Shown: one piece after another, positions 1 through 49,888 of the stretch
How positions within the stretch are numbered: position 1 is the stretch's first letter
Layout: every line of letters begins with the position of its first letter
Virus record (IMG/VR): IMGVR_UViG_3300034407_003922
Location: 1-49,888 of that record
Reading direction: 5' to 3' (one strand)
Length of the DNA stretch: 49,888 nucleotides
Origin: a virus
Made by a program: the position numbers and the translations under genes
Notes under the pieces: model-generated
Told to the model about the DNA's origin: nothing
The model's input: the letters and a program-made list of their open reading frames with translations, nothing else
Databases searched by the model: none

Positions 1-75
1 ACTAGACCCCAAGAACATCTCCTGTGGTCCAGGCTGTGGCTTTATAACAATGTTTTCTTTGCTTGCCTCACCCAT
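1..75 (-). CDS. Terminase large subunit, 5' end (second copy, cut by window edge)
   Basis: These are the first 25 codons of the same terminase that is complete at 47220-48650. The coding sequence runs off the left edge of the window. Here, unlike at the right end, the start codon has its natural phage upstream neighbour: the gene at 68-379 ends on a TGA that overlaps the terminase start by a few bases. This is the native phage context, so the smpB context at the right end is the derived one. It is not a separate second terminase. Confidence 0.85.
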   Translation of the reverse strand, partial: MGEASKENIVIKPQPGPQEMFLGSS

Positions 76-77
76 TA
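1..77. repeat. 77-bp exact direct repeat, left copy
   Basis: These bases are identical to 48576-48652 and diverge at the next base (t at 78, c at 48653). Both copies lie at the start of the terminase large subunit gene. The simplest reading is that the phage genome is circular and was opened here, giving a unit of 48575 bp. A length of exactly 77 is also a common assembler k-mer size, so the repeat may be a graph overlap and not a biological terminal repeat. Confidence 0.95.
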
Positions 78-379
78 TTACTGGGTCTGCGCATTATTTT
101 AAGAGCATCATAAGCATCATGATAATTAGCAACGGCACTATCATAATCAGCATCACAATCAGAATAACTAGAAATACAAATAGCATCATAAGCATAATAA
201 GTATCGGCATAGGCATTAGAAAGAGCAGAACAAGCACGAGCAGCATTGTGATCATAAGTTGAGCATGAAGTTACTGATTCATTAGCAGCTTTTATATCAT
301 CAAGATCTTTAGCCTCTACTTTTATGAGTTTAATCATTTTTTCAGTTAATTTAGTTAACCACGTAGGTGTCTCATTCAT
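68..379 (-). CDS. Hypothetical Tyr/Ala/Asp-rich protein upstream of terL
   Basis: The protein has 103 residues and I do not recognise it. I chose the ATG at 379 because AAGGAG lies just upstream; a longer frame reaches 430 but would overlap the previous gene and lacks a good ribosome site. The N-terminal 30 residues are lysine-rich and probably helical. The rest is low-complexity, rich in Tyr, Ala, Asp and Ser with several Cys. It is encoded by quasi-periodic triplets that make the DNA look repetitive (about 100-250). Its 3' end overlaps the terminase start, so the two are probably translationally coupled. Function unknown. Confidence 0.6.
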   Translation of the reverse strand: MNETPTWLTKLTEKMIKLIKVEAKDLDDIKAANESVTSCSTYDHNAARACSALSNAYADTYYAYDAICISSYSDCDADYDSAVANYHDAYDALKIMRRPSNNG

Positions 380-380
380 T

Positions 381-698
381 CTATTTCTCCTTAATACCAC
401 TATGCAGAAAAGAATAGCCATGCATATCAATCATGTATATTTTATTTCCAGAACTATCCACATCTACAGCACATTTAATAACCATAGTAACGCTATCAAC
501 ATAATAGCATTTCTCAGGCCTTTCTTTACTAAATACTCTTTCGCACTTTACCTTCTGGTTTAGAAGATTGAATTTATACAATTTGTATGTAGCTACATCA
601 ACCTGAATCATTTGTGTAACGTATTCATTACCGTCATCTTTATGAACTAGACCTATTTTTTTATTTTTTATATAGCGAATACTTTCTATAGAGCTCAT
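381..698 (-). CDS. Hypothetical protein, 105 aa
   Basis: No family recognised. It is a small soluble protein with alternating charged and beta-prone segments and no signal peptide or membrane helix. Its stop sits one base before the ATG of the next gene (379), so it belongs to the same leftward transcript that runs into the terminase. An AAGG ribosome site lies about 8 bases before the ATG at 698. Upstream of it is the leader motif TAATAACTTAACAT (711-724), which recurs before other genes of this phage. Confidence 0.6.
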   Translation of the reverse strand: MSSIESIRYIKNKKIGLVHKDDGNEYVTQMIQVDVATYKLYKFNLLNQKVKCERVFSKERPEKCYYVDSVTMVIKCAVDVDSSGNKIYMIDMHGYSFLHSGIKEK

Positions 699-758
699 GC
701 AGTTTACCTTATGTTAAGTTATTAATAGCCCCCATGTTATGGATGAGGTTTTATTATG

Positions 759-980
759 TTACTGCGTCTTTTTCTTGCTGCTGAAGTACGGCAAATAACA
801 CTCTAGTCCCAATGTTGTAAAATCTAACTTAGAGACATTGCTGCTTGTGAACTTGTTCATCGTTCTTCTTAGAGCATCTTTTTTGATTGATGAGATTGGT
901 TTTGATTTCAGGGAATCCCATAGATCTGGGGAAGTGCTTTTGATTAAGTTGCATACTTGAAGCAATGTTTCTGATTTCAT
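759..980 (-). CDS. Hypothetical protein, 73 aa
   Basis: A short basic protein with no recognised domain; the C-terminus is lysine-rich. A clear AGGAG site precedes the ATG at 980, and the recurrent leader TAATAACTTAATAT (995-1008) lies 14 bases upstream of the start. It sits between the putative small terminase gene and the unknown genes before terL, in the same direction, so it is probably co-transcribed. Function unknown. Confidence 0.55.
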   Translation of the reverse strand: MKSETLLQVCNLIKSTSPDLWDSLKSKPISSIKKDALRRTMNKFTSSNVSKLDFTTLGLECYLPYFSSKKKTQ

Positions 981-1033
981 TTGTTCTCTCCTGAATATTA
1001 AGTTATTAAAGTCTCAAAGGACAAATTAAATAT

Positions 1034-1051
1034 ATCTCGGCTAAACGAGAT
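1034..1051. other. Hairpin, 6-bp stem
   Basis: ATCTCG and CGAGAT form a perfect 6-bp stem around a 6-base loop, in the gap between the small terminase gene and the 73-aa gene. Neither strand has a strong T tract directly after it, so it is at best a weak terminator, or an operator or processing site. Confidence 0.3.
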
Positions 1052-1083
1052 AGTAAAGTCTTTTTGTGAATCTTTATAATTCA

Positions 1084-1740
1084 TTAAGAATCTTTATCTT
1101 TTTCTTTGTTTGTATCACGCGTATTGTCAGGAAGATATACATGCACTTTCTGAAATGCATCTTTAGAGTCTTCATCAATCTTATGAGTCACTTCTTCTTT
1201 GAGCGTGTAGTTAAACTTATTAACCATCTCAAACTTGTAGATAGTTGCTGAGGCGCTTGATGTGTTCTCTGCTGTAAGGATCTTTCTACCCTCCACTTCA
1301 TAAAGCATCTGAGCACGTCTACGAGACGCGTGGTACTCTTCTATGGGGCAGTCATCGGGATAGACTTTCATATATCTATGCATAGTCTCATCTGACGCTT
1401 CGGGAAAGCTACGGATAGAATAGCCGTCACTTACATGATCACAGAACCTTTTGAATACATCCTGTCTTTCTTTTGATGTCTTGAATTTTTCACTATATTT
1501 ATTGTTAGTAAAGTCGCGATTAGATTTTTTCAGCTGCTCTATGCGCTCGAGGTCGAAATCTTCTGGATAAGTTTTGAACAATTTCTCAATTGTTATACGA
1601 CTAAGCTTAGGGTAATCCCTAATAAGACCTCCCTCTTCTTGGAAGGCAATGAGTTCTTTACTGAGTCTTTGCCTAGCCTTAGGCTCTTGATATTTTAAAC
1701 CCTTGTATTTTTTTTCAGGTTTTGCCTTTGAGTCTGTCAT
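1084..1740 (-). CDS. Putative terminase small subunit
   Basis: The protein has 218 residues, is charged and probably mostly helical. It seems to contain two related helical modules: residues about 30-80 (EEGGLIRDYPKLSRITIEKL) and about 95-150 (DGYSIRSFPEASDETMHRYM). Each resembles the 'G.S.R.....P...T..RW.' DNA-binding helix-turn-helix of phage small terminases. The C-terminal part (YKFEMVNKFNYTLKEEVTHK) is like the family's usual conserved tail. In DNA packaging the small subunit recognises the phage pac or cos site and hands the DNA to the large subunit. Four small genes separate it from terL, which is not the common adjacent layout, so the call is moderate. Confidence 0.55.
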   Translation of the reverse strand: MTDSKAKPEKKYKGLKYQEPKARQRLSKELIAFQEEGGLIRDYPKLSRITIEKLFKTYPEDFDLERIEQLKKSNRDFTNNKYSEKFKTSKERQDVFKRFCDHVSDGYSIRSFPEASDETMHRYMKVYPDDCPIEEYHASRRRAQMLYEVEGRKILTAENTSSASATIYKFEMVNKFNYTLKEEVTHKIDEDSKDAFQKVHVYLPDNTRDTNKEKDKDS

Positions 1741-1786
1741 AATTCTTCCTTGAATATTTGATCAAAATAATAACAATTATATTTTC

Positions 1787-2089
1787 TTAAGCCAAGTTTC
1801 TTACTTCTGCTTCATTAACTACAGCAGACATTTCTAAGAATGTTCCTGTAGCAAAATTCATCATGTAACCACAGCTACTGCATATTAAACATACAGAAGA
1901 AATAATAGGAACCATATTTGAATCTAAATCTGGCGTATATGCGTACTTGTTAAGTGTATTTTGAACATAGCCTTGCTCAGCTATATCTAGCTTAGAGAAC
2001 TTGCAATGAGCGCAAGATATGCCATGCTTTTTGATCTTTTCTTTTATCTTTTGAGCATTGGCTCTGACTGAGTTGTCTTGATGATTCAT
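1787..2089 (-). CDS. Small protein with paired-cysteine (zinc-ribbon-like) motifs
   Basis: The 100-residue protein carries CAHCKFS near residue 27 and CLICSSCGYMM near residue 70. This spacing of Cys pairs fits a single zinc ribbon. Such short zinc-ribbon proteins are common near phage replication genes and usually have no assigned role. I chose the ATG at 2089 because a strong AGGAGG sits 8 bases before it; an in-frame GTG lies two codons earlier but is too close to that site. Function unknown. Confidence 0.55.
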   Translation of the reverse strand: MNHQDNSVRANAQKIKEKIKKHGISCAHCKFSKLDIAEQGYVQNTLNKYAYTPDLDSNMVPIISSVCLICSSCGYMMNFATGTFLEMSAVVNEAEVRNLA

Positions 2090-2117
2090 ACTCACATCCT
2101 CCTTGATGTAATTAAGA

Positions 2118-2474
2118 CTAAAGTTCTATCTGACTTTTATTAGCTAACTTTTGAATTGACTTAGCTACTATCCTTGTCGTTAATCGTTTTTGATCATAGT
2201 CATCATACCAAACAGTTGTATTTATATATCCCTCTAAGTAAACAAGATCATCTTTCTTCATGACTTCTGATAAGACTTTAGGAAGTGGGTCAAAACAAAT
2301 AATTGAATGCCACTGTGAGATTGGCTTTGTTTTAATATTATTGGTTTTTTTAACGTGGCCGTCATTAGTTATCAACTGAAACGTAGCCATATTTTTTCCT
2401 GCAGATGTAATCTTATGATTGATCTCTGTACCGATGGTTCCCACAAGAATTACTTTATTTATGCCGCGCTCCAT
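2118..2474 (-). CDS. Single-stranded DNA-binding protein, short form (SSB 1)
   Basis: The 118-residue protein has the OB-fold signature of SSB: GINKVILVGTIGTEINHK at the N-terminus, then QWHSIICFD and LVYLEGYI. It lacks the acidic DDDIPF-type tail that recruits partner proteins in classical SSB and ends instead in SQIEL. It lies in the replication block, between a small HTH gene and the zinc-ribbon gene. The phage has a second, canonical SSB at 46745-47194, so the two may be specialised: this one perhaps for DNA coating without partner recruitment (inference). Confidence 0.8.
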   Translation of the reverse strand: MERGINKVILVGTIGTEINHKITSAGKNMATFQLITNDGHVKKTNNIKTKPISQWHSIICFDPLPKVLSEVMKKDDLVYLEGYINTTVWYDDYDQKRLTTRIVAKSIQKLANKSQIEL

Positions 2475-2498
2475 TCTCTGACTCCTTTGCGTTATTGT

Positions 2499-2735
2499 TT
2501 ATATTTCATTAGTTTCAAGTTTTTCTTTATTTTTCTTAGAATAGTTCCCTTCTTGCACTAAGCTAATGTACTGCTCTAGCTCTGACTTAGAGATAATCCA
2601 TGATCGTGCAAATAATTGAGTTTTTTTGAGTTTGCGCTTGTGGCAAAGGTCTTGAAGATGTCTAGCTGAATAGTTGTACTTTTCAGCTGCTTCGTTGATA
2701 GTGATTTGATCTTTGTTTAAAATTTTATTGCTCAT
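2499..2735 (-). CDS. Small helix-turn-helix DNA-binding protein (MerR/excisionase-like)
   Basis: The protein has 78 residues. ITINEAAEKYNYSARHLQDL, followed by ARSWIISKSELEQYI, is the pattern of the HTH_17/excisionase-like winged helix, in which a helix-turn-helix is followed by a 'W.I...EL..Y' wing. Such proteins act as transcription regulators or recombination directionality factors. No tyrosine integrase is seen in the phage, so a regulator is more likely than an excisionase. It lies just downstream of the helicase-loader gene, with AACTTAATA repeats in its leader. The C-terminus is lysine-rich. Confidence 0.6.
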   Translation of the reverse strand: MSNKILNKDQITINEAAEKYNYSARHLQDLCHKRKLKKTQLFARSWIISKSELEQYISLVQEGNYSKKNKEKLETNEI

Positions 2736-2760
2736 ATTAAGTTTCTCATTAGTTATTAAG

Positions 2761-3489
2761 TTATGACACTGACTGCTTCCTGTAGCTTTCGCATTTAATA
2801 TTCATAGCTAAGCCATTATTTTCTCTAAGTCGATCAATGGCTCTTAAATCCAAAAACTTACCTAGTTTATCATGTGTACAGTTTGAAACGATCATTGTTG
2901 ATTTTTTGTCCTGATATCTCAGATTTACTAAGTCAGTTAAAATCTGTGATTCAAAACTTGTTCCTTTCTGCATACCGACATCATCAATTGCAAGCAAATC
3001 ATATGACGCATATTTTTTCAATATATTTTTTTCTGTTGTTCCTTTCTCATCATAGCTTGCTGTTATTTCTCTGAACAGACAGCTGGCATTTACATAATGC
3101 GCGCTGTAATCAAAATCTTTAACTGCGTAGTGTATTGCTGAACAGGCCATGTGTGTTTTCCCACTGCCGACTGAGCCTGTTAAAATAACAGAGCGCCCAG
3201 ATCCGATGTTTTCTCTTAGAGATTTAAGATAATTACTTATGGCATTAATAACACTAAGATAATCTACATTGACAATTTTAAGATCTTTAATTCGTTTTTT
3301 CGTATATCCGGATGGAATGTTAGCACTTGCTAATCGTGTCAAGTATCCTGTTTTACGGTGTCTTGAATCAATATCGTTAGCTTCCTCTGCTCGACATTTA
3401 CTGCATTTCAACTGAATCTTTTTGTTTAAAATGGAAACAACCTTTGGTGTATATTCTCCATGCGCTTCACAATGTTGTATATTGCTCAT
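2761..3489 (-). CDS. DnaC-like replicative helicase loader (AAA+ ATPase)
   Basis: The 242-residue protein has an N-terminal Cys/His cluster (His-Cys at 6-7, CSKC at 29-32) that probably binds zinc. An AAA+ core follows, with Walker A GSVGSGKT (105-112) and Walker B LLAIDDVG. The DnaC/DnaI family loads the replicative helicase onto the origin. The start at 3489 follows one base after the upstream stop and has GGGGG 8 bases before it; an in-frame ATG at 3507 lies inside the upstream gene. The pairing with the initiator gene directly upstream mirrors the lambda O-P arrangement. Confidence 0.85.
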   Translation of the reverse strand: MSNIQHCEAHGEYTPKVVSILNKKIQLKCSKCRAEEANDIDSRHRKTGYLTRLASANIPSGYTKKRIKDLKIVNVDYLSVINAISNYLKSLRENIGSGRSVILTGSVGSGKTHMACSAIHYAVKDFDYSAHYVNASCLFREITASYDEKGTTEKNILKKYASYDLLAIDDVGMQKGTSFESQILTDLVNLRYQDKKSTMIVSNCTHDKLGKFLDLRAIDRLRENNGLAMNIKCESYRKQSVS

Positions 3490-3490
3490 C

Positions 3491-4516
3491 TTACAAACCC
3501 CCTGCATTCTTCATTGCAGCATCTCTGCTCCACTGAGGCTCTTCTGAGGGATCTTTCAGTAAACTATGGATAGACATCCCATCTCTTTTGCAAGACTCTA
3601 AAATGTCACTAGAAATGTCTTTCAAGCTACATAGCTGTGGCTTGTTGAAGTCTTCTTCCTTCAAGTCGCTTTCAATGCTTTCGTATTTTTTATGAGTGCT
3701 TGTGGGCGGATTTGTTAAGTACGATATGAATTTTTCGATATGTGATGCGTCTCTAAGAATCAGAGTTATCTCATCATATTTTGTTTGGTTAGCATTTTGG
3801 CCCTGGTGAAATGGGCTCGCTTTACATCCACAGATTGCATCTTTGAGTTGATTTGTTAAGTACCCAAGATTTATTGCTTTTTTGATTTTTTTAATTCGTT
3901 TGTCATCAAGCTTTGCTTTGGGGTGATTCATCTCACGTTTCCAAAACTCGAATATGTCATTAATTTGTGCGCGCTCAACTAATATTTTTTTCATATCAAC
4001 ATCCTTGTTGGTAGGTGAACAATCTAAAACAGATTTATTTAAATCACAATCAATTTTTTCAAAAGAAAAAGATTCAGTGTTGTTGTGTGCGTTGTTGGTT
4101 TTGCCTGTGGATAACCTTTTTTTTGCTTTAGTTTTTTTTATATAGTTAATATGGTTATAGTTATTAGGCGTGTTGTGCCCCCTCCCAAGGTCACCGTGTG
4201 CCCCCTCTATTGTCTTCTCCCCATCATTAATATGTTCTTTTTTTGGATCATGATTGATAAATGAATATACATTACTGTCACTAGTTCCGTCTTTTTTCTT
4301 TCTTTTTTTAATGGTTAAATACCCATGTAATGCTAAATATTTAATCACATTTTTCACTTTTGTTTCACTGACATTCGCCAGTTTAGAGATGGTTTTTACG
4401 GATGGATAAGCTGTCCCTTCTTTCCCGACAAACTTTTTTATAGACAAATAAATCCGTGTTTCATATGAATCTAATTCTTCAAAAACATCGAGAGGAATAA
4501 TAATAAAAGGCCTCAT
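3491..4516 (-). CDS. Replication initiator-like protein with N-terminal winged helix
   Basis: The 341-residue protein has an HTH_36-type winged helix at residues 1-90 (GTAYPSVKTISKLANVSETK), typical of phage and plasmid replication initiators. A low-complexity linker (Lys, Asn, Ser) and a C-terminal domain follow; the latter may bind the helicase or its loader, as lambda O does. It is directly upstream of the DnaC-like gene. The linker DNA contains two 11-bp repeats next to AT-rich DNA, as expected if the origin lies inside the gene. The N-terminal domain is repeated as a separate protein immediately upstream (4516-4791), with which it overlaps by one base. Confidence 0.7.
   Translation of the reverse strand: MRPFIIIPLDVFEELDSYETRIYLSIKKFVGKEGTAYPSVKTISKLANVSETKVKNVIKYLALHGYLTIKKRKKKDGTSDSNVYSFINHDPKKEHINDGEKTIEGAHGDLGRGHNTPNNYNHINYIKKTKAKKRLSTGKTNNAHNNTESFSFEKIDCDLNKSVLDCSPTNKDVDMKKILVERAQINDIFEFWKREMNHPKAKLDDKRIKKIKKAINLGYLTNQLKDAICGCKASPFHQGQNANQTKYDEITLILRDASHIEKFISYLTNPPTSTHKKYESIESDLKEEDFNKPQLCSLKDISSDILESCKRDGMSIHSLLKDPSEEPQWSRDAAMKNAGGL
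4100..4207. other. Candidate replication origin: two iterons plus AT-rich stretch inside the initiator gene
   Basis: TGTGCCCCCTC occurs at 4174-4184 and again at 4197-4207, 23 bp apart start to start, about two helical turns. These are the only G/C-run blocks in a very AT-rich area. On the side toward 4100 lies a long A/T stretch that could unwind. Lambda and many related phages keep iterons for O-type initiators inside the initiator gene, flanked by an AT-rich unwinding element. Only two repeats are visible, so this is a candidate. Confidence 0.45.
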
Positions 4517-4791
4517 TATTTTTCTCCTTCGTTAAATAAATATACATTGCTATTATTTCCGCCATGCTTTTTTGTTCTATTTTCAATGGCCAAATAGCCG
4601 TTTGTTGATAAATATTTGATCACATCACACACTTTTCTCTGACTAATTTTTGCTCTTTCAGCTATAGTTTTTATTGATGGATACGCTGTGCCATCTGGCC
4701 CAGAGAATCTTTTTATTACTGAATAAACAACAAATTCATACGGGTCTAATTGATCAGCAATATCGTCATAAATCATGGTTAAAGTTCTCAT
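4516..4791 (-). CDS. Stand-alone winged-helix protein, duplicate of the initiator's N-terminal domain
   Basis: The protein has 91 residues. Its whole length aligns with residues 1-90 of the following initiator: LDPYEF against LDSYET, then GTAYPSIKTIAE against GTAYPSVKTISK, then VIKYLSTNGYLAI against VIKYLALHGYLTI, and NVYLF against NVYSF, so roughly half the residues match. This is a recent tandem duplication. Being the first gene after the divergent control region, it may repress the operon or compete for the iterons (inference). An AGAGGT site precedes the ATG, and its stop and the next start share a base. Confidence 0.7.
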   Translation of the reverse strand: MRTLTMIYDDIADQLDPYEFVVYSVIKRFSGPDGTAYPSIKTIAERAKISQRKVCDVIKYLSTNGYLAIENRTKKHGGNNSNVYLFNEGEK

Positions 4792-4875
4792 TGTATTTAC
4801 CTCTTATATTAAAAATTATGTTATGCGCCACATGCACATTGTAGGATGGCGGTTGTATAATTGAAAGAAATATAT

Positions 4876-4929
4876 CACGCCTATGCGTGCAATATATTGC
4901 TTGCACATGACGACGTTCTGTAAGATAAT
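4876..4929 (+). promoter_or_regulatory. Divergent early control region: rightward promoter with palindromic operator
   Basis: A sigma70-like promoter reads rightward: TTGCAC (4901-4906), 17 bp, GATAAT (4924-4929), about 20 bases before the first rightward gene. Directly before the -35 box are a perfect 12-bp palindrome GCAATATATTGC (4889-4900) and an inverted repeat CACGC-ctat-GCGTG (4876-4889). They are placed to bind a repressor that would control both the leftward replication operon and the rightward arm. The repressor itself is not evident. Confidence 0.55.
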
Positions 4930-4950
4930 CCACCTAAAAGGAGATTGACA

Positions 4951-5406
4951 ATGACAATTAATACTGAAGACTTCAAAGAAAATGTGATGAATAAAGTTAT
5001 TACTTCATCATCATATTACGATCTTATATCGCTTTGCATCGACAGAAAATATGAAACTCTTGACGATATACCGTCAGACTTAACTTCTAAAATACTTTTC
5101 TTTTTTGTCTTAGAAAGACTCCCTGAAGATCCGCATTACAGCTATTTGTGCGACGATAATGCGTCTCAATTCATTAGCGACATGCTATCTGTTATCTTAT
5201 TCGGCGATAGCGAATCAGTCACTAATATGAAGATTGCTACCATGTCATATTTGTCAAGCAAGTTTGAGCACATCATTAATAATGACATCATTTTTTACAC
5301 AGATTTAAAGAAATCATCAGAAATTGAGAAAGAAGAAGCGATGACAAAAGCTAATGTTTCTTATCTTTATCAGCGCAAAGTTGAATCATTGCAATCTTTG
5401 GCATAA
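4951..5406 (+). CDS. Hypothetical protein, first gene of the rightward arm
   Basis: An acidic, probably helical protein of 151 residues with no family that I recognise, no membrane segment and no signal peptide. The ATG at 4951 is chosen because AAAAGGAGA lies 6-7 bases upstream; an in-frame TTG at 4945 is too close to it. The gene is the first behind the promoter at 4901-4929, a position that in temperate phages is often held by early regulatory or host-takeover genes. Function unknown. Confidence 0.6.
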   Translation: MTINTEDFKENVMNKVITSSSYYDLISLCIDRKYETLDDIPSDLTSKILFFFVLERLPEDPHYSYLCDDNASQFISDMLSVILFGDSESVTNMKIATMSYLSSKFEHIINNDIIFYTDLKKSSEIEKEEAMTKANVSYLYQRKVESLQSLA

Positions 5407-5505
5407 TATTATTAATCACACAGGAGGAAAGTGTTGAAGTAAAAATAATAAAGAAACATAAAAAAATATAATGTAACGTAAATAACTTAATATAGAGGTA
5501 ATATA

Positions 5506-6411
5506 ATGAACAATCCACAAGATAGATCTATAATCCATACTCCTTTCAACTTAGATACCGCCCCTCTTAATGAGTTAAATGATCAGCTCAATGATGGAAT
5601 ATATAGCAAGCTAGACATTGATCTTTATCACCAACTTTCTGGAGTAAGCTCTTCCGCCATCTCTGAATTACTGAAAGCACCAAAGAAATACTGGTACAAA
5701 TACTTATCTGGTGAATTCGTCCAACAAGAATCAAAAGCACTTACTCTAGGCAAGGCGCTGCATGAATATGTGCTTGAGCCAGAGACATTTCACGACAACT
5801 TCTTTTGTTTACCAAAAATTGACAGGCGGACAAAAGACGGTAAATTTATGTACAGCACAATAATGAAAGAAGCTGGTAACAAAAAGCCACTATCTCTTGA
5901 TGAGTTTGATCAAGTAAAAGGCATGGCTGAATCTCTTCATGAACACCCAATATTTAGCAAGTTTATAAAAGAAGCATTTATTGAACACTCATTACTAATG
6001 ACTGACAAAGAAACAGGCGTAAGGCTTAAGTCTAGACCTGACTTCTATACCAAAGACTTCATCTTTGACCTTAAAACAACGGATAACGCCCAGGAGTTTG
6101 CCTATGCAAATAAAGCTTATGACTTCGGCTATCACAGACAAGCAGCTTTATCTTATGACTGCTTACAAGAGCTAACTGGACGGTCATATGACCAAGAAGT
6201 ACATCTGTTTGTAGTAGAAAAGGCCCCTCCTTACTTAGTTGCCCTGTACACGCTAGATGATCACCACATTGAGCCAGGAAGAAAACAATATCAAACTGCC
6301 TTAGTTAAGTATAAAGATTGCTTAGATAGCGGTGTATGGCCTGGATATTCTCCTGAAGCTGTCCCACTTAAAGTTTCATACAAGTTAATGTCTGAATTCA
6401 TCTCAGAATAA
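5506..6411 (+). CDS. PD-(D/E)XK exonuclease, RecE/DUF3799-like
   Basis: The 301-residue protein carries the RecB/RecE-type nuclease motifs in order: GKALHE (82-87), RPDF (177-180) and FDLK (187-190), followed by a conserved Gln/Tyr helix (YHRQAALSYDCL). Members of this family resect double-stranded DNA ends to give the single strand used by a phage annealing protein. The candidate partner is two genes downstream (7206-8006), with ankyrin genes placed in between. The ATG has an AGAGG site, and the recurrent leader AATAACTTAATAT is at 5481-5493. Confidence 0.75.
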   Translation: MNNPQDRSIIHTPFNLDTAPLNELNDQLNDGIYSKLDIDLYHQLSGVSSSAISELLKAPKKYWYKYLSGEFVQQESKALTLGKALHEYVLEPETFHDNFFCLPKIDRRTKDGKFMYSTIMKEAGNKKPLSLDEFDQVKGMAESLHEHPIFSKFIKEAFIEHSLLMTDKETGVRLKSRPDFYTKDFIFDLKTTDNAQEFAYANKAYDFGYHRQAALSYDCLQELTGRSYDQEVHLFVVEKAPPYLVALYTLDDHHIEPGRKQYQTALVKYKDCLDSGVWPGYSPEAVPLKVSYKLMSEFISE

Positions 6412-6420
6412 AGGAGACGT

Positions 6421-6600
6421 ATGATGCTGCACATTACTGATTACGTCATCCTAAACGACATAGATAAAATAAATGATTATGTAGAAACTAATGGCGATAT
6501 TAACTCGAGGGACAAATATGGGAAGACGCCGCTGTACTGGTCTTATCGGTTTGGTCTTGAAGAGATAACCAAAATATTAAAAGACGCAGGCGCAGAGTGA
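6421..6600 (+). CDS. Very small ankyrin-repeat protein
   Basis: A 59-residue frame starts 9 bases after the nuclease stop, with AAAGGAG before the ATG. GDINSRDKYGKTPLYWSYRF followed by a GLEEI helix is one and a half ankyrin repeats: the beta-hairpin loop, then the TPL helix start. It could be a remnant of a longer ankyrin gene, but the good ribosome site and clean frame suggest that it is expressed. It is the shortest of the phage's ankyrin genes. Confidence 0.6.
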   Translation: MMLHITDYVILNDIDKINDYVETNGDINSRDKYGKTPLYWSYRFGLEEITKILKDAGAE

Positions 6601-6647
6601 CAACATTTACAAAAACATAGTTATTTTAAAAAATGAACAAATAATAC

Positions 6648-6676
6648 TTGCAATCCACCGCGTCCAGGCGCATAGT
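6648..6676 (+). promoter_or_regulatory. Possible sigma70 promoter before the ankyrin/annealing-protein genes
   Basis: TTGCAA (6648-6653) and CATAGT (6671-6676) are 17 bp apart in the only sizeable gap of this arm, about 35 bases before the ankyrin start at 6712. The -10 box is a moderate match. Confidence 0.35.
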
Positions 6677-6711
6677 TAGATTGTGATTAACTTAATATAA
6701 GAGATACAAAT

Positions 6712-7206
6712 ATGGACATATTTAATATACAAAACAAATTGGCTAATTTTATGTTTCTATCTAAAGCACTAAAGGAAATAAAGGAAAATAAATCATTAAG
6801 AAACAATAATCATGAATTAGATTCATCAAACAACTCATTGCTTCATATTTCAGCAGCGTCAGGCGATGCTAAGAGTTGTATTAAGCTAATTAATGCTGGT
6901 TTAAATGTTAATGCTCAAAATAATTCACTCTGGACACCGCTGCATTTTGCTTGCTTTATTGACAATATAGAAGTTGTTAAGCTACTAATTGAAAATAAAT
7001 CCAACATAAATTCTATAGCTGACTCGTCGCAGAAAAACTTTATTTATGACGACGGTTTTCAGCAAGAGCTTATAGAAAACACGCCATTAGACATTGCTTA
7101 TCAAGCTCTTCCCTATTCGATATCTCAATACACTTCGCCAGTAATTAAGCTCCTAATTTCTCATGGAGCACTTACGGCACAATCAATTAACTCTGAGGGC
7201 AAATAA
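6712..7206 (+). CDS. Ankyrin-repeat protein
   Basis: The 164-residue protein has an N-terminal helical stretch and about three ankyrin repeats. The core motifs are NSLLHISAASGDAKS (about 42-56) and TPLHFACFIDNIEVV (about 77-91). The last repeat has an insertion. Ankyrin repeats bind other proteins. They are rare in free-living bacteria's phages but frequent in phages and effectors of symbionts and intracellular bacteria. The stop overlaps the next start, so it is translationally coupled to the annealing-protein candidate. The target is unknown. Confidence 0.8.
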   Translation: MDIFNIQNKLANFMFLSKALKEIKENKSLRNNNHELDSSNNSLLHISAASGDAKSCIKLINAGLNVNAQNNSLWTPLHFACFIDNIEVVKLLIENKSNINSIADSSQKNFIYDDGFQQELIENTPLDIAYQALPYSISQYTSPVIKLLISHGALTAQSINSEGK

Positions 7207-8006
7207 TGAACAATCTTACTAAATCAAACGAAAATAATGCTTCTGTAGAAGCAATACAAATATCTGTATCACAATCTGACTATGAGCTTGCTAATAAGCC
7301 AGAGAACAGAAGAAAAGAGGAGGACTGCATTCAGAAGGCTATCGCAATGGCAACAATGAGCGAAGACTCTGCAAAAGAGTGCATGTATTGTCTTCCAATG
7401 AGGTCAGGAAGAAATGGCGAGAAGAACGAGATAAGTGGGAAGTCAATTAGATTTGCAGAGCTAATGGTCTATTGTTGGACACATATAAGAATCGTTACAG
7501 GATCATATAAAAGCCCATGCGGTAAAAAGGTTGTTGGCTGGGCATACGGAATAGATGTTCAGAATAACAACTGCGCTAAGACAGAAATATCTAAAGCAAT
7601 ATACTCTGAGAGGACAAAGAAACATTACTCTCTAGATATGCAAAACATGATTGAGAACGCTGTTCAATCTTTTGCCTTTAGAAACATAACGTTTAGGCTT
7701 ATACCGCATGTCTTCACCGACATTGTTTACAAAAAAGTTGTTGAATGTGCCGTTGGAACACAAAAGACATTGCATTCTAGACGCGCTGCTGCCATCTCTC
7801 ATTTTGAGAAAATTGGTATTAGCAAAGAAAAAGTGTTGGAAGGTTTGAATAAGAAAAGTGTCGAAGATATTGACCTAGAAGATCTTCAAAAACTAATAGG
7901 AATAACAACTTCAATAAAAGAAGGCACACTTAATATAGACAACGCTTTCTCTGCGATTGATTATGTAGAAGAAAGAAGATCTAAACTAAATGACTTAAAT
8001 ATATAG
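7206..8006 (+). CDS. Candidate single-strand annealing protein
   Basis: The 266-residue protein matches, from memory, a phage family usually left as 'hypothetical'. Its landmarks are C.Y.LP (59-64), the SIRFAE block (80-85) and AFRNITFRLIP (157-167), which corresponds to the family's 'ALRNA.FK.IP'. Proteins of this type sit beside RecE-like nucleases and are thought to anneal or pair DNA like RecT or Erf. Here the nuclease is at 5506-6411. The family assignment is from pattern memory and the function from context, so confidence is moderate. It is not part of the ankyrin family despite being surrounded by it. Confidence 0.55.
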   Translation: MNNLTKSNENNASVEAIQISVSQSDYELANKPENRRKEEDCIQKAIAMATMSEDSAKECMYCLPMRSGRNGEKNEISGKSIRFAELMVYCWTHIRIVTGSYKSPCGKKVVGWAYGIDVQNNNCAKTEISKAIYSERTKKHYSLDMQNMIENAVQSFAFRNITFRLIPHVFTDIVYKKVVECAVGTQKTLHSRRAAAISHFEKIGISKEKVLEGLNKKSVEDIDLEDLQKLIGITTSIKEGTLNIDNAFSAIDYVEERRSKLNDLNI

Positions 8007-8026
8007 GGAGAAGCAAAGTGCTTCCC
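8006..8026 (+). terminator. Hairpin after the annealing-protein gene (weak terminator or processing site)
   Basis: GGG-AAGCA pairs with TGCTT-CCC across a 3-base loop, with a two-base bulge, starting at the last base of the stop codon. There is no T tract after it, so Rho-independent termination is doubtful. Confidence 0.3.
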
Positions 8027-8087
8027 GCACTTCATGCAGGACATTCACGGAAAAACTAATTGAACTTTTAGAATCAGGAGAAAACAA

Positions 8088-8543
8088 ATGAAAAATATTA
8101 ATATGAAAATTTTTAAAGCAATAGAAAACAACGATGTAGATGCAGTTAAAAAAATCATTTCACTAGATGGATTTGATGTTAATGAACAAGACAAAATTGG
8201 AAGAACTCCAATGCATTGCGCAGCATATTTCGGGAATACTGAAATTATAAAAATTCTTGTTGAAAATGGCGCTGATATAAATGAAACCAATAATTGGGGA
8301 AGAACGCCGCTGCACATAAGTGTAATGAATTCGCAATTAGAAGCATGCAAGTCTTTAATCATTAATGACGCTGACCAAAGCATCAAGGATGACTTTGGAT
8401 TATCCCCATCTGGACATGCATTATTAAATAAAAACAATGAATGTTATTTCATGCTTAATAGTAATCCTGAATCAAAAAATGGATACATAAAGACAATGAC
8501 GAATTTTATAAACAACAAATTTATCTCCGGAGAATATAATTAG
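8088..8543 (+). CDS. Ankyrin-repeat protein
   Basis: The 151-residue protein has three well-formed ankyrin repeats: DKIGRTPMHCAAYFGNTEII, NNWGRTPLHISVMNSQLEA and a third beginning DDFGLSPSGHALL. The repeat cores are closer to consensus than in the neighbouring ankyrin genes. A strong AGGAG site precedes the ATG. The leader resembles the one before the unrelated gene at 759-980. It lies between the annealing-protein gene and a small unknown gene. Probably a protein-binding module; target unknown. Confidence 0.8.
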   Translation: MKNINMKIFKAIENNDVDAVKKIISLDGFDVNEQDKIGRTPMHCAAYFGNTEIIKILVENGADINETNNWGRTPLHISVMNSQLEACKSLIINDADQSIKDDFGLSPSGHALLNKNNECYFMLNSNPESKNGYIKTMTNFINNKFISGEYN

Positions 8544-8614
8544 ATTAATATAATCACCTATAAATCAATTTATTTGATAATAAGTGAAATTAATTTTCCC
8601 ATATATACAATAAA

Positions 8615-8625
8615 GTTGGTATAAT
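8615..8625 (+). promoter_or_regulatory. Extended -10 promoter candidate
   Basis: TGG followed directly by TATAAT (8620-8625) makes a good extended -10 element 25 bases before the TTG start at 8650. No convincing -35 box is seen at the right distance. Confidence 0.4.
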
Positions 8626-8649
8626 CCGCCGAAAATAGGAAGCGAACTA

Positions 8650-8910
8650 TTGATAGAGAAAGAAATTATTATAAGCAACCTTATGCATTCAGGCATATCG
8701 TTTGTCAAAAGCATTGAATTGTATCTTCATCATTTAGATAAAATAAAAGAAAAATCTATGTTAATAGATGATCCTACCGAAGAAGATAAGGTAGTAATTG
8801 ATAACTTAAACTCAACAATAAAACATATTAGAGACTTTCATTTGAGATCAAGAGATTTTACAGACTCAATTCTGAATCATTACTCATCTATAAATTCACC
8901 AAAGGAATAA
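8650..8910 (+). CDS. Hypothetical helical protein, 86 aa
   Basis: No family recognised. The sequence is amphipathic and helical, with His, Lys and Glu in a pattern that would suit a small helical bundle. A TTG start at 8650 is supported by AGGAAG 8 bases upstream; the next ATG would remove the first ten residues. The stop is directly followed by the ATG of an ankyrin gene, so the two are probably translated together. Function unknown. Confidence 0.55.
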   Translation: MIEKEIIISNLMHSGISFVKSIELYLHHLDKIKEKSMLIDDPTEEDKVVIDNLNSTIKHIRDFHLRSRDFTDSILNHYSSINSPKE

Positions 8911-9405
8911 ATGGATATAGAACATTTTTGTAATTCAATTGAAAATTATGACATACGTGTTTTTAACTGGATGTTGAAATCAGGAATAGACATTAATAGC
9001 AATAATGTTTATGGCGTTTCTCCACTTCATGTTGCTTCAGGTTGTGGATCATTATATATGACCTCAGCAATTCTAAAAGAAGGGGCCAACGTAAACGCGC
9101 TTTCAAACAATTATATTGTTGGCGCCAATGCACTTCATTTTGCTTGTAGAGTGCCTAAAAAGAATGCCTCACTTCGTGTATGCCAGCTACTTATAGATCA
9201 TGGTATTAATGTTAATGCACAGCGATCAAATGGATTAACCCCGCTTCATATTGCATGCCAAAATGGCCATGATAAAATATGTCAACTTTTTCTTGAAAAT
9301 GGCGCAAAACCTAATATCTCATCTAAAAATGATGGTATTGAGTTGCCTCATATCAACATTAAATCTTTAGATAAAGATATGTTTAAAAGCACACTGCCTT
9401 TGTAA
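8911..9405 (+). CDS. Ankyrin-repeat protein
   Basis: The 164-residue protein has four ankyrin repeats, with cores such as YGVSPLHVASGCGSLYMTS, GANALHFACRVPKKN and NGLTPLHIACQNGHDKICQL, plus the ND loops (INVNAQ) typical of the fold. The ATG starts right after the stop of the 86-aa gene, without a gap. It is the last gene before the lysis-like pair (holin and coiled-coil membrane protein). Probably protein-binding; target unknown. Confidence 0.8.
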   Translation: MDIEHFCNSIENYDIRVFNWMLKSGIDINSNNVYGVSPLHVASGCGSLYMTSAILKEGANVNALSNNYIVGANALHFACRVPKKNASLRVCQLLIDHGINVNAQRSNGLTPLHIACQNGHDKICQLFLENGAKPNISSKNDGIELPHINIKSLDKDMFKSTLPL

Positions 9406-9418
9406 AAATACTTTTTAA

Positions 9419-9446
9419 TTGCTATTCTGTTCTAAATAGGTACAAT
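9419..9446 (+). promoter_or_regulatory. Sigma70-like promoter before the holin gene
   Basis: TTGCTA (9419-9424) and TACAAT (9441-9446) are separated by 16 bp in the gap between the ankyrin gene and the holin start at 9473. The position suits a separate promoter for the two membrane-protein genes. Confidence 0.45.
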
Positions 9447-9472
9447 ATCTATTTAATAAACGGACTTTAAAA

Positions 9473-10084
9473 ATGGATTTTTTAAGTGGCTTAAAGAATA
9501 TTCTAAAAACATCTGTTCCAATTTTAAGTTCTTTGATTTTTCCAGGAAGCGCTATGATACCTATCATAGGATCTTTGATAGGGGAAAGCTCCGTTGACAA
9601 GATGGTTGAAAAGATTGAGAGTGACCCTGAATCACTTAAAAAAATAATAAGTTACGAAAAAAATAATAGTGATGAAATAAGAAAATTATTGATTCAGAAA
9701 GAAATAGTTGATCTGCAAGAGAAGACTAAGCAGTCAGAGATAATTAACGAAACAATTCAATCTGAGTACAATGTAAACAATAAGTTCAAGTCGTATTGGC
9801 GCCCATTGTGGGGATATTGCACAGCAATAGCCTGGGTAGTGCAGATGATAAGCATATTTGTTGTTATAATATTTGGGGTGTTTACAGATAACTCAAATTT
9901 CTCTGATATAATAACATCTATTTCATCTTTATTTGATGCTCTTGTTGTGCCGTGGGTCTTAGCGCTCGGTGTTCTTGGCATAAACATAAAGCAACGGTCA
10001 AATGATAAAAAAACAATGTCTGGAAATAATACAGGCGATAACAATTCTATTTTAAAAAGGGTTACCTCTATTATAAATAGGTAA
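9473..10084 (+). CDS. Holin, three-TM gene-transfer-agent type
   Basis: The protein has 203 residues: an amphipathic or hydrophobic N-terminus (10-38), a charged helical middle (40-95), then FKSYWRPLWGYCTAIAWVVQ and two further hydrophobic segments ending in VVPWVLALGVLGI. The 'YWRP..G' entry into the first of the clustered helices is the hallmark of the GTA_holin_3TM family. Such proteins permeabilise the inner membrane at lysis. The endolysin (14638-15213) is not adjacent but in the opposite transcript. The gene has its own promoter candidate. Confidence 0.75.
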   Translation: MDFLSGLKNILKTSVPILSSLIFPGSAMIPIIGSLIGESSVDKMVEKIESDPESLKKIISYEKNNSDEIRKLLIQKEIVDLQEKTKQSEIINETIQSEYNVNNKFKSYWRPLWGYCTAIAWVVQMISIFVVIIFGVFTDNSNFSDIITSISSLFDALVVPWVLALGVLGINIKQRSNDKKTMSGNNTGDNNSILKRVTSIINR

Positions 10085-10095
10085 AGGATTTGGAC

Positions 10096-10572
10096 ATGGA
10101 CGTCGAATTTGTTTTATCTAAACATGAACATGACATAGATAAATTAAACGAACAAAACAACATTTTGATCACAAAAATCGAGCTGTTAATCAATTCTTCT
10201 AAAGATTTAAAAGAAGAGATAGACGAGTGCCTCACTTTAATTCACACTAATGAAGCTGCAAACCGCGAGAATGAAAAAAAACTATGGTCAATAGATCAGT
10301 TCATGGAAAAGCTGTCTAATATAGAGTCAGAAATAAAGTCTCTCAATGAAGATATAAAGAATATCAAAGATAGCGAGGCAAAATCAAAATTATTTGCTGA
10401 GAAATATACTAATATATTTAACTTTATTTCTCATAAGCTTCCTGGTTTGCTCGCCGCTATCACTGCAATGATGATATTCCTTGGGTATGAAAGGCACGAA
10501 ACACAAAAGATGCAAGATAATGCATATAAAATGCAGGATCTTTCCAAGATTATCAATCAGAAGAAAATTTAG
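10096..10572 (+). CDS. Coiled-coil protein with a C-terminal membrane helix
   Basis: Of 158 residues, about 100 form a heptad-rich coiled coil (ELLINSSKDLKEEIDECL onward). One membrane helix follows near residues 115-135 (LPGLLAAITAMMIFLGY), then a short cytoplasmic or periplasmic tail. Directly following the holin, it could be a holin modulator or a spanin-like protein; no lipobox or Rz1-like frame is apparent. The ATG at 10096 has AAAGGA at proper distance, unlike the in-frame TTG at 10090. The stop abuts the stop of the convergent resolvase gene. Confidence 0.55.
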   Translation: MDVEFVLSKHEHDIDKLNEQNNILITKIELLINSSKDLKEEIDECLTLIHTNEAANRENEKKLWSIDQFMEKLSNIESEIKSLNEDIKNIKDSEAKSKLFAEKYTNIFNFISHKLPGLLAAITAMMIFLGYERHETQKMQDNAYKMQDLSKIINQKKI

Positions 10573-11139
10573 TTAGGCCGTCTCTCCCTGAGCAGCGCGG
10601 ACATATTTGTAGAGTGTAGTCTTTACAATACCAGTCATATCGCATATCTGAAGCAGGGAGTATTTCTTAGAGTTATATAGATCAACAGCTAGTTGCTGTT
10701 TTTCCTTGCTAAGCTTCTTTGGCCTGCCGCCTTGTCTACCCCTTGATCTTGCAGCATCTAAGCCAGCGCGAACTCTTTCGCTAATGACGTTGCGCTCAAA
10801 TTCAGATAATGCAGCAAAGATATGAAAGACAAGTTTCCCAGTTGAACTTTGGGTATCAATAGTCTCTTGCAGGCTTTTAAAGGAGATGCCTTCTTCTTCC
10901 AGCTCAGAAACCCATGTGATAAGATGTTTCAATGAGCGGCCTAGGCGATCTAATCGCCACACAACCAACGTGTCTCCTTTTCGCACAATATCTTTAAGTT
11001 TGGCAAGCCCTGGACGCTCAGCTAAAGATCCGCTTGATTCATCAGTGATGATTCTTTCACAGCCGTCTTTTTTAAGAGCGTCTATTTGTAAGCTGAGATT
11101 TTGAAATTTAGTTGATATGCGTGCGTAGCCTATTTTCAT
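10573..11139 (-). CDS. Serine resolvase/invertase
   Basis: The 188-residue protein begins MKIGYARIST, with the catalytic serine of the family in the 'Y.R.S' block. It continues with the conserved VWRLDRLGRSLKHLI, the IFAALSEFERNVISERVRAG long helix and a C-terminal GGRPKK hinge plus helix-turn-helix. Such enzymes resolve multimers or invert DNA. In a phage kept as a plasmid, resolving dimers is the likely role, alongside the ParA/RHH pair. The frame is open up to 11199, but the conserved N-terminus starts at 11139. Repeats upstream (11149-11280) may be its binding sites. Confidence 0.85.
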   Translation of the reverse strand: MKIGYARISTKFQNLSLQIDALKKDGCERIITDESSGSLAERPGLAKLKDIVRKGDTLVVWRLDRLGRSLKHLITWVSELEEEGISFKSLQETIDTQSSTGKLVFHIFAALSEFERNVISERVRAGLDAARSRGRQGGRPKKLSKEKQQLAVDLYNSKKYSLLQICDMTGIVKTTLYKYVRAAQGETA

Positions 11140-11148
11140 ATATATTTG

Positions 11149-11280
11149 GTCCATAATGTCGAGGACGGCATCATACTTGGTAGCTTGATAAGTGTCCACG
11201 ATTTATGGACTAATAATCACTAAAAAATGTACATTCGTCAAAAATCCACATAAAGTACAATATACACCTGTATTATGGAC
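11149..11280. promoter_or_regulatory. Possible res site: repeats of TTATGGAC upstream of the resolvase
   Basis: TTATGGAC occurs at 11203-11210 and 11273-11280. It occurs in the opposite direction (GTCCATAA) at 11149-11156 and in degenerate form TCCACATAA at 11245-11253. An imperfect inverted pair TGTACATT/AAAGTACA lies in between. Clusters of inverted half-sites just upstream of a resolvase gene are typical of res sites, which also autoregulate the gene. The exact subsite layout is not clear. Confidence 0.45.
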
Positions 11281-11343
11281 TGCAATGTAATGTATATTTG
11301 TAGAGCATAACTTATGGTTAATTTTAGAGCAGGACAATAACTT

Positions 11344-12471
11344 TTGGCAAAAAACTTCCTTTTTACTTCTGAATCCGTGTCTGAAGGACATCCCGATAAA
11401 ATAGCTGATCAAATTTCAGACGCAGTGCTAGATTCTTTGCTTGCACAGGATCCTCAGGCACGTGTTGCTTGTGAAACCTTCATTAAAACAGGAATGGTTA
11501 TAGTCGGTGGTGAGATAACCACGTCTGCATGGGTGGATATAGAGCAGATAGCCAGGGGTGTAATAAAAGATATTGGATACGACAGCTCCGACATAGGGTT
11601 TGATTGGCAGTCATGTGCAGTGCTTTCTGCCATTGGCAAACAGTCATCTGATATTGCTCGTGGCGTTGATGCACAACAGCAGGGCGCTGGTGACCAAGGA
11701 ATCATGTTTGGTTATGCCTGCGATGAAACTGATACGTTAATGCCAGCACCTATTACTTATGCTCATAGACTTATGCAGCGCCAAGCTGAACTGCGTAAAT
11801 CCGGAAAATTGTCATGGTTAAGGCCTGATGCTAAAAGCCAGGTGACTATGCGTTATGTGGATAACCAACCCCACTCTATCGACACCGTCGTTCTATCTAC
11901 ACAGCATGATCCACAGATAGAGCAAGCTGACTTAGTCGAAGCTGTAATTGAAGAAATTATCAAGCCGACGCTGCCTGCAGCAATGCTAAAAGACACTAAA
12001 TTTTTAGTTAACCCTACAGGACGATTTGTTATTGGCGGGCCTCTAGGTGACTGCGGTTTAACAGGACGTAAAATTATTGTTGATACTTACGGCGGCATGG
12101 CACGACACGGTGGCGGATGTTTCTCAGGAAAAGATCCTTCAAAAGTTGATCGCTCAGCAGCTTATGCTGCACGTCACGTAGCAAAGAGTGTTGTTGCCTC
12201 CGGCCTTGCTAAGCGCTGCGAAATACAAGTGTCATATGCTATCGGTGTTGATAGACCAACATCAATTAACGTAGAAACATTTGGAACAGGAATTGCAGAT
12301 GATCATTCAATTATGAAATTGATTTATGAGGATTTCGACTTAACGCCAAAAGGAATTATCCAGCACTTAGACTTACTGCGCCCAATTTATCAAGCGACGG
12401 CAAGCTATGGTCACTTTGGAAGAAATGACTTGTTCCTTCCGTGGGAAAAAACATATCAAATACGCTGGTAA
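11344..12471 (+). CDS. metK: S-adenosylmethionine synthetase
   Basis: The enzyme makes S-adenosylmethionine from methionine and ATP. The 375 residues follow the bacterial enzyme closely: GHPDK (15-19), GAGDQG in the flexible-loop region, GGPMGDC-like [13 protein letters not shown], and the [20 protein letters not shown]/metal block. The C-terminus ends in [19 protein letters not shown], about ten residues short of the usual end but past all catalytic residues. It starts with TTG, supported by AGGA 8 bases upstream. Its end overlaps the convergent manC by 16 bases. A full-length metK in a phage is unusual; it would feed the phage FkbM methyltransferase or host methylation (inference). Confidence 0.92.
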
Positions 12472-13865
12472 TCATCGTCAAATCTAACTATGTCATCTTC
12501 GCCCAAATAACTTCCGGACTGCACTTCAATTATTTCCAATAATTCATCTGTTACATTTTCAAGTCGATGCTTTATCCCCAATGGAATATAAGTAGATTCA
12601 TTGCGATTTAAAATAAAATGATCTTCACCACAGGTAACATTTGCTTTCCCATTAACGACAACCCAATGCTCAGATCGATAATGGTGTATCTGAAGAGATA
12701 TTCTCTGGCCAGGTTTGATTATTATTCTTTTTACCTGATAGTTATTTCCAGAATCTAGGCATTGATATGAACCCCATGGTCGAAGAACAGTGCTATGACA
12801 TATATGCTCACTTCGGTTAGCGTCTCTTAGCTTATTAACTATCTCTTTAACATTTTGAGAATCATTTTTATCACAAACTAAAATAGCATCGTTCGTTTCA
12901 ATAATAACAAGACCATCTACACCAACAGCTGCTACTAGCCTCTCCTCAGAACGTATATATGTATTGGTAACGTTGTATGTAATAACATCACCTAACGAAA
13001 CATTATTATTTTTGTCTTTTAGTGAGTTATCATAAATCGACGGCCATGATCCCAAATCGCTCCACTGAGAATAAAGAGGGACGACAATAGCATTCTTTAC
13101 TTTCTCCATTACTGCGTAATCTATAGAGTCTGAAGGACACTTTCTAAATTCTTCATCATCTAAACGAATAAAATCTAAATCTTTTTCAGCCTTCTTTAGA
13201 GACAACTCGCATGCAGTTAACATATCAACATTAAAATGTTTTACATTGTCAATGAAACTCTGAGCGGAAAACATAAACATTCCACTGTTCCACAGGTAGT
13301 TACCGTCTTCTATATAAGACATTGCCAAATTTAATGATGGCTTCTCCACAAACTCATCAACAACGAATGCTTCATCAGACAATCTGTTACCACACTTTAT
13401 ATAACCATAGCCTGTCTCGGGCTTATCTGCTTTAACCCCGAAAGTAATCATGCCGCTATTTTTAGATTGTTGTTCTGCAACTTCAATAGCGGACTTAAAT
13501 GAGTCAGCGTTCTTAATTAGATTATCTGAGGGGAGTATTAGAATATCTGCATTAGGATATTTTTGTATAACATGTAAAGCTGCAATTAACGCAGCAGGGG
13601 CAGTATTCTTCCCGCATGGCTCTAATATTATTTGTGACTCATTAATATCAATTTGCTTTAATTGTTCGGCTACATTGAACCTGTGCTCTTCGTTGCAAAT
13701 AACAATGGGTGATGAAATATTTTTAATAGATTTAAGTCTTAATATCGTATCTTGTAACATACTGTTATCAGACATTATATTAAGTAATTGCTTGGGGTAT
13801 TTTGAGCGGGAAATAGGCCATAGCCTAGACCCATTCCCGCCTGATAGCACAACTGGAATAATCAA
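12456..13865 (-). CDS. manC: Mannose-1-phosphate guanylyltransferase / mannose-6-phosphate isomerase
   Basis: The protein has 469 residues, the usual length of the bifunctional type II enzyme. The N-terminal nucleotidyltransferase domain carries [16 protein letters not shown] (about 6-21) and FVEKPS near residue 170. The C-terminal cupin domain carries RPWGSY and the metal-binding block [12 protein letters not shown]. It makes GDP-mannose, donor for O-antigen, capsule and protein glycosylation. In this phage it is likely to supply the glycosyltransferase block at 24687-30100 or to alter host surface sugars (inference). It is convergent with metK and is the last-but-one unit of the leftward transcript. 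Confidence 0.92.
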
Positions 13866-13903
13866 ACCTATAATCCTTATAGTTATTGATAATAATGTTA
13901 TTG

Positions 13904-14629
13904 CTACATAATATTTACAATTATTGATGCGCCAACCAAGTAGGCTGAAGCAATAGCATCCTGATCTGTTTCAAAGTTACCTGATCCTATAAATCCTTGG
14001 CAAAATAGTGATGCAGAGAAAATCTCATTGATGGTATAAGTGAAGCCCATGCCACCAGCAGGTCGGTAAGCGGTATAAATGTTTTTACCCAGTTTCGGTG
14101 TGGCAAATGCGTCATCATTAACATTTATGGTGGTATCGCCACTAGTTGAATTTCTATAATCAACCGTTTGGTTAACGTAAGAAAGACCAAGCTTAGCAAA
14201 AGCACTTAACTTTTCTTGTAAAGGTAATGTTCCCTTAAAGAATAAGTCAACAGAGTAAGTATTGTAGCTAAGTGTTGCTTTGTTAGTCGAAATTTCACTT
14301 GGAGAGGAATTCTGATAGCTTGACTGAGAAGATGAGTAATTAGTATCTGCATAGTTTGTATAGCCTAATTCCACCGCTAAAAATTGATTGATATTATATC
14401 CTGCATATAATCCACCACCAAAAAATCCAGCATCATCTTTAGATTCTGTTTGATAGACAGTTGTATCCTGATGTTTATCGGAAACTTTAAATGCAGAATA
14501 TGACGGTGTATTTAAAGATGAGCAACCTAATGATACACCAAAATATATATTTGAACTTGCATGTGCACGAATCGTAGAATTAATAGAAAAAAAAAGCATA
14601 AATATGGCTATAGCAGATTTTGTTTTCAT
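13904..14629 (-). CDS. Outer-membrane beta-barrel protein with signal peptide
   Basis: The 241-residue protein starts with a signal peptide (Lys-rich start, IAIFMLFFSI core, cleavage probably after HAHA). The mature part has alternating hydrophobic/aromatic strands ending in a terminal strand SIIVNIM, and Gly-rich segments such as FFGGGLYAGYNIN, as in OmpA/Lom-like eight-stranded barrels. Phage-encoded barrels of this kind are made in the host during lysogeny and can affect adhesion, serum resistance or superinfection. It follows the endolysin gene by 8 bases and precedes manC, so it may be expressed with either. Confidence 0.7.
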   Translation of the reverse strand: MKTKSAIAIFMLFFSINSTIRAHASSNIYFGVSLGCSSLNTPSYSAFKVSDKHQDTTVYQTESKDDAGFFGGGLYAGYNINQFLAVELGYTNYADTNYSSSQSSYQNSSPSEISTNKATLSYNTYSVDLFFKGTLPLQEKLSAFAKLGLSYVNQTVDYRNSTSGDTTINVNDDAFATPKLGKNIYTAYRPAGGMGFTYTINEIFSASLFCQGFIGSGNFETDQDAIASAYLVGASIIVNIM

Positions 14630-14637
14630 TTTTATTA

Positions 14638-15213
14638 TTACACTAAACTAAAGGATCTATTAATCCATCCATTAACAAATCTACTATTTTTAGAAAAGCT
14701 TTCTTCAGATGTGATTGTAATATTTAAATAGAACTCTATAGCATACAGACAAATTAAGTGGAGAACTTTTCTTATAGAATCTTGCTCTAAGTTATTTAAA
14801 GCATCTATTGTCTTTTGACCAAAAATACCATCAACACTCAAAGAACTGCCTGAGATTAAGTTACATGCTTTTTGTGCAAACTTATGAGGATTTTTAGGGC
14901 CCATATTTACTGAAAGATCAAATATTTTAGCAGATAAATTTTGACTGTTTACTTTGTAATACCCATATTTTCGCCACCAATCATTATAATAAATTACCTT
15001 AGCGTCCATCTTGTTCATCTTACAAATGTCGTCTTTATCAACGTCTCCATCACCATCATAATCGACAACGTCTTTCCTGGACTTTAAATATCTTAGGGAA
15101 ATACCGTATTTTGTTGCGCCGCCACGATCCTGTGGATCATCAACAAAACCACCTTCATGCTCCATCAATTTATCAAAAGCTATATTAAAACCACGATCTG
15201 CTGTATCTGACAT
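14638..15213 (-). CDS. Endolysin, glycoside hydrolase family 108
   Basis: The 191-residue protein has the family's catalytic block at the N-terminus: HEGGFVDDPQDRGGATKYGIS, with the catalytic Glu at about residue 20. A calcium-type loop DYDGDGDVDKDD (about 51-62) follows, then a peptidoglycan-binding_3-like C-terminal part (DLSVNMGPK and DGIFGQKTIDALN). GH108 muramidases cleave the glycan backbone at lysis. No signal peptide is seen, so export depends on a holin. A possible small membrane partner is encoded just upstream (15243-15410). Confidence 0.85.
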   Translation of the reverse strand: MSDTADRGFNIAFDKLMEHEGGFVDDPQDRGGATKYGISLRYLKSRKDVVDYDGDGDVDKDDICKMNKMDAKVIYYNDWWRKYGYYKVNSQNLSAKIFDLSVNMGPKNPHKFAQKACNLISGSSLSVDGIFGQKTIDALNNLEQDSIRKVLHLICLYAIEFYLNITITSEESFSKNSRFVNGWINRSFSLV

Positions 15214-15242
15214 AATGTTAATCCTTTAACATGTTTTTGAAA

Positions 15243-15410
15243 TTAAATGATTATAATAATTGCTGCAATTGCTGCAATTATCACAAAGATAATAAACGCA
15301 ATATTAATTCTACGCTCTCTTTCCGTAACCCGACCTTTCGGTAGAGAGGTAAGAAAGTATAGCGTCTTTAGCTTCTTCAAAGCCGTAGCAAATAGCTGTG
15401 TCATAACCAT
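15243..15410 (-). CDS. Candidate 55-aa membrane protein overlapping the nuclease gene
   Basis: A frame shifted by one from the VRR-NUC gene opens at ATG 15410, with a second ATG at 15404 and GGAG just upstream. It ends at 15243, 30 bases before the endolysin start. The last 25 residues, INIAFIIFVIIAAIAAIIII, form a very hydrophobic membrane helix. The segment after the nuclease stop (15309-15243) has no other explanation. Its place right before the endolysin suggests a lysis role such as a small holin. It is short and overlapping, so the call is tentative. Confidence 0.4.
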   Translation of the reverse strand: MVMTQLFATALKKLKTLYFLTSLPKGRVTERERRINIAFIIFVIIAAIAAIIIII

Positions 15411-15705
15411 TACTCTCCATTTTTTCTATCCAATCTTTTTGTTCTTTTGACACAGTTGGTTTATATTTTATACTCTTTAATCCCTTCATTTCAATCCAAA
15501 GACCACATTTTCCTCCACAGGGATAAGCATAAAATATATCACTTACCCCTGCTTTCACGCCTAGTTTTTTAAGATTACATGCTTCTAAAATATTACGTGA
15601 TCCGCCATTTGGGATATGGAACATGTAGTTGTGTATGTGACGATGATAAGAAGCCCAAATAAATAGTTTCCTCTGCTCCTGTGCTTCATGCTGAATTCTT
15701 CTCAT
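15310..15705 (-). CDS. VRR-NUC domain nuclease
   Basis: The 131-residue protein has the compact PD-(D/E)XK arrangement of VRR-NUC: HIPNGGSR near residue 31, GVSDIF (about 51-56) and GLWIEMKG (about 68-75), then a helix with Gln. Stand-alone phage VRR-NUC proteins are probable structure-specific nucleases that cut junctions and replication intermediates before packaging. It lies between the fibre gene and the endolysin in the late transcript, a common place for such nucleases. Confidence 0.8.
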   Translation of the reverse strand: MRRIQHEAQEQRKLFIWASYHRHIHNYMFHIPNGGSRNILEACNLKKLGVKAGVSDIFYAYPCGGKCGLWIEMKGLKSIKYKPTVSKEQKDWIEKMESNGYDTAICYGFEEAKDAILSYLSTERSGYGKRA

Positions 15706-15717
15706 AATATAAACCTA

Positions 15718-16773
15718 TCAGATATAACGCTTAACAAGACCGTAAGTAAAGAATTGGCCTTCCGCTATATTGCCGCTATTCATTGTAAATTGTACCGCAT
15801 CAATTTCACTGGTCGTGCCAAAGAGAGCTCCGCCAGAGACGGCAGTCCTAACAACATTCGTTGTATCTATATATGATCCACTGGCGTTATATTTAGCTCT
15901 TCCGGTACTGTCGTTAGGCTGTATTAACGTCACTTCAAATGATCCGTGCTGTTGACTACCGTTCCCCATATTACCACCGCCCGTTAATAATCCAGATCCA
16001 CCTGAAGTGGAAGAGGAGGTTGTTTCACTTCCGGCATTAGATGATATTTGCCGCACAACATATTGATAATCTGCGCTTGCAAATGTAGAGCCATTATCAT
16101 CACTAAAGCGTATTCTAAAATTTGAGCCATCAGTTGACGGGCGCGCATTGTAAACGAAAATTTTAATGACGCTATATTGGGTCAATAAATTTGTGATATC
16201 TATCGAAGCGCTTGCTGATGCTGTTTGCGTACTAATATGTTCCCATCCACCTCTCAATCTATAATCACCAACAATTTCCCATGATGTGCCATTACAAACT
16301 AATTTTGCTGAAGCATATTGATTTCCAAGTGTTATTGATGTTTCTCCATCAATTGTCTCTACGCCACTTCCATCAATAAGCACTGTAAATTCATCGCTAG
16401 AATCACTTCTTTTAAAATCAACAAAGTATCCATCTCCTGCTGAAGCAACAGTTGGCAATGTTATTGTTACATCAGCACTTGCAGCTGATACAGAAATAGA
16501 TTTTCCATAATCACCTACTAGAACAGTATAATCAGCAGTTTTTGCAAGAACACGATCAGAATCCAAGGTATCAGTAATAATCCATGATGAATCACCAGAA
16601 TTTCGACGTTTCATTACAGAATCTGTTGTATCTGCCCAGTTCATATATGAAAACGTTGTTGTTGGTTCAGTAGCACCAGAATTTTGTGTTACTGCAGCAT
16701 CGAGCTGACTATTTAAATCAGATCTAAATTGTGGAAACGTTTGGTTAGCAACATTATAATCATTTTGTGACAT
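15718..16773 (-). CDS. Tail fibre / receptor-binding protein candidate
   Basis: The 351-residue protein has an N-terminal segment probably attaching to the tail tip. A 'VLVGDYGKSISVSAASADVTITLP' type beta-domain at about 95-170, seen in many phage fibres, follows. The C-terminal part is Ser/Gly/Thr-rich and includes SSTSGGSGLLTGGGNMGNGS. It follows the tail tip (gpJ-like) gene, as receptor-binding fibres usually do. Related beta-domain sequence occurs in the head-region protein at 33019-33534. There is no visible chaperone domain. Confidence 0.65.
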   Translation of the reverse strand: MSQNDYNVANQTFPQFRSDLNSQLDAAVTQNSGATEPTTTFSYMNWADTTDSVMKRRNSGDSSWIITDTLDSDRVLAKTADYTVLVGDYGKSISVSAASADVTITLPTVASAGDGYFVDFKRSDSSDEFTVLIDGSGVETIDGETSITLGNQYASAKLVCNGTSWEIVGDYRLRGGWEHISTQTASASASIDITNLLTQYSVIKIFVYNARPSTDGSNFRIRFSDDNGSTFASADYQYVVRQISSNAGSETTSSSTSGGSGLLTGGGNMGNGSQQHGSFEVTLIQPNDSTGRAKYNASGSYIDTTNVVRTAVSGGALFGTTSEIDAVQFTMNSGNIAEGQFFTYGLVKRYI

Positions 16774-16792
16774 GTTTTAACTCCTTTTAAAA

Positions 16793-19700
16793 TTAATATC
16801 CTCTAGCAATCCAATTTACTGTCCTTGCTACATTTGTATCTCCTGCATCCTTTATGAGTATATCAAAAGAATCTTCATCAACATTAGTAATAACTGCATA
16901 GTCACCACTTGAACCATTATTAATGGTGATGCCTACAACTGGTGCTGTAACAAAAGCTAAACTTAAATTCACTGTAGTTGCGCCAACTGCAGATGTTGTT
17001 AATGATCCAGCGTCTACAATATCAGGCGCATCAACTTGTACCGATAATGTGTCAATATCCATATTGATTGTTGAATTTTCAGACGATAATCTTAATTGAA
17101 AATCAAATGCTCTGGCAGTGTAATCACCAACATATATTTGGGACCAATCACTCCAATTCTCAGATCCAGAAATAGAAGGATCTGAATTTGTTGTTCTTAT
17201 AAATACTATTGCCTCCACTCCGGTAAGATCGCCACCATCAAATAAGCCTGATGCATCATCAAAAAGACCAGCCTTATCATCAAATAATGATGTGCTGTCA
17301 AAGACTGTACCATTGAGTGTAATAGTGACTCTTGATGTTGCCACTTTTCCTATATCAATAAAATTAGAAAAAGTATAAACCCCTGATAACTCATTTTCTC
17401 CGCCAGTAGTTTCGTCTAAAGCTAAAAATCCCCCAGTAACAACTTCTACACGATCCTTAACACCAGTAAATGTTGGGTTTTCTGTAAGTGTAGAAACAAC
17501 ATTCATGTTCGTAATGTTTGCTACATTACTAGTAATAAATCCAGGATTTAAAGATTCATTATTAGTAGTATCTATTGCTTTAATCATATAAGTTCCATTT
17601 AATAATGGAACGGTATGATTAGTAGTTACACCTGGTAATGCTGGTCCTAAATCTGTTCCTTCTGACCAACCAGGATCTACTGTATTACTGGAATATCTCA
17701 GCTTTATAGTTCCGCCATTTCTAACATCTAAGTCTGTGGCTTGATCCCATCTCAAATGCGCATTATTGCTAATACAAGTTAATGAGAAATTAGTAATGTC
17801 TGACGGTGGTTCTGTTAATCCTAATATTTCTATATTTGAATTTTGGGTAAAATCACTAGATACACCACCAGTATTAATAACGCGAACTCTAAAGTTATAT
17901 GTTGCTGGTTCAAGATCCAATACAATAAATGATGTTACATCCGCCGGGAAGAATCCTGCGTGTGTCCAATCTGACTCTGTTATCTTTTGAAACTGTAATT
18001 CTGAATTTATAATAAATCCATCAGCTGGTATAGTCCATTCCACTAAAGCTTGCGCTTTAACTCCAGAACCATTAGTTGTTACATATAAACTTTCTGTAAT
18101 AACAGGAGCTCCTGGAGCTTCAATATCTGATAAATCTTCAAGCTCTGTATCTTCAGCTGGATCATATGATGTTTCATCACCAAAATTCCAATCATACGAA
18201 GCCGATGATTCCTCTTGCAATTTAACCATTACAGTTCCTTCCTGTTCTAACGTCCAGGACAGAACTCTAAATTCTTTTGAAGACCAACCAAGTGTAGTAT
18301 TAGTTATATTAATAACATCCCATACAGCCAGCTGTAATGCATTAAAATTACAAGGCATCTCTACTGTTATACCTTGTCTTGATTTTTCAAGATGAATTTT
18401 AGCTAAACGTTGTGCAAGAGTTGCATTGTTTACGAATGGGAATTCTATATCTCTATATATAGTTTCACCATCTTGAGTTGCATATAGAGAATTTTTAACA
18501 GGTGGGTAATCAGTAAGTTGATGCTTTAATCTAGGAGAAACATACGTTCCCCTTACTGCATTGAATGTTTCAGATCGCGAAGGTTTTGGCTTTACTTTTA
18601 TCGGCCCAGATAAATCATCTTCGTCAAATGTTAATGTTGGAGATCCTGCTTCAGCAGCATAGATAAAATATTTTCCTTGTTGAAATACTAATGTTCCTGC
18701 CATTGAAGTTAACATTTCTTCAAGGATGTCAATAGGTTTACTCTCAGTATTAACTATACCATTAAGACTATATCTAACTTGATCATATTTATTTATTTTA
18801 TTAGTTCCAGATCCAGAAGCTGTTATAGTTATATAAGTTCCGGAAATAGCATTTTCATAAGATGTAGCAAGTCTGAAATTTATTTTCGAAGCAGTTGATG
18901 AATATACATTTTCTATAAAATAATATACTGTATCTTCAACTAATGGTGACGGAAGAGTACCAGTTGTAGTAACCTTAATGCCATCACCAGTAACAAAATC
19001 TAATCTTTTACTAGTTTGATATAATGTATCTTCTGCCAGTACATCAACAGCCATATTTGCTGACTCAACTGAAACTAAGACTCTTTCTTCACATGTATTT
19101 GCAGCGGCCATGAATGTAGCTGAATCTATTCTGTCACTAGCAACTTCTAAACCATACGTAGCATTTGTTAAATAATCATATATAGCTAATACTGGATTCT
19201 CTGAAAAAAGCGTTGTCGAATCACGCAAATCAAATAACTTCTTTCCTTTTACTATAGCTATATAATTTCTTGGCCTTCCTTCAGGGAATTTATCTTTATC
19301 ATATGTTAATTTTATATAAAAACATGCTATGCCACTTAGTTTGTGTGTACTATCCCATTTATTGCCAACGCTGTTAAATAAGGAAGAAAAATATGATTGA
19401 GTGGGCGTTCCTTTTTTAATATTTAAGGAAACAAGCCCATCATATTTTGGTTTATTAATAGACTTATTATCTAAATATACATCCATTATATCTTCAATTT
19501 CGCCTTCACATAGTGCAATCACCATATGCAACCTTTTATCATCTGTCCCATTCGTATCTACAAATACGATTGGTCCAGATGATTTTACCCGACCATAAAT
19601 AACTTTTCTTGATTCAACTGAACTAGTAACAGTAGATTGTTTTCTTTCAGCACTACTTTTGAATTGACCAGAACTGGGAAATTCTGGTTCTTTACCAAAC

Positions 19701-19819
19701 AAAGACCCGGACATTCCTCCAGCAGCAACACCTAGTGCTAGATTAATTCCAAGACCTAATAATCCCGATGGTGTAAATGCAGAAGCTACACTAGCAACAG
19801 CTTTAACCGCACCACCCAT
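16793..19819 (-). CDS. Tail tip / host specificity protein (gpJ-like)
   Basis: The 1008-residue protein starts with a small hydrophobic Gly/Ala segment (LLGLGINLALGVAAGGMSG). The gpJ-type core follows (KVIYGRVKSSGPIVFVDT, FPEGRPRNYIAIVKGKKLFD), then fibronectin type III-like domains from about residue 550. The C-terminal part contains three short near-repeats SLFDDKAGLFDDASGLFDGG. In siphophages this protein forms the central tail tip and contacts the receptor. It overlaps the upstream NlpC-like gene by one base. Confidence 0.85.
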   Translation of the reverse strand: MGGAVKAVASVASAFTPSGLLGLGINLALGVAAGGMSGSLFGKEPEFPSSGQFKSSAERKQSTVTSSVESRKVIYGRVKSSGPIVFVDTNGTDDKRLHMVIALCEGEIEDIMDVYLDNKSINKPKYDGLVSLNIKKGTPTQSYFSSLFNSVGNKWDSTHKLSGIACFYIKLTYDKDKFPEGRPRNYIAIVKGKKLFDLRDSTTLFSENPVLAIYDYLTNATYGLEVASDRIDSATFMAAANTCEERVLVSVESANMAVDVLAEDTLYQTSKRLDFVTGDGIKVTTTGTLPSPLVEDTVYYFIENVYSSTASKINFRLATSYENAISGTYITITASGSGTNKINKYDQVRYSLNGIVNTESKPIDILEEMLTSMAGTLVFQQGKYFIYAAEAGSPTLTFDEDDLSGPIKVKPKPSRSETFNAVRGTYVSPRLKHQLTDYPPVKNSLYATQDGETIYRDIEFPFVNNATLAQRLAKIHLEKSRQGITVEMPCNFNALQLAVWDVINITNTTLGWSSKEFRVLSWTLEQEGTVMVKLQEESSASYDWNFGDETSYDPAEDTELEDLSDIEAPGAPVITESLYVTTNGSGVKAQALVEWTIPADGFIINSELQFQKITESDWTHAGFFPADVTSFIVLDLEPATYNFRVRVINTGGVSSDFTQNSNIEILGLTEPPSDITNFSLTCISNNAHLRWDQATDLDVRNGGTIKLRYSSNTVDPGWSEGTDLGPALPGVTTNHTVPLLNGTYMIKAIDTTNNESLNPGFITSNVANITNMNVVSTLTENPTFTGVKDRVEVVTGGFLALDETTGGENELSGVYTFSNFIDIGKVATSRVTITLNGTVFDSTSLFDDKAGLFDDASGLFDGGDLTGVEAIVFIRTTNSDPSISGSENWSDWSQIYVGDYTARAFDFQLRLSSENSTINMDIDTLSVQVDAPDIVDAGSLTTSAVGATTVNLSLAFVTAPVVGITINNGSSGDYAVITNVDEDSFDILIKDAGDTNVARTVNWIARGY

Positions 19820-20259
19820 TATAGCCTCCAGGCGCGGTCAATTTCTGATAATTTAAAATGTATTAAACCATTTTCTAAAGATTTGACAGCAAAATATTTT
19901 CCCACACATACACCACCAATGTATTCCTCTTTGTCATCATATTTTTGCAATACAATACCAACATCACCTTTTTGTGCTTTATTTGGGTTTATCTCTTCGC
20001 AGTTATATATTTTTTCTAAGTCCTCATAAACACTTACCATACCACTTTTAGACTCTCTTTTTAAAACACGCATGCATCCTAATTGGGTTGTATATTTTCT
20101 TAATATTTTTGGGAAAACATTGATGCCTGTGCATCTCTCTATCCAATCAAGAACGAATGTTCCGCAATCACTTTCACCCCACACAAAATCTAAGTTTCCG
20201 TAGTCATTGATGAAGTCACGCAATTGATTATGTATATTAGGATGTTTTGTCAAAATCAT
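19819..20259 (-). CDS. NlpC/P60-like tail assembly protein
   Basis: The 146-residue protein carries FVWGESDCGTFVLDW, with the putative catalytic Cys at 32, and GDVGIVLQ downstream. This is the pattern of the DUF6950/NlpC-P60-like proteins placed just before gpJ in many siphophages. They cut peptidoglycan stem peptides during entry or process tail proteins. The usual catalytic His is not obvious. It sits between two tail-tip genes with almost no spacing. Confidence 0.7.
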   Translation of the reverse strand: MILTKHPNIHNQLRDFINDYGNLDFVWGESDCGTFVLDWIERCTGINVFPKILRKYTTQLGCMRVLKRESKSGMVSVYEDLEKIYNCEEINPNKAQKGDVGIVLQKYDDKEEYIGGVCVGKYFAVKSLENGLIHFKLSEIDRAWRL

Positions 20260-20261
20260 AT

Positions 20262-20816
20262 TTATTTCCCCCAGGTGATTCGTTTATCTTTCATTTGCTC
20301 TACATACTCCAACCCTGTATCAGATGGATATATATCTTGTTGATCTTGATTATTATATCTTCTTACTTTTGGAATTTCCCAAGCTGCTAACTTAGATTCA
20401 ATAATAAGCGTTACCGTAGATTCTTTATTGATAGTAATTGGCATTGAATCCATCACACCATCAAAAATTATAAATGGATCACCGCTAACTTGATGGCCAG
20501 AATCTAAAAGTGCCATATAAACTGTTGCATCATTACCTTTATAATTAGTGCTCAATGCTTCAGATATATAGGTAGGATCTACACCAGTTAATGTTAATTC
20601 TAGATTTGTATTTTGCAGTGTTCCTGTTTCTTCAATTTGTGATATTGAGCCAAAAGCCCCAACACCGAAATAGGTATTACCACCAAAACTAATATTAATT
20701 GGTGCGTTAGTCACATGAATAGTGGCATCAGAAAAAAACAAATCCGCTAACAAAATAGGCCTAACAACTTCGGCCTGTGAATCAGTAATATTTTGCGCGC
20801 TCATTGTGCGTGGCAT
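20262..20816 (-). CDS. Minor tail protein (distal tail / tip assembly)
   Basis: The 184-residue protein resembles the DUF1833/DUF2163-type phage tail proteins: ADLFFSDATIHVTNAP, GVDPTYISEAL and a terminal block with KVRRYNNQDQQDIYPSDTGL, as in lambda gpL-like tip proteins. In several siphophages the last segment carries cysteines for an Fe-S cluster; none are seen here. It is part of the tail-tip set between tape measure and gpJ, with 2 bases to the next gene. Confidence 0.65.
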   Translation of the reverse strand: MPRTMSAQNITDSQAEVVRPILLADLFFSDATIHVTNAPINISFGGNTYFGVGAFGSISQIEETGTLQNTNLELTLTGVDPTYISEALSTNYKGNDATVYMALLDSGHQVSGDPFIIFDGVMDSMPITINKESTVTLIIESKLAAWEIPKVRRYNNQDQQDIYPSDTGLEYVEQMKDKRITWGK

Positions 20817-20834
20817 AAATGAATATCCTATTTA

Positions 20835-21446
20835 CTATGTAAAACTTTCTATGAACGATAAGCTAAAACTTGCTGCTGCTATATTCCCATATTCCCATGT
20901 TGCTTGATTATCATCAGTTAAACGCATTACTGCTTTGGCATCTTGTATTGTTATTGATGTCGAATCAGATGGACTATTCCTAATTGGCGGCTCAAAAGTT
21001 ATTGTTGCATCTCCTGAGCTATTTGTATCAACATCTGCAGTAACTATCTTCATTTCATTATTTGTAAATTGAATATAATCGCCAGCTTTTAAAACATTCG
21101 TTTCTAGAGGATCCCATCCTGTCGTTTCAATAGAACTTCCTGTTTGACTTGCACCATAAACAATGGGTGTGCCGAGACCTGATCCCTGTGGTGTTCTATG
21201 AAATGGATCACCATAATAAAAACGTCCTGCCTGACCTCTTAGTTGAGCTAAGAATGACGCAAGTAATCGTGAGTTTGTTTCACTCAATGCTGCGTACGAA
21301 ATATTTGCTGACCATCTTGACCCTGGATATTCTAATGTTTGAACAATATTAGATAATGGGCTTGTAAATGAAAATGTATTACTAACTAAACTAAAGCTTC
21401 CGCCCTGTGGGACATATAATCCTGCTGGATATGTTAAAGTTGTCAT
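20835..21446 (-). CDS. Minor tail protein downstream of the tape measure
   Basis: The 203-residue protein is beta-rich. Its YPGSRWSANISYAAL and LRGQAGRFYYGDP blocks are found in phage minor tail proteins encoded right after the tape measure, where they probably form the distal tail ring. It overlaps the tape measure end by 4 bases (ATGA), so it is translationally coupled. No enzyme motifs seen. Confidence 0.65.
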   Translation of the reverse strand: MTTLTYPAGLYVPQGGSFSLVSNTFSFTSPLSNIVQTLEYPGSRWSANISYAALSETNSRLLASFLAQLRGQAGRFYYGDPFHRTPQGSGLGTPIVYGASQTGSSIETTGWDPLETNVLKAGDYIQFTNNEMKIVTADVDTNSSGDATITFEPPIRNSPSDSTSITIQDAKAVMRLTDDNQATWEYGNIAAASFSLSFIESFT

Positions 21447-23584
21447 CTCTTTCTTCCCGTTGTCTTGGCCAAACTTCCACCTTTATTTATCTGTGAAGAC
21501 AACTTGGAAATAGAGCTATCAACTGCCATTTTAATTATTGCCGGCTGTTCTTGATTTAATATCTGACGTATCCGACCATCTACAGAAGCGTCTGCACCAC
21601 GAGCATCTATAGTCGTATTTACGCTGATGTTTTGTACTACTTGTCCACCACCAACGGTGCCAGATGACATTTGTTTGTTTGAAATAACATTCATTGGTGA
21701 TTTTGGCATTATTAGTTCTGGACCCTTCTCACCAACAACAGAAACTTTCCCAGCAGGAGCAGTACCACCATTAGCAAAGAAACCACCGAACATACTACCT
21801 AAGCCACCACCTCCAAATAGTCCACCACCACCACCGCCTAAAAGGCCGCCTAACATACCTTCAATTCCTGATCCAGCTTGTGACATAGCACTTTGAGAAA
21901 AAGATTGAAGCATTGAACTGGCAAACGACTTAAGACCACCTTCACCATCAGACAAAGAGGAAAGCAATTGACTCCCCCATCCTTTTGTGGCTTCTGCCAT
22001 CTTCTGAAAACCTGATGTTGTATTTGTAGATAAATCTTGCATTGATGTATCCATCTCAGCGATGGTTGCTTCAACCTCAAGATTAGTTGAGGCAATTTCT
22101 TTTTGTAATTCTATTTTTTGTACAAGATTTTCTTGTTCAACAGATTGTGCTTGCTCTTCAACTTTTCCAAGCTGAACTCTAGCTTTGATTTGCTGGCCTA
22201 TATTATTTAATGATTCAGAATGTAATGAATTAATCTTCTCCATTCGTTGTGAAAAAGATTCTGCATTAGTGACTGACTGTTTTAAATTATCAGACATCTT
22301 CTCTATGGCTTCAATCTTGTCAACAAATGGTATTTTGTCGATTGCTTTATTAGTAAAGTCTAGAAACTCGGCCAATTTTGATTTCAAATTATTAATCATT
22401 GCTGTCCATGCTGAACTTATAGCAACAGTTACAATTTGAAATGAAAACTTTATATTTTCCCAGGCAATTTGTATTGTCCTAGAGATAGCAAGTGCCCATG
22501 CCTCATTCTCTTTCAATGCTGAGATAAATTTATATACGCCTGTAGCAGCAGCAGTAATTCCTACAAGGATCAACCCAAACGGATTCAAGGCAAGGAATGC
22601 CATAGCACCTTTAAGGACAACAAATGTATTAACTAATCCAGTTACGCCTACAGCCATGATGCTTATTACTTTTGTAATTCCTGCCATTGCAAGAAGGGTG
22701 GGGCCTATAGCTGCAGCTAAAGCAGCAAAAATGCCAACCATCTTTATAAGATTTGGATTTTCTTCAACGACATTTGCAATTCCTTCTCTGAATTTCTCTA
22801 GTGATGAGATAATTCCTGTCATTAACCCTTTGATATTGAATGTTTCTGATAATTGCTGTCCTATTACGCCTAGTGACAAAACAACATTATCTTTTAATGT
22901 TGAGAACAATCCTGCTAATGTCCCTGATTGTTTTTCCATCTGGTTAGCAAATATGCCACCTTCTTCTGTCATTGATATAAGAGCGCGCTCTAATATATCA
23001 AAACTTATTTTCCCTTGTGACGCCATCTCAAATATTTTATCTTTTGATACGCCCAATTGGTTAGATAATTCGGATATAACAGGGATACCTCTGTCAGAGA
23101 GCTGTAATAGCTCCTCTGTCATAGCTTTTCCTTTAGCCTTTGATTTTGCAAATATTGAGGCCATATCTGTTAAAGGAACATTGGCACCGGCTGCAACATC
23201 ACCTAATACTTTTAGTTTGCTAGTTAGGTTATCTGTAGATACGCCAATCGCTAGCAGTTGCTTACTTGCAGCGCCAACTTGATCTAATTGAAATGGTGTT
23301 TTGGCGGTGAAGGATATAAGATCCTTCATTGCTTTTGCAGCTGACTCCGATGATCCCGTCATGGATTCTAGAGAAACTTGTAGAGTCTCAAGTTTTGCGG
23401 AAGATACTAATGCTGCTGTTCCAAATGCAGCAAGAGGCGCTGTAAGTTTTAATGATAGGCTTGCGCCAACACTAGACATGCTTTTAGAAAGGCCAGATAG
23501 CCTTTGAGAAACGGCGGACATGCTCTTATTAAATTGAGCCGTATTCGCCTTTAAATTTACAGTTACATCCCCGACCGTAGCCAC
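21443..23584 (-). CDS. Tail tape measure protein
   Basis: The 713-residue protein opens with the family block VTVNLKANTAQFNKSMSAVS. A 'TAKTPFQLDQVGAASKQLLA' block as in lambda-type tape measures follows. Hydrophobic segments near 290-360 would cross the inner membrane during DNA delivery. A Gly-run (LLGGGGGGLFGGGGLG) precedes a VVGEKGPELIMP motif near the C-terminus. The length suggests a tail of roughly 100 nm by the usual 0.15 nm per residue rule. It follows the tail assembly chaperone genes as expected. Confidence 0.9.
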   Translation of the reverse strand: MATVGDVTVNLKANTAQFNKSMSAVSQRLSGLSKSMSSVGASLSLKLTAPLAAFGTAALVSSAKLETLQVSLESMTGSSESAAKAMKDLISFTAKTPFQLDQVGAASKQLLAIGVSTDNLTSKLKVLGDVAAGANVPLTDMASIFAKSKAKGKAMTEELLQLSDRGIPVISELSNQLGVSKDKIFEMASQGKISFDILERALISMTEEGGIFANQMEKQSGTLAGLFSTLKDNVVLSLGVIGQQLSETFNIKGLMTGIISSLEKFREGIANVVEENPNLIKMVGIFAALAAAIGPTLLAMAGITKVISIMAVGVTGLVNTFVVLKGAMAFLALNPFGLILVGITAAATGVYKFISALKENEAWALAISRTIQIAWENIKFSFQIVTVAISSAWTAMINNLKSKLAEFLDFTNKAIDKIPFVDKIEAIEKMSDNLKQSVTNAESFSQRMEKINSLHSESLNNIGQQIKARVQLGKVEEQAQSVEQENLVQKIELQKEIASTNLEVEATIAEMDTSMQDLSTNTTSGFQKMAEATKGWGSQLLSSLSDGEGGLKSFASSMLQSFSQSAMSQAGSGIEGMLGGLLGGGGGGLFGGGGLGSMFGGFFANGGTAPAGKVSVVGEKGPELIMPKSPMNVISNKQMSSGTVGGGQVVQNISVNTTIDARGADASVDGRIRQILNQEQPAIIKMAVDSSISKLSSQINKGGSLAKTTGRKR

Positions 23585-23620
23585 TCATTCTCTCCATGAA
23601 TTTGTAACTAGACCTATAAT

Positions 23621-23866
23621 CTAACTCATAAGTCCTTTTCTAATTTCTTTTATATCTTTAACATATGTTTTTTTCTTATGTTTATTTTCTTCTAGCTTCT
23701 TTTCAACACGATCGCGCATCTTGATATATTGTTCTCGATCCATGCTAGATTTTGTCTGTGGTCTATTAGCTTTTTTCCAGCCATTGAGAGCACACATCAG
23801 TTCAGGCATAGAAGCATTCCAGAACGTATCAGGTGTCCACTTAAGAACACCAAAAGCAAATTCCAT
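23621..23866 (-). CDS. Tail assembly chaperone, second frame (T-like)
   Basis: The open frame encodes MEFAFGVLKWTPDTFWNASM followed by a basic tail. This resembles the GTA/siphophage chaperone C-terminal domain, with its 'FG.L...P..FW..T..EL' signature. The frame is open without a stop up to the A9 run at 23884-23892, where a -1 shift from the upstream gene enters it. The natural product is thus probably a fusion (about 200 aa) and not a free 81-aa protein; the internal ATG at 23866 has no good ribosome site. It is followed by the tape measure, as for lambda G-GT. Confidence 0.7.
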   Translation of the reverse strand: MEFAFGVLKWTPDTFWNASMPELMCALNGWKKANRPQTKSSMDREQYIKMRDRVEKKLEENKHKKKTYVKDIKEIRKGLMS

Positions 23867-23880
23867 CCAGCTATTTACAT

Positions 23881-24216
23881 CTATTTTTTTTTACTGTTCT
23901 TAGAGCTCTTAATAGTGCCTGATGTTATTGTTTCAATAACTTTAGCCACTATGATAGCAACGCCTTCAAGACCGACATCATCTGCCCAGTCCCACAGCTG
24001 ATCAATAGATAATTTTTTGCCAGATGCAACATGTAAAAGTAAAACCGAGTTTTTTAGAAATTTTCCTGGCTTTTTATCTTCTACAAAATTCTCAATAGCA
24101 GATAAGCTCCATTCAAAATTGTCTTCCAAGTCAACAAAATCACGCATCTTTAATGCTAGTAAGTATTTTGTACCATCAATCTCAATTGAGATCTCACCGC
24201 GCGATTCATTTGCCAT
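23881..24216 (-). CDS. Tail assembly chaperone, first frame (G-like, GTA gp10-like)
   Basis: The 111-residue protein starts MANESRGEISIEIDGTKYLL, with a short beta part and then helices (DFVDLEDNFEWSLSAIEN), matching the GTA gp10/tail chaperone family. It lies between the tail tube and tape measure genes, as always for this protein. It coats the tape measure during tail assembly. It ends in a Lys run encoded by the A9 slippery stretch, where some ribosomes should shift into the next frame. Confidence 0.7.
   Translation of the reverse strand: MANESRGEISIEIDGTKYLLALKMRDFVDLEDNFEWSLSAIENFVEDKKPGKFLKNSVLLLHVASGKKLSIDQLWDWADDVGLEGVAIIVAKVIETITSGTIKSSKNSKKK
23884..23892 (-). promoter_or_regulatory. 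Programmed -1 frameshift site in the tail chaperone genes
   Basis: On the coding strand, nine A residues directly precede the TAG stop of the upstream chaperone frame (AGT AAA AAA AAA TAG). The coordinates confirm that a -1 slip enters the frame of 23621-23866, reading IDVNSWMEFAF onward. A-AAA-AAA is a known slippery heptamer, and a -1 shift here is conserved across long-tailed phages. A nine-base homopolymer could also hide a sequencing indel, but the phage convention favours a real shift. Confidence 0.75.
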
Positions 24217-24246
24217 GTCAACTCCATTTGGTTTATGTTAAAACGA

Positions 24247-24660
24247 TTAAGCTCTAATCAATGTAACGATACCAGCGCTTTCTAATGTAACACTGAAAGT
24301 TAATTCAGTATTATAATCGCCGCCTTTTTCATAGCTTGTAGCTATAAACGTACCTTGATATATATCACCGTTACCATCTACGATTTGATATTCTTGAATA
24401 GTTCCGTTATTAGCTTCATCTTCTAAAGATTGAGCAGATGCGCCATCTTCAAAAACACCATCAGCGCTAATTGAAACTGTTCTAATACCAGTATCGCCAA
24501 GTAAAATACGAAATGGGGCTTCATCTTTAGTTGTGATATCAACAGTTTCATTGCCAATAGTTAAACTAGTAGTCCGAAGACCGCCAATAGTAGTGAATGT
24601 TGCTGGCGATATGCCATCAGAAATCTTGAGTAAAAAATCGCGTCCTTTAGTTGCGGCCAT
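24247..24660 (-). CDS. Major tail tube protein (TP901-1 / GTA type)
   Basis: The 137-residue protein is beta-rich, with KGRDFLLKISDGISPATFTT, GLRTTSLTIGNETVDITTKD and TYEKGG-like SYEKGGDYNTELTFSVTLES, as in the TP901-1/GTA gp9 major tail family. I chose the ATG at 24660 because AAGGAG is 7 bases upstream; an in-frame GTG lies two codons earlier. It polymerises into the tail tube. Directly upstream (in transcription) is the sugar-modification block, which separates it from the head-tail connectors. Confidence 0.85.
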   Translation of the reverse strand: MAATKGRDFLLKISDGISPATFTTIGGLRTTSLTIGNETVDITTKDEAPFRILLGDTGIRTVSISADGVFEDGASAQSLEDEANNGTIQEYQIVDGNGDIYQGTFIATSYEKGGDYNTELTFSVTLESAGIVTLIRA

Positions 24661-24686
24661 TGTCACACTCCTTGTGCATTAATTTG

Positions 24687-25325
24687 TCATTTATCAAAAG
24701 TAAAGATATGGTCTTTACCTATAGAATCCTTTAGTTTTGCTCCCCACTTAAGAAGAAGCTCTGATGCTGCCTTATCCTTCAATCCGAAACGACTTCCAAA
24801 TCGTTTTTCTTCTATCATGATGACAGGCTTGCATCGTTTAATTGTTTTTTCAGCGCCCAACAATGAAAAATATTCATATCCTTCTACATCAATTTTGATA
24901 AAATCAACGTCATCAAAGTCAAAGTAATCAACAGTCACCATATCTATTGACTGTTCTGTTTTATCTTTGCTCAGATAGTGGCTTCCTGAGTTACCCACTC
25001 TTTTTAGATCATATTTTATATATGTTTTGTCTAATTTTTCACCTGATGCTAAATTGTACGTTACTATATTTGAACAGCCAAAGCAATTTTTTTCTAAGCA
25101 TTCAAAATTATATTTATCAGGCTCAAACGCATGAACTGTGCCAAAATAATCTGCCATGTTTACAGACCATGTTCCTATATGGGCACCTATGTCTAAAGCA
25201 GTTCTATTATTTTTTACATACTTCAACGCCAAATCAAGATGCTCTATCTGAAATCCTCTCTCACTCATATTCTGACTAAAATATGTGTCGCTATCTGGAA
25301 CACTAAAACCTTTTGCTTGTTTCAT
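24687..25325 (-). CDS. FkbM-family SAM-dependent methyltransferase
   Basis: The 212-residue protein has the Rossmann SAM-binding motif ALDIGAHIGTWSV (about 44-56), an acidic VHAFEPD after strand 2, and the FkbM signature DFIKIDVEGYEYFSLLGAE. The family O-methylates hydroxyls, often of sugars in glycans and natural products. It is the last gene of the seven-gene block and overlaps the preceding gene by 4 bases. SAM could be provided by the phage's own MetK (inference). Confidence 0.85.
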   Translation of the reverse strand: MKQAKGFSVPDSDTYFSQNMSERGFQIEHLDLALKYVKNNRTALDIGAHIGTWSVNMADYFGTVHAFEPDKYNFECLEKNCFGCSNIVTYNLASGEKLDKTYIKYDLKRVGNSGSHYLSKDKTEQSIDMVTVDYFDFDDVDFIKIDVEGYEYFSLLGAEKTIKRCKPVIMIEEKRFGSRFGLKDKAASELLLKWGAKLKDSIGKDHIFTFDK

Positions 25326-26143
25326 CGCACATATACTCCTGTTTTTTGATGACTGACTAATTGATAAGTATGATTTGCTGTTTCTTTAATAGCCCCCTTC
25401 ATGTGTGAGCTAAACTTGCTCAAATCAGACGAATCCCAAGGCCTGCCGTCGTGCCTTGACGGCAAATCGTACCAATCCTCTTCTGTCATGATATTCTTTC
25501 TACAAATGTCCCACAGAAATGAATCATGCCATTCTGGTTCTTTCATGAACTCTCCAGTCACATACATATGAGCAAGTGATTGAATTAGACGTCTTGCTTT
25601 AGAATAAGCGCAGTTATAAGAAACAAAACCGCACTCTGTGTAGACTTTGTTTCTTCCTAAAAATGAGCAACATTTATCCGATGGAATAATGTTATCAAGC
25701 ATTGAAGAAGTAACGTGCGTAAAAAAGAATGTATCAGCATCTATCCATATGATTTTCTTTGAAGAGGCTTTATTCATTCCATCTTCGACAGAGAAAACTT
25801 TCTTACAAAACTTATTAGCATCAAATCTATAGTTATATTTTTCTTCTAGTGCTTTCGTTTTCCAATAAGTGCCGTCTTTTTTCTTCCGTCCTGACGTGTA
25901 TTCATTATTTTCAAACTTCGAAAAATACTCATTGTACTTTTTAGACTCATTATAGAGGTTGTAAATTTTAGTAGTTGATCTAATTTTATCCAATGGAATA
26001 TCTAAATCATCCTCGCTATATATTAACAGCTCAATATCATCTGCAAAAAACTCATTAAATGTCCTGATAAATATATGTGCATGATTGTCATAGCAATTCT
26101 GAGAAAAGCTTGTAATAACAGAATATTTAATTTCTTTACTCAT
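25322..26143 (-). CDS. Glycosyltransferase-like protein with D-x-D motif
   Basis: The 273-residue protein carries KIIWIDADTFFFTHV near residue 140. The D-A-D here, after a hydrophobic strand, is the metal/nucleotide-sugar signature of GT-A fold enzymes, and SFLGRNKVYTECGFVSYNC after it resembles the acceptor-side block of GT8-like proteins. Its N-terminus is YSVITSFSQNCYDNHAHIFI. It is co-translated with FkbM through a 4-base overlap. The donor sugar cannot be told from the sequence. Confidence 0.6.
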   Translation of the reverse strand: MSKEIKYSVITSFSQNCYDNHAHIFIRTFNEFFADDIELLIYSEDDLDIPLDKIRSTTKIYNLYNESKKYNEYFSKFENNEYTSGRKKKDGTYWKTKALEEKYNYRFDANKFCKKVFSVEDGMNKASSKKIIWIDADTFFFTHVTSSMLDNIIPSDKCCSFLGRNKVYTECGFVSYNCAYSKARRLIQSLAHMYVTGEFMKEPEWHDSFLWDICRKNIMTEEDWYDLPSRHDGRPWDSSDLSKFSSHMKGAIKETANHTYQLVSHQKTGVYVR

Positions 26144-26149
26144 GTGAAC

Positions 26150-26854
26150 TTACTTCCTTTTTATGTCTAACATTTCATATAAGTGTCTATACCAATCACC
26201 TGCATAATCTACAGACTCATGCCCGGTCAACCACGGTCCATAATTTGTCCAATGTACTAATTTGGCATCTTTGTTGTGATCATAGACCCCAACCAAATGA
26301 TTCCATTCAGCAGGTATTTCACCTATTTGGTCATCCTCAAGAAACTCAAAGCGATGCAAATAAAGACCAACGTTGAAGTCATCAGTGTCTAATTGATTTA
26401 TTAATTCTGGCGTTAGCATCCTGTTTGATTTATGTCCACAATTCCAAAGAACACAGCTTGACCAATTTTTCCTCTGGTACTTTGCGTTTTCTTTTCCCAA
26501 ATATTTAACGTCTGACGTCGGTGTGTAGTCGTGCTTTACGCACATGACAGCATAATCGTCATCACATAGTTCAAATAGCTTTGAGATATCACTTAATGAA
26601 AGAAAATCGTTATCTGTGAATAATGCCCAGCCCTTATAGTTGTTCAAATAAGGAACTAAGAATCTGGAGAAAGCAAAATCATTAGATTGCTTCGGATGAC
26701 GAGGCCTAGTAATCTCTGTTGTAAGATGATCAAGATTTATCTGTGATATAGAAAGTGGTTTTGTAGAGTACTTATTTAAACTATAACAAAATACATTGTA
26801 TGCTAATTGCTCAATTTTGTCATAACCAATATGAATCTTTAGCGTTCCCATCAT
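26150..26854 (-). CDS. Glycosyltransferase (GT8-like, 'IGYD' family)
   Basis: The 234-residue protein has KIHIGYDKIEQLAYNVFCYS at the N-terminus, the strand FSRFLVPYLNNYKGWALFTDNDFLSL with D-N-D in place of D-x-D, and KNWSSCVLWNCGHKSNRMLT. It ends with EIPAEWNHLVG and the metal-binding VHWTN. These are the landmarks of a glycosyltransferase group known from marine phages and bacteria. It follows the KpsC-like genes after a 72-base gap, the only gap in the block besides the ends. Sugar and acceptor unknown. Confidence 0.75.
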   Translation of the reverse strand: MMGTLKIHIGYDKIEQLAYNVFCYSLNKYSTKPLSISQINLDHLTTEITRPRHPKQSNDFAFSRFLVPYLNNYKGWALFTDNDFLSLSDISKLFELCDDDYAVMCVKHDYTPTSDVKYLGKENAKYQRKNWSSCVLWNCGHKSNRMLTPELINQLDTDDFNVGLYLHRFEFLEDDQIGEIPAEWNHLVGVYDHNKDAKLVHWTNYGPWLTGHESVDYAGDWYRHLYEMLDIKRK

Positions 26855-26926
26855 ACATCCTTGTATTTTCTGGCTAACAAAGAAGCATTATATTTTGTTT
26901 ATATAATTATTCATAGTGTATGTTTT

Positions 26927-27811
26927 TTACAAAAAATCCTTGAGGAATTCCCAGAATGATCCATTGAGTATTTCATCAACAGAATATTGATGGTATGCTA
27001 TATTACTGAACAGCTCATACCTTTTCTGCTCATCTGGGTAGTGGGCTCTATCGATATCACCTAATGATGTTCTTGATAGAGACCTCACTATCCCATTCCC
27101 TAAAACAAATGATGGTATACCTGCAATTAATGCTTCTAAATTGGCATTACTTCCGTGGGATATGACGCAATGTGTTTTTTGTTTAAAATAAGTAAATAGT
27201 TTGTAATTTGGGCCACAAAAAAATGTCCCTTCTATTCTCTCTGCGCCCTTCCAAGATGGTTTTGGACGATATACGAGCTCATTATCTCTTTTAGAGAACT
27301 TCCTTACTTTCCTAAATACCTGCTTTGCATACTCATTTGCATCACCTAGATTTTGATAATTACAATACTTTTGGGAGCTCCCAGCAAATATGACAGAACC
27401 TTGCTTGTATTTTTTCATTGGTAATATTGGGATATTTAACGCATCCCATCGATCACCAGGCATTTGTTTATTTAAAAAATAATCATGTGGTTGATTGTCA
27501 TTGATAGCAAACCGATAGTATTTGCACTTACTTTTTTCATAATCAGGATCACCAATTCGAATATACCCCTTATCGATATATAATATAGTAACCCCTGCTT
27601 CCTTGACTTGATCAAGTTTCTCCGATGAATAGCCCATAACGCCAATAACAACCAATACGTCTATCATTTTCTGTTCTAAAACAACTTCGTCGAATCGTTC
27701 TTTTTCAAATTGTAATAACTCATGTCCAAACTTTGACACTCCGGTGCGCAAGCTTTGGGCAAGGAAATCTCTTAACTCTAATTTATTATCAATAACTGTG
27801 CCAAAAATCAT
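26927..27811 (-). CDS. GT-B/KpsC-like protein, paralogue 3
   Basis: The 294-residue protein has ELVYRPKPSWKG near residue 180 and TYFKQKTHCVISHGSNANLE with LIAGIPSFVLG near 220-240. This is the C-terminal 'S..S....AL..G.P' nucleotide-sugar-site pattern of KpsC/KpsS-like and related GT-B transferases. The end (YHQYSVDEILNGSFWEFL) is shared with the two preceding genes, so the three are tandem paralogues. It overlaps the upstream gene by 4 bases. It could also be a non-catalytic relative; no donor is predicted. Confidence 0.55.
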   Translation of the reverse strand: MIFGTVIDNKLELRDFLAQSLRTGVSKFGHELLQFEKERFDEVVLEQKMIDVLVVIGVMGYSSEKLDQVKEAGVTILYIDKGYIRIGDPDYEKSKCKYYRFAINDNQPHDYFLNKQMPGDRWDALNIPILPMKKYKQGSVIFAGSSQKYCNYQNLGDANEYAKQVFRKVRKFSKRDNELVYRPKPSWKGAERIEGTFFCGPNYKLFTYFKQKTHCVISHGSNANLEALIAGIPSFVLGNGIVRSLSRTSLGDIDRAHYPDEQKRYELFSNIAYHQYSVDEILNGSFWEFLKDFL

Positions 27812-28710
27812 AAATAGTCCTTTAACTGTTCAAATATAAATCTCCACATACTTCCATTGCGTATCTCCGCATCATTCCACTGGCAATAGGCAAGATTGCA
27901 TAAGAATTGATGTATCTCTTCGTATGATGGAAAGTACGGATTATCAATTTCGTTTAAATCTCTAAAACATAAATATTGTTGTGGGGTTTCATAATCAACG
28001 TAAGCAGGCATCCCATTAATTAATGCATCTATTGCAACGTTAGAATGGTGAGTAACAACTGCGCTACATTTGTTAAGTTCTCTAAATATCTTTGTAGTTG
28101 TATCAACAGATTCTGCATTTTGTATTTTATTTGTTCTGCTATACACGCATGTTGGCTTACTTCTATACACTATACGTTTTGATGTTATTTTAGATATCCT
28201 ATCAACTATGTTTTGCTCATAGTGCAGGTGATCAAGATCTAACGCCCATGCTGATTTTTTGGACATTCCTGCGACGAGTATATTTTCACCGCCTGTTTTC
28301 TTTTCTTTTATTTTGACATCCAGTCGTCGCAACCTGATGTCTGACTTATTGCCCATGGTGTTACAGTACATAGGATAGTAGTGATTAATAGATATACGAT
28401 GATAGCCATCAAACTTGGAATCTAATGTTCGTTTGAAGTAGCCAAGGTCAATGAATATTGAAATCTTATTGCGCTTTTTATAATCATTGAATATTTTTTT
28501 TAAGTTATCTTTAAGGCCATAAAATACGGCAATATCACCTTCTATCTTATTAGCATAATTTTCCTGATCTATTTCTTTTATGTTATTAAATCCCAATCTT
28601 CTAAGACCAATAGCAGCCGACTTGCATAATGCACGAGACCTAGAATTAGTTCGGATATAATAGACTACTATGATGCAATTCTTCTTGTTTTCCATTTTAG
28701 ATACGTCCAT
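27808..28710 (-). CDS. GT-B/KpsC-like protein, paralogue 2
   Basis: The 300-residue protein has RIVYRSKPTCVYS (about 190) and CSAVVTHHSNVAIDALINGMPAYV (about 230-253, interrupted by none of the usual gaps), with the terminal block YCQWNDAEIRNGSMWRFI. These match its neighbours at the same positions. The start at 28710 overlaps the previous gene by 43 bases; an in-frame ATG at 28695 is also possible. The family builds capsule- or LPS-like sugars. Confidence 0.55.
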   Translation of the reverse strand: MDVSKMENKKNCIIVVYYIRTNSRSRALCKSAAIGLRRLGFNNIKEIDQENYANKIEGDIAVFYGLKDNLKKIFNDYKKRNKISIFIDLGYFKRTLDSKFDGYHRISINHYYPMYCNTMGNKSDIRLRRLDVKIKEKKTGGENILVAGMSKKSAWALDLDHLHYEQNIVDRISKITSKRIVYRSKPTCVYSRTNKIQNAESVDTTTKIFRELNKCSAVVTHHSNVAIDALINGMPAYVDYETPQQYLCFRDLNEIDNPYFPSYEEIHQFLCNLAYCQWNDAEIRNGSMWRFIFEQLKDYL

Positions 28711-29519
28711 GCTTCACCTAATTTAATTTCGTCTATATCCCAGACTTTCCAGCTGAGCATCTTCATATACTTAACAAATAGTTCGTAATCATACATCTGT
28801 GGATTATTAATATTACTAATACTATTACATGCAAATGATTGGCCTAATATTTTGTGGCCTGAGTAGAATACAGGAACCCCCTGGCATAAGGACTTAATAG
28901 AACAACTGCTTGTGTATACAACTGTGCAAAATGCTCCCTCAATAGATTGGTTTATGTTCTCATTCTCATCTATTTCTACATTAGCAATTCTATTAACGTC
29001 AGGAATACGTCTCCTAGCCGGATGTGGTCTAAAAATGATCTTTCTATCCGTGTGCTGTCTTATTTCTTTACATATGTCATTAGGCCAATTTGAAGGCATA
29101 GCGTAGGGACTATAGTTTCCTCCCATTTGTCCGCAGACTAATATATAACCATCCTGATTTATTTTGGGTTTTTCTAATGCTATATTAAACATATTAAGTC
29201 TATCTGATGCAGAATCAGTTATAGAGAAATCTTCATAAAGATCGCCAAAATTAAAGCTGTATGTTTTTTTACCATGCAGGGCAGGAAAATAACCATTTTC
29301 CATGATTAGATGGATACCGCCTTTTTCCTTAGTTTTTTTAGCTACTTTTCCTGACGTCCCATAATTGTTCCATGTTAATACAATTGTTTCATTGCTCAAA
29401 TGATCACCAGAATCTGGATGAGCATATATAGCCTTGTCTCCTGCTCGAGATATCCCCTCATTCATTTCATGAAATGGGTATGGCTCTCTATTTCTGATTA
29501 AGTTATATACAATATTCAC
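28668..29519 (-). CDS. GT-B/KpsC-like protein, paralogue 1
   Basis: The 283-residue protein has RKIIFRPHPARRR, an exact R-P-H-P motif as in KpsC/KpsS Kdo transferases and CDP-glycerol transferases. AFCTVVYTSSCSIKSLCQGVPVFY follows, then the shared end block SWKVWDIDEIKLGEAWTYL. It is the most canonical of the three copies, the others having RPKP and RSKP. It overlaps the MptE-like gene by 4 bases. Probably a transferase acting on a surface glycan (inference). Confidence 0.6.
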   Translation of the reverse strand: MNIVYNLIRNREPYPFHEMNEGISRAGDKAIYAHPDSGDHLSNETIVLTWNNYGTSGKVAKKTKEKGGIHLIMENGYFPALHGKKTYSFNFGDLYEDFSITDSASDRLNMFNIALEKPKINQDGYILVCGQMGGNYSPYAMPSNWPNDICKEIRQHTDRKIIFRPHPARRRIPDVNRIANVEIDENENINQSIEGAFCTVVYTSSCSIKSLCQGVPVFYSGHKILGQSFACNSISNINNPQMYDYELFVKYMKMLSWKVWDIDEIKLGEAWTYLKWKTRRIAS

Positions 29520-30100
29520 AAGAACTCCAACAAATCGCGTTTCTCAAAGCAATCTAATGCACTATCATGATTAGCATTGTAAACGGTTACACCCTCATGC
29601 TTTAGTGGATCTTTAATAGTCTCAAACCACGGCAACATTTTATATGTCAGTGTATCTTCTTTGTTCTTTATAGAGTATTCACCGTAATGGTGAGACTTAT
29701 CACCATCGAACTTCATGTCATAGCCAAGCAACACAATTGTCTTGGCATCTAGATGATAGGCAAGGTTAATCGCCGCATAACCACTGTTATTACCGCACTT
29801 AATGTCTTTCCCATCTATACCCAAGCCTGATCTTCCAGCGTTGCGCCATTTTTCAACACAGGGGTCATCAACGTTTCTAGCAACAGTTATTTTTCTTCCC
29901 GGATGTTTTTGCATGTCATTCTTATGCCAGTTAAATACTCGACCATCAGAGAAATAGATAACAGTTGCAGCAGGAAGAGAATAGAAAGATTTGTTGATTG
30001 CAATGACATTTCTGTCTTTTAATTGATCAAAATCAAATCCACACAATGAAGGACCGCCGGCAACAAGAAACCAGACAGGGTGTTTGATACTATCATCCAT
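29516..30100 (-). CDS. MptE/DUF115-like protein of the glycan block
   Basis: The 194-residue protein has VWFLVAGGPSLCGFDFDQL, NVIAINKSF and KTIVLLGYDMKFDG, with HHYGEY downstream. This is the pattern of the 6-hydroxymethylpterin pyrophosphokinase MptE-like/DUF115 fold, which is also related to GT42-type sialyltransferases and motility-associated factor proteins that decorate flagellin with nonulosonic acids. It is the first gene of the seven-gene block and directly follows the tail terminator gene. A transfer role is inferred from context. Confidence 0.6.
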   Translation of the reverse strand: MDDSIKHPVWFLVAGGPSLCGFDFDQLKDRNVIAINKSFYSLPAATVIYFSDGRVFNWHKNDMQKHPGRKITVARNVDDPCVEKWRNAGRSGLGIDGKDIKCGNNSGYAAINLAYHLDAKTIVLLGYDMKFDGDKSHHYGEYSIKNKEDTLTYKMLPWFETIKDPLKHEGVTVYNANHDSALDCFEKRDLLEFL

Positions 30101-30128
30101 GATACTTTAATCCCTTAATTTCTTTGGT

Positions 30129-30503
30129 TTAAAGCTCTTTCATAATTTTAAGATCAATGGTGAGATGTGGCCGGTTGTTTTTATCAAGGCCTATATCTTC
30201 AGCGCTACCCATTAAGTAGCAATAAATATAGGTGGCGCTAATAGATGCATTATTGAATGCATTAAATACGAGTTGCATCTGTGCCTTAGCTGCTTCATAA
30301 CCATAAGCAACACCTCTAACAACAACCTGTATTTTAGGATATTGAGCGACAGTATCTGGGTCACCTGTGCTGCTAATTTCTTTTAAATAGACAATTTTAT
30401 CTGGTGAGTCTGGCATATAGGATAACACTGTAGACCATCCTGTAGCGCCATCACTAACATTCTCATTAGCTAAGTAAGTTTTAAGATCATCGAGTATGGC
30501 CAT
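30129..30503 (-). CDS. Tail terminator / tail completion protein
   Basis: The 124-residue protein opens MAILDDLKTYLANENV and contains VQVVVRG-like KIQVVVRGVAYGYEAAKAQM. This is typical of the DUF3168-like and 'minor capsid' tail terminators that close the tail tube at the head end. It is last in the connector series and stands where the tail tube gene would normally follow; instead the glycan block is inserted here. Confidence 0.6.
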   Translation of the reverse strand: MAILDDLKTYLANENVSDGATGWSTVLSYMPDSPDKIVYLKEISSTGDPDTVAQYPKIQVVVRGVAYGYEAAKAQMQLVFNAFNNASISATYIYCYLMGSAEDIGLDKNNRPHLTIDLKIMKEL

Positions 30504-30511
30504 TACATTTC

Positions 30512-30904
30512 CTATTTAATTGAAAGCTTTATCCGCCTGGCTATATTAGAAGCCAAGCTTGGTAGCGCTTGCCTTACAGGCATTTCTAAATATTTTGCGC
30601 CTGTTCCAGCAACGGACCAATTTACAGTTTTTGTTGTATTATGCACTATTTGTGCATACTGTTTGGCTGCGCCGCCATAGCCCAACGTTACAGAAACGCC
30701 ATTGACGGTATAATTTGGTTTTAATACTCTTCCAGATGTTTTAAGGGTTCCAGTATCTACCGGGACAAACTTTCTTTTGGAATCGCCCATTATTGATTCA
30801 CCCTCTTTATATAAAGCTTTGCCTATTTCTTGCTCTATATCTGTACCCAACTTTTTTAAATTTCTGATGGTTTCTTTCAGCCCGGTCACTGATGAGGCAG
30901 CCAT
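30512..30904 (-). CDS. HK97 gp10-like head-tail protein
   Basis: The 130-residue protein has GLKETIRNLKKLGTDIEQEI, then KRKFVPVDTGTLKTSGRV and the YAQIVHN block. 'VP..TG.L..S' plus 'Y...VE/H' is the signature of the HK97 gp10 family of neck or tail-completion proteins. It follows the head closure gene by one base, in the standard connector order. Confidence 0.8.
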   Translation of the reverse strand: MAASSVTGLKETIRNLKKLGTDIEQEIGKALYKEGESIMGDSKRKFVPVDTGTLKTSGRVLKPNYTVNGVSVTLGYGGAAKQYAQIVHNTTKTVNWSVAGTGAKYLEMPVRQALPSLASNIARRIKLSIK

Positions 30905-30905
30905 A

Positions 30906-31229
30906 CTATCCTCCGAAGAGCACTTTCACATGATGAACACCATCAGGCGCCCAATACGTTTCTGTTGTGATAATTGGCGGTGTCGTCGCATCTGATAACG
31001 TTATTGTATCTTCCGGACTGATGGTCGGCGTGCCTTCTATCCAGCATGCTCCTTTAGCTACAACCTCTTGTCCTTCCTTGTCTCTGGCGAGCTGATCTTT
31101 GAAAACGACTCTAGCATTATATGAAACAGCCGAGCCAACTGTAGGGGCGCCATAGGCGTCTCTAGAGGCGAATGAAGCTAGCGTTATGGAATCGCTAAAC
31201 ATTGTGGAATAATCAGTGATAGAGGACAT
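30906..31229 (-). CDS. Head closure / head-tail joining protein
   Basis: The 107-residue beta-rich protein (YNARVVFKDQLARDKEG, DTITLSDATTPPIITTE, HHVKVLFGG) resembles the head closure proteins (gpFII/SPP1 gp16-like) by size, composition and place. It stands between the adaptor and the gp10-like gene. Its start shares a base with the stop of the adaptor gene. Confidence 0.6.
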   Translation of the reverse strand: MSSITDYSTMFSDSITLASFASRDAYGAPTVGSAVSYNARVVFKDQLARDKEGQEVVAKGACWIEGTPTISPEDTITLSDATTPPIITTETYWAPDGVHHVKVLFGG

Positions 31230-31669
31230 TATGCATTTATCTCCGTCCAGAACACCACAACCTGACTCTCGCTTTTATAGCTACTATTGTAGTTAAATTG
31301 ACCACGGTGAAACCTGGGTTGTACACGGTCTGAATTCTGAAGAGTGCTGTTCTTGTCAGAAATACTTAGGCCGCCACAATACGGTGTAGCCGCATAAATT
31401 CCTAGAGTAACTGAATCATTCTTGAGCTTTTGAGCAAGCTCCATATAGTTCTTGAATTGATCAGAATAATTTTGAGATAGATCACCAACAGATTGGGTAA
31501 CCTGTCTAGCAAAGTAAGCTGCTAAAGAACCAGCTGCTCTTGAACATGCCATCATGAAGTTAGATTCAATATCAACAAAATAACTGATATTAGCATCAGT
31601 CAAAATTTCAGTTGACCACGTATCACCAATGATAAGGCGACAATTGCTAATTTCTGTAGCTGTTGCCAT
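31229..31669 (-). CDS. Head-tail adaptor (gp6/gp15-like)
   Basis: The 146-residue protein is helical at first (EISNCRLIIGDTWSTEILTD, DIESNFMMACSRAAGSLAAY) with the 'L.....L' rhythm of head-tail adaptors, and ends in a beta-rich tail. It is the first of the connector genes and lies behind a clear promoter (31700-31728). The ATG at 31669 has AAGGA upstream; an in-frame GTG three codons earlier is less likely. Confidence 0.6.
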   Translation of the reverse strand: MATATEISNCRLIIGDTWSTEILTDANISYFVDIESNFMMACSRAAGSLAAYFARQVTQSVGDLSQNYSDQFKNYMELAQKLKNDSVTLGIYAATPYCGGLSISDKNSTLQNSDRVQPRFHRGQFNYNSSYKSESQVVVFWTEINA

Positions 31670-31699
31670 ATTGCACACTTCCTTGTGTTTATTTATTAC

Positions 31700-31728
31700 A
31701 TATTATATATAATTGTTTCTTTTTTCAA
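31700..31728 (-). promoter_or_regulatory. Sigma70-like promoter for connector and tail genes
   Basis: On the minus strand, TTGAAA (31728-31723) and TAATAT (31705-31700) are 17 bp apart; an overlapping TATAAT is also present. It lies in the 120-base gap between the large surface-protein genes and the head-tail adaptor, about 30 bases before the adaptor start. Confidence 0.55.
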
Positions 31729-31789
31729 CTAAAAGAGACAACCTAACAACGCCAGTTATATTTATTACAAAAATATATTATTAGACATA

Positions 31790-33022
31790 CTACTGCCCTA
31801 CAGTATGGATGAACATGCTGTGTTTCGTCGTTATATTAGTACTTCTATTTTCAATACATAGAACAAATTCATCGAATGTCCCATCAATCGCTTGTCCAGC
31901 ATTCAGCAAAATATTATTAATATCAATATCAATTATCTGTTCTCTATCTGCTTCAATCTCTGTATCAACCCCGACTATTGTTCCGCCAGTTACTGTTGTA
32001 CCACCAGCAAGTGCGCCGAATCCGACATCATATCCTGAATTAGGAACTGCAGAATAATCTAGCGCCGTTCCTCCAATTGTCGGATTTTTTCTAACCGTAT
32101 ATACGAATGTATCTGCTGATACTGCCGTTATTCTCCACTTAAGTATACCTACAATAGAATGTCTCGTATTTAATCTAAAAGCCATTACCGCATATATGGT
32201 TCCGACAGTAGGAGTCGCTAATCCTGATGTTCCACTCACCTCATAACGATGTGGCCTAACCTTTATTTTATCAGATTGTATCCCTTTTGATCCAACCTTT
32301 GAACAAATCTGAACTGTTGATGATGCGCCTGTTCCTGAATTTCTATGTATGGAATACAATAAAGGCTGGCTAGGTGAATTAACAAACGTTGCATTGTTAA
32401 CATTACTGTTTTTGAATGTATGTACAGGCACAGCTTTTTTTCCCCCGATGAGAAAACCAAACGTCGCTTCTGTACCACCTAAATATAAAAACTCACAATA
32501 TAGCGCATTAAATGCAGTAGGAACTAAAGTAACTCCACTCCTTCCAGTTCCATCCATAGGATCATCCCATGTGCTTTGAGCTGCTGAGAATATGGTAGTC
32601 CCACCTTTATATATTTTTAAATATATCTGGGTGTCGTCTGTCTCTAAAAAGAAACCGTCTAAAGACGTATTATAAGGAGCACTTGTCGATGCCGAACCAT
32701 AACCATAACGTTTAACAACGCCGGCTTCAGGCTCCATGTCTATCAGTGTTAAATCCCAAATTTGAGGTGCTGCAGCAAGATATTGATTGCTAAGTTTGCT
32801 TTGACGTATAACATACTCACCAGAGTTGGTTACAGTCATTGTTACACCACCTGTAGCTTGCGTCCACGTAGCGCTTGCTCCGGCTCCATTAACAACGGTA
32901 TCCCACAACTCATCGTCTCTATAGAGCGCTTGAGTATAAGAGTTTGTTGTCTCGTTTTCCGCAACATTAAACTCGCCAGATGCGGAAGCGTATTTATCTA
33001 AATCTACAAGAGAATAAGTCAT
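31790..33022 (-). CDS. Large virion surface protein candidate, 410 aa
   Basis: It is a beta-rich, Thr/Ser/Gly-rich protein without cysteine clusters, signal peptide or membrane helix. I do not recognise the family. Segments such as DETTNSYTQAL-like NETTNSYTQALYRDDELWDT and SGEYVIRQSKLSNQYLAAAP look like a lectin- or fibre-type fold. It is grouped with other beta-rich proteins between capsid and connectors, and its start overlaps the stop of the upstream fibre-like gene by 4 bases (ATGA). A virion adhesin or head fibre is likely from context. Confidence 0.5.
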   Translation of the reverse strand: MTYSLVDLDKYASASGEFNVAENETTNSYTQALYRDDELWDTVVNGAGASATWTQATGGVTMTVTNSGEYVIRQSKLSNQYLAAAPQIWDLTLIDMEPEAGVVKRYGYGSASTSAPYNTSLDGFFLETDDTQIYLKIYKGGTTIFSAAQSTWDDPMDGTGRSGVTLVPTAFNALYCEFLYLGGTEATFGFLIGGKKAVPVHTFKNSNVNNATFVNSPSQPLLYSIHRNSGTGASSTVQICSKVGSKGIQSDKIKVRPHRYEVSGTSGLATPTVGTIYAVMAFRLNTRHSIVGILKWRITAVSADTFVYTVRKNPTIGGTALDYSAVPNSGYDVGFGALAGGTTVTGGTIVGVDTEIEADREQIIDIDINNILLNAGQAIDGTFDEFVLCIENRSTNITTKHSMFIHTVGQ

Positions 33023-33534
33023 AATATTATCCAGTTTGATCCATCAGATTGAATAGTTAAATTGTCATACTGTTTTAACGAAACGGTTAAATTTCCGTCT
33101 ATCGTTTGTGATGCTGTTGTAGCAACAGTAATCACGCCTAGTCCGCTGTTCTTTATATTTTTTGTTGTTCCAGGGAATTGTGATGCATCTAGCAGAGTTA
33201 CTGTGAACGTTCCAGACGTGCAATGTACTGTGCTATCAAACGCAGTAATTGCATATGTGTCAGATATATTGACGATGCTTTTATTGTCTGATGCGTCTGT
33301 CCAGGTTGGACTATCAACGGTATTGGTATTCTGGTACAACTTTCCGTTTTCCACATCTACAAGCAATGAGCCTTTGGTGTTGTTTGCGATCCCGGCTAAT
33401 GTCCCACTCGTACCATTTGTTGGAACGCCGTTGTTCACAAATAAAGTATACCCATAATACTCATTTGATACTGTATAAGAAGAAGCCCTAATGGCTGATG
33501 CTGTATTGGTAAAGTAATTTATGTTGTTTGACAT
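33019..33534 (-). CDS. Fibre-like structural protein, paralogue of 37064-37321 with extra domain
   Basis: Residues 1-80 (NINYFTNTASAIRASSYTV, GTLAGIANNTKGSLLVDVENGKLY, SPTWT) align clearly with the 85-aa protein at 37064-37321. Residues about 85-171 add a second module, DAITAF-like YAITAFDSTVHCTSGTFTVTL with GLGVITVATTASQTIDG. That is a beta-domain common in phage fibres and similar in type to part of 15718-16773. It looks like a duplicated short coat protein fused to a fibre domain. Confidence 0.65.
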   Translation of the reverse strand: MSNNINYFTNTASAIRASSYTVSNEYYGYTLFVNNGVPTNGTSGTLAGIANNTKGSLLVDVENGKLYQNTNTVDSPTWTDASDNKSIVNISDTYAITAFDSTVHCTSGTFTVTLLDASQFPGTTKNIKNSGLGVITVATTASQTIDGNLTVSLKQYDNLTIQSDGSNWIIL

Positions 33535-33585
33535 GAAAAAATCTTACAAGCTGTGATTTTTTTGTTTTTGTAGTTAAAAAATTAT

Positions 33586-33786
33586 TTAATATTCTTCGTT
33601 CAGTATTTCTATTCCCAACTCATCAATCCTTGCAAGATAATCTTTCTCGTTGTCGAACTGCTCTGTTATTCTATGCCCTGTAGACATAACCTGTTCCGAT
33701 TCTATTTTCCCATAAGAATAAGTTGATCTATCCGTATATGATATATGCCATACTTCATCCATCGGATATTTTATTTGTTTTGTCAT
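33586..33786 (-). CDS. Hypothetical protein, 66 aa
   Basis: A small acidic protein without recognised motifs. The ATG at 33786 has AAGGAAA upstream; an in-frame start 30 bases earlier lacks one. It lies in a pair of short acidic genes between the DUF285 adhesin and the fibre-like gene. It may be an assembly chaperone for its neighbours, judging only by size and place. Confidence 0.5.
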   Translation of the reverse strand: MTKQIKYPMDEVWHISYTDRSTYSYGKIESEQVMSTGHRITEQFDNEKDYLARIDELGIEILNEEY

Positions 33787-33828
33787 TATCTTTCCTTGTA
33801 CTATTTGTACCGTCAAACAATTGATACA

Positions 33829-34074
33829 CTACTCTATACCTAAAGGATTCCATGATTCATCATATTCTTCAGTTTTATATTTAAATGATGATTCTGGACA
33901 TTTCGTGTAATACCACTTTGAATCGGTTGCCCTCTGCTTTACATTTGACCACCTAACCGTTTTCGACCGCCATTCTTCGCTAGAATTCTTGTGCTCTTCT
34001 GATTCCATATAAATAGCATAATCTTTTTTCTGAGCCGCAATGGCCTCGTCTTCTGTATCAAATATATTTTCCAT
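33829..34074 (-). CDS. Hypothetical protein, 81 aa
   Basis: A small acidic, Glu/Lys/Trp-rich protein (EDEAIAAQKKDYAIYMESEE, YDESWNPLG), not recognised. Its ATG overlaps the last base of the DUF285 gene's stop, so it is translated together with that large protein. Short proteins coupled to a fibre gene are often its chaperone, as in tail-fibre assembly proteins; this is inference. Confidence 0.5.
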   Translation of the reverse strand: MENIFDTEDEAIAAQKKDYAIYMESEEHKNSSEEWRSKTVRWSNVKQRATDSKWYYTKCPESSFKYKTEEYDESWNPLGIE

Positions 34075-36635
34075 TAATACACGCTCCATTTTCCATTCAA
34101 GTAACTTAGAACACTTGCTATATCAGAATCTGACAACGACGAATTGAATACAATGAGCTCTGAGATATCGCCAGTCAACTTCTCTGCTCCACTAGAAAAG
34201 GCTGCTCCAACTGAAAAATCCACGTTGTTGTATGTAGTCAGATCAAGCGTCGTGGTTGATGTGCTTTTGGTAGCATTCAACCAATACTTATGTGAAGAAG
34301 CAGAGGCCGATGCCCATGTTCGAATATTGGGTGAAGCTGTATTCGTTGCATACGCTACAGTATCCCCATCTTTCCCTGAATTAAACACGGTATTGGTCAT
34401 CTGCAATTTGCGCCTAGAAACATCTGTCGTTATAGTACCTGGATCATTTTTACCACAATACGATCCTGTTCCTGAACACACTGCAAATATAGTAAATGCC
34501 GATAAATCAAATTGAGCCTCTGTTGTTCCTTGCAAATAATCAGTCGTTCCATCAAATGTAATTGTTGGCTGGCTAAGCAGCCCCGTGGCGTCGTATGTTG
34601 GCTGATTTGATCCCGTACCTTGCACTAAATCATTACCATTGTACGATTTATCGTCCCACTGTGAGACTGATCCTGACGATTCGGTAATAGTACTAAGGTC
34701 AGCGGAATCGTACCATGCAACTTGTGTTCCAACATCCAGTCCGCCATCTGTGATTGTCCATGTATCATCTGTTACCATATCGTAACGTGCTGTTGCTGCT
34801 GACATAGAATACGTTGAGTTACCACCACTGAATGTGAGTCCGCTAGGAACTCCCTGAGCGTACCACCCTGTCAACAATGCATCATAATTAGCTGTGCTTA
34901 GAGTTGCTCCGGCAAACATATCAGTCAAATTTGTTGCTGATGTAACATCCCATGAACTTAGATCTTGGTCAAATGCTACTGCACTTTTAAACATATTATG
35001 ATACTGCTCGACTCCAGTCATATCCCATGATGATATGTCTTGGTTAAAGACAGTTGCACCCTCAAACATGCCGTTAACTCTCGTAACATCGCTGTTGATT
35101 GTCCATCCTGAGATATCGGCGTTGAAGTTCGAACAACTTTTAAACATATTAATAAGCAACGGCAACTCGCTAACATCGAGTGATGAAAATGATGCCTCAT
35201 CTAAGTTTGTACAACCAAGGAACATATTAAATGAGTTATTCACTGATGTTCCGAAATCCCAACTTCCAACGTTTGGTAACGATGTTATGTCATCGCACAC
35301 TCTAAATATGTTATTCAATCGCGTCGAAGAAGCAGGGAATTGAAGTGTATCAGTTGCTGTCACAGTCATATTGCTACATCCGTAAAACATTCCGTCGGCT
35401 ACGCCTGCGATAACTCCGCCCCATTGTGATACATCCAGCAATTTTAGCTTATCTACCCCATTATTAAACGCAAGTCCGCCAACAGTTCCATGTAGTTCAA
35501 TTTCGTATGTTGCAGCAGAACCAAAGTCATGTGTCCAGGCTGCGTCATTGTATGTTGTGATTCTATCACCAGAAGATCCGGTCCATTCTGCAAAACAGTC
35601 ATACGTCCCGGAACTAACGGTTGGAACGGAAAACGATGTGCTGCTAGATGTTCCTGCGTTGTCGGTCTTCACGCTTATGATGAATGCTCCTGTTGAACCG
35701 CCATCTGTGATTGTCCATGAGTGATCGTTAATCAGATTGAATCTAGCCTCAGCTGCATCCGCACCCGAATAAGTTGAATTACCGCCATGGAATGAAACAG
35801 TGTTATTAACTGCCTGAGCTTCCCAGCCTACTAGCAATGCATTGTAGTTAGCTGTGCTTAATGTCGCTCCATCAAACATACTTACTGCTGAAGTTAACGA
35901 AGTAACGTCCCATGCGGCAAGATTTTGATCAAATGATGAGGCAGCGAAAAACGTGCCGATCATCGTAGTGATTGATGAAGTATCCCACACGCTGATATCT
36001 TGATTAAAAGAAGACGCGCTGTTAAACATATTTGCAATATTTGAAATAGACGACATGTCCCAACTAACAATGCTTGGCTCATTGAAACTTGACGCTCCGC
36101 TGAATATGTCTGTTATGCCGGTTATTGAGGATGTTACCCATGAACCCATATTTGCTACAGTTGTTAAAGATGAGCAATTTCTAAAGAACTGGACAAACGT
36201 GGCTATACCACTTACGTCCATGACATCAGTTGCAGTAACTGTCAGGTTGGAGCAGCCATAGAATACTGCTTCTTGGTTTCCACTATTAAACGGTCCCCAT
36301 TGGCTAATGTTTAATAGCTTCTCTTCATCTCCAGCATTATTAAACTTAAATCCTGTGAAGGTTCCTTGAATTCTTACTGTATAGGTTCCTGATGTTGAAT
36401 AGGTATGTGTCCATGCCGCATCATTGTATGTAGTAATGGAGTCTGATGTCCCATCTCCCCAGAAGATAGTACAGTCGTACGTTCCTGATGATACAGTTGG
36501 GATGGTTATTTGATCATTGTTGGACGTACCAGTATTATCTGTCTTCCAGCTGGTAATGAAGCGAGTTGCTTCATCTGTCTCATCGCTAAGAAGTTGTTTC
36601 AGCTCTCTTATGAGAAGTCCTTTTAACAGTGCCAA
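34074..36635 (-). CDS. Large BspA-like (DUF285) repeat adhesin with LamG-like C-terminus
   Basis: The 853-residue protein has an N-terminal helix (about 1-20). Two copies follow of a ~300-residue unit, each made of a PKD-like beta domain (TVSSGTYDCTIFWGDGTSDS) and BspA/DUF285 leucine-rich-type repeats with the 'MF..A..FNQDIS.WD' motif, as in NMFNSASSFNQDISVWD. A LamG/concanavalin-like domain (about 645-853) follows, with AWYDSADLSTI and TFDGTTDYLQG. DUF285 proteins are surface adhesins in bacteria; here the gene sits in the head operon, so a virion-attached adhesin is probable. There is no signal peptide, which also favours virion attachment. Confidence 0.8.
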   Translation of the reverse strand: MALLKGLLIRELKQLLSDETDEATRFITSWKTDNTGTSNNDQITIPTVSSGTYDCTIFWGDGTSDSITTYNDAAWTHTYSTSGTYTVRIQGTFTGFKFNNAGDEEKLLNISQWGPFNSGNQEAVFYGCSNLTVTATDVMDVSGIATFVQFFRNCSSLTTVANMGSWVTSSITGITDIFSGASSFNEPSIVSWDMSSISNIANMFNSASSFNQDISVWDTSSITTMIGTFFAASSFDQNLAAWDVTSLTSAVSMFDGATLSTANYNALLVGWEAQAVNNTVSFHGGNSTYSGADAAEARFNLINDHSWTITDGGSTGAFIISVKTDNAGTSSSTSFSVPTVSSGTYDCFAEWTGSSGDRITTYNDAAWTHDFGSAATYEIELHGTVGGLAFNNGVDKLKLLDVSQWGGVIAGVADGMFYGCSNMTVTATDTLQFPASSTRLNNIFRVCDDITSLPNVGSWDFGTSVNNSFNMFLGCTNLDEASFSSLDVSELPLLINMFKSCSNFNADISGWTINSDVTRVNGMFEGATVFNQDISSWDMTGVEQYHNMFKSAVAFDQDLSSWDVTSATNLTDMFAGATLSTANYDALLTGWYAQGVPSGLTFSGGNSTYSMSAATARYDMVTDDTWTITDGGLDVGTQVAWYDSADLSTITESSGSVSQWDDKSYNGNDLVQGTGSNQPTYDATGLLSQPTITFDGTTDYLQGTTEAQFDLSAFTIFAVCSGTGSYCGKNDPGTITTDVSRRKLQMTNTVFNSGKDGDTVAYATNTASPNIRTWASASASSHKYWLNATKSTSTTTLDLTTYNNVDFSVGAAFSSGAEKLTGDISELIVFNSSLSDSDIASVLSYLNGKWSVY

Positions 36636-36670
36636 AATTAACTCCTTTTATTTTATATTTACATAAGCGC

Positions 36671-37039
36671 TTAACGTAAACCGCGTACTGACAGAGTAAT
36701 TGTTCTTTCAGCTGCTTCAGTAGATCCGCTCACAATTTTGATATATCTTGCATTCGCGAAATCATCACGAACAATACCTATATATCTACTGGCTCCTACT
36801 TGAACAGTGACTGCATTACCATCCGTATCGTAATAATCAGAAAAAGTAACGTTATCAGGTGACACTTGGAAGGTCACACTACTACCCGTAAATGCCGCAG
36901 GCATTACCAATCCAACTAATGAACCGCCCTGCGTATCTACTGCAGCAGAAGTAGTGCTGCTAATTGGTATTACTGCATCTATATCATAGCGTACTGATGA
37001 ATCGAGTAATAAGTGCCTAGACTGTGAAAATGTAGCCAT
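36671..37039 (-). CDS. Small beta-rich structural protein, 122 aa
   Basis: The protein starts MATFSQSRHLLLDSSVRYD and has VTFQVSPDNVTFSDYYD with YIKIVSGSTEAAERTITLSV. It is close in style to phage head-decoration or neck proteins of the 'carbohydrate-binding-like' group. It lies between the two paralogous or surface proteins and the capsid genes. No cysteine, no membrane part. A capsid-associated role is inferred from position only. Confidence 0.5.
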   Translation of the reverse strand: MATFSQSRHLLLDSSVRYDIDAVIPISSTTSAAVDTQGGSLVGLVMPAAFTGSSVTFQVSPDNVTFSDYYDTDGNAVTVQVGASRYIGIVRDDFANARYIKIVSGSTEAAERTITLSVRGLR

Positions 37040-37063
37040 AATCTAATCCTCTTTAATTAGTGA

Positions 37064-37321
37064 TTAAGATTGTGTTCCAACAACAGTCCACGTCGGGCTA
37101 GCAGTTGTATTTGTATTAATGTACAACTTTGTATTTGCCACATCTACAAGCAAAGTTCCGGGGTAGTTATTTGTTAATCCTGCATGCGTGCCACTTGTGC
37201 CATCAACAGGTGCTCCGTTGTTTGACAAAACACTAAAACCATAACCTTCGTTAGCTACTGTTAACGCTGCTGCTCTAATTGCGCCGGTTGTGTTCATTAC
37301 ATAAGCGATGTTATTAGCCAT
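37064..37321 (-). CDS. Short structural protein, paralogue of 33019-33534 N-terminus
   Basis: The 85-residue protein aligns over nearly its whole length with residues 1-80 of the protein at 33019-33534: NIAYVMNTTGAIRAAALTV against NINYFTNTASAIRASSYTV, then TLLVDVANTKLYINTNT against SLLVDVENGKLYQNTNT. It ends where the other continues into a fibre domain. The pair suggests a coat-attachment module with and without a fibre arm. Confidence 0.65.
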   Translation of the reverse strand: MANNIAYVMNTTGAIRAAALTVANEGYGFSVLSNNGAPVDGTSGTHAGLTNNYPGTLLVDVANTKLYINTNTTASPTWTVVGTQS

Positions 37322-37348
37322 GACTGACTCCTTGAGTTAAATTTTCAA

Positions 37349-37855
37349 TTATTCCGAGCAACTGTTACATTTGGCTGCGTAGCCACGTATTGCTCTAGAA
37401 TTCTTCTTAAAGTTTTCTATAGCTACATGTTGTTTACATTTGCTGCATATTAAAGTTTTTTGTATATCGATAACCGGACTCTTAACTTTATCTTCTTTAG
37501 AAGCGTGCGCTATTTGGGAAACTTTTTTTGGTTCCTCAATAAACTTTTTTCTTAGAATTTTTGTCCGTATCATTTGTTTAAAACGAATCACGTTCATAAG
37601 CTCTAGAGCGCTATGAGGGACGACTTCTCCGATCTTGAACACAAGTGTTCCAATACGAAGACTTCGACCCGCCACATACTCATACTTTGCGCTGATGTCA
37701 CCTTCAGATGATGCCGCGACAACATAAGCGGTTTTTTCTAATCGCGTAAGTTGATGCTTTGGTATTAGTTCAAGCACTTCCTGTGGGATTCTATCGCCAC
37801 GGTGGAAGTGCTGTCCTGCCATCTTAAAGTTTGTACCAGCTACATAGTCTTGCAT
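37349..37855 (-). CDS. Protein with C-terminal zinc-ribbon, just downstream of the capsid gene
   Basis: The 168-residue protein contains two copies of a short beta motif (MAGQHFHRGDRIPQEVLELI and RIGTLVFKIGEVVPHSALEL), a basic linker, and CSKCKQHVAIENFKKN...CNSC, a four-Cys zinc site. It follows the major capsid gene by two bases. The N-terminal repeats look like the 'phage head-tail connector/capsid accessory' type; the zinc part suggests nucleic-acid or protein binding. Function not assigned. Confidence 0.5.
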   Translation of the reverse strand: MQDYVAGTNFKMAGQHFHRGDRIPQEVLELIPKHQLTRLEKTAYVVAASSEGDISAKYEYVAGRSLRIGTLVFKIGEVVPHSALELMNVIRFKQMIRTKILRKKFIEEPKKVSQIAHASKEDKVKSPVIDIQKTLICSKCKQHVAIENFKKNSRAIRGYAAKCNSCSE

Positions 37856-37857
37856 AC

Positions 37858-38847
37858 TTAGCTCGCCGCGCCGCTGAAGAAGTAACCAAGGTCACTTGCA
37901 GTCACTTTCATGTCAAAAGCGAATTGGCCTTCAATACGAGTTGCTTCACGAGTAGACATAACGCTGTTAGGAATAGATCCATCATACTTAAGAATGTTAA
38001 CACCAAGGTCATTCATTCCAGTTAAACGATTCCATACAAAGTTAACACCGGCAGTTGCTTCAGCAATGCCAGGAGTTTTTGTGCGGTGAACTAGTAACGC
38101 GTTGTTACCAACAGCAAAACTATAAGCAGCAGTGCCGCCTTCAACGTTAGTTGCATAGTTAGCTTTAGAAACTAAGTAATCTTCGACACCGAAGTAGTTA
38201 GCAAGAGCTTCATTAGTTGGTTGAGTAGTACCAAGTGCCTCAGTGATCATTGGATGAACAATTAAAGCGCTGTGTACTTTGTAACCTACTACTAAAACAT
38301 TAGGCTCAAAACCAGTGTTTTGTAAAACTGTTTCTTTACCAGTTTGGACATCTTCACGTGGATTAGAAAGACCTTGGTCATCCCATACGATGAAGTCAGA
38401 TGAACCTAGGCTTGAACCACCAGTAACATCAGTACCCCAAACACTTGTGCTAAAAAAGTTAGAAGCAAACAAACGTTCTCGTTTGATCAACATTTTGTTA
38501 GTCACAAAACGCATAGCACTTTGAACTAGGTTTAAACCTGGATCTTGGTTAGCAAGCGTTTGTAATGAAATATCTTGGTGAACAGCATAAACGTCAGCGT
38601 TATATGTGTTAGTACTATCTAGCCTGAAACCAGTACCTACTGACTCTGCGCCAGGAACTCTGATTTCTGCTTCATCTCTCAAAAAGTCATTTTTGTTAAA
38701 TACATAGTATTTGTCACTTTGGTATTGCACAGGGACATTAGGAAAGACTCTGTCAGCGACAAAGTTTTTTTGATCCTGGATGTATGCAATTGATAAATTT
38801 GTTAATGCCGCATCTACATGAGCGCTGGCAACTGTTGGATTTCCCAT
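37858..38847 (-). CDS. Major capsid protein
   Basis: The 329-residue protein is HK97-fold-like. Its N-arm is LTNLSIAYIQDQKNFVADRV; it also has DKYYVFNKNDFLRDEA, the P-domain helix KMLIKRERLFASNFF, and a C-terminal block GQFAFDMKVTASDLGYFF. Size, position after decoration and scaffold genes, and composition all fit. A strong AAGGA site precedes the ATG. It forms the icosahedral shell. Confidence 0.85.
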   Translation of the reverse strand: MGNPTVASAHVDAALTNLSIAYIQDQKNFVADRVFPNVPVQYQSDKYYVFNKNDFLRDEAEIRVPGAESVGTGFRLDSTNTYNADVYAVHQDISLQTLANQDPGLNLVQSAMRFVTNKMLIKRERLFASNFFSTSVWGTDVTGGSSLGSSDFIVWDDQGLSNPREDVQTGKETVLQNTGFEPNVLVVGYKVHSALIVHPMITEALGTTQPTNEALANYFGVEDYLVSKANYATNVEGGTAAYSFAVGNNALLVHRTKTPGIAEATAGVNFVWNRLTGMNDLGVNILKYDGSIPNSVMSTREATRIEGQFAFDMKVTASDLGYFFSGAAS

Positions 38848-38865
38848 TTTAAATTCCTTTTAATA

Positions 38866-39276
38866 TTAAGCTGATTCAACTACGCCAGAAATAACACCCA
38901 ATAAAATGGTTGCATATTCATTAGCAGCACTTGTTCCTTCAATCACTACGCCGCCGTAGTAATCACCAATATCTGCACCAGTGTTAGTTCTTTCGATCTT
39001 AACTGCTTTACCACTTGCGTCGGTACCTACAAGGTCACCAGCGGTTAAAGCTTCAGCACAAATTACTTTAGTTGTACCTGAAACAACAACTTGAGCAGCT
39101 TGTCCTGCAGTATCGTTATTATCAGAAACTACGCCCAAAAACACCTCACCCTGGGTATCACAGATACTTACAGTTGAATTGGTTGTTGACATTTTTGCGA
39201 AAAGCCACTGTTTGCTAGAAAAATCTGCGTCAGTAACTAGGCCTGGTACAATGTACCCTGGATTATAAGTTGCCAT
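38866..39276 (-). CDS. Capsid decoration protein (DUF2190-like)
   Basis: The 136-residue protein is beta-rich with GVVSDNNDTAGQAAQVVVSG, ALTAGDLVGTDASGKAV and EYATILLGVISGVV. This is the repeated 'G...A...V...G' style of DUF2190/gpD-like proteins that trimerise on expanded capsids. It precedes the capsid gene by 19 bases, as usual. Confidence 0.75.
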   Translation of the reverse strand: MATYNPGYIVPGLVTDADFSSKQWLFAKMSTTNSTVSICDTQGEVFLGVVSDNNDTAGQAAQVVVSGTTKVICAEALTAGDLVGTDASGKAVKIERTNTGADIGDYYGGVVIEGTSAANEYATILLGVISGVVESA

Positions 39277-39305
39277 TATTTAACTCCCTTTAAGAATTAG
39301 TTTAA

Positions 39306-40124
39306 TTAATCGTTATAATGCTGAAGAAGTTCTGGGTATTCTTTCGAGGCTTTTGCAAAGCCTTGATGAAAACTAACCTTATCTTCTTTAGCAATTCTTC
39401 TTGAATGCTCATCTAGCTGATCTTTGGCAGATTTAGCCTCAACAGGAGCACTACTTCCTTCTTCACTTAAAAACGCTTCTGAGTTCTTGTTTGCTGCTTT
39501 GAGAACACTTTCCAATGCTTCAAAATGTTTTTCAGGAAGGCTGTGGTATGCTGATTTCAAAATCAAACCAAAATCATTAGCAGCAATTGGCAAATAAGAG
39601 AACTGTTCTGCTTTTTGCAAAAACATTTTGTCTTCTTTTTCGTCAACTTCTTTCTTTAGAAGTTTTTCTAGTTTGTCTGCTTTTTCAATGGCAGTTTTTT
39701 CAGCCTTTTTCATTTTTTCAAGTTCTTCTTTAAGATCTTGAGGAGCAGCTTCTAAAGCGTCCTCTGCTTTCTCAACTTTTTCTTCAGCAGGTTCTTCGTC
39801 CTTAACCTCTTCTTCAGCTTCAGCTTCAGCATCAGCCTCTTTGGCTTCTACTATTGCTTCTTCAGCAGGCTTAGCTTCATCTTCAGAAACAACCTCTTTT
39901 TCAGCCTCTTCTTTGATGATAACTTCAATTTCTTTATCTAGGCTGTCATCTTTAATAATCTTTGATTTGATTTTTTCAAACATCGATATATCTCCATCAG
40001 CAATATCACTGGTTTGTTTATTGGATTTCAACATGAGGAATGGGCGACGATTAGCGGCTCTATCAACCAGACTAATTTCTAGTGGTTCCAACTCGGAAAG
40101 CTGGTGTATTTCTAGTCCGTCCAT
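39306..40124 (-). CDS. Scaffolding protein
   Basis: The 272-residue protein has an N-terminal block ISLVDRAANRRPFLMLKS, typical of the segment that follows a XkdF-type protease in other phages. A highly acidic Glu/Ala/Lys coiled coil (about 70-150) and a C-terminal helical part follow. Such a composition and the place between protease and capsid mark the internal scaffold that shapes the prohead and is then cleaved. The acidic stretch is encoded by repetitive DNA (39740-39930). Confidence 0.7.
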   Translation of the reverse strand: MDGLEIHQLSELEPLEISLVDRAANRRPFLMLKSNKQTSDIADGDISMFEKIKSKIIKDDSLDKEIEVIIKEEAEKEVVSEDEAKPAEEAIVEAKEADAEAEAEEEVKDEEPAEEKVEKAEDALEAAPQDLKEELEKMKKAEKTAIEKADKLEKLLKKEVDEKEDKMFLQKAEQFSYLPIAANDFGLILKSAYHSLPEKHFEALESVLKAANKNSEAFLSEEGSSAPVEAKSAKDQLDEHSRRIAKEDKVSFHQGFAKASKEYPELLQHYND

Positions 40125-40150
40125 GACTGCATTATTCCCTGTAAGTTTGT

Positions 40151-40156
40151 ATTATA
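40151..40156 (-). promoter_or_regulatory. -10 box candidate upstream of the scaffold gene
   Basis: The minus strand has TATAAT at 40156-40151, about 25 bases before the scaffold start, in a 127-base gap. No -35 box stands at 16-18 bp, so the promoter is uncertain. The rest of the gap holds nothing that I recognise. Confidence 0.3.
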
Positions 40157-40251
40157 TCTAATCAAAGATACAATAATTAAGCAACAAATGACTAAAATAT
40201 TATCTGTTCACGTGCTGCTCATTTAGTTTTACCAACTATTTTTAGTAAATG

Positions 40252-41016
40252 TCAATAAAAATTTTCATTAGATTGACCAATGCTTCCACCATCATGAACA
40301 GATGCAGCAGAAGGACTACTCATCTCTAAATAATGATCTTTAATTTCACCAAACAACGTCTCACCATCTAAATCTTTAATATTTGTTTTCTTAGCATAGC
40401 CACCAATACTGAAACCGTTGAGCGATCCATCTTCAACTGCTTCCCACAGGTCATCATCTAATATTTTGATAGCAACGACCCATGCGCCAACAGGGATGTA
40501 TCTTTTGTTCATAAAAAACTCAACTGGGGTTATGTAGCTTTCAATTATCTGGGCAGGCGCTTTGAACTTATGCTGAAGTCCTATTTGTTGATTAGTAAAC
40601 ATGAAGGCATGGCAGCATGCTTGGATATCTTCTTTAGAAATAAAATCAGAGTCGGTATCAAGAACATCCGGCTCTAGAACTACGCCGTAGATGATCTTCT
40701 TTTTATCATCAGATTTCTCTATTTTGGCCACGATAGTCTTTTCTTCAGATGCTCGCTTTTGCATCTTAACCAGCTCTTCTTGACCAATTTTTTTTGATAA
40801 AATTCTTTTAGCCCAGTCGTAACCTTCGTCACCACCCCAGCCAAGGTGGGCTATTAATCCTGCAGATGGATAATTTTTTTCACCTTCTCGAAACCCTTCA
40901 GCTTCTGAATTTCTCTCATGACGAGTAAAGAATGAAACCATCCTCTTAACTGTATCAAGAGAAAGCGGGCGTCTGTTTGATAAGTCGCGCGCTCGTGCTA
41001 CACCAACATCGGTCAT
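40252..41016 (-). CDS. Prohead protease, XkdF-like (probably made by -1 frameshift from the ChaB gene)
   Basis: The region from the first ATG (41016) encodes 254 residues: IIYGVVLEPDVLDTDSDFIS, QQIGLQHKFKAPAQIIESYI and SLNGFSIGG, the XkdF serine-protease motifs. The conserved segment before it (GIAENAVRALELRREHGRGM) is encoded in the same frame up to about 41108 but has no ATG, GTG or TTG, so 41016 cannot be the true start. The frame is entered by a -1 shift at the A-AAA-AAG heptamer of the ChaB gene, giving a fusion of about 430 residues. The enzyme matures the prohead by cleaving scaffold and capsid. Confidence 0.75.
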   Translation of the reverse strand: MTDVGVARARDLSNRRPLSLDTVKRMVSFFTRHERNSEAEGFREGEKNYPSAGLIAHLGWGGDEGYDWAKRILSKKIGQEELVKMQKRASEEKTIVAKIEKSDDKKKIIYGVVLEPDVLDTDSDFISKEDIQACCHAFMFTNQQIGLQHKFKAPAQIIESYITPVEFFMNKRYIPVGAWVVAIKILDDDLWEAVEDGSLNGFSIGGYAKKTNIKDLDGETLFGEIKDHYLEMSSPSAASVHDGGSIGQSNENFY

Positions 41017-41108
41017 CCCTCTGCCGTGCTCTCTTCTAAGCTCAAGAGCACGGACTGCATTTTCTGCTATACCTTTGGTCGGTATAAAGGAATCATCTGC
41101 TGACTTTA

Positions 41109-41555
41109 TTACTTTTTTTTTTCGGCAATTTTATACATGCCGTCTTCTTGTTTCTCATAACCCGCTTCTTCAATGCCTTTATAAGCTTCCTTGAACGATT
41201 TATCGTCGTCTTGGAATTCTTTCATAGCTGCATTAAATATCTTTCTGAAAAGCATTTGTGCTCTAGGAGGAAGTACGCGTCTTTCTTCTTCAGGTAAGTC
41301 TTTATCTGACTCAAAGAAACCTTCTTTGCTTAGCTTAAACCCTTTATCTTCTTTAGCTATTTTATAAGAACCGTCTTTATCTTTCTTGTATCCGGCTCTT
41401 TCGACAGCGCTCCATGCAGTTGCAAATGATCTTTTTTCATCGCCTTTATATTGATCATATGCTGCGTTAAAAGCACGTCTAAAAACGTTTTGCGCTTTTT
41501 CTGGCACTAGGTCTCTAATGTTCTTGGGTAATTCTTCGTTAGTTTTGTATGGCAT
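41109..41555 (-). CDS. ChaB-domain protein with two repeats
   Basis: The 148-residue protein has two ChaB domains: ELPKNIRDLVPEKAQNVFRR with FNAAYDQYKG (about 8-45), and DLPEEERRVLPPRAQMLFRK with FNAAMKEFQD (about 88-125). The two are clearly duplicated. ChaB proteins occur beside or fused to prohead proteases in some phages. The ATG at 41555 has GGAG 8 bases upstream; an ORF start at 41630 lies in the upstream gene. It probably makes both itself and the frameshift fusion with the protease. Confidence 0.7.
   Translation of the reverse strand: MPYKTNEELPKNIRDLVPEKAQNVFRRAFNAAYDQYKGDEKRSFATAWSAVERAGYKKDKDGSYKIAKEDKGFKLSKEGFFESDKDLPEEERRVLPPRAQMLFRKIFNAAMKEFQDDDKSFKEAYKGIEEAGYEKQEDGMYKIAEKKK
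41112..41118 (-). promoter_or_regulatory. Programmed -1 frameshift heptamer A-AAA-AAG
   Basis: The coding strand reads GAA AAA AAA AAG TAA at the end of the ChaB gene. The heptamer A AAA AAG, in the correct phase right before the TAA stop, is the same as the dnaX slippery site of Escherichia coli. A -1 slip enters the protease frame (GTA ATA AAG TCA ...). The run of ten A residues spans 41113-41122. An indel in that run is the alternative explanation. Confidence 0.6.
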
Positions 41556-41578
41556 TTTCACTCTCCGTGTGTTAGGTG

Positions 41579-42640
41579 TTACGTTAAATCCTTTCCATCC
41601 GAGCTTATCAGTATACTTGTTGACCTGCAATTAGGATGTGCTGGAAAATTGATCAGTGGCTGATTCATAGGCGGCGCTGATGGATCAAAGTTATAAGGTG
41701 TCTTTATCCCCACTACGCCATTGGGGTTTGCTGCTGCTACGCCAAGGCATATATTACTTGTACGACCATCTCTGGTTATAGATGGGAACTTAACAACATC
41801 TTGATCAAGCAACCCTGCATTCTGTGCTTGTTCCCATGCTTGCAACTGCCCCTCATTAGCCGCCCTAATAGTTTCTGTTCTCGCTATTGTCTTGGCTCTT
41901 CTGTTAAGTGTCTTAATCTGATACTTGGCAACCTGCTCATCAATACGTTTGATTTCTGCTGTAGTTAATCTTAGTTGTTGCGCATCAAAAGCCCCAGAAG
42001 GGAGGCGGTCTACACCAAGCTCATTCCTAAGCTTCTGCTTCATCATCTCTGACTCTAAGTTAGCCCTGTAGTTTTTAACCGCATTCGCCTGAGGCTGCGT
42101 AATACCAAATCCTTTAAGTGTCTTAAGCTGCCTGGCCATAACGGCCGGTGAGTTGCCTTGCTCAAATCCGTTAATAATTACCTGCTGCATCCCATTTAAT
42201 GTTTCACCCGACATCTCTGTAACTAAATTAAACTTATATTGTTCTAAAAATGACACTGAGTTTGGGTTGCTTATATCAAATGACATCTTAAGCCCAGCTT
42301 TATCGGGAAGCATCTGAACAGTCTTATTTCCAGCGGCCAAATAAACAGGAACTATAGAAGTAAGTATTTCGTTATAGTTATTAGTTACAAGACCATTTGC
42401 ATTAATGACGACAGTGGAATTGACTCCATTTTGTTCAATGATGGTGGCGAGCCCTGATTCAGTAAAATTATCCATAACGCTATTATTAGCATTATGAAAT
42501 GCGTCTTGTACTTCATCCTCATGACTCTCCGCTAGATGATCCAGCTGCACATGCAATCTTTGTGAGCCATCCTGTTTCTTTAGGGCGCTCTTAGATGCAC
42601 TATGACACGATGTGTATCTTTTCTTCTGAAATCCGCACAT
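41579..42640 (-). CDS. Minor head protein (MuF/SPP1 gp7-like)
   Basis: The 353-residue protein carries TIARTETIRAANEGQLQAWE (about 252-271) and the terminal INFPAHPNCRS. These are the MuF domain signatures: Arg-Thr-Glu, and His-Pro-Asn-Cys-Arg with another Cys upstream in SNICLGV. The N-terminus has CSF-like Cys residues (MCGFQKKRYTSC). MuF proteins join portal and prohead and may enter the cell with DNA. The gene directly follows the portal gene. Confidence 0.8.
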   Translation of the reverse strand: MCGFQKKRYTSCHSASKSALKKQDGSQRLHVQLDHLAESHEDEVQDAFHNANNSVMDNFTESGLATIIEQNGVNSTVVINANGLVTNNYNEILTSIVPVYLAAGNKTVQMLPDKAGLKMSFDISNPNSVSFLEQYKFNLVTEMSGETLNGMQQVIINGFEQGNSPAVMARQLKTLKGFGITQPQANAVKNYRANLESEMMKQKLRNELGVDRLPSGAFDAQQLRLTTAEIKRIDEQVAKYQIKTLNRRAKTIARTETIRAANEGQLQAWEQAQNAGLLDQDVVKFPSITRDGRTSNICLGVAAANPNGVVGIKTPYNFDPSAPPMNQPLINFPAHPNCRSTSILISSDGKDLT

Positions 42641-42645
42641 AGCAA

Positions 42646-44034
42646 TTACGTCTTTTCATCTTGTATTTCTGGAATATCAGCTCTTCTGAGAACGCTATTT
42701 ATCTGTTCATCTCCAATCATCGCTCCTGTGGCAGAGAGTGACTGTAATGCTCGCGCTAATTTTTCAACATCTGCATTTTCAAGGTCGCCATGCTGCAGAT
42801 AACATCTTCCCTTCATGTTGTTAATTTCTAATAAGTCATCAACTGCATGTCGGTTAAGTGTTGCCGCAATTGCCTTCAGCCATCCGCCAATGGCAGATGC
42901 AAACAATGTTGTCTTATCGCTAGATAGGGCAAATGAACCTACCTGATCTTGCCCTAGAAGCAAGAAGTCTGCTGCGACAGAACCAGCAATACGTTTATCA
43001 TAACGGTTAATTGTCGCATTAATATCAAACTGCCTTGTGCCCGGGCTTGCGACCAAAGAGAACTCAACAAGCGGATGCCCTGAGATGGGGTCCTTATCGC
43101 TTGGAATAATTAGACCTTCCATTTCATCTCTTCGAATATTTTTAATAATGTTTTGATATTCTTGGTACGCCCCACTGTCTGCATTTATTACATCTGACGG
43201 TATCTTCATCACAGGAAACCCTGTTAGATCGCGCTCTATGCCAATATTCTCGATGTTTTCTATATTTTTTTTGTTGTAATAAGCTTTAAATGCTGTTCTT
43301 AAAATAGACAGGCCCTCTGGGTTATTCTTAAAGCTCTTAGTTCTAAAGTGAAGAAGCTTCTCAATGGGAATGGTTGTCGTTTCCATAGACCTATACTTCT
43401 GTTGCTTAATGCCTGTTACTTCACCATCATCATCAAATACCCATTCTGTCATTGAATCTTGAGATCGAAGAGGAAGCTTTCTCCAGCCATATCGACCATC
43501 ATCAAACTTACTGTTGGTCTTTTTATCTTTAGTTTTTCCTTTGCGGACTTTGTATACTTTTTCTAGCAAAGAAAACCCGTAAGGAAGCATAGACAAGATC
43601 TCGCTCATCATTTCTTCCCATGTGTACTCCATATCAACCATGCACGATTCAATAAACTCTGCTGCATCCTGATCGTCCTTGTCTGAGCTAAACGGAATTA
43701 CAGACCATGTCACATTGCGTATTAGCATATCAGTGATGAACAATATGGCGCCTATAACGGCGTCGTTGTCCTTCATCTCTGTATATGCACTTATACGCTG
43801 CTGAAATGTTTGTAACTGGGGTAGGAATTCTTCAAAAACTTTGCCATCTTGATGTTGCAGGCCTGTATTTCCTAGCGATGTTAGCGCGGGCTTGCTATTT
43901 ACTTTATTGATAGCATCTTTTTGCAGTCGTTTGTTTTCAAATGCTGCATCTGAAAGCTTGCTAGATCTTCTCATTTGATCTTTTTGCGACTTTAATGTCG
44001 ATTTTTTGGTGTTCTCTGTCATATTAACGTCCAT
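42646..44034 (-). CDS. Portal protein
   Basis: The 462-residue protein has the DUF935/gp4-type portal pattern: MKDNDAVIGAILFITDMLIRNV, MLPYGFSLLEKVY, LLHFRTKSFKNNPEGLSILR and the clip/crown region with ATLNRHAVDDLLEINN. It forms the dodecameric ring for DNA entry. The ATG at 44034 is shown; another in-frame ATG four codons later (44022) has a better GGA spacing. A good promoter lies just upstream (44052-44080). Confidence 0.85.
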   Translation of the reverse strand: MDVNMTENTKKSTLKSQKDQMRRSSKLSDAAFENKRLQKDAINKVNSKPALTSLGNTGLQHQDGKVFEEFLPQLQTFQQRISAYTEMKDNDAVIGAILFITDMLIRNVTWSVIPFSSDKDDQDAAEFIESCMVDMEYTWEEMMSEILSMLPYGFSLLEKVYKVRKGKTKDKKTNSKFDDGRYGWRKLPLRSQDSMTEWVFDDDGEVTGIKQQKYRSMETTTIPIEKLLHFRTKSFKNNPEGLSILRTAFKAYYNKKNIENIENIGIERDLTGFPVMKIPSDVINADSGAYQEYQNIIKNIRRDEMEGLIIPSDKDPISGHPLVEFSLVASPGTRQFDINATINRYDKRIAGSVAADFLLLGQDQVGSFALSSDKTTLFASAIGGWLKAIAATLNRHAVDDLLEINNMKGRCYLQHGDLENADVEKLARALQSLSATGAMIGDEQINSVLRRADIPEIQDEKT

Positions 44035-44051
44035 GTGATTACATTAAACAC

Positions 44052-44080
44052 AGTATATGTAGTTAAAATGCAACTATCAA
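44052..44080 (-). promoter_or_regulatory. Sigma70-like promoter for the portal and head genes
   Basis: On the minus strand, TTGATA (44080-44075) and TATACT (44057-44052) are exactly 17 bp apart, about 20 bases before the portal start. It is one of the best promoter matches in the window and would drive the late head operon. Confidence 0.6.
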
Positions 44081-44120
44081 TGTATGTCAATAGGCAGGTA
44101 GGAAAAATATGGGAATATAA

Positions 44121-44150
44121 TGAGTTATAGCAACATCCCTCTATAACTCA
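44121..44150. other. Perfect 10-bp inverted repeat between ankyrin and portal genes
   Basis: TGAGTTATAG (44121-44130) and CTATAACTCA (44141-44150) pair perfectly around a 10-base loop. It comes 15 bases after the ankyrin stop (transcribed leftward). There is no T tract, so an operator, attenuator or weak terminator upstream of the portal promoter is possible. Confidence 0.4.
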
Positions 44151-44165
44151 CTATAAATAGATACT

Positions 44166-44591
44166 CTATTGCAGAGTGCTGGTGTACAGAGTTTTATCAA
44201 ATAACTCAAAAGATAACTCTTGATTAATAAGATATTTGTAGATGTCTGAGAATCCGAAATAAGCAGCCCAGTATTTAGGCGTGTCTTTGTTTTTGTTTAA
44301 TGCGAATGGGTTAGCTCCTCGCTCTATAAGTAGCCTTGCTAACGGCATACTTCCGACGCATGCAGCAATATGAAGCGGTGTATCACCCTCATCATTCTTT
44401 TCGTTAACTTTTGCGCCGTGATTTAAAAGAAGCTCTACTATTTTTAGGTCTTTATTTCGTACTGCTATGTGCAGAGGTGAATCAAAATAAGAATCTTTCT
44501 CATGTATATCTGCATTATAATCGATCATTTCTTTAGTGAGGTTAAATGCTTTGTTTCTAACCGCATAGAAAAGCGTGAAGTCTTCTGTCAT
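44166..44591 (-). CDS. Ankyrin-repeat protein in the late region
   Basis: The 141-residue protein starts MTEDFTLFYAVRNKAFNLTK and has three repeats with the cores DSPLHIAVRNKDLKIVELLL, GDTPLHIAACVGSMPLARLL and DTPKYWAAYFGFSDIY. It is unlike the others in location: between the partition block and the portal gene, on the opposite strand from the main ankyrin series. Weak SD AAAGGAAAT precedes the ATG. Probably a protein-binding module; target unknown. Confidence 0.8.
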   Translation of the reverse strand: MTEDFTLFYAVRNKAFNLTKEMIDYNADIHEKDSYFDSPLHIAVRNKDLKIVELLLNHGAKVNEKNDEGDTPLHIAACVGSMPLARLLIERGANPFALNKNKDTPKYWAAYFGFSDIYKYLINQELSFELFDKTLYTSTLQ

Positions 44592-44622
44592 ATTTTATTT
44601 CCTTTCATTTAGTGTTTCGTCC

Positions 44623-44646
44623 TGTGCCCTTTTTAAGGGCGGCACA
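44623..44646. terminator. Nested hairpin, possible terminator
   Basis: TGTGCC (44623-44628) pairs with GGCACA (44641-44646), and an inner GCCC/GGGC pair encloses a T-rich loop. It lies in the 100-base gap between the ankyrin gene and the small 51-aa gene. No clean T tract follows on either strand. Confidence 0.35.
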
Positions 44647-44693
44647 ATAAGTACCACATATACAATTATTGCTCTACCAATTTTTGGTAGTTA

Positions 44694-44849
44694 TTAATCG
44701 TCTACGTCATCAACATACAATCCAAAACCCGTATCAGAATAGAAATGGTTTTTAATTCTATGCACCTGATCATAGAGCTCTGGGTCAATCCTAGTAGTGT
44801 CATCACATTCAATATTGTCTAGTAATAAATTGTACTCAATATCATTCAT
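44694..44849 (-). CDS. Hypothetical 51-aa acidic protein
   Basis: The ATG at 44849 has AGGAG 8 bases upstream and starts MNDIEYNLLLDNIECDD. A longer frame to 44879 would lack a good ribosome site. The protein is acidic, ending in YVDDVDD, and I do not recognise it. It is divergent from parA and shares its upstream region. Confidence 0.5.
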   Translation of the reverse strand: MNDIEYNLLLDNIECDDTTRIDPELYDQVHRIKNHFYSDTGFGLYVDDVDD

Positions 44850-44905
44850 TTTGCTTCTCCTGTAAATGTTTCCGTCCATGTAACTATAGCAATCTTTTTG
44901 ATATT

Positions 44906-44965
44906 TGCAACAATATGTTGCATAATGTTTCTATGAGATAGCATATATTTATCTTGTTGCGCATA
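44906..44965. promoter_or_regulatory. Candidate partition operator/centromere upstream of parA
   Basis: TGCAAC-aatat-GTTGCA (44906-44922) is a perfect inverted repeat, and the half-site GTTGCGCATAA (44956-44965) resembles its right side plus flank (GTTGCATAA). It sits 50-110 bases before the ParA start. ParFG-type systems keep the RHH protein's operator and centromere there. A TTTATC-17-TTTATA promoter may overlap. Confidence 0.45.
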
Positions 44966-45014
44966 AATTCTTTATAAATTAGTATGCGTCTCAAATTAAA
45001 ATAGGGAAAAAATT

Positions 45015-45662
45015 ATGATAATACTAGTGGGCGGACAAAAAGGTGGCACGGGAAAGACAACATTAACCGTAAATCTTGCAGCACAGAGTAATGACATATC
45101 ACAAACAATCATTATTGACACTGACCCACAAGCAACAGCTAGCGACTGGTGCTATATAAGGCAGAAGAGCCACCAAGACAAATACATAACCTCAATACAG
45201 AAGTTTGGAGACGGGCTTAGGAAAGACGCACTCACTATAAGCAAGAAATATGATAAATGTTTTATTGACACTAATGGCGTTGAGTCCAAAGAGCTTCGCA
45301 CTGCATTAGTCATCTCTGACATTGCCTTATTTCCCATCCAGGCATCACAGTTCGATTTATGGACAATACAAGTTCTTAATGACCTAGTAGCTGACGCTAA
45401 ATGCTTAAATCCAAAGCTTAAGGCCTATGTCGTAATGACCCGCGTACATACAAACCCAGTCGTGAATGAAGCGACTGCTGCGAGAGACTATATAAAAGAT
45501 TTTGAGCACTTAACATTATTAGATTCTTTTATTAGCGACAGGATTGATTATAGGAAATCTATAAAGGTAGGACTAAGTGTCACAGAAGAGCAATTCAATA
45601 AAACAAAATCTTCAAAAGAAGTACATAACTTAAACAAGGAGCTATTTAATGAACACATTTAA
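45015..45662 (+). CDS. ParA/ParF-type partition ATPase
   Basis: The 215-residue protein has the deviant Walker A KGGTGKT (9-15) with both the signature and catalytic lysines, then IIDTDPQATASDW and the Walker B-like FIDTNGVE. It has no N-terminal HTH, as in short type Ib partition ATPases such as ParF. With the RHH partner it moves plasmid copies on the nucleoid. A phage with such a pair and no integrase is probably kept as a plasmid in lysogeny. Confidence 0.85.
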   Translation: MIILVGGQKGGTGKTTLTVNLAAQSNDISQTIIIDTDPQATASDWCYIRQKSHQDKYITSIQKFGDGLRKDALTISKKYDKCFIDTNGVESKELRTALVISDIALFPIQASQFDLWTIQVLNDLVADAKCLNPKLKAYVVMTRVHTNPVVNEATAARDYIKDFEHLTLLDSFISDRIDYRKSIKVGLSVTEEQFNKTKSSKEVHNLNKELFNEHI

Positions 45663-45888
45663 TTCTAAACCACCAGCATCCGTTGATGAATTTATAAACA
45701 AGGCATCAGACGTTACGAAAAGCGACGGTAAAAAACATGCTGTCACAATTAGAATACCTCAGTGGCTATACGGTGAGCTTAAAACAATATGCAGTCACAC
45801 TGGCGTAAATTATAGCGCAACTTGTCTTGAGATATTAAGAACTGGGATTTTGAGCAAGGTAAAAGATATTCAACTAGAAAAAGATTAG
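45649..45888 (+). CDS. ParG-like ribbon-helix-helix partner of ParA
   Basis: The 79-residue protein has a flexible, charged N-terminus and a C-terminal ribbon-helix-helix: KHAVTIRIPQWLYGELKTIC and a second helix NYSATCLEILRTGIL. The layout is that of ParG, where the flexible tail stimulates the ATPase and the RHH binds the operator/centromere. Its ATG overlaps the parA end by 14 bases and has AGGAG upstream. Confidence 0.75.
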   Translation: MNTFNSKPPASVDEFINKASDVTKSDGKKHAVTIRIPQWLYGELKTICSHTGVNYSATCLEILRTGILSKVKDIQLEKD

Positions 45889-45911
45889 CGTATTTATTGT
45901 TGTTTATTTCA

Positions 45912-46283
45912 TTACGAGTGACTGTTTGCAAAAACAGTCGCCTCATATAGATTGAATGGATCATCAATACGATTAGCATTTAAAACAGAAAATAGAGATC
46001 CCCGATTGCTTCTTGACTCATAACTCAACTTATTTTTTAGATCGGTTTCTAATAAACAATCTTCCTGCTCTAAATTATGTGATATTTTAAGTATCTCTAT
46101 AGCAATAAAGTTTCTTTTTAAAATTGGAACTTCATGATCATTAAGTATGCCAATATATAACTCAATAATTAGATATTTAAAATGTGGCTTTAACACTTTT
46201 TTTGCGCATATTATGTTATTAGTACTATCAGGATAGTATGTCGGGAAAATCCTCGGATTTACTTTTTTAAAAAAATCAAACAT
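45912..46283 (-). CDS. Hypothetical protein, 123 aa
   Basis: Unrecognised protein, starting MFDFFKKVNPRIFPTYYPD, with helical middle and no membrane segment. It is convergent with the ParG-like gene and may be the last gene of the small leftward group downstream of SSB. No ribosome site of note. Function unknown. Confidence 0.5.
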   Translation of the reverse strand: MFDFFKKVNPRIFPTYYPDSTNNIICAKKVLKPHFKYLIIELYIGILNDHEVPILKRNFIAIEILKISHNLEQEDCLLETDLKNKLSYESRSNRGSLFSVLNANRIDDPFNLYEATVFANSHS

Positions 46284-46311
46284 TTTCCCAGCACCCTATA
46301 ACATTATTACA

Positions 46312-46461
46312 TTACATCCCAAAAATAGACTTTATCAGAGTCATTATTTCCGGGGCAGAGTGGATTAGTTGTGAAATCCCTTCTCCAGATCCGATGGCAA
46401 TTAATATCAACCCAGTTACTTTTGCTGCTTTAATCCATTTGCTTTTTTTAGCATCTTCCAT
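46312..46461 (-). CDS. Hypothetical 49-aa membrane peptide
   Basis: A clean frame from ATG 46461 (AAGGGA upstream) to TAA at 46312 encodes a Lys-rich N-terminus, one hydrophobic helix (VTGLILIAIGSG) and a C-terminal amphipathic helix. Size and layout suit a small inner-membrane peptide. It is followed by, and preceded by, other small genes in the same direction. Role unknown; superinfection or lysis control are possible. Confidence 0.5.
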   Translation of the reverse strand: MEDAKKSKWIKAAKVTGLILIAIGSGEGISQLIHSAPEIMTLIKSIFGM

Positions 46462-46492
46462 GATGTGTCCCTTATGTGTTTAGTATGTAATG

Positions 46493-46690
46493 TCAATGTG
46501 CAGTAATAGCACTATATAATATATATATCAATAGCACCATTAATGAACACTTTAGGATATAGGTGATGTTTGAGGTTATTGCTAGCACAAAGATCCCTAA
46601 TACTGCTAATAATAAAGCAACAACGAGAGTGGGTAAATACGCCAAGATTACGATACTTAATATCGCACCCTCACAGATAGATCTTCTCAT
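46493..46690 (-). CDS. Small two-helix membrane protein, 65 aa
   Basis: Two hydrophobic segments (AILSIVILAYLPTLVVALLL and the last 25 residues) are separated by SNIT. The short basic N-terminus (MRRS) suggests that it starts in the cytoplasm. No family is recognised. It lies between SSB 2 and the 49-aa membrane peptide, in one leftward group. It could be a second holin or an exclusion protein; sequence alone does not decide. Confidence 0.5.
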   Translation of the reverse strand: MRRSICEGAILSIVILAYLPTLVVALLLAVLGIFVLAITSNITYILKCSLMVLLIYILYSAITAH

Positions 46691-46744
46691 AATGAAACCC
46701 CCTCACATCCTTCAAAGTCATTGCTTAATATCATATTAATTAGA

Positions 46745-47194
46745 TTAAAAAGGTATATCGTCATCAAACGATGTGGTTGCTGCAGGAGCTTGCGATTCAG
46801 TTCGTGCCGCATTTCTCTGAAGCATACTTCCAGATCCACCTTGATCCGTTGATTGACCTTTGCTATCTAGCATTTGCATCTCTCTAGCAACGATCTCTGT
46901 TGTGTATCTGTCGTTGCCTTCTTTGTCTTGCCATTTGTTTGTTTTTAGTTTTCCTTCTAGATAGACCTTAGAACCTTTTCTTAGATATTGGCTTGAGATT
47001 TCCGCCAGGCGGCCGTACATGACTACTCTGTGCCACTCTGTGTTTTCTTTTTGCTCGCCAGTATTCTTGTCTTTCCAAGATTCAGATGTTGCAACTGCAA
47101 GACTGCAGATTGCGTTACCATCATTTGACTGACGCGCCTCTGGGTCCCTACCTAGATTACCGATAATCATTACCTTGTTTAGTCCTCGTGACAT
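46745..47194 (-). CDS. ssb: Single-stranded DNA-binding protein, canonical (SSB 2)
   Basis: The 149-residue protein has the full SSB pattern: [19 protein letters not shown] at the N-terminus, [39 protein letters not shown] and the acidic end FDDDIPF, which recruits repair and replication proteins. It is closely like host SSB, so acquired from a bacterial chromosome or kept compatible with host partners. It directly follows the terminase gene, away from the replication block. SSB 1 (2118-2474) lacks the tail. Confidence 0.9.
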
Positions 47195-47219
47195 TTTTAC
47201 TCTCCTTTAGTTTATGGTA

Positions 47220-48650
47220 TTAAATGTAGCCTTTAGTTTTATGTAAATTAAGATTCAAGTTTCCAATATCTGTTCCCTTGTTAGCTATGACTGAGAACGC
47301 GCCATTAGTCGCATCGACAATATCATCATGCTGCATAGAGCTTTGTGGCGGGAATGATTCGTGTTCATTTAAGAACTCGTCATTCCACGATCCTCTAACA
47401 AGCCGGACATTTCCTGCCTCCCACTGGCTTGAGAATGCTCTTGCTCTGATAATCTTAGCGTTATCTTCTGCGAATACTTTCTTACCTTTCGGTGCTGGGT
47501 AGGCTCTAACGTTGTATCCTGCAAGTAGGCGTATGTAGTTAGAAACCTCATACTTACCAGCCTGCCCAGGATCCTGCTCTAAGCAGACTTCTACATTCTT
47601 GCCATCTTGTGATGCGGTATTTAAAATAAGCTGCTCTACGGAGCGTGGTGTTCCTCTAAGAGAGGAAAGATGTTCCACATAGAACAATCCGTCGCTTGCT
47701 TTGCTCATCTTGACGCCTCTGGTCCAATCTGGATTGTTTATAGCTGTTTTTTCTGTGCTAGCCCTGTCCCAATAACGAACAGTTTTTAGTATCTTGGCTG
47801 GAATAACATCAACAATCTCTATCTTGTCGCGCTTAAAGTAGTCACCCTTACTTGCTTTTATCTTCCAGTTGCCGCTTAGTAGCCGCTCACGCTCCACAGT
47901 TGGCAGTGACAGCAAAGATGCGTAGTAACCAGGATCTTTGTCCATAAGTACTTTGTTGTCGCTTAGAAGCGCTGGTATGAAGGTTACTGATCTAGGGATT
48001 AACTTTTCGTACTTAGCTTCTAGCTCTTCTTTTGTGTCACCCCAAACCATGTTATCTCCATCTCTCACGAACCATCTAACAACACCTGCCCTATCATTTA
48101 TAGGAAGCCCGCTAGCCTGGTCTATCCACCAAGAGATCATATTACAAACAAAGCTATCTGGGTCTGGATTACATGTTGCTCTAATGTAGGGCCTTACTCC
48201 GCTTGTTGTTCTGTTTCTAGACATCATGTAGAAAAACATTGATTCAGAATAATGCGTTAACTCATCAAATATGATTAGTACTATCTGACTACCCTGCCAG
48301 CCGTACTTATCATTCTCATGCTGAAGATAAGAGAATGTTACTGTAGCGCCAGACTCGAAGGTGAATTTAAGATTGGATTGGTTGGGCTTGGCCCCTAAAG
48401 GTGTGTATAAGTTGCACGCCTCATCCCACAGACCACCAGGATCTTTAATCTGTTTATAAGTTGATCTAAATATAACGCAATTAAAATTTGGATTGTGTAC
48501 ATGCCGCAATGGCTCAACCAATATAGCCCAGCTCTTTCCTCCACCAGCAGCACCGCCAAATATAGCTATATCAGCACTAGACCCCAAGAACATCTCCTGT
48601 GGTCCAGGCTGTGGCTTTATAACAATGTTTTCTTTGCTTGCCTCACCCAT
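47220..48650 (-). CDS. Terminase large subunit
   Basis: The 476-residue protein has Walker [10 protein letters not shown] (32-40), Walker [10 protein letters not shown] and a C-terminal RNase H-like nuclease half, with [12 protein letters not shown] carrying the first acidic residue, then an EQDPG block and [11 protein letters not shown]. It drives DNA into the prohead and cuts the concatemer. It is full length, but its upstream sequence at 48653 and beyond is host smpB, not phage. The native upstream neighbour is at 68-379. Confidence 0.92.
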
Positions 48651-48652
48651 TA
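48576..48652. repeat. 77-bp exact direct repeat, right copy
   Basis: Identical to bases 1-77. It covers codons 1-25 of the terminase and two bases beyond. The base after it (48653) begins host smpB sequence, while the base after the left copy (78) begins native phage sequence. The shared last bases TTA also fit the smpB reading frame (first Leu of LLLHSK). Confidence 0.95.
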
Positions 48653-48865
48653 CTCCTGCACAGCAAACAGCTCGCTAAGCTTTTCGCGACCGTACACCAA
48701 AAAGGCCACACCTGTGTCGCCGTGAAATTGTATTGGAAGGGACACCTCGTTAAGTGTCAGATAGCGCTCGCCAAAGGCAAGCAAGACCACGACAAGCGCG
48801 CCACCGAGAAAGATCGTGAGTGGCAGGTCGATAAACAGCGCATCGTGCGCAACGCTAATCGCTAG
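48653..48865 (+). pseudogene. smpB: smpB, 3' half only (5' part replaced by phage)
   Basis: The frame reads [40 protein letters not shown] and [20 protein letters not shown] to the stop. This matches SmpB of Escherichia coli from about residue 90 to the end, including the basic tail needed for tmRNA accommodation. The first ~89 residues, with most of the tmRNA-binding OB core, are absent. An ATG within the antisense terminase sequence (48638) opens a chimeric 75-aa frame but cannot restore function. SmpB and ssrA are normally partners and often neighbours, as here. Confidence 0.85.
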
Positions 48866-48914
48866 ACCAACCAACTGCTCCCCATAATGATTTATCGTGA
48901 CCGATACGGTTTCG

Positions 48915-48923
48915 TGCTATTCT
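48915..48923 (+). promoter_or_regulatory. ssrA promoter, extended -10
   Basis: TGC followed by TATTCT (48918-48923) is an extended -10 element 10 bases before the tmRNA 5' end. A weak -35 (around 48896) may be present. The 68-base gap after smpB contains nothing else. Confidence 0.5.
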
Positions 48924-48933
48924 TTGTGGACTT

Positions 48934-49294
48934 GGGGGTGATTTGGATTCGACGCCGGTATCAAAACCTTAGGTGCATGCCGAGAGGGTAGTAACTCTCG
49001 TAAATCAATTACTGCAACTTTATAGTTGCCAACGACGAAAGCTACGCCCTAGCAGCCTAAGAGCTTGCTAGCGATTACCGCCGGGATGCCCGTAAACTGG
49101 TATTTGGTAATCGTCATCTAGAACGGGATCGCCAGTGGAACGCGCTTGACGTGAAGCGGCTAAATAGTATCAAGCTCGCCCAATTCACCCTGCCCGTCGG
49201 GCCGATGAGGGTTAACCTAGTAGACGACGCTATGCATGTAGAGCCGAAGATAGAGAGCTGACGGACGGGGGTTCAATTCCCCCCGCCTCCACCA
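48934..49294 (+). ncRNA. ssrA: tmRNA (transfer-messenger RNA)
   Basis: The 361-base gene starts GGGGGTGATTTGGATTCGACG and ends GTTCAATTCCCCCCGCCTCC-ACCA. The ends form the tRNA-Ala-like acceptor stem (seven pairs, two of them G-U) with the T-loop GTTCAATTC. The tag frame at 49028-49060 (GCC AAC GAC GAA AGC TAC GCC CTA GCA GCC TAA) encodes ANDESYALAA. The form of the tag (AND..YALAA) is typical of Gammaproteobacteria. It rescues stalled ribosomes together with SmpB. Its 3' end is a classic integration site. Confidence 0.95.
49271..49294 (+). other. Probable attachment site at the tmRNA 3' end
   Basis: The T-arm and acceptor end of ssrA (GTTCAATTC to ACCA) is a common target of tyrosine integrases, and an integrase gene start follows about 170 bases downstream, the standard layout of an integrated island. 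The far att copy is outside the window. Confidence 0.5.
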
Positions 49295-49327
49295 AATACC
49301 AGTCCGCGCAAGTCCGACGAAGTCTTT

Positions 49328-49356
49328 AAAGCCCTGTTAATCAGGGCTTTTTTGGT
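49328..49356 (+). terminator. Rho-independent terminator of ssrA
   Basis: AAAGCCCTG (49328-49336) and CAGGGCTTT (49342-49350) form a 9-bp stem with a 5-base loop followed by a T run. It ends the tmRNA transcript about 35 bases after the mature 3' end. Confidence 0.85.
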
Positions 49357-49406
49357 TTTACTACTCCCTCGAATTCCATTAGACTCCTATTGAATCCACG
49401 TAATTA

Positions 49407-49453
49407 GGGGGTATCTTTGGGGGTACTTCCAGAAATTCTGTTTAGATACCCCC
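49407..49453. repeat. Integrase arm-type repeats (GGGGGTA)
   Basis: GGGGGTA occurs directly repeated at 49407-49413 and 49419-49425, and GGGGGTATCT (49407-49416) is inverted as AGATACCCCC (49444-49453). Such GGGGGTAt blocks commonly lie between a tRNA/tmRNA attachment site and a P4-like integrase gene, where they serve as integrase or regulator binding sites. They belong to the chromosomal island, not to the phage. Confidence 0.55.
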
Positions 49454-49464
49454 AATTCAAAGCT

Positions 49465-49557
49465 ATGCAAAAGCTAACAGCCACAGCCGTGAAGCAAGCC
49501 AAGCCTAAAGCCAAACCATACAAGCTAGCCGATGGTGGCGGCCTTGTCTTTGAGTGA
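49465..49557 (+). pseudogene. Tyrosine integrase remnant (first 30 codons)
   Basis: MQKLTATAVKQAKPKAKPYK followed by LADGGGLVF is the start of the DUF4102/P4-type integrase N-terminal domain ('KP..K.YKL.DGGGL'). The frame then meets a TGA at codon 31, at the point where sequence of a convergent macro-domain gene begins (about 49545-49555). The rest of the ~400-residue enzyme is lost by a deletion or recombination. It shows that an island once integrated at ssrA. Confidence 0.75.
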
Positions 49558-49860
49558 TAGTGCCGACTTATAGGCCATAGCGAAACCTTGTTCTTCTTCA
49601 GGCGTACCGTAGATGTATTGGGGACAAACAGTGTGGATGATGTACTTGGCAGGGAGTTTGAACGCTGGAGTAATGACCGACTCTCCCGGTTCTATTGGCC
49701 CAAGTGATTTGGCGAACACTTCTAGCTCAGGACCAGCTGCTTTATGCACGACTCCTGAGACACCGCTACCCGCTAAAAGACTTGGGTGAGCAGAGAAAAC
49801 GATGATATCTGCACCGCTTTGTAGGATGTCTCTAACTTGAATATTGATTGTAAGCTTCAA
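49525..49860 (-). CDS. Macro-domain protein, 3' truncated
   Basis: The 111-residue frame (TTG start at 49860) has LLAGSGVSGVVHKAAGPELE, VITPAFKLPAKYIIHTVCPQ and a start of the helix AYKSALSL. These are the macro (ADP-ribose-binding) domain landmarks, missing the last ~50 residues. The frame then runs into antisense integrase sequence (KAATIG) and stops. The usual NAAN that contacts ADP-ribose is FSAH here, so binding may be altered. Macro domains of this type remove ADP-ribose or sit in toxin and defence systems. The start is unsure, since the window ends 28 bases further. Confidence 0.65.
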   Translation of the reverse strand: MKLTINIQVRDILQSGADIIVFSAHPSLLAGSGVSGVVHKAAGPELEVFAKSLGPIEPGESVITPAFKLPAKYIIHTVCPQYIYGTPEEEQGFAMAYKSALSLKDKAATIG

Positions 49861-49888
49861 AATTATCCGATTTACTCGACCGACATAC

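Follow-up and report, generated by a model that had tools for sequence, protein, structure and literature searches.

Unexplained glycosyltransferase clusters occur in many environmental phages, and the question still stands whether these act on the virion, on DNA or on the surface of the host. In mycobacteriophages, which encode glycosyltransferases of their own, glycans have been seen on the capsid and the tail tube (Freeman 2023, as reported in PMC12619734). Among bacterial enzymes, Maf proteins, whose catalytic domain is PF01973, place nonulosonates and Kdo on Ser/Thr (PMC11339370), while the retaining beta-Kdo transferases KpsC (GT107), WbbB (GT99) and KrkA (GT140) share a modified GT-B fold and feature a QXXXD motif with a nucleophilic Asp (PMC12887879). 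Finally, T4-like pelagimyophages and cyanophages (PMC7029224; phage Mosig) hold genes for an FkbM methyltransferase, two glycosyltransferases (here GTx and GT8) and KpsC-like proteins side by side.

We analyzed a viral sequence of 49,888 nucleotides (IMG/VR record IMGVR_UViG_3300034407_003922; hereafter the window), in which seven genes of this kind occupy positions 24687-30100. All seven reading frames were found on the minus strand, as a sequence-only reading had proposed, and their flanks are indeed a tail terminator and a tail tube gene (E 2.4e-30 for the tube, which also exceeds the TIGR02126 cut-off; Table 1). These flanking genes were claimed to be normal neighbours, and a terminator-type gene does directly adjoin the tube in two of three annotated phages compared, whose tubes are about 37-38% identical; in none of the three does the interval contain a glycan gene. 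The further claim that most starts overlap the preceding stop by 4 bases was too generous, as exactly three of the six internal junctions do so (FkbM/GTx, Kps3/Kps2 and Kps1/ST); Kps2/Kps1 overlap by 43 bases, and the other two junctions are gaps of 6 and 72 bases. The layout is still operon-like, since no terminator-like site was found on the coding strand inside the block. Positions 1-25000 of the window have no direct DNA relatives among named phages. A phage-borne tmRNA was considered and rejected, a chimeric end being likelier.

Table 1. Positions and assignments of the block genes, the flanking tail genes and ManC in the window.
Feature	Position	Strand	Assignment	Basis
Tail terminator	30129..30503	-	Upstream block flank	PF12691, E 1.4e-10
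ST	29516..30100	-	Block gene 1, putative transferase	PHROG 4603 and weak PF01973
Kps1	28668..29519	-	KpsC/WbbB-like glycosyltransferase	Clade K1 and motifs
Kps2	27808..28710	-	KpsC/WbbB-like glycosyltransferase, K-type	Fold matches and clade K2
Kps3	26927..27811	-	KpsC/WbbB-like glycosyltransferase, K-type	Identity to Kps2 and clade K3
GT8	26150..26854	-	GT-A glycosyltransferase, GT8-like, DxD motif	PHROG 28018
GTx	25322..26143	-	GT-A, GT6/GT8-like, without Pfam family	Fold matches
FkbM-family methyltransferase	24687..25325	-	Last block gene	PF05050, TIGR01444
Tail tube (TP901-1 type major tail protein)	24247..24660	-	Directly downstream of block	PF06199
ManC	12456..13865	-	Same strand, late end	TIGR01479, PF00483, PF01050

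The block stands directly before the tube gene in all nine IMG/VR contigs with tube identities of 54-62%, and in each of the four where the upstream side is visible it begins right after the terminator. Where tubes are more distantly related, in about 78 contigs, no block was seen beside the tube; the block-bearing tubes form one clade (support 0.983). The block is genuinely linked to the tail genes, and the linkage is passed down within a single phage clade. Of the other window structural genes compared with the close contigs, three neck genes are similar and a pair of small genes after the tube show weak matches; no further one is detectably similar, so a unit of neck, block and tube was held together while the rest diverged. 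Unusual conservation of the tube, as might reflect co-evolution with the block, was rejected, given that terminator identity is equal in block-free phage pairs at 50-70% tube identity (median 38% vs 40%). A search for a host genome with a related tube confirmed none of 143 pattern matches.

The first gene, ST, encodes a protein of 194 aa that matches PHROG 4603 'alpha-2,3-sialyltransferase' (E 3e-36). Its score against PF01973 lies below the cut-off (E 2.6e-5, 24.5 bits, cut-off 34.6); 23 of 35 ST family members match this domain, one of them (L190) above the cut-off. The best NCBIfam matches, both far below cut-off, are WaaZ Kdo III transferase (E 1e-4; 21.8 bits against an equivalog cut-off of 200) and PseD (E 0.009). 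By these profiles ST appears to be an MptE-like or Maf_flag10-type transferase that weakly resembles WaaZ and PseD/Maf. It is likely a CMP-ulosonate transferase, plausibly with a protein acceptor, and would initiate the predicted pathway. Unlike Maf and PseD, it has a single domain rather than three and is encoded beside tail or capsid genes rather than flagellin. When viral contigs were scanned with the single protein for close relatives of ST, nothing emerged, and a sequence search of the PDB gave nothing credible. Grouping ST and the KpsC-like proteins as one family was rejected, as hhalign finds no relation. The 39 scanned upstream neighbours of ST genes include 10 head-tail adaptors, 17 members of phrog_24071 and several tail fibres, and in one contig (L187) a neighbour of phrog_24071 size matches Phage_capsid_4. 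Outside T4-like marine phages, the ST gene tracks virion genes.

The AF2 model of Kps2 (pLDDT 89.4) has the modified GT-B fold of retaining beta-Kdo transferases (GT99/GT107/GT140), and its top 28 PDB matches are all KpsC, WbbB or KrkA (E 2e-9 to 2e-5, TM about 0.5). Kps1 and Kps3 are homologous to it by profile, Kps3 with 26% identity (E 6e-19). The C-terminal nucleotide-binding pattern of these enzymes, R-x-H/K-P and S...G-x-P, is kept in the window copies, but the catalytic motifs differ. At the QXXXD site Kps1 reads QMGGN, with Q kept and Asp replaced by Asn, Kps2 MSKKS and Kps3 SSQKY, so that the Asp is present in none of the three, and at the CMP-binding (K/R)XHP site (RPHP, RSKP and RPKP, respectively) HP occurs only in Kps1. 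The full motif is found in 32 of 306 phage homologues and, by sequence, in extra Kps copies of two contigs (L240 and L242). Since no window copy holds the full set of QXXXD and HP, the three are best described as relatives of Kdo transferases rather than proven ones. At E 10, nothing in the window matches PF05159 (Capsule_synth), the control being positive, and in the profile scan the mixed KpsC alignment was too divergent for pattern derivation. In the tree, K1, K2 and K3 form separate orthologous lines (supports 0.997, 0.999 and 0.985), K1 including Caulobacter giant phages and the alphaproteobacterial contig L325; such arrays of three lines set the phage genes apart from KpsC, WbbB and KrkA.

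GT8 matches PHROG 28018 (E 7.7e-41), falls short of the PF01501 cut-off (E 1.7e-4, 21.7 bits, cut-off 24.3) and is 39-44% identical to Pelagibacter, Manatee Spring and Synechococcus phage proteins; its DxD motif (D81/D83) is invariant in 6 GT8-like sequences. The AF2 model of GTx (pLDDT 84.8) matches alpha-1,3-galactosyltransferase, ABO GTA/GTB, XXYLT1 and glycogenin in the PDB (E 1e-7 to 4e-6), and D135/D137 of its DxD motif are invariant in 41 sequences; on this model GTx is a GT-A enzyme like GT6 and GT8. The FkbM assignment of the last gene is certain by profile (PF05050, E 1e-21; TIGR01444, 83.9 bits, cut-off 37.7). ManC (TIGR01479, 663.5 bits, cut-off 372.95) is confidently predicted to be a mannose-1-phosphate guanylyltransferase / mannose-6-phosphate isomerase that would supply GDP-mannose. 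The enzyme calls of the sequence-only reading, glycosyltransferases plus a methyltransferase, are supported, and fold searches of Kps2 and GTx agree with them. Elsewhere in the window, an OmpA/AcfA-like outer-membrane barrel gene adjoins the endolysin gene.

Related sets occur elsewhere. In L325, ST-K1-K2-K3 follow a tail-completion gene (PF11367), with the K1-K2-K3 order kept there as well. In the Caulobacter giant phage CcrColossus, ST-Kps-Kps-GT8 (gp126-gp129) directly follow tail genes and precede lysis genes; of these products gp127 is orthologous to K1, whereas GTx, FkbM and K2/K3 orthologues were not found in its block and the site is not terminator-tube. The clusters of T4-like marine phages mostly run FkbM-GTx-GT8-Kps, almost always without ST, close to replication genes such as nrd and uvsX/uvsY and not late genes, whereas the window block has the reverse order, ST and a place in the tail operon. 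Judged by relatives, the proposed link to late genes gets a mixed answer, being present in the tail-operon clade and absent from the FkbM-GTx-GT8-KpsC set of T4-like marine phages. The statement that similar genes occur singly in marine phages is wrong, as 56 of 247 same-strand gene runs in related viral loci hold FkbM, GTx, GT8 and KpsC-like genes jointly.

We consider the chances about even that this is an inherited late cassette by which a virion protein, the tail tube being one candidate, receives a short, defined and O-methylated glycan; we infer its donors, step order, acceptor and benefit as follows. From a CMP-activated donor, ST would attach the first sugar, Kdo- or nonulosonate-like, to Ser or Thr of a structural protein, the way the related Maf domain modifies flagellin. 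Kps1, Kps2 and Kps3, each with its own specificity, would add one further residue apiece, GT8 and GTx would use nucleotide sugars to attach hexoses, GDP-mannose from the phage ManC perhaps being one of these donors, and FkbM would methylate a hydroxyl of the glycan, all while tails are built. Among possible acceptors the tail tube, encoded right behind the block, is the favoured though unproven candidate, and the benefit may be, for example, virion shielding or an altered virion surface. With the mycobacteriophage system it shares phage-encoded glycosyltransferases, but here KpsC-like and MptE-like enzymes are combined with FkbM and the acceptor is a candidate.

Glycosyltransferase genes are linked to virion genes here, as expected of a phage virion glycosylation system. 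The fixed site, the single tube clade, the shared neck-block-tube unit, the tail linkage in L325 and CcrColossus, the ST neighbours, the Ser/Thr acceptors of Maf enzymes, the mycobacteriophage precedent and ManC all favour a virion target, as does the lack of transmembrane segments in all seven proteins (top 19-residue hydropathy mean 1.53), which is expected for a soluble acceptor. Characterised KpsC/WbbB relatives use lipid or O-antigen acceptors, and this counts against a virion target, as do the LPS enzyme WaaZ as best NCBIfam match of ST, the incomplete Kps motifs, the absence of KdsB from the window, the ordinary conservation of the tube and the ST-less set outside late genes in T4-like phages. 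A more specific version, protein O-glycosylation by phage-encoded ulosonic-acid transferases, is rather unlikely in full; in it, priming of the tail tube (or of some other protein of the virion) by a Maf-like enzyme that stands alone would be followed by extension through an ordered KpsC-like set lacking the canonical nucleophile, and then by hexoses and a methyl cap.

The main rival, possible but somewhat doubtful, is that the late enzymes remodel the host envelope, extending or capping LPS core, O-chain or capsule at the cytoplasmic face, which would keep progeny from re-adsorbing to debris or the dying cell, or would shut out rival phages. The weak WaaZ likeness of ST and the phage-encoded outer-membrane barrel fit this, as do the fold relatives KpsC and WbbB, which make capsule linker and O-antigen ends (PMC12887879, PMC9587256), and pelagimyophage GT8 clusters have been read as O-chain modification (PMC7029224). 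However, the block has no flippase, polymerase or membrane glycosyltransferase, unlike the Gtr O-antigen seroconversion cassette with its flippase and lipid-linked glycosyltransferase; late timing, as judged by position, fits superinfection exclusion poorly, and an inherited site between two tail genes is not obviously needed. It is improbable that the block is a mobile accessory cassette at an insertion-tolerant, strongly transcribed site, with an unspecific or dispensable product. T4-like phages, podoviruses and Caulobacter phages do carry its families in a different arrangement and at different sites, GT8 is missing from two contigs (L238 and L239) and Kps copies vary from 3 to 4, but three Kps lines keep a constant order across large divergence, and mobile passengers would leave empty sites among close relatives, where the site is instead always kept. 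Decoration of modified bases in phage DNA is very improbable: viral glycosyltransferase clusters can glycosylate DNA according to Pyle 2024, as cited in PMC12619734, but the window has no thymidylate-synthase/dCMP-hydroxymethylase family gene (PF00303; control positive) and no Tet_JBP match (control silent), and the block sits late, in the tail operon.

New here are the clade-wide fixed site of the block in the tail operon, its restriction to one tube clade and the separate, ordered Kps lines. Because the cassette keeps its place between tail terminator and tube throughout a clade whose structural genes are otherwise unrelated, its target becomes testable. Moreover, the KpsC/WbbB type of enzyme, familiar from the synthesis of capsule and O-antigen, has diversified in phages into distinct orthologous lines, many of which lack the canonical catalytic aspartate. 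Should ulosonic-acid O-glycosylation prove true, it would add a new chemistry to virion glycosylation, and to the KpsC/WbbB superfamily a branch with a new mechanism.

The window, an IMG/VR virus record of 49.9 kb, represents a tailed phage with a siphovirus-kind tail tube and tape measure. Its late genes lie on the minus strand, beginning with terminase, portal, head protease and major head protein and continuing with neck genes, tail tube, tape measure, distal tail protein, J-like fibre and endolysin. Within this region the block is transcribed in the order ST (an MptE-like putative transferase), Kps1, Kps2, Kps3 (KpsC/WbbB-like glycosyltransferases), GT8, GTx (both GT-A-type) and FkbM (a methyltransferase), and the tube gene starts 26 bases past FkbM. 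Its members overlap by 4 bases at three junctions and by 43 bases at one, with gaps of 6 and 72 bases at the others, and no terminator-like site was found on the coding strand within the block; from its position, late expression would be expected. Since its GC content (0.35) is near that of the flanking late genes (0.37 and 0.40), composition alone gives no sign of foreign origin.

Both the block and its fixed place are solid findings. A scan with the tube gave 80 loci; when block-bearing tubes served as queries in a second one, it turned up a further block contig and some others. Wherever tube identity was at least 54% the block lay directly before the tube (nine of nine contigs, L236-L243 and L316), and in the contigs with the upstream side in view (L236, L238, L239, L240) it began right after the tail terminator. 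GT8 is missing in L238 and L239, and three or four Kps copies are present per contig where the whole block is in view. Where the tube was more distant (about 78 contigs, some with a short upstream side), no block genes were found beside it; in the best resolved, a terminator-sized gene directly precedes the tube. The block-bearing tubes form one clade (support 0.983). Among the genes compared, similarity between the window and block-bearing relatives was detectable only in the neck genes HC and HTJ, the terminator, the block, the tube and two small genes behind it, weakly so for these two. A control comparison rejected unusual conservation of the tube.

The orthologous order is similarly solid. 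In the Kps protein tree, Kps1, Kps2 and Kps3 belong to separate lines, K1 (support 0.997), K2 (0.999) and K3 (0.985), each with members from the window, L236, L238, L240 and L325, a GC-rich Alphaproteobacteria MAG contig; in CcrColossus and in CcrSC, the first Kps gene falls in K1 too. In L325 a tail-completion gene (PF11367) is followed by ST, K1, K2 and K3. Orthology and this order together indicate that ST, K1, K2 and K3 form an old unit of set order, placed behind a tail gene, and such a fixed order suggests a defined oligosaccharide made with one enzyme per step.

The enzyme families are solid as well. Kps1, Kps2 and Kps3 are paralogues with 23-26% pairwise identity, and the top 28 PDB matches of the Kps2 model (pLDDT 89.4) are exclusively KpsC, WbbB and KrkA, which are retaining beta-Kdo transferases, at TM-scores of about 0.5 that place the assignment at superfamily level. 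A profile of 93 homologues touched only WbbB entries among PDB sequences, weakly (E 0.65) and over the CMP-binding half. In characterised beta-Kdo transferases the Asp of QXXXD is the nucleophile and (K/R)XHP holds CMP (PMC12887879, PMC9587256, PMC10148158). The complete QXXXD and HP set occurs in 32 of 306 aligned phage homologues (for example podovirus L006), the alignment being least reliable around QXXXD; extra Kps copies beside GT8 in L240 and L242 read QVPTD plus RPHP. All three window copies lack the full set (Kps1, QMGGN with RPHP; Kps2, MSKKS with RSKP; Kps3, SSQKY with RPKP). Other positions are near-fixed across the 306 (R183 in 295, S223 in 298, E282 in 290, G286 in 289, an acidic residue at position 88 in 300); this conservation speaks against decay and for enzymes that are active but whose mechanism or donor has changed.

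FkbM is certain, with a TIGR01444 match above cut-off. GT8 matches PHROG 28018 (7.7e-41), scores slightly under the Pfam GT8 cut-off and has an invariant DxD. GTx has no family match; its AlphaFold model (pLDDT 84.8) resembles GT6 and GT8 enzymes (alpha-1,3-galactosyltransferase, ABO transferases, XXYLT1, glycogenin), and its DxD is invariant across 41 homologues.

GT8, GTx, FkbM and KpsC-like genes often occur together in marine viral contigs, with all four in 56 runs, usually ordered FkbM-GTx-GT8-Kps as in Pelagibacter phage Mosig. Such clusters, previously interpreted as O-chain modification (PMC7029224), lie near genes that we read from the cluster sequences as nrd, uvsX, uvsY and uvsW, whereas the window block lies between tail genes. 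A fused cytidylyltransferase-like and mannose-6-phosphate-isomerase-cupin protein directly adjoins marine cassettes in 63 loci. As for precursors, the confident family match of ManC predicts that the phage can make GDP-mannose; the records of L240 and L241 have a nucleotidyltransferase-cupin protein in its place. S-SCSM2R carries KdsA and KdsB, whereas KdsB was not found in the window, so that a CMP-Kdo donor, if used, would have to be host-supplied.

Coordinates of the features discussed (window positions unless a contig is named)
Feature	Position	Strand	Remark
Invertase and divergent conserved gene	10573-12471		fibre end of late region; invertase phrog_125, minus strand
ManC	12456-13865		
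OmpA/AcfA-like outer-membrane beta-barrel	13904-14629	-	signal peptide; beside endolysin
Block, seven ORFs	24687-30100	-	between tail terminator and tail tube
853-aa DUF285 protein	34074-36635	-	between head and neck genes
ParA-like partition protein	45015-45662	+	phrog_164, E 3.6e-37
Bacterial-like right end	48576-49888		
SmpB C-terminus	about 48690-48865	+	right end of window
tmRNA	48934-49294		RF00023, 190.9 bits
P4-type integrase, truncated start	about 49466		right end of window
Cytidylyltransferase-like and cupin fusion, example	L081:3254-4018		same protein in 62 more loci; also L328, L329
Tandem-ST protein, 1093 aa	L190:7890-11171; L235:7890-11171		

Elsewhere in the record, the right end resembles a bacterial chromosome; where it meets the phage, the first 77 bases of the window (1-77) are repeated exactly. 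Because 77 is a common assembler k-mer, the junction is likely a chimeric join, and the phage may have a complete, circular genome of about 48.6 kb. The conserved gene beside the DNA invertase (phrog_1569, E 2e-137) has no known function; the pair is a possible invertible switch. The ParA-like protein, with no phage integrase identified in the window, hints at plasmid-like prophage maintenance.

ST matches PHROG 4603, with weak NCBIfam matches to WaaZ and PseD. Of 35 relatives, 23 match PF01973; this is Maf's catalytic domain, and Maf places nonulosonates, and also Kdo, onto flagellin Ser/Thr (PMC11339370). ST was seen in just one (L064) of about 160 marine cluster loci; elsewhere it lies downstream of head-tail adaptors, capsid-like proteins or tail fibres, is followed by GT2 and methyltransferase genes, and is sometimes fused to additional domains in proteins reaching 1,246 aa. 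Therefore, ST is the block member that tracks virion genes. The tandem-ST phage protein carries two MptE-like domains and a long C-terminal part resembling, by eye, two GT-B units.

We favour, with even confidence for and against, glycosylation of the virion by the block, because of its inherited link to tail genes and its lack of membrane parts; the step order, sugars and acceptor we infer. These same features weigh against remodelling of the host envelope by the block's enzymes, a possible but rather doubtful alternative to which the relation of ST to WaaZ and of Kps to KpsC, and the phage's OmpA-like barrel, nevertheless point. That barrel is a possible receptor mask or release aid; the record of L237, a block-bearing relative, also has a small outer-membrane barrel. 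The 853-aa protein, with four DUF285 stretches (PF03382, E 1.3e-55), internal DNA repeats and 26% Ser+Thr, is an unusual virion-protein candidate and a candidate alternative glycan acceptor. No description of the block's composition and place was found in the open-licence literature searched; as kinds of system, phage glycan cassettes and virion glycosylation are already known.
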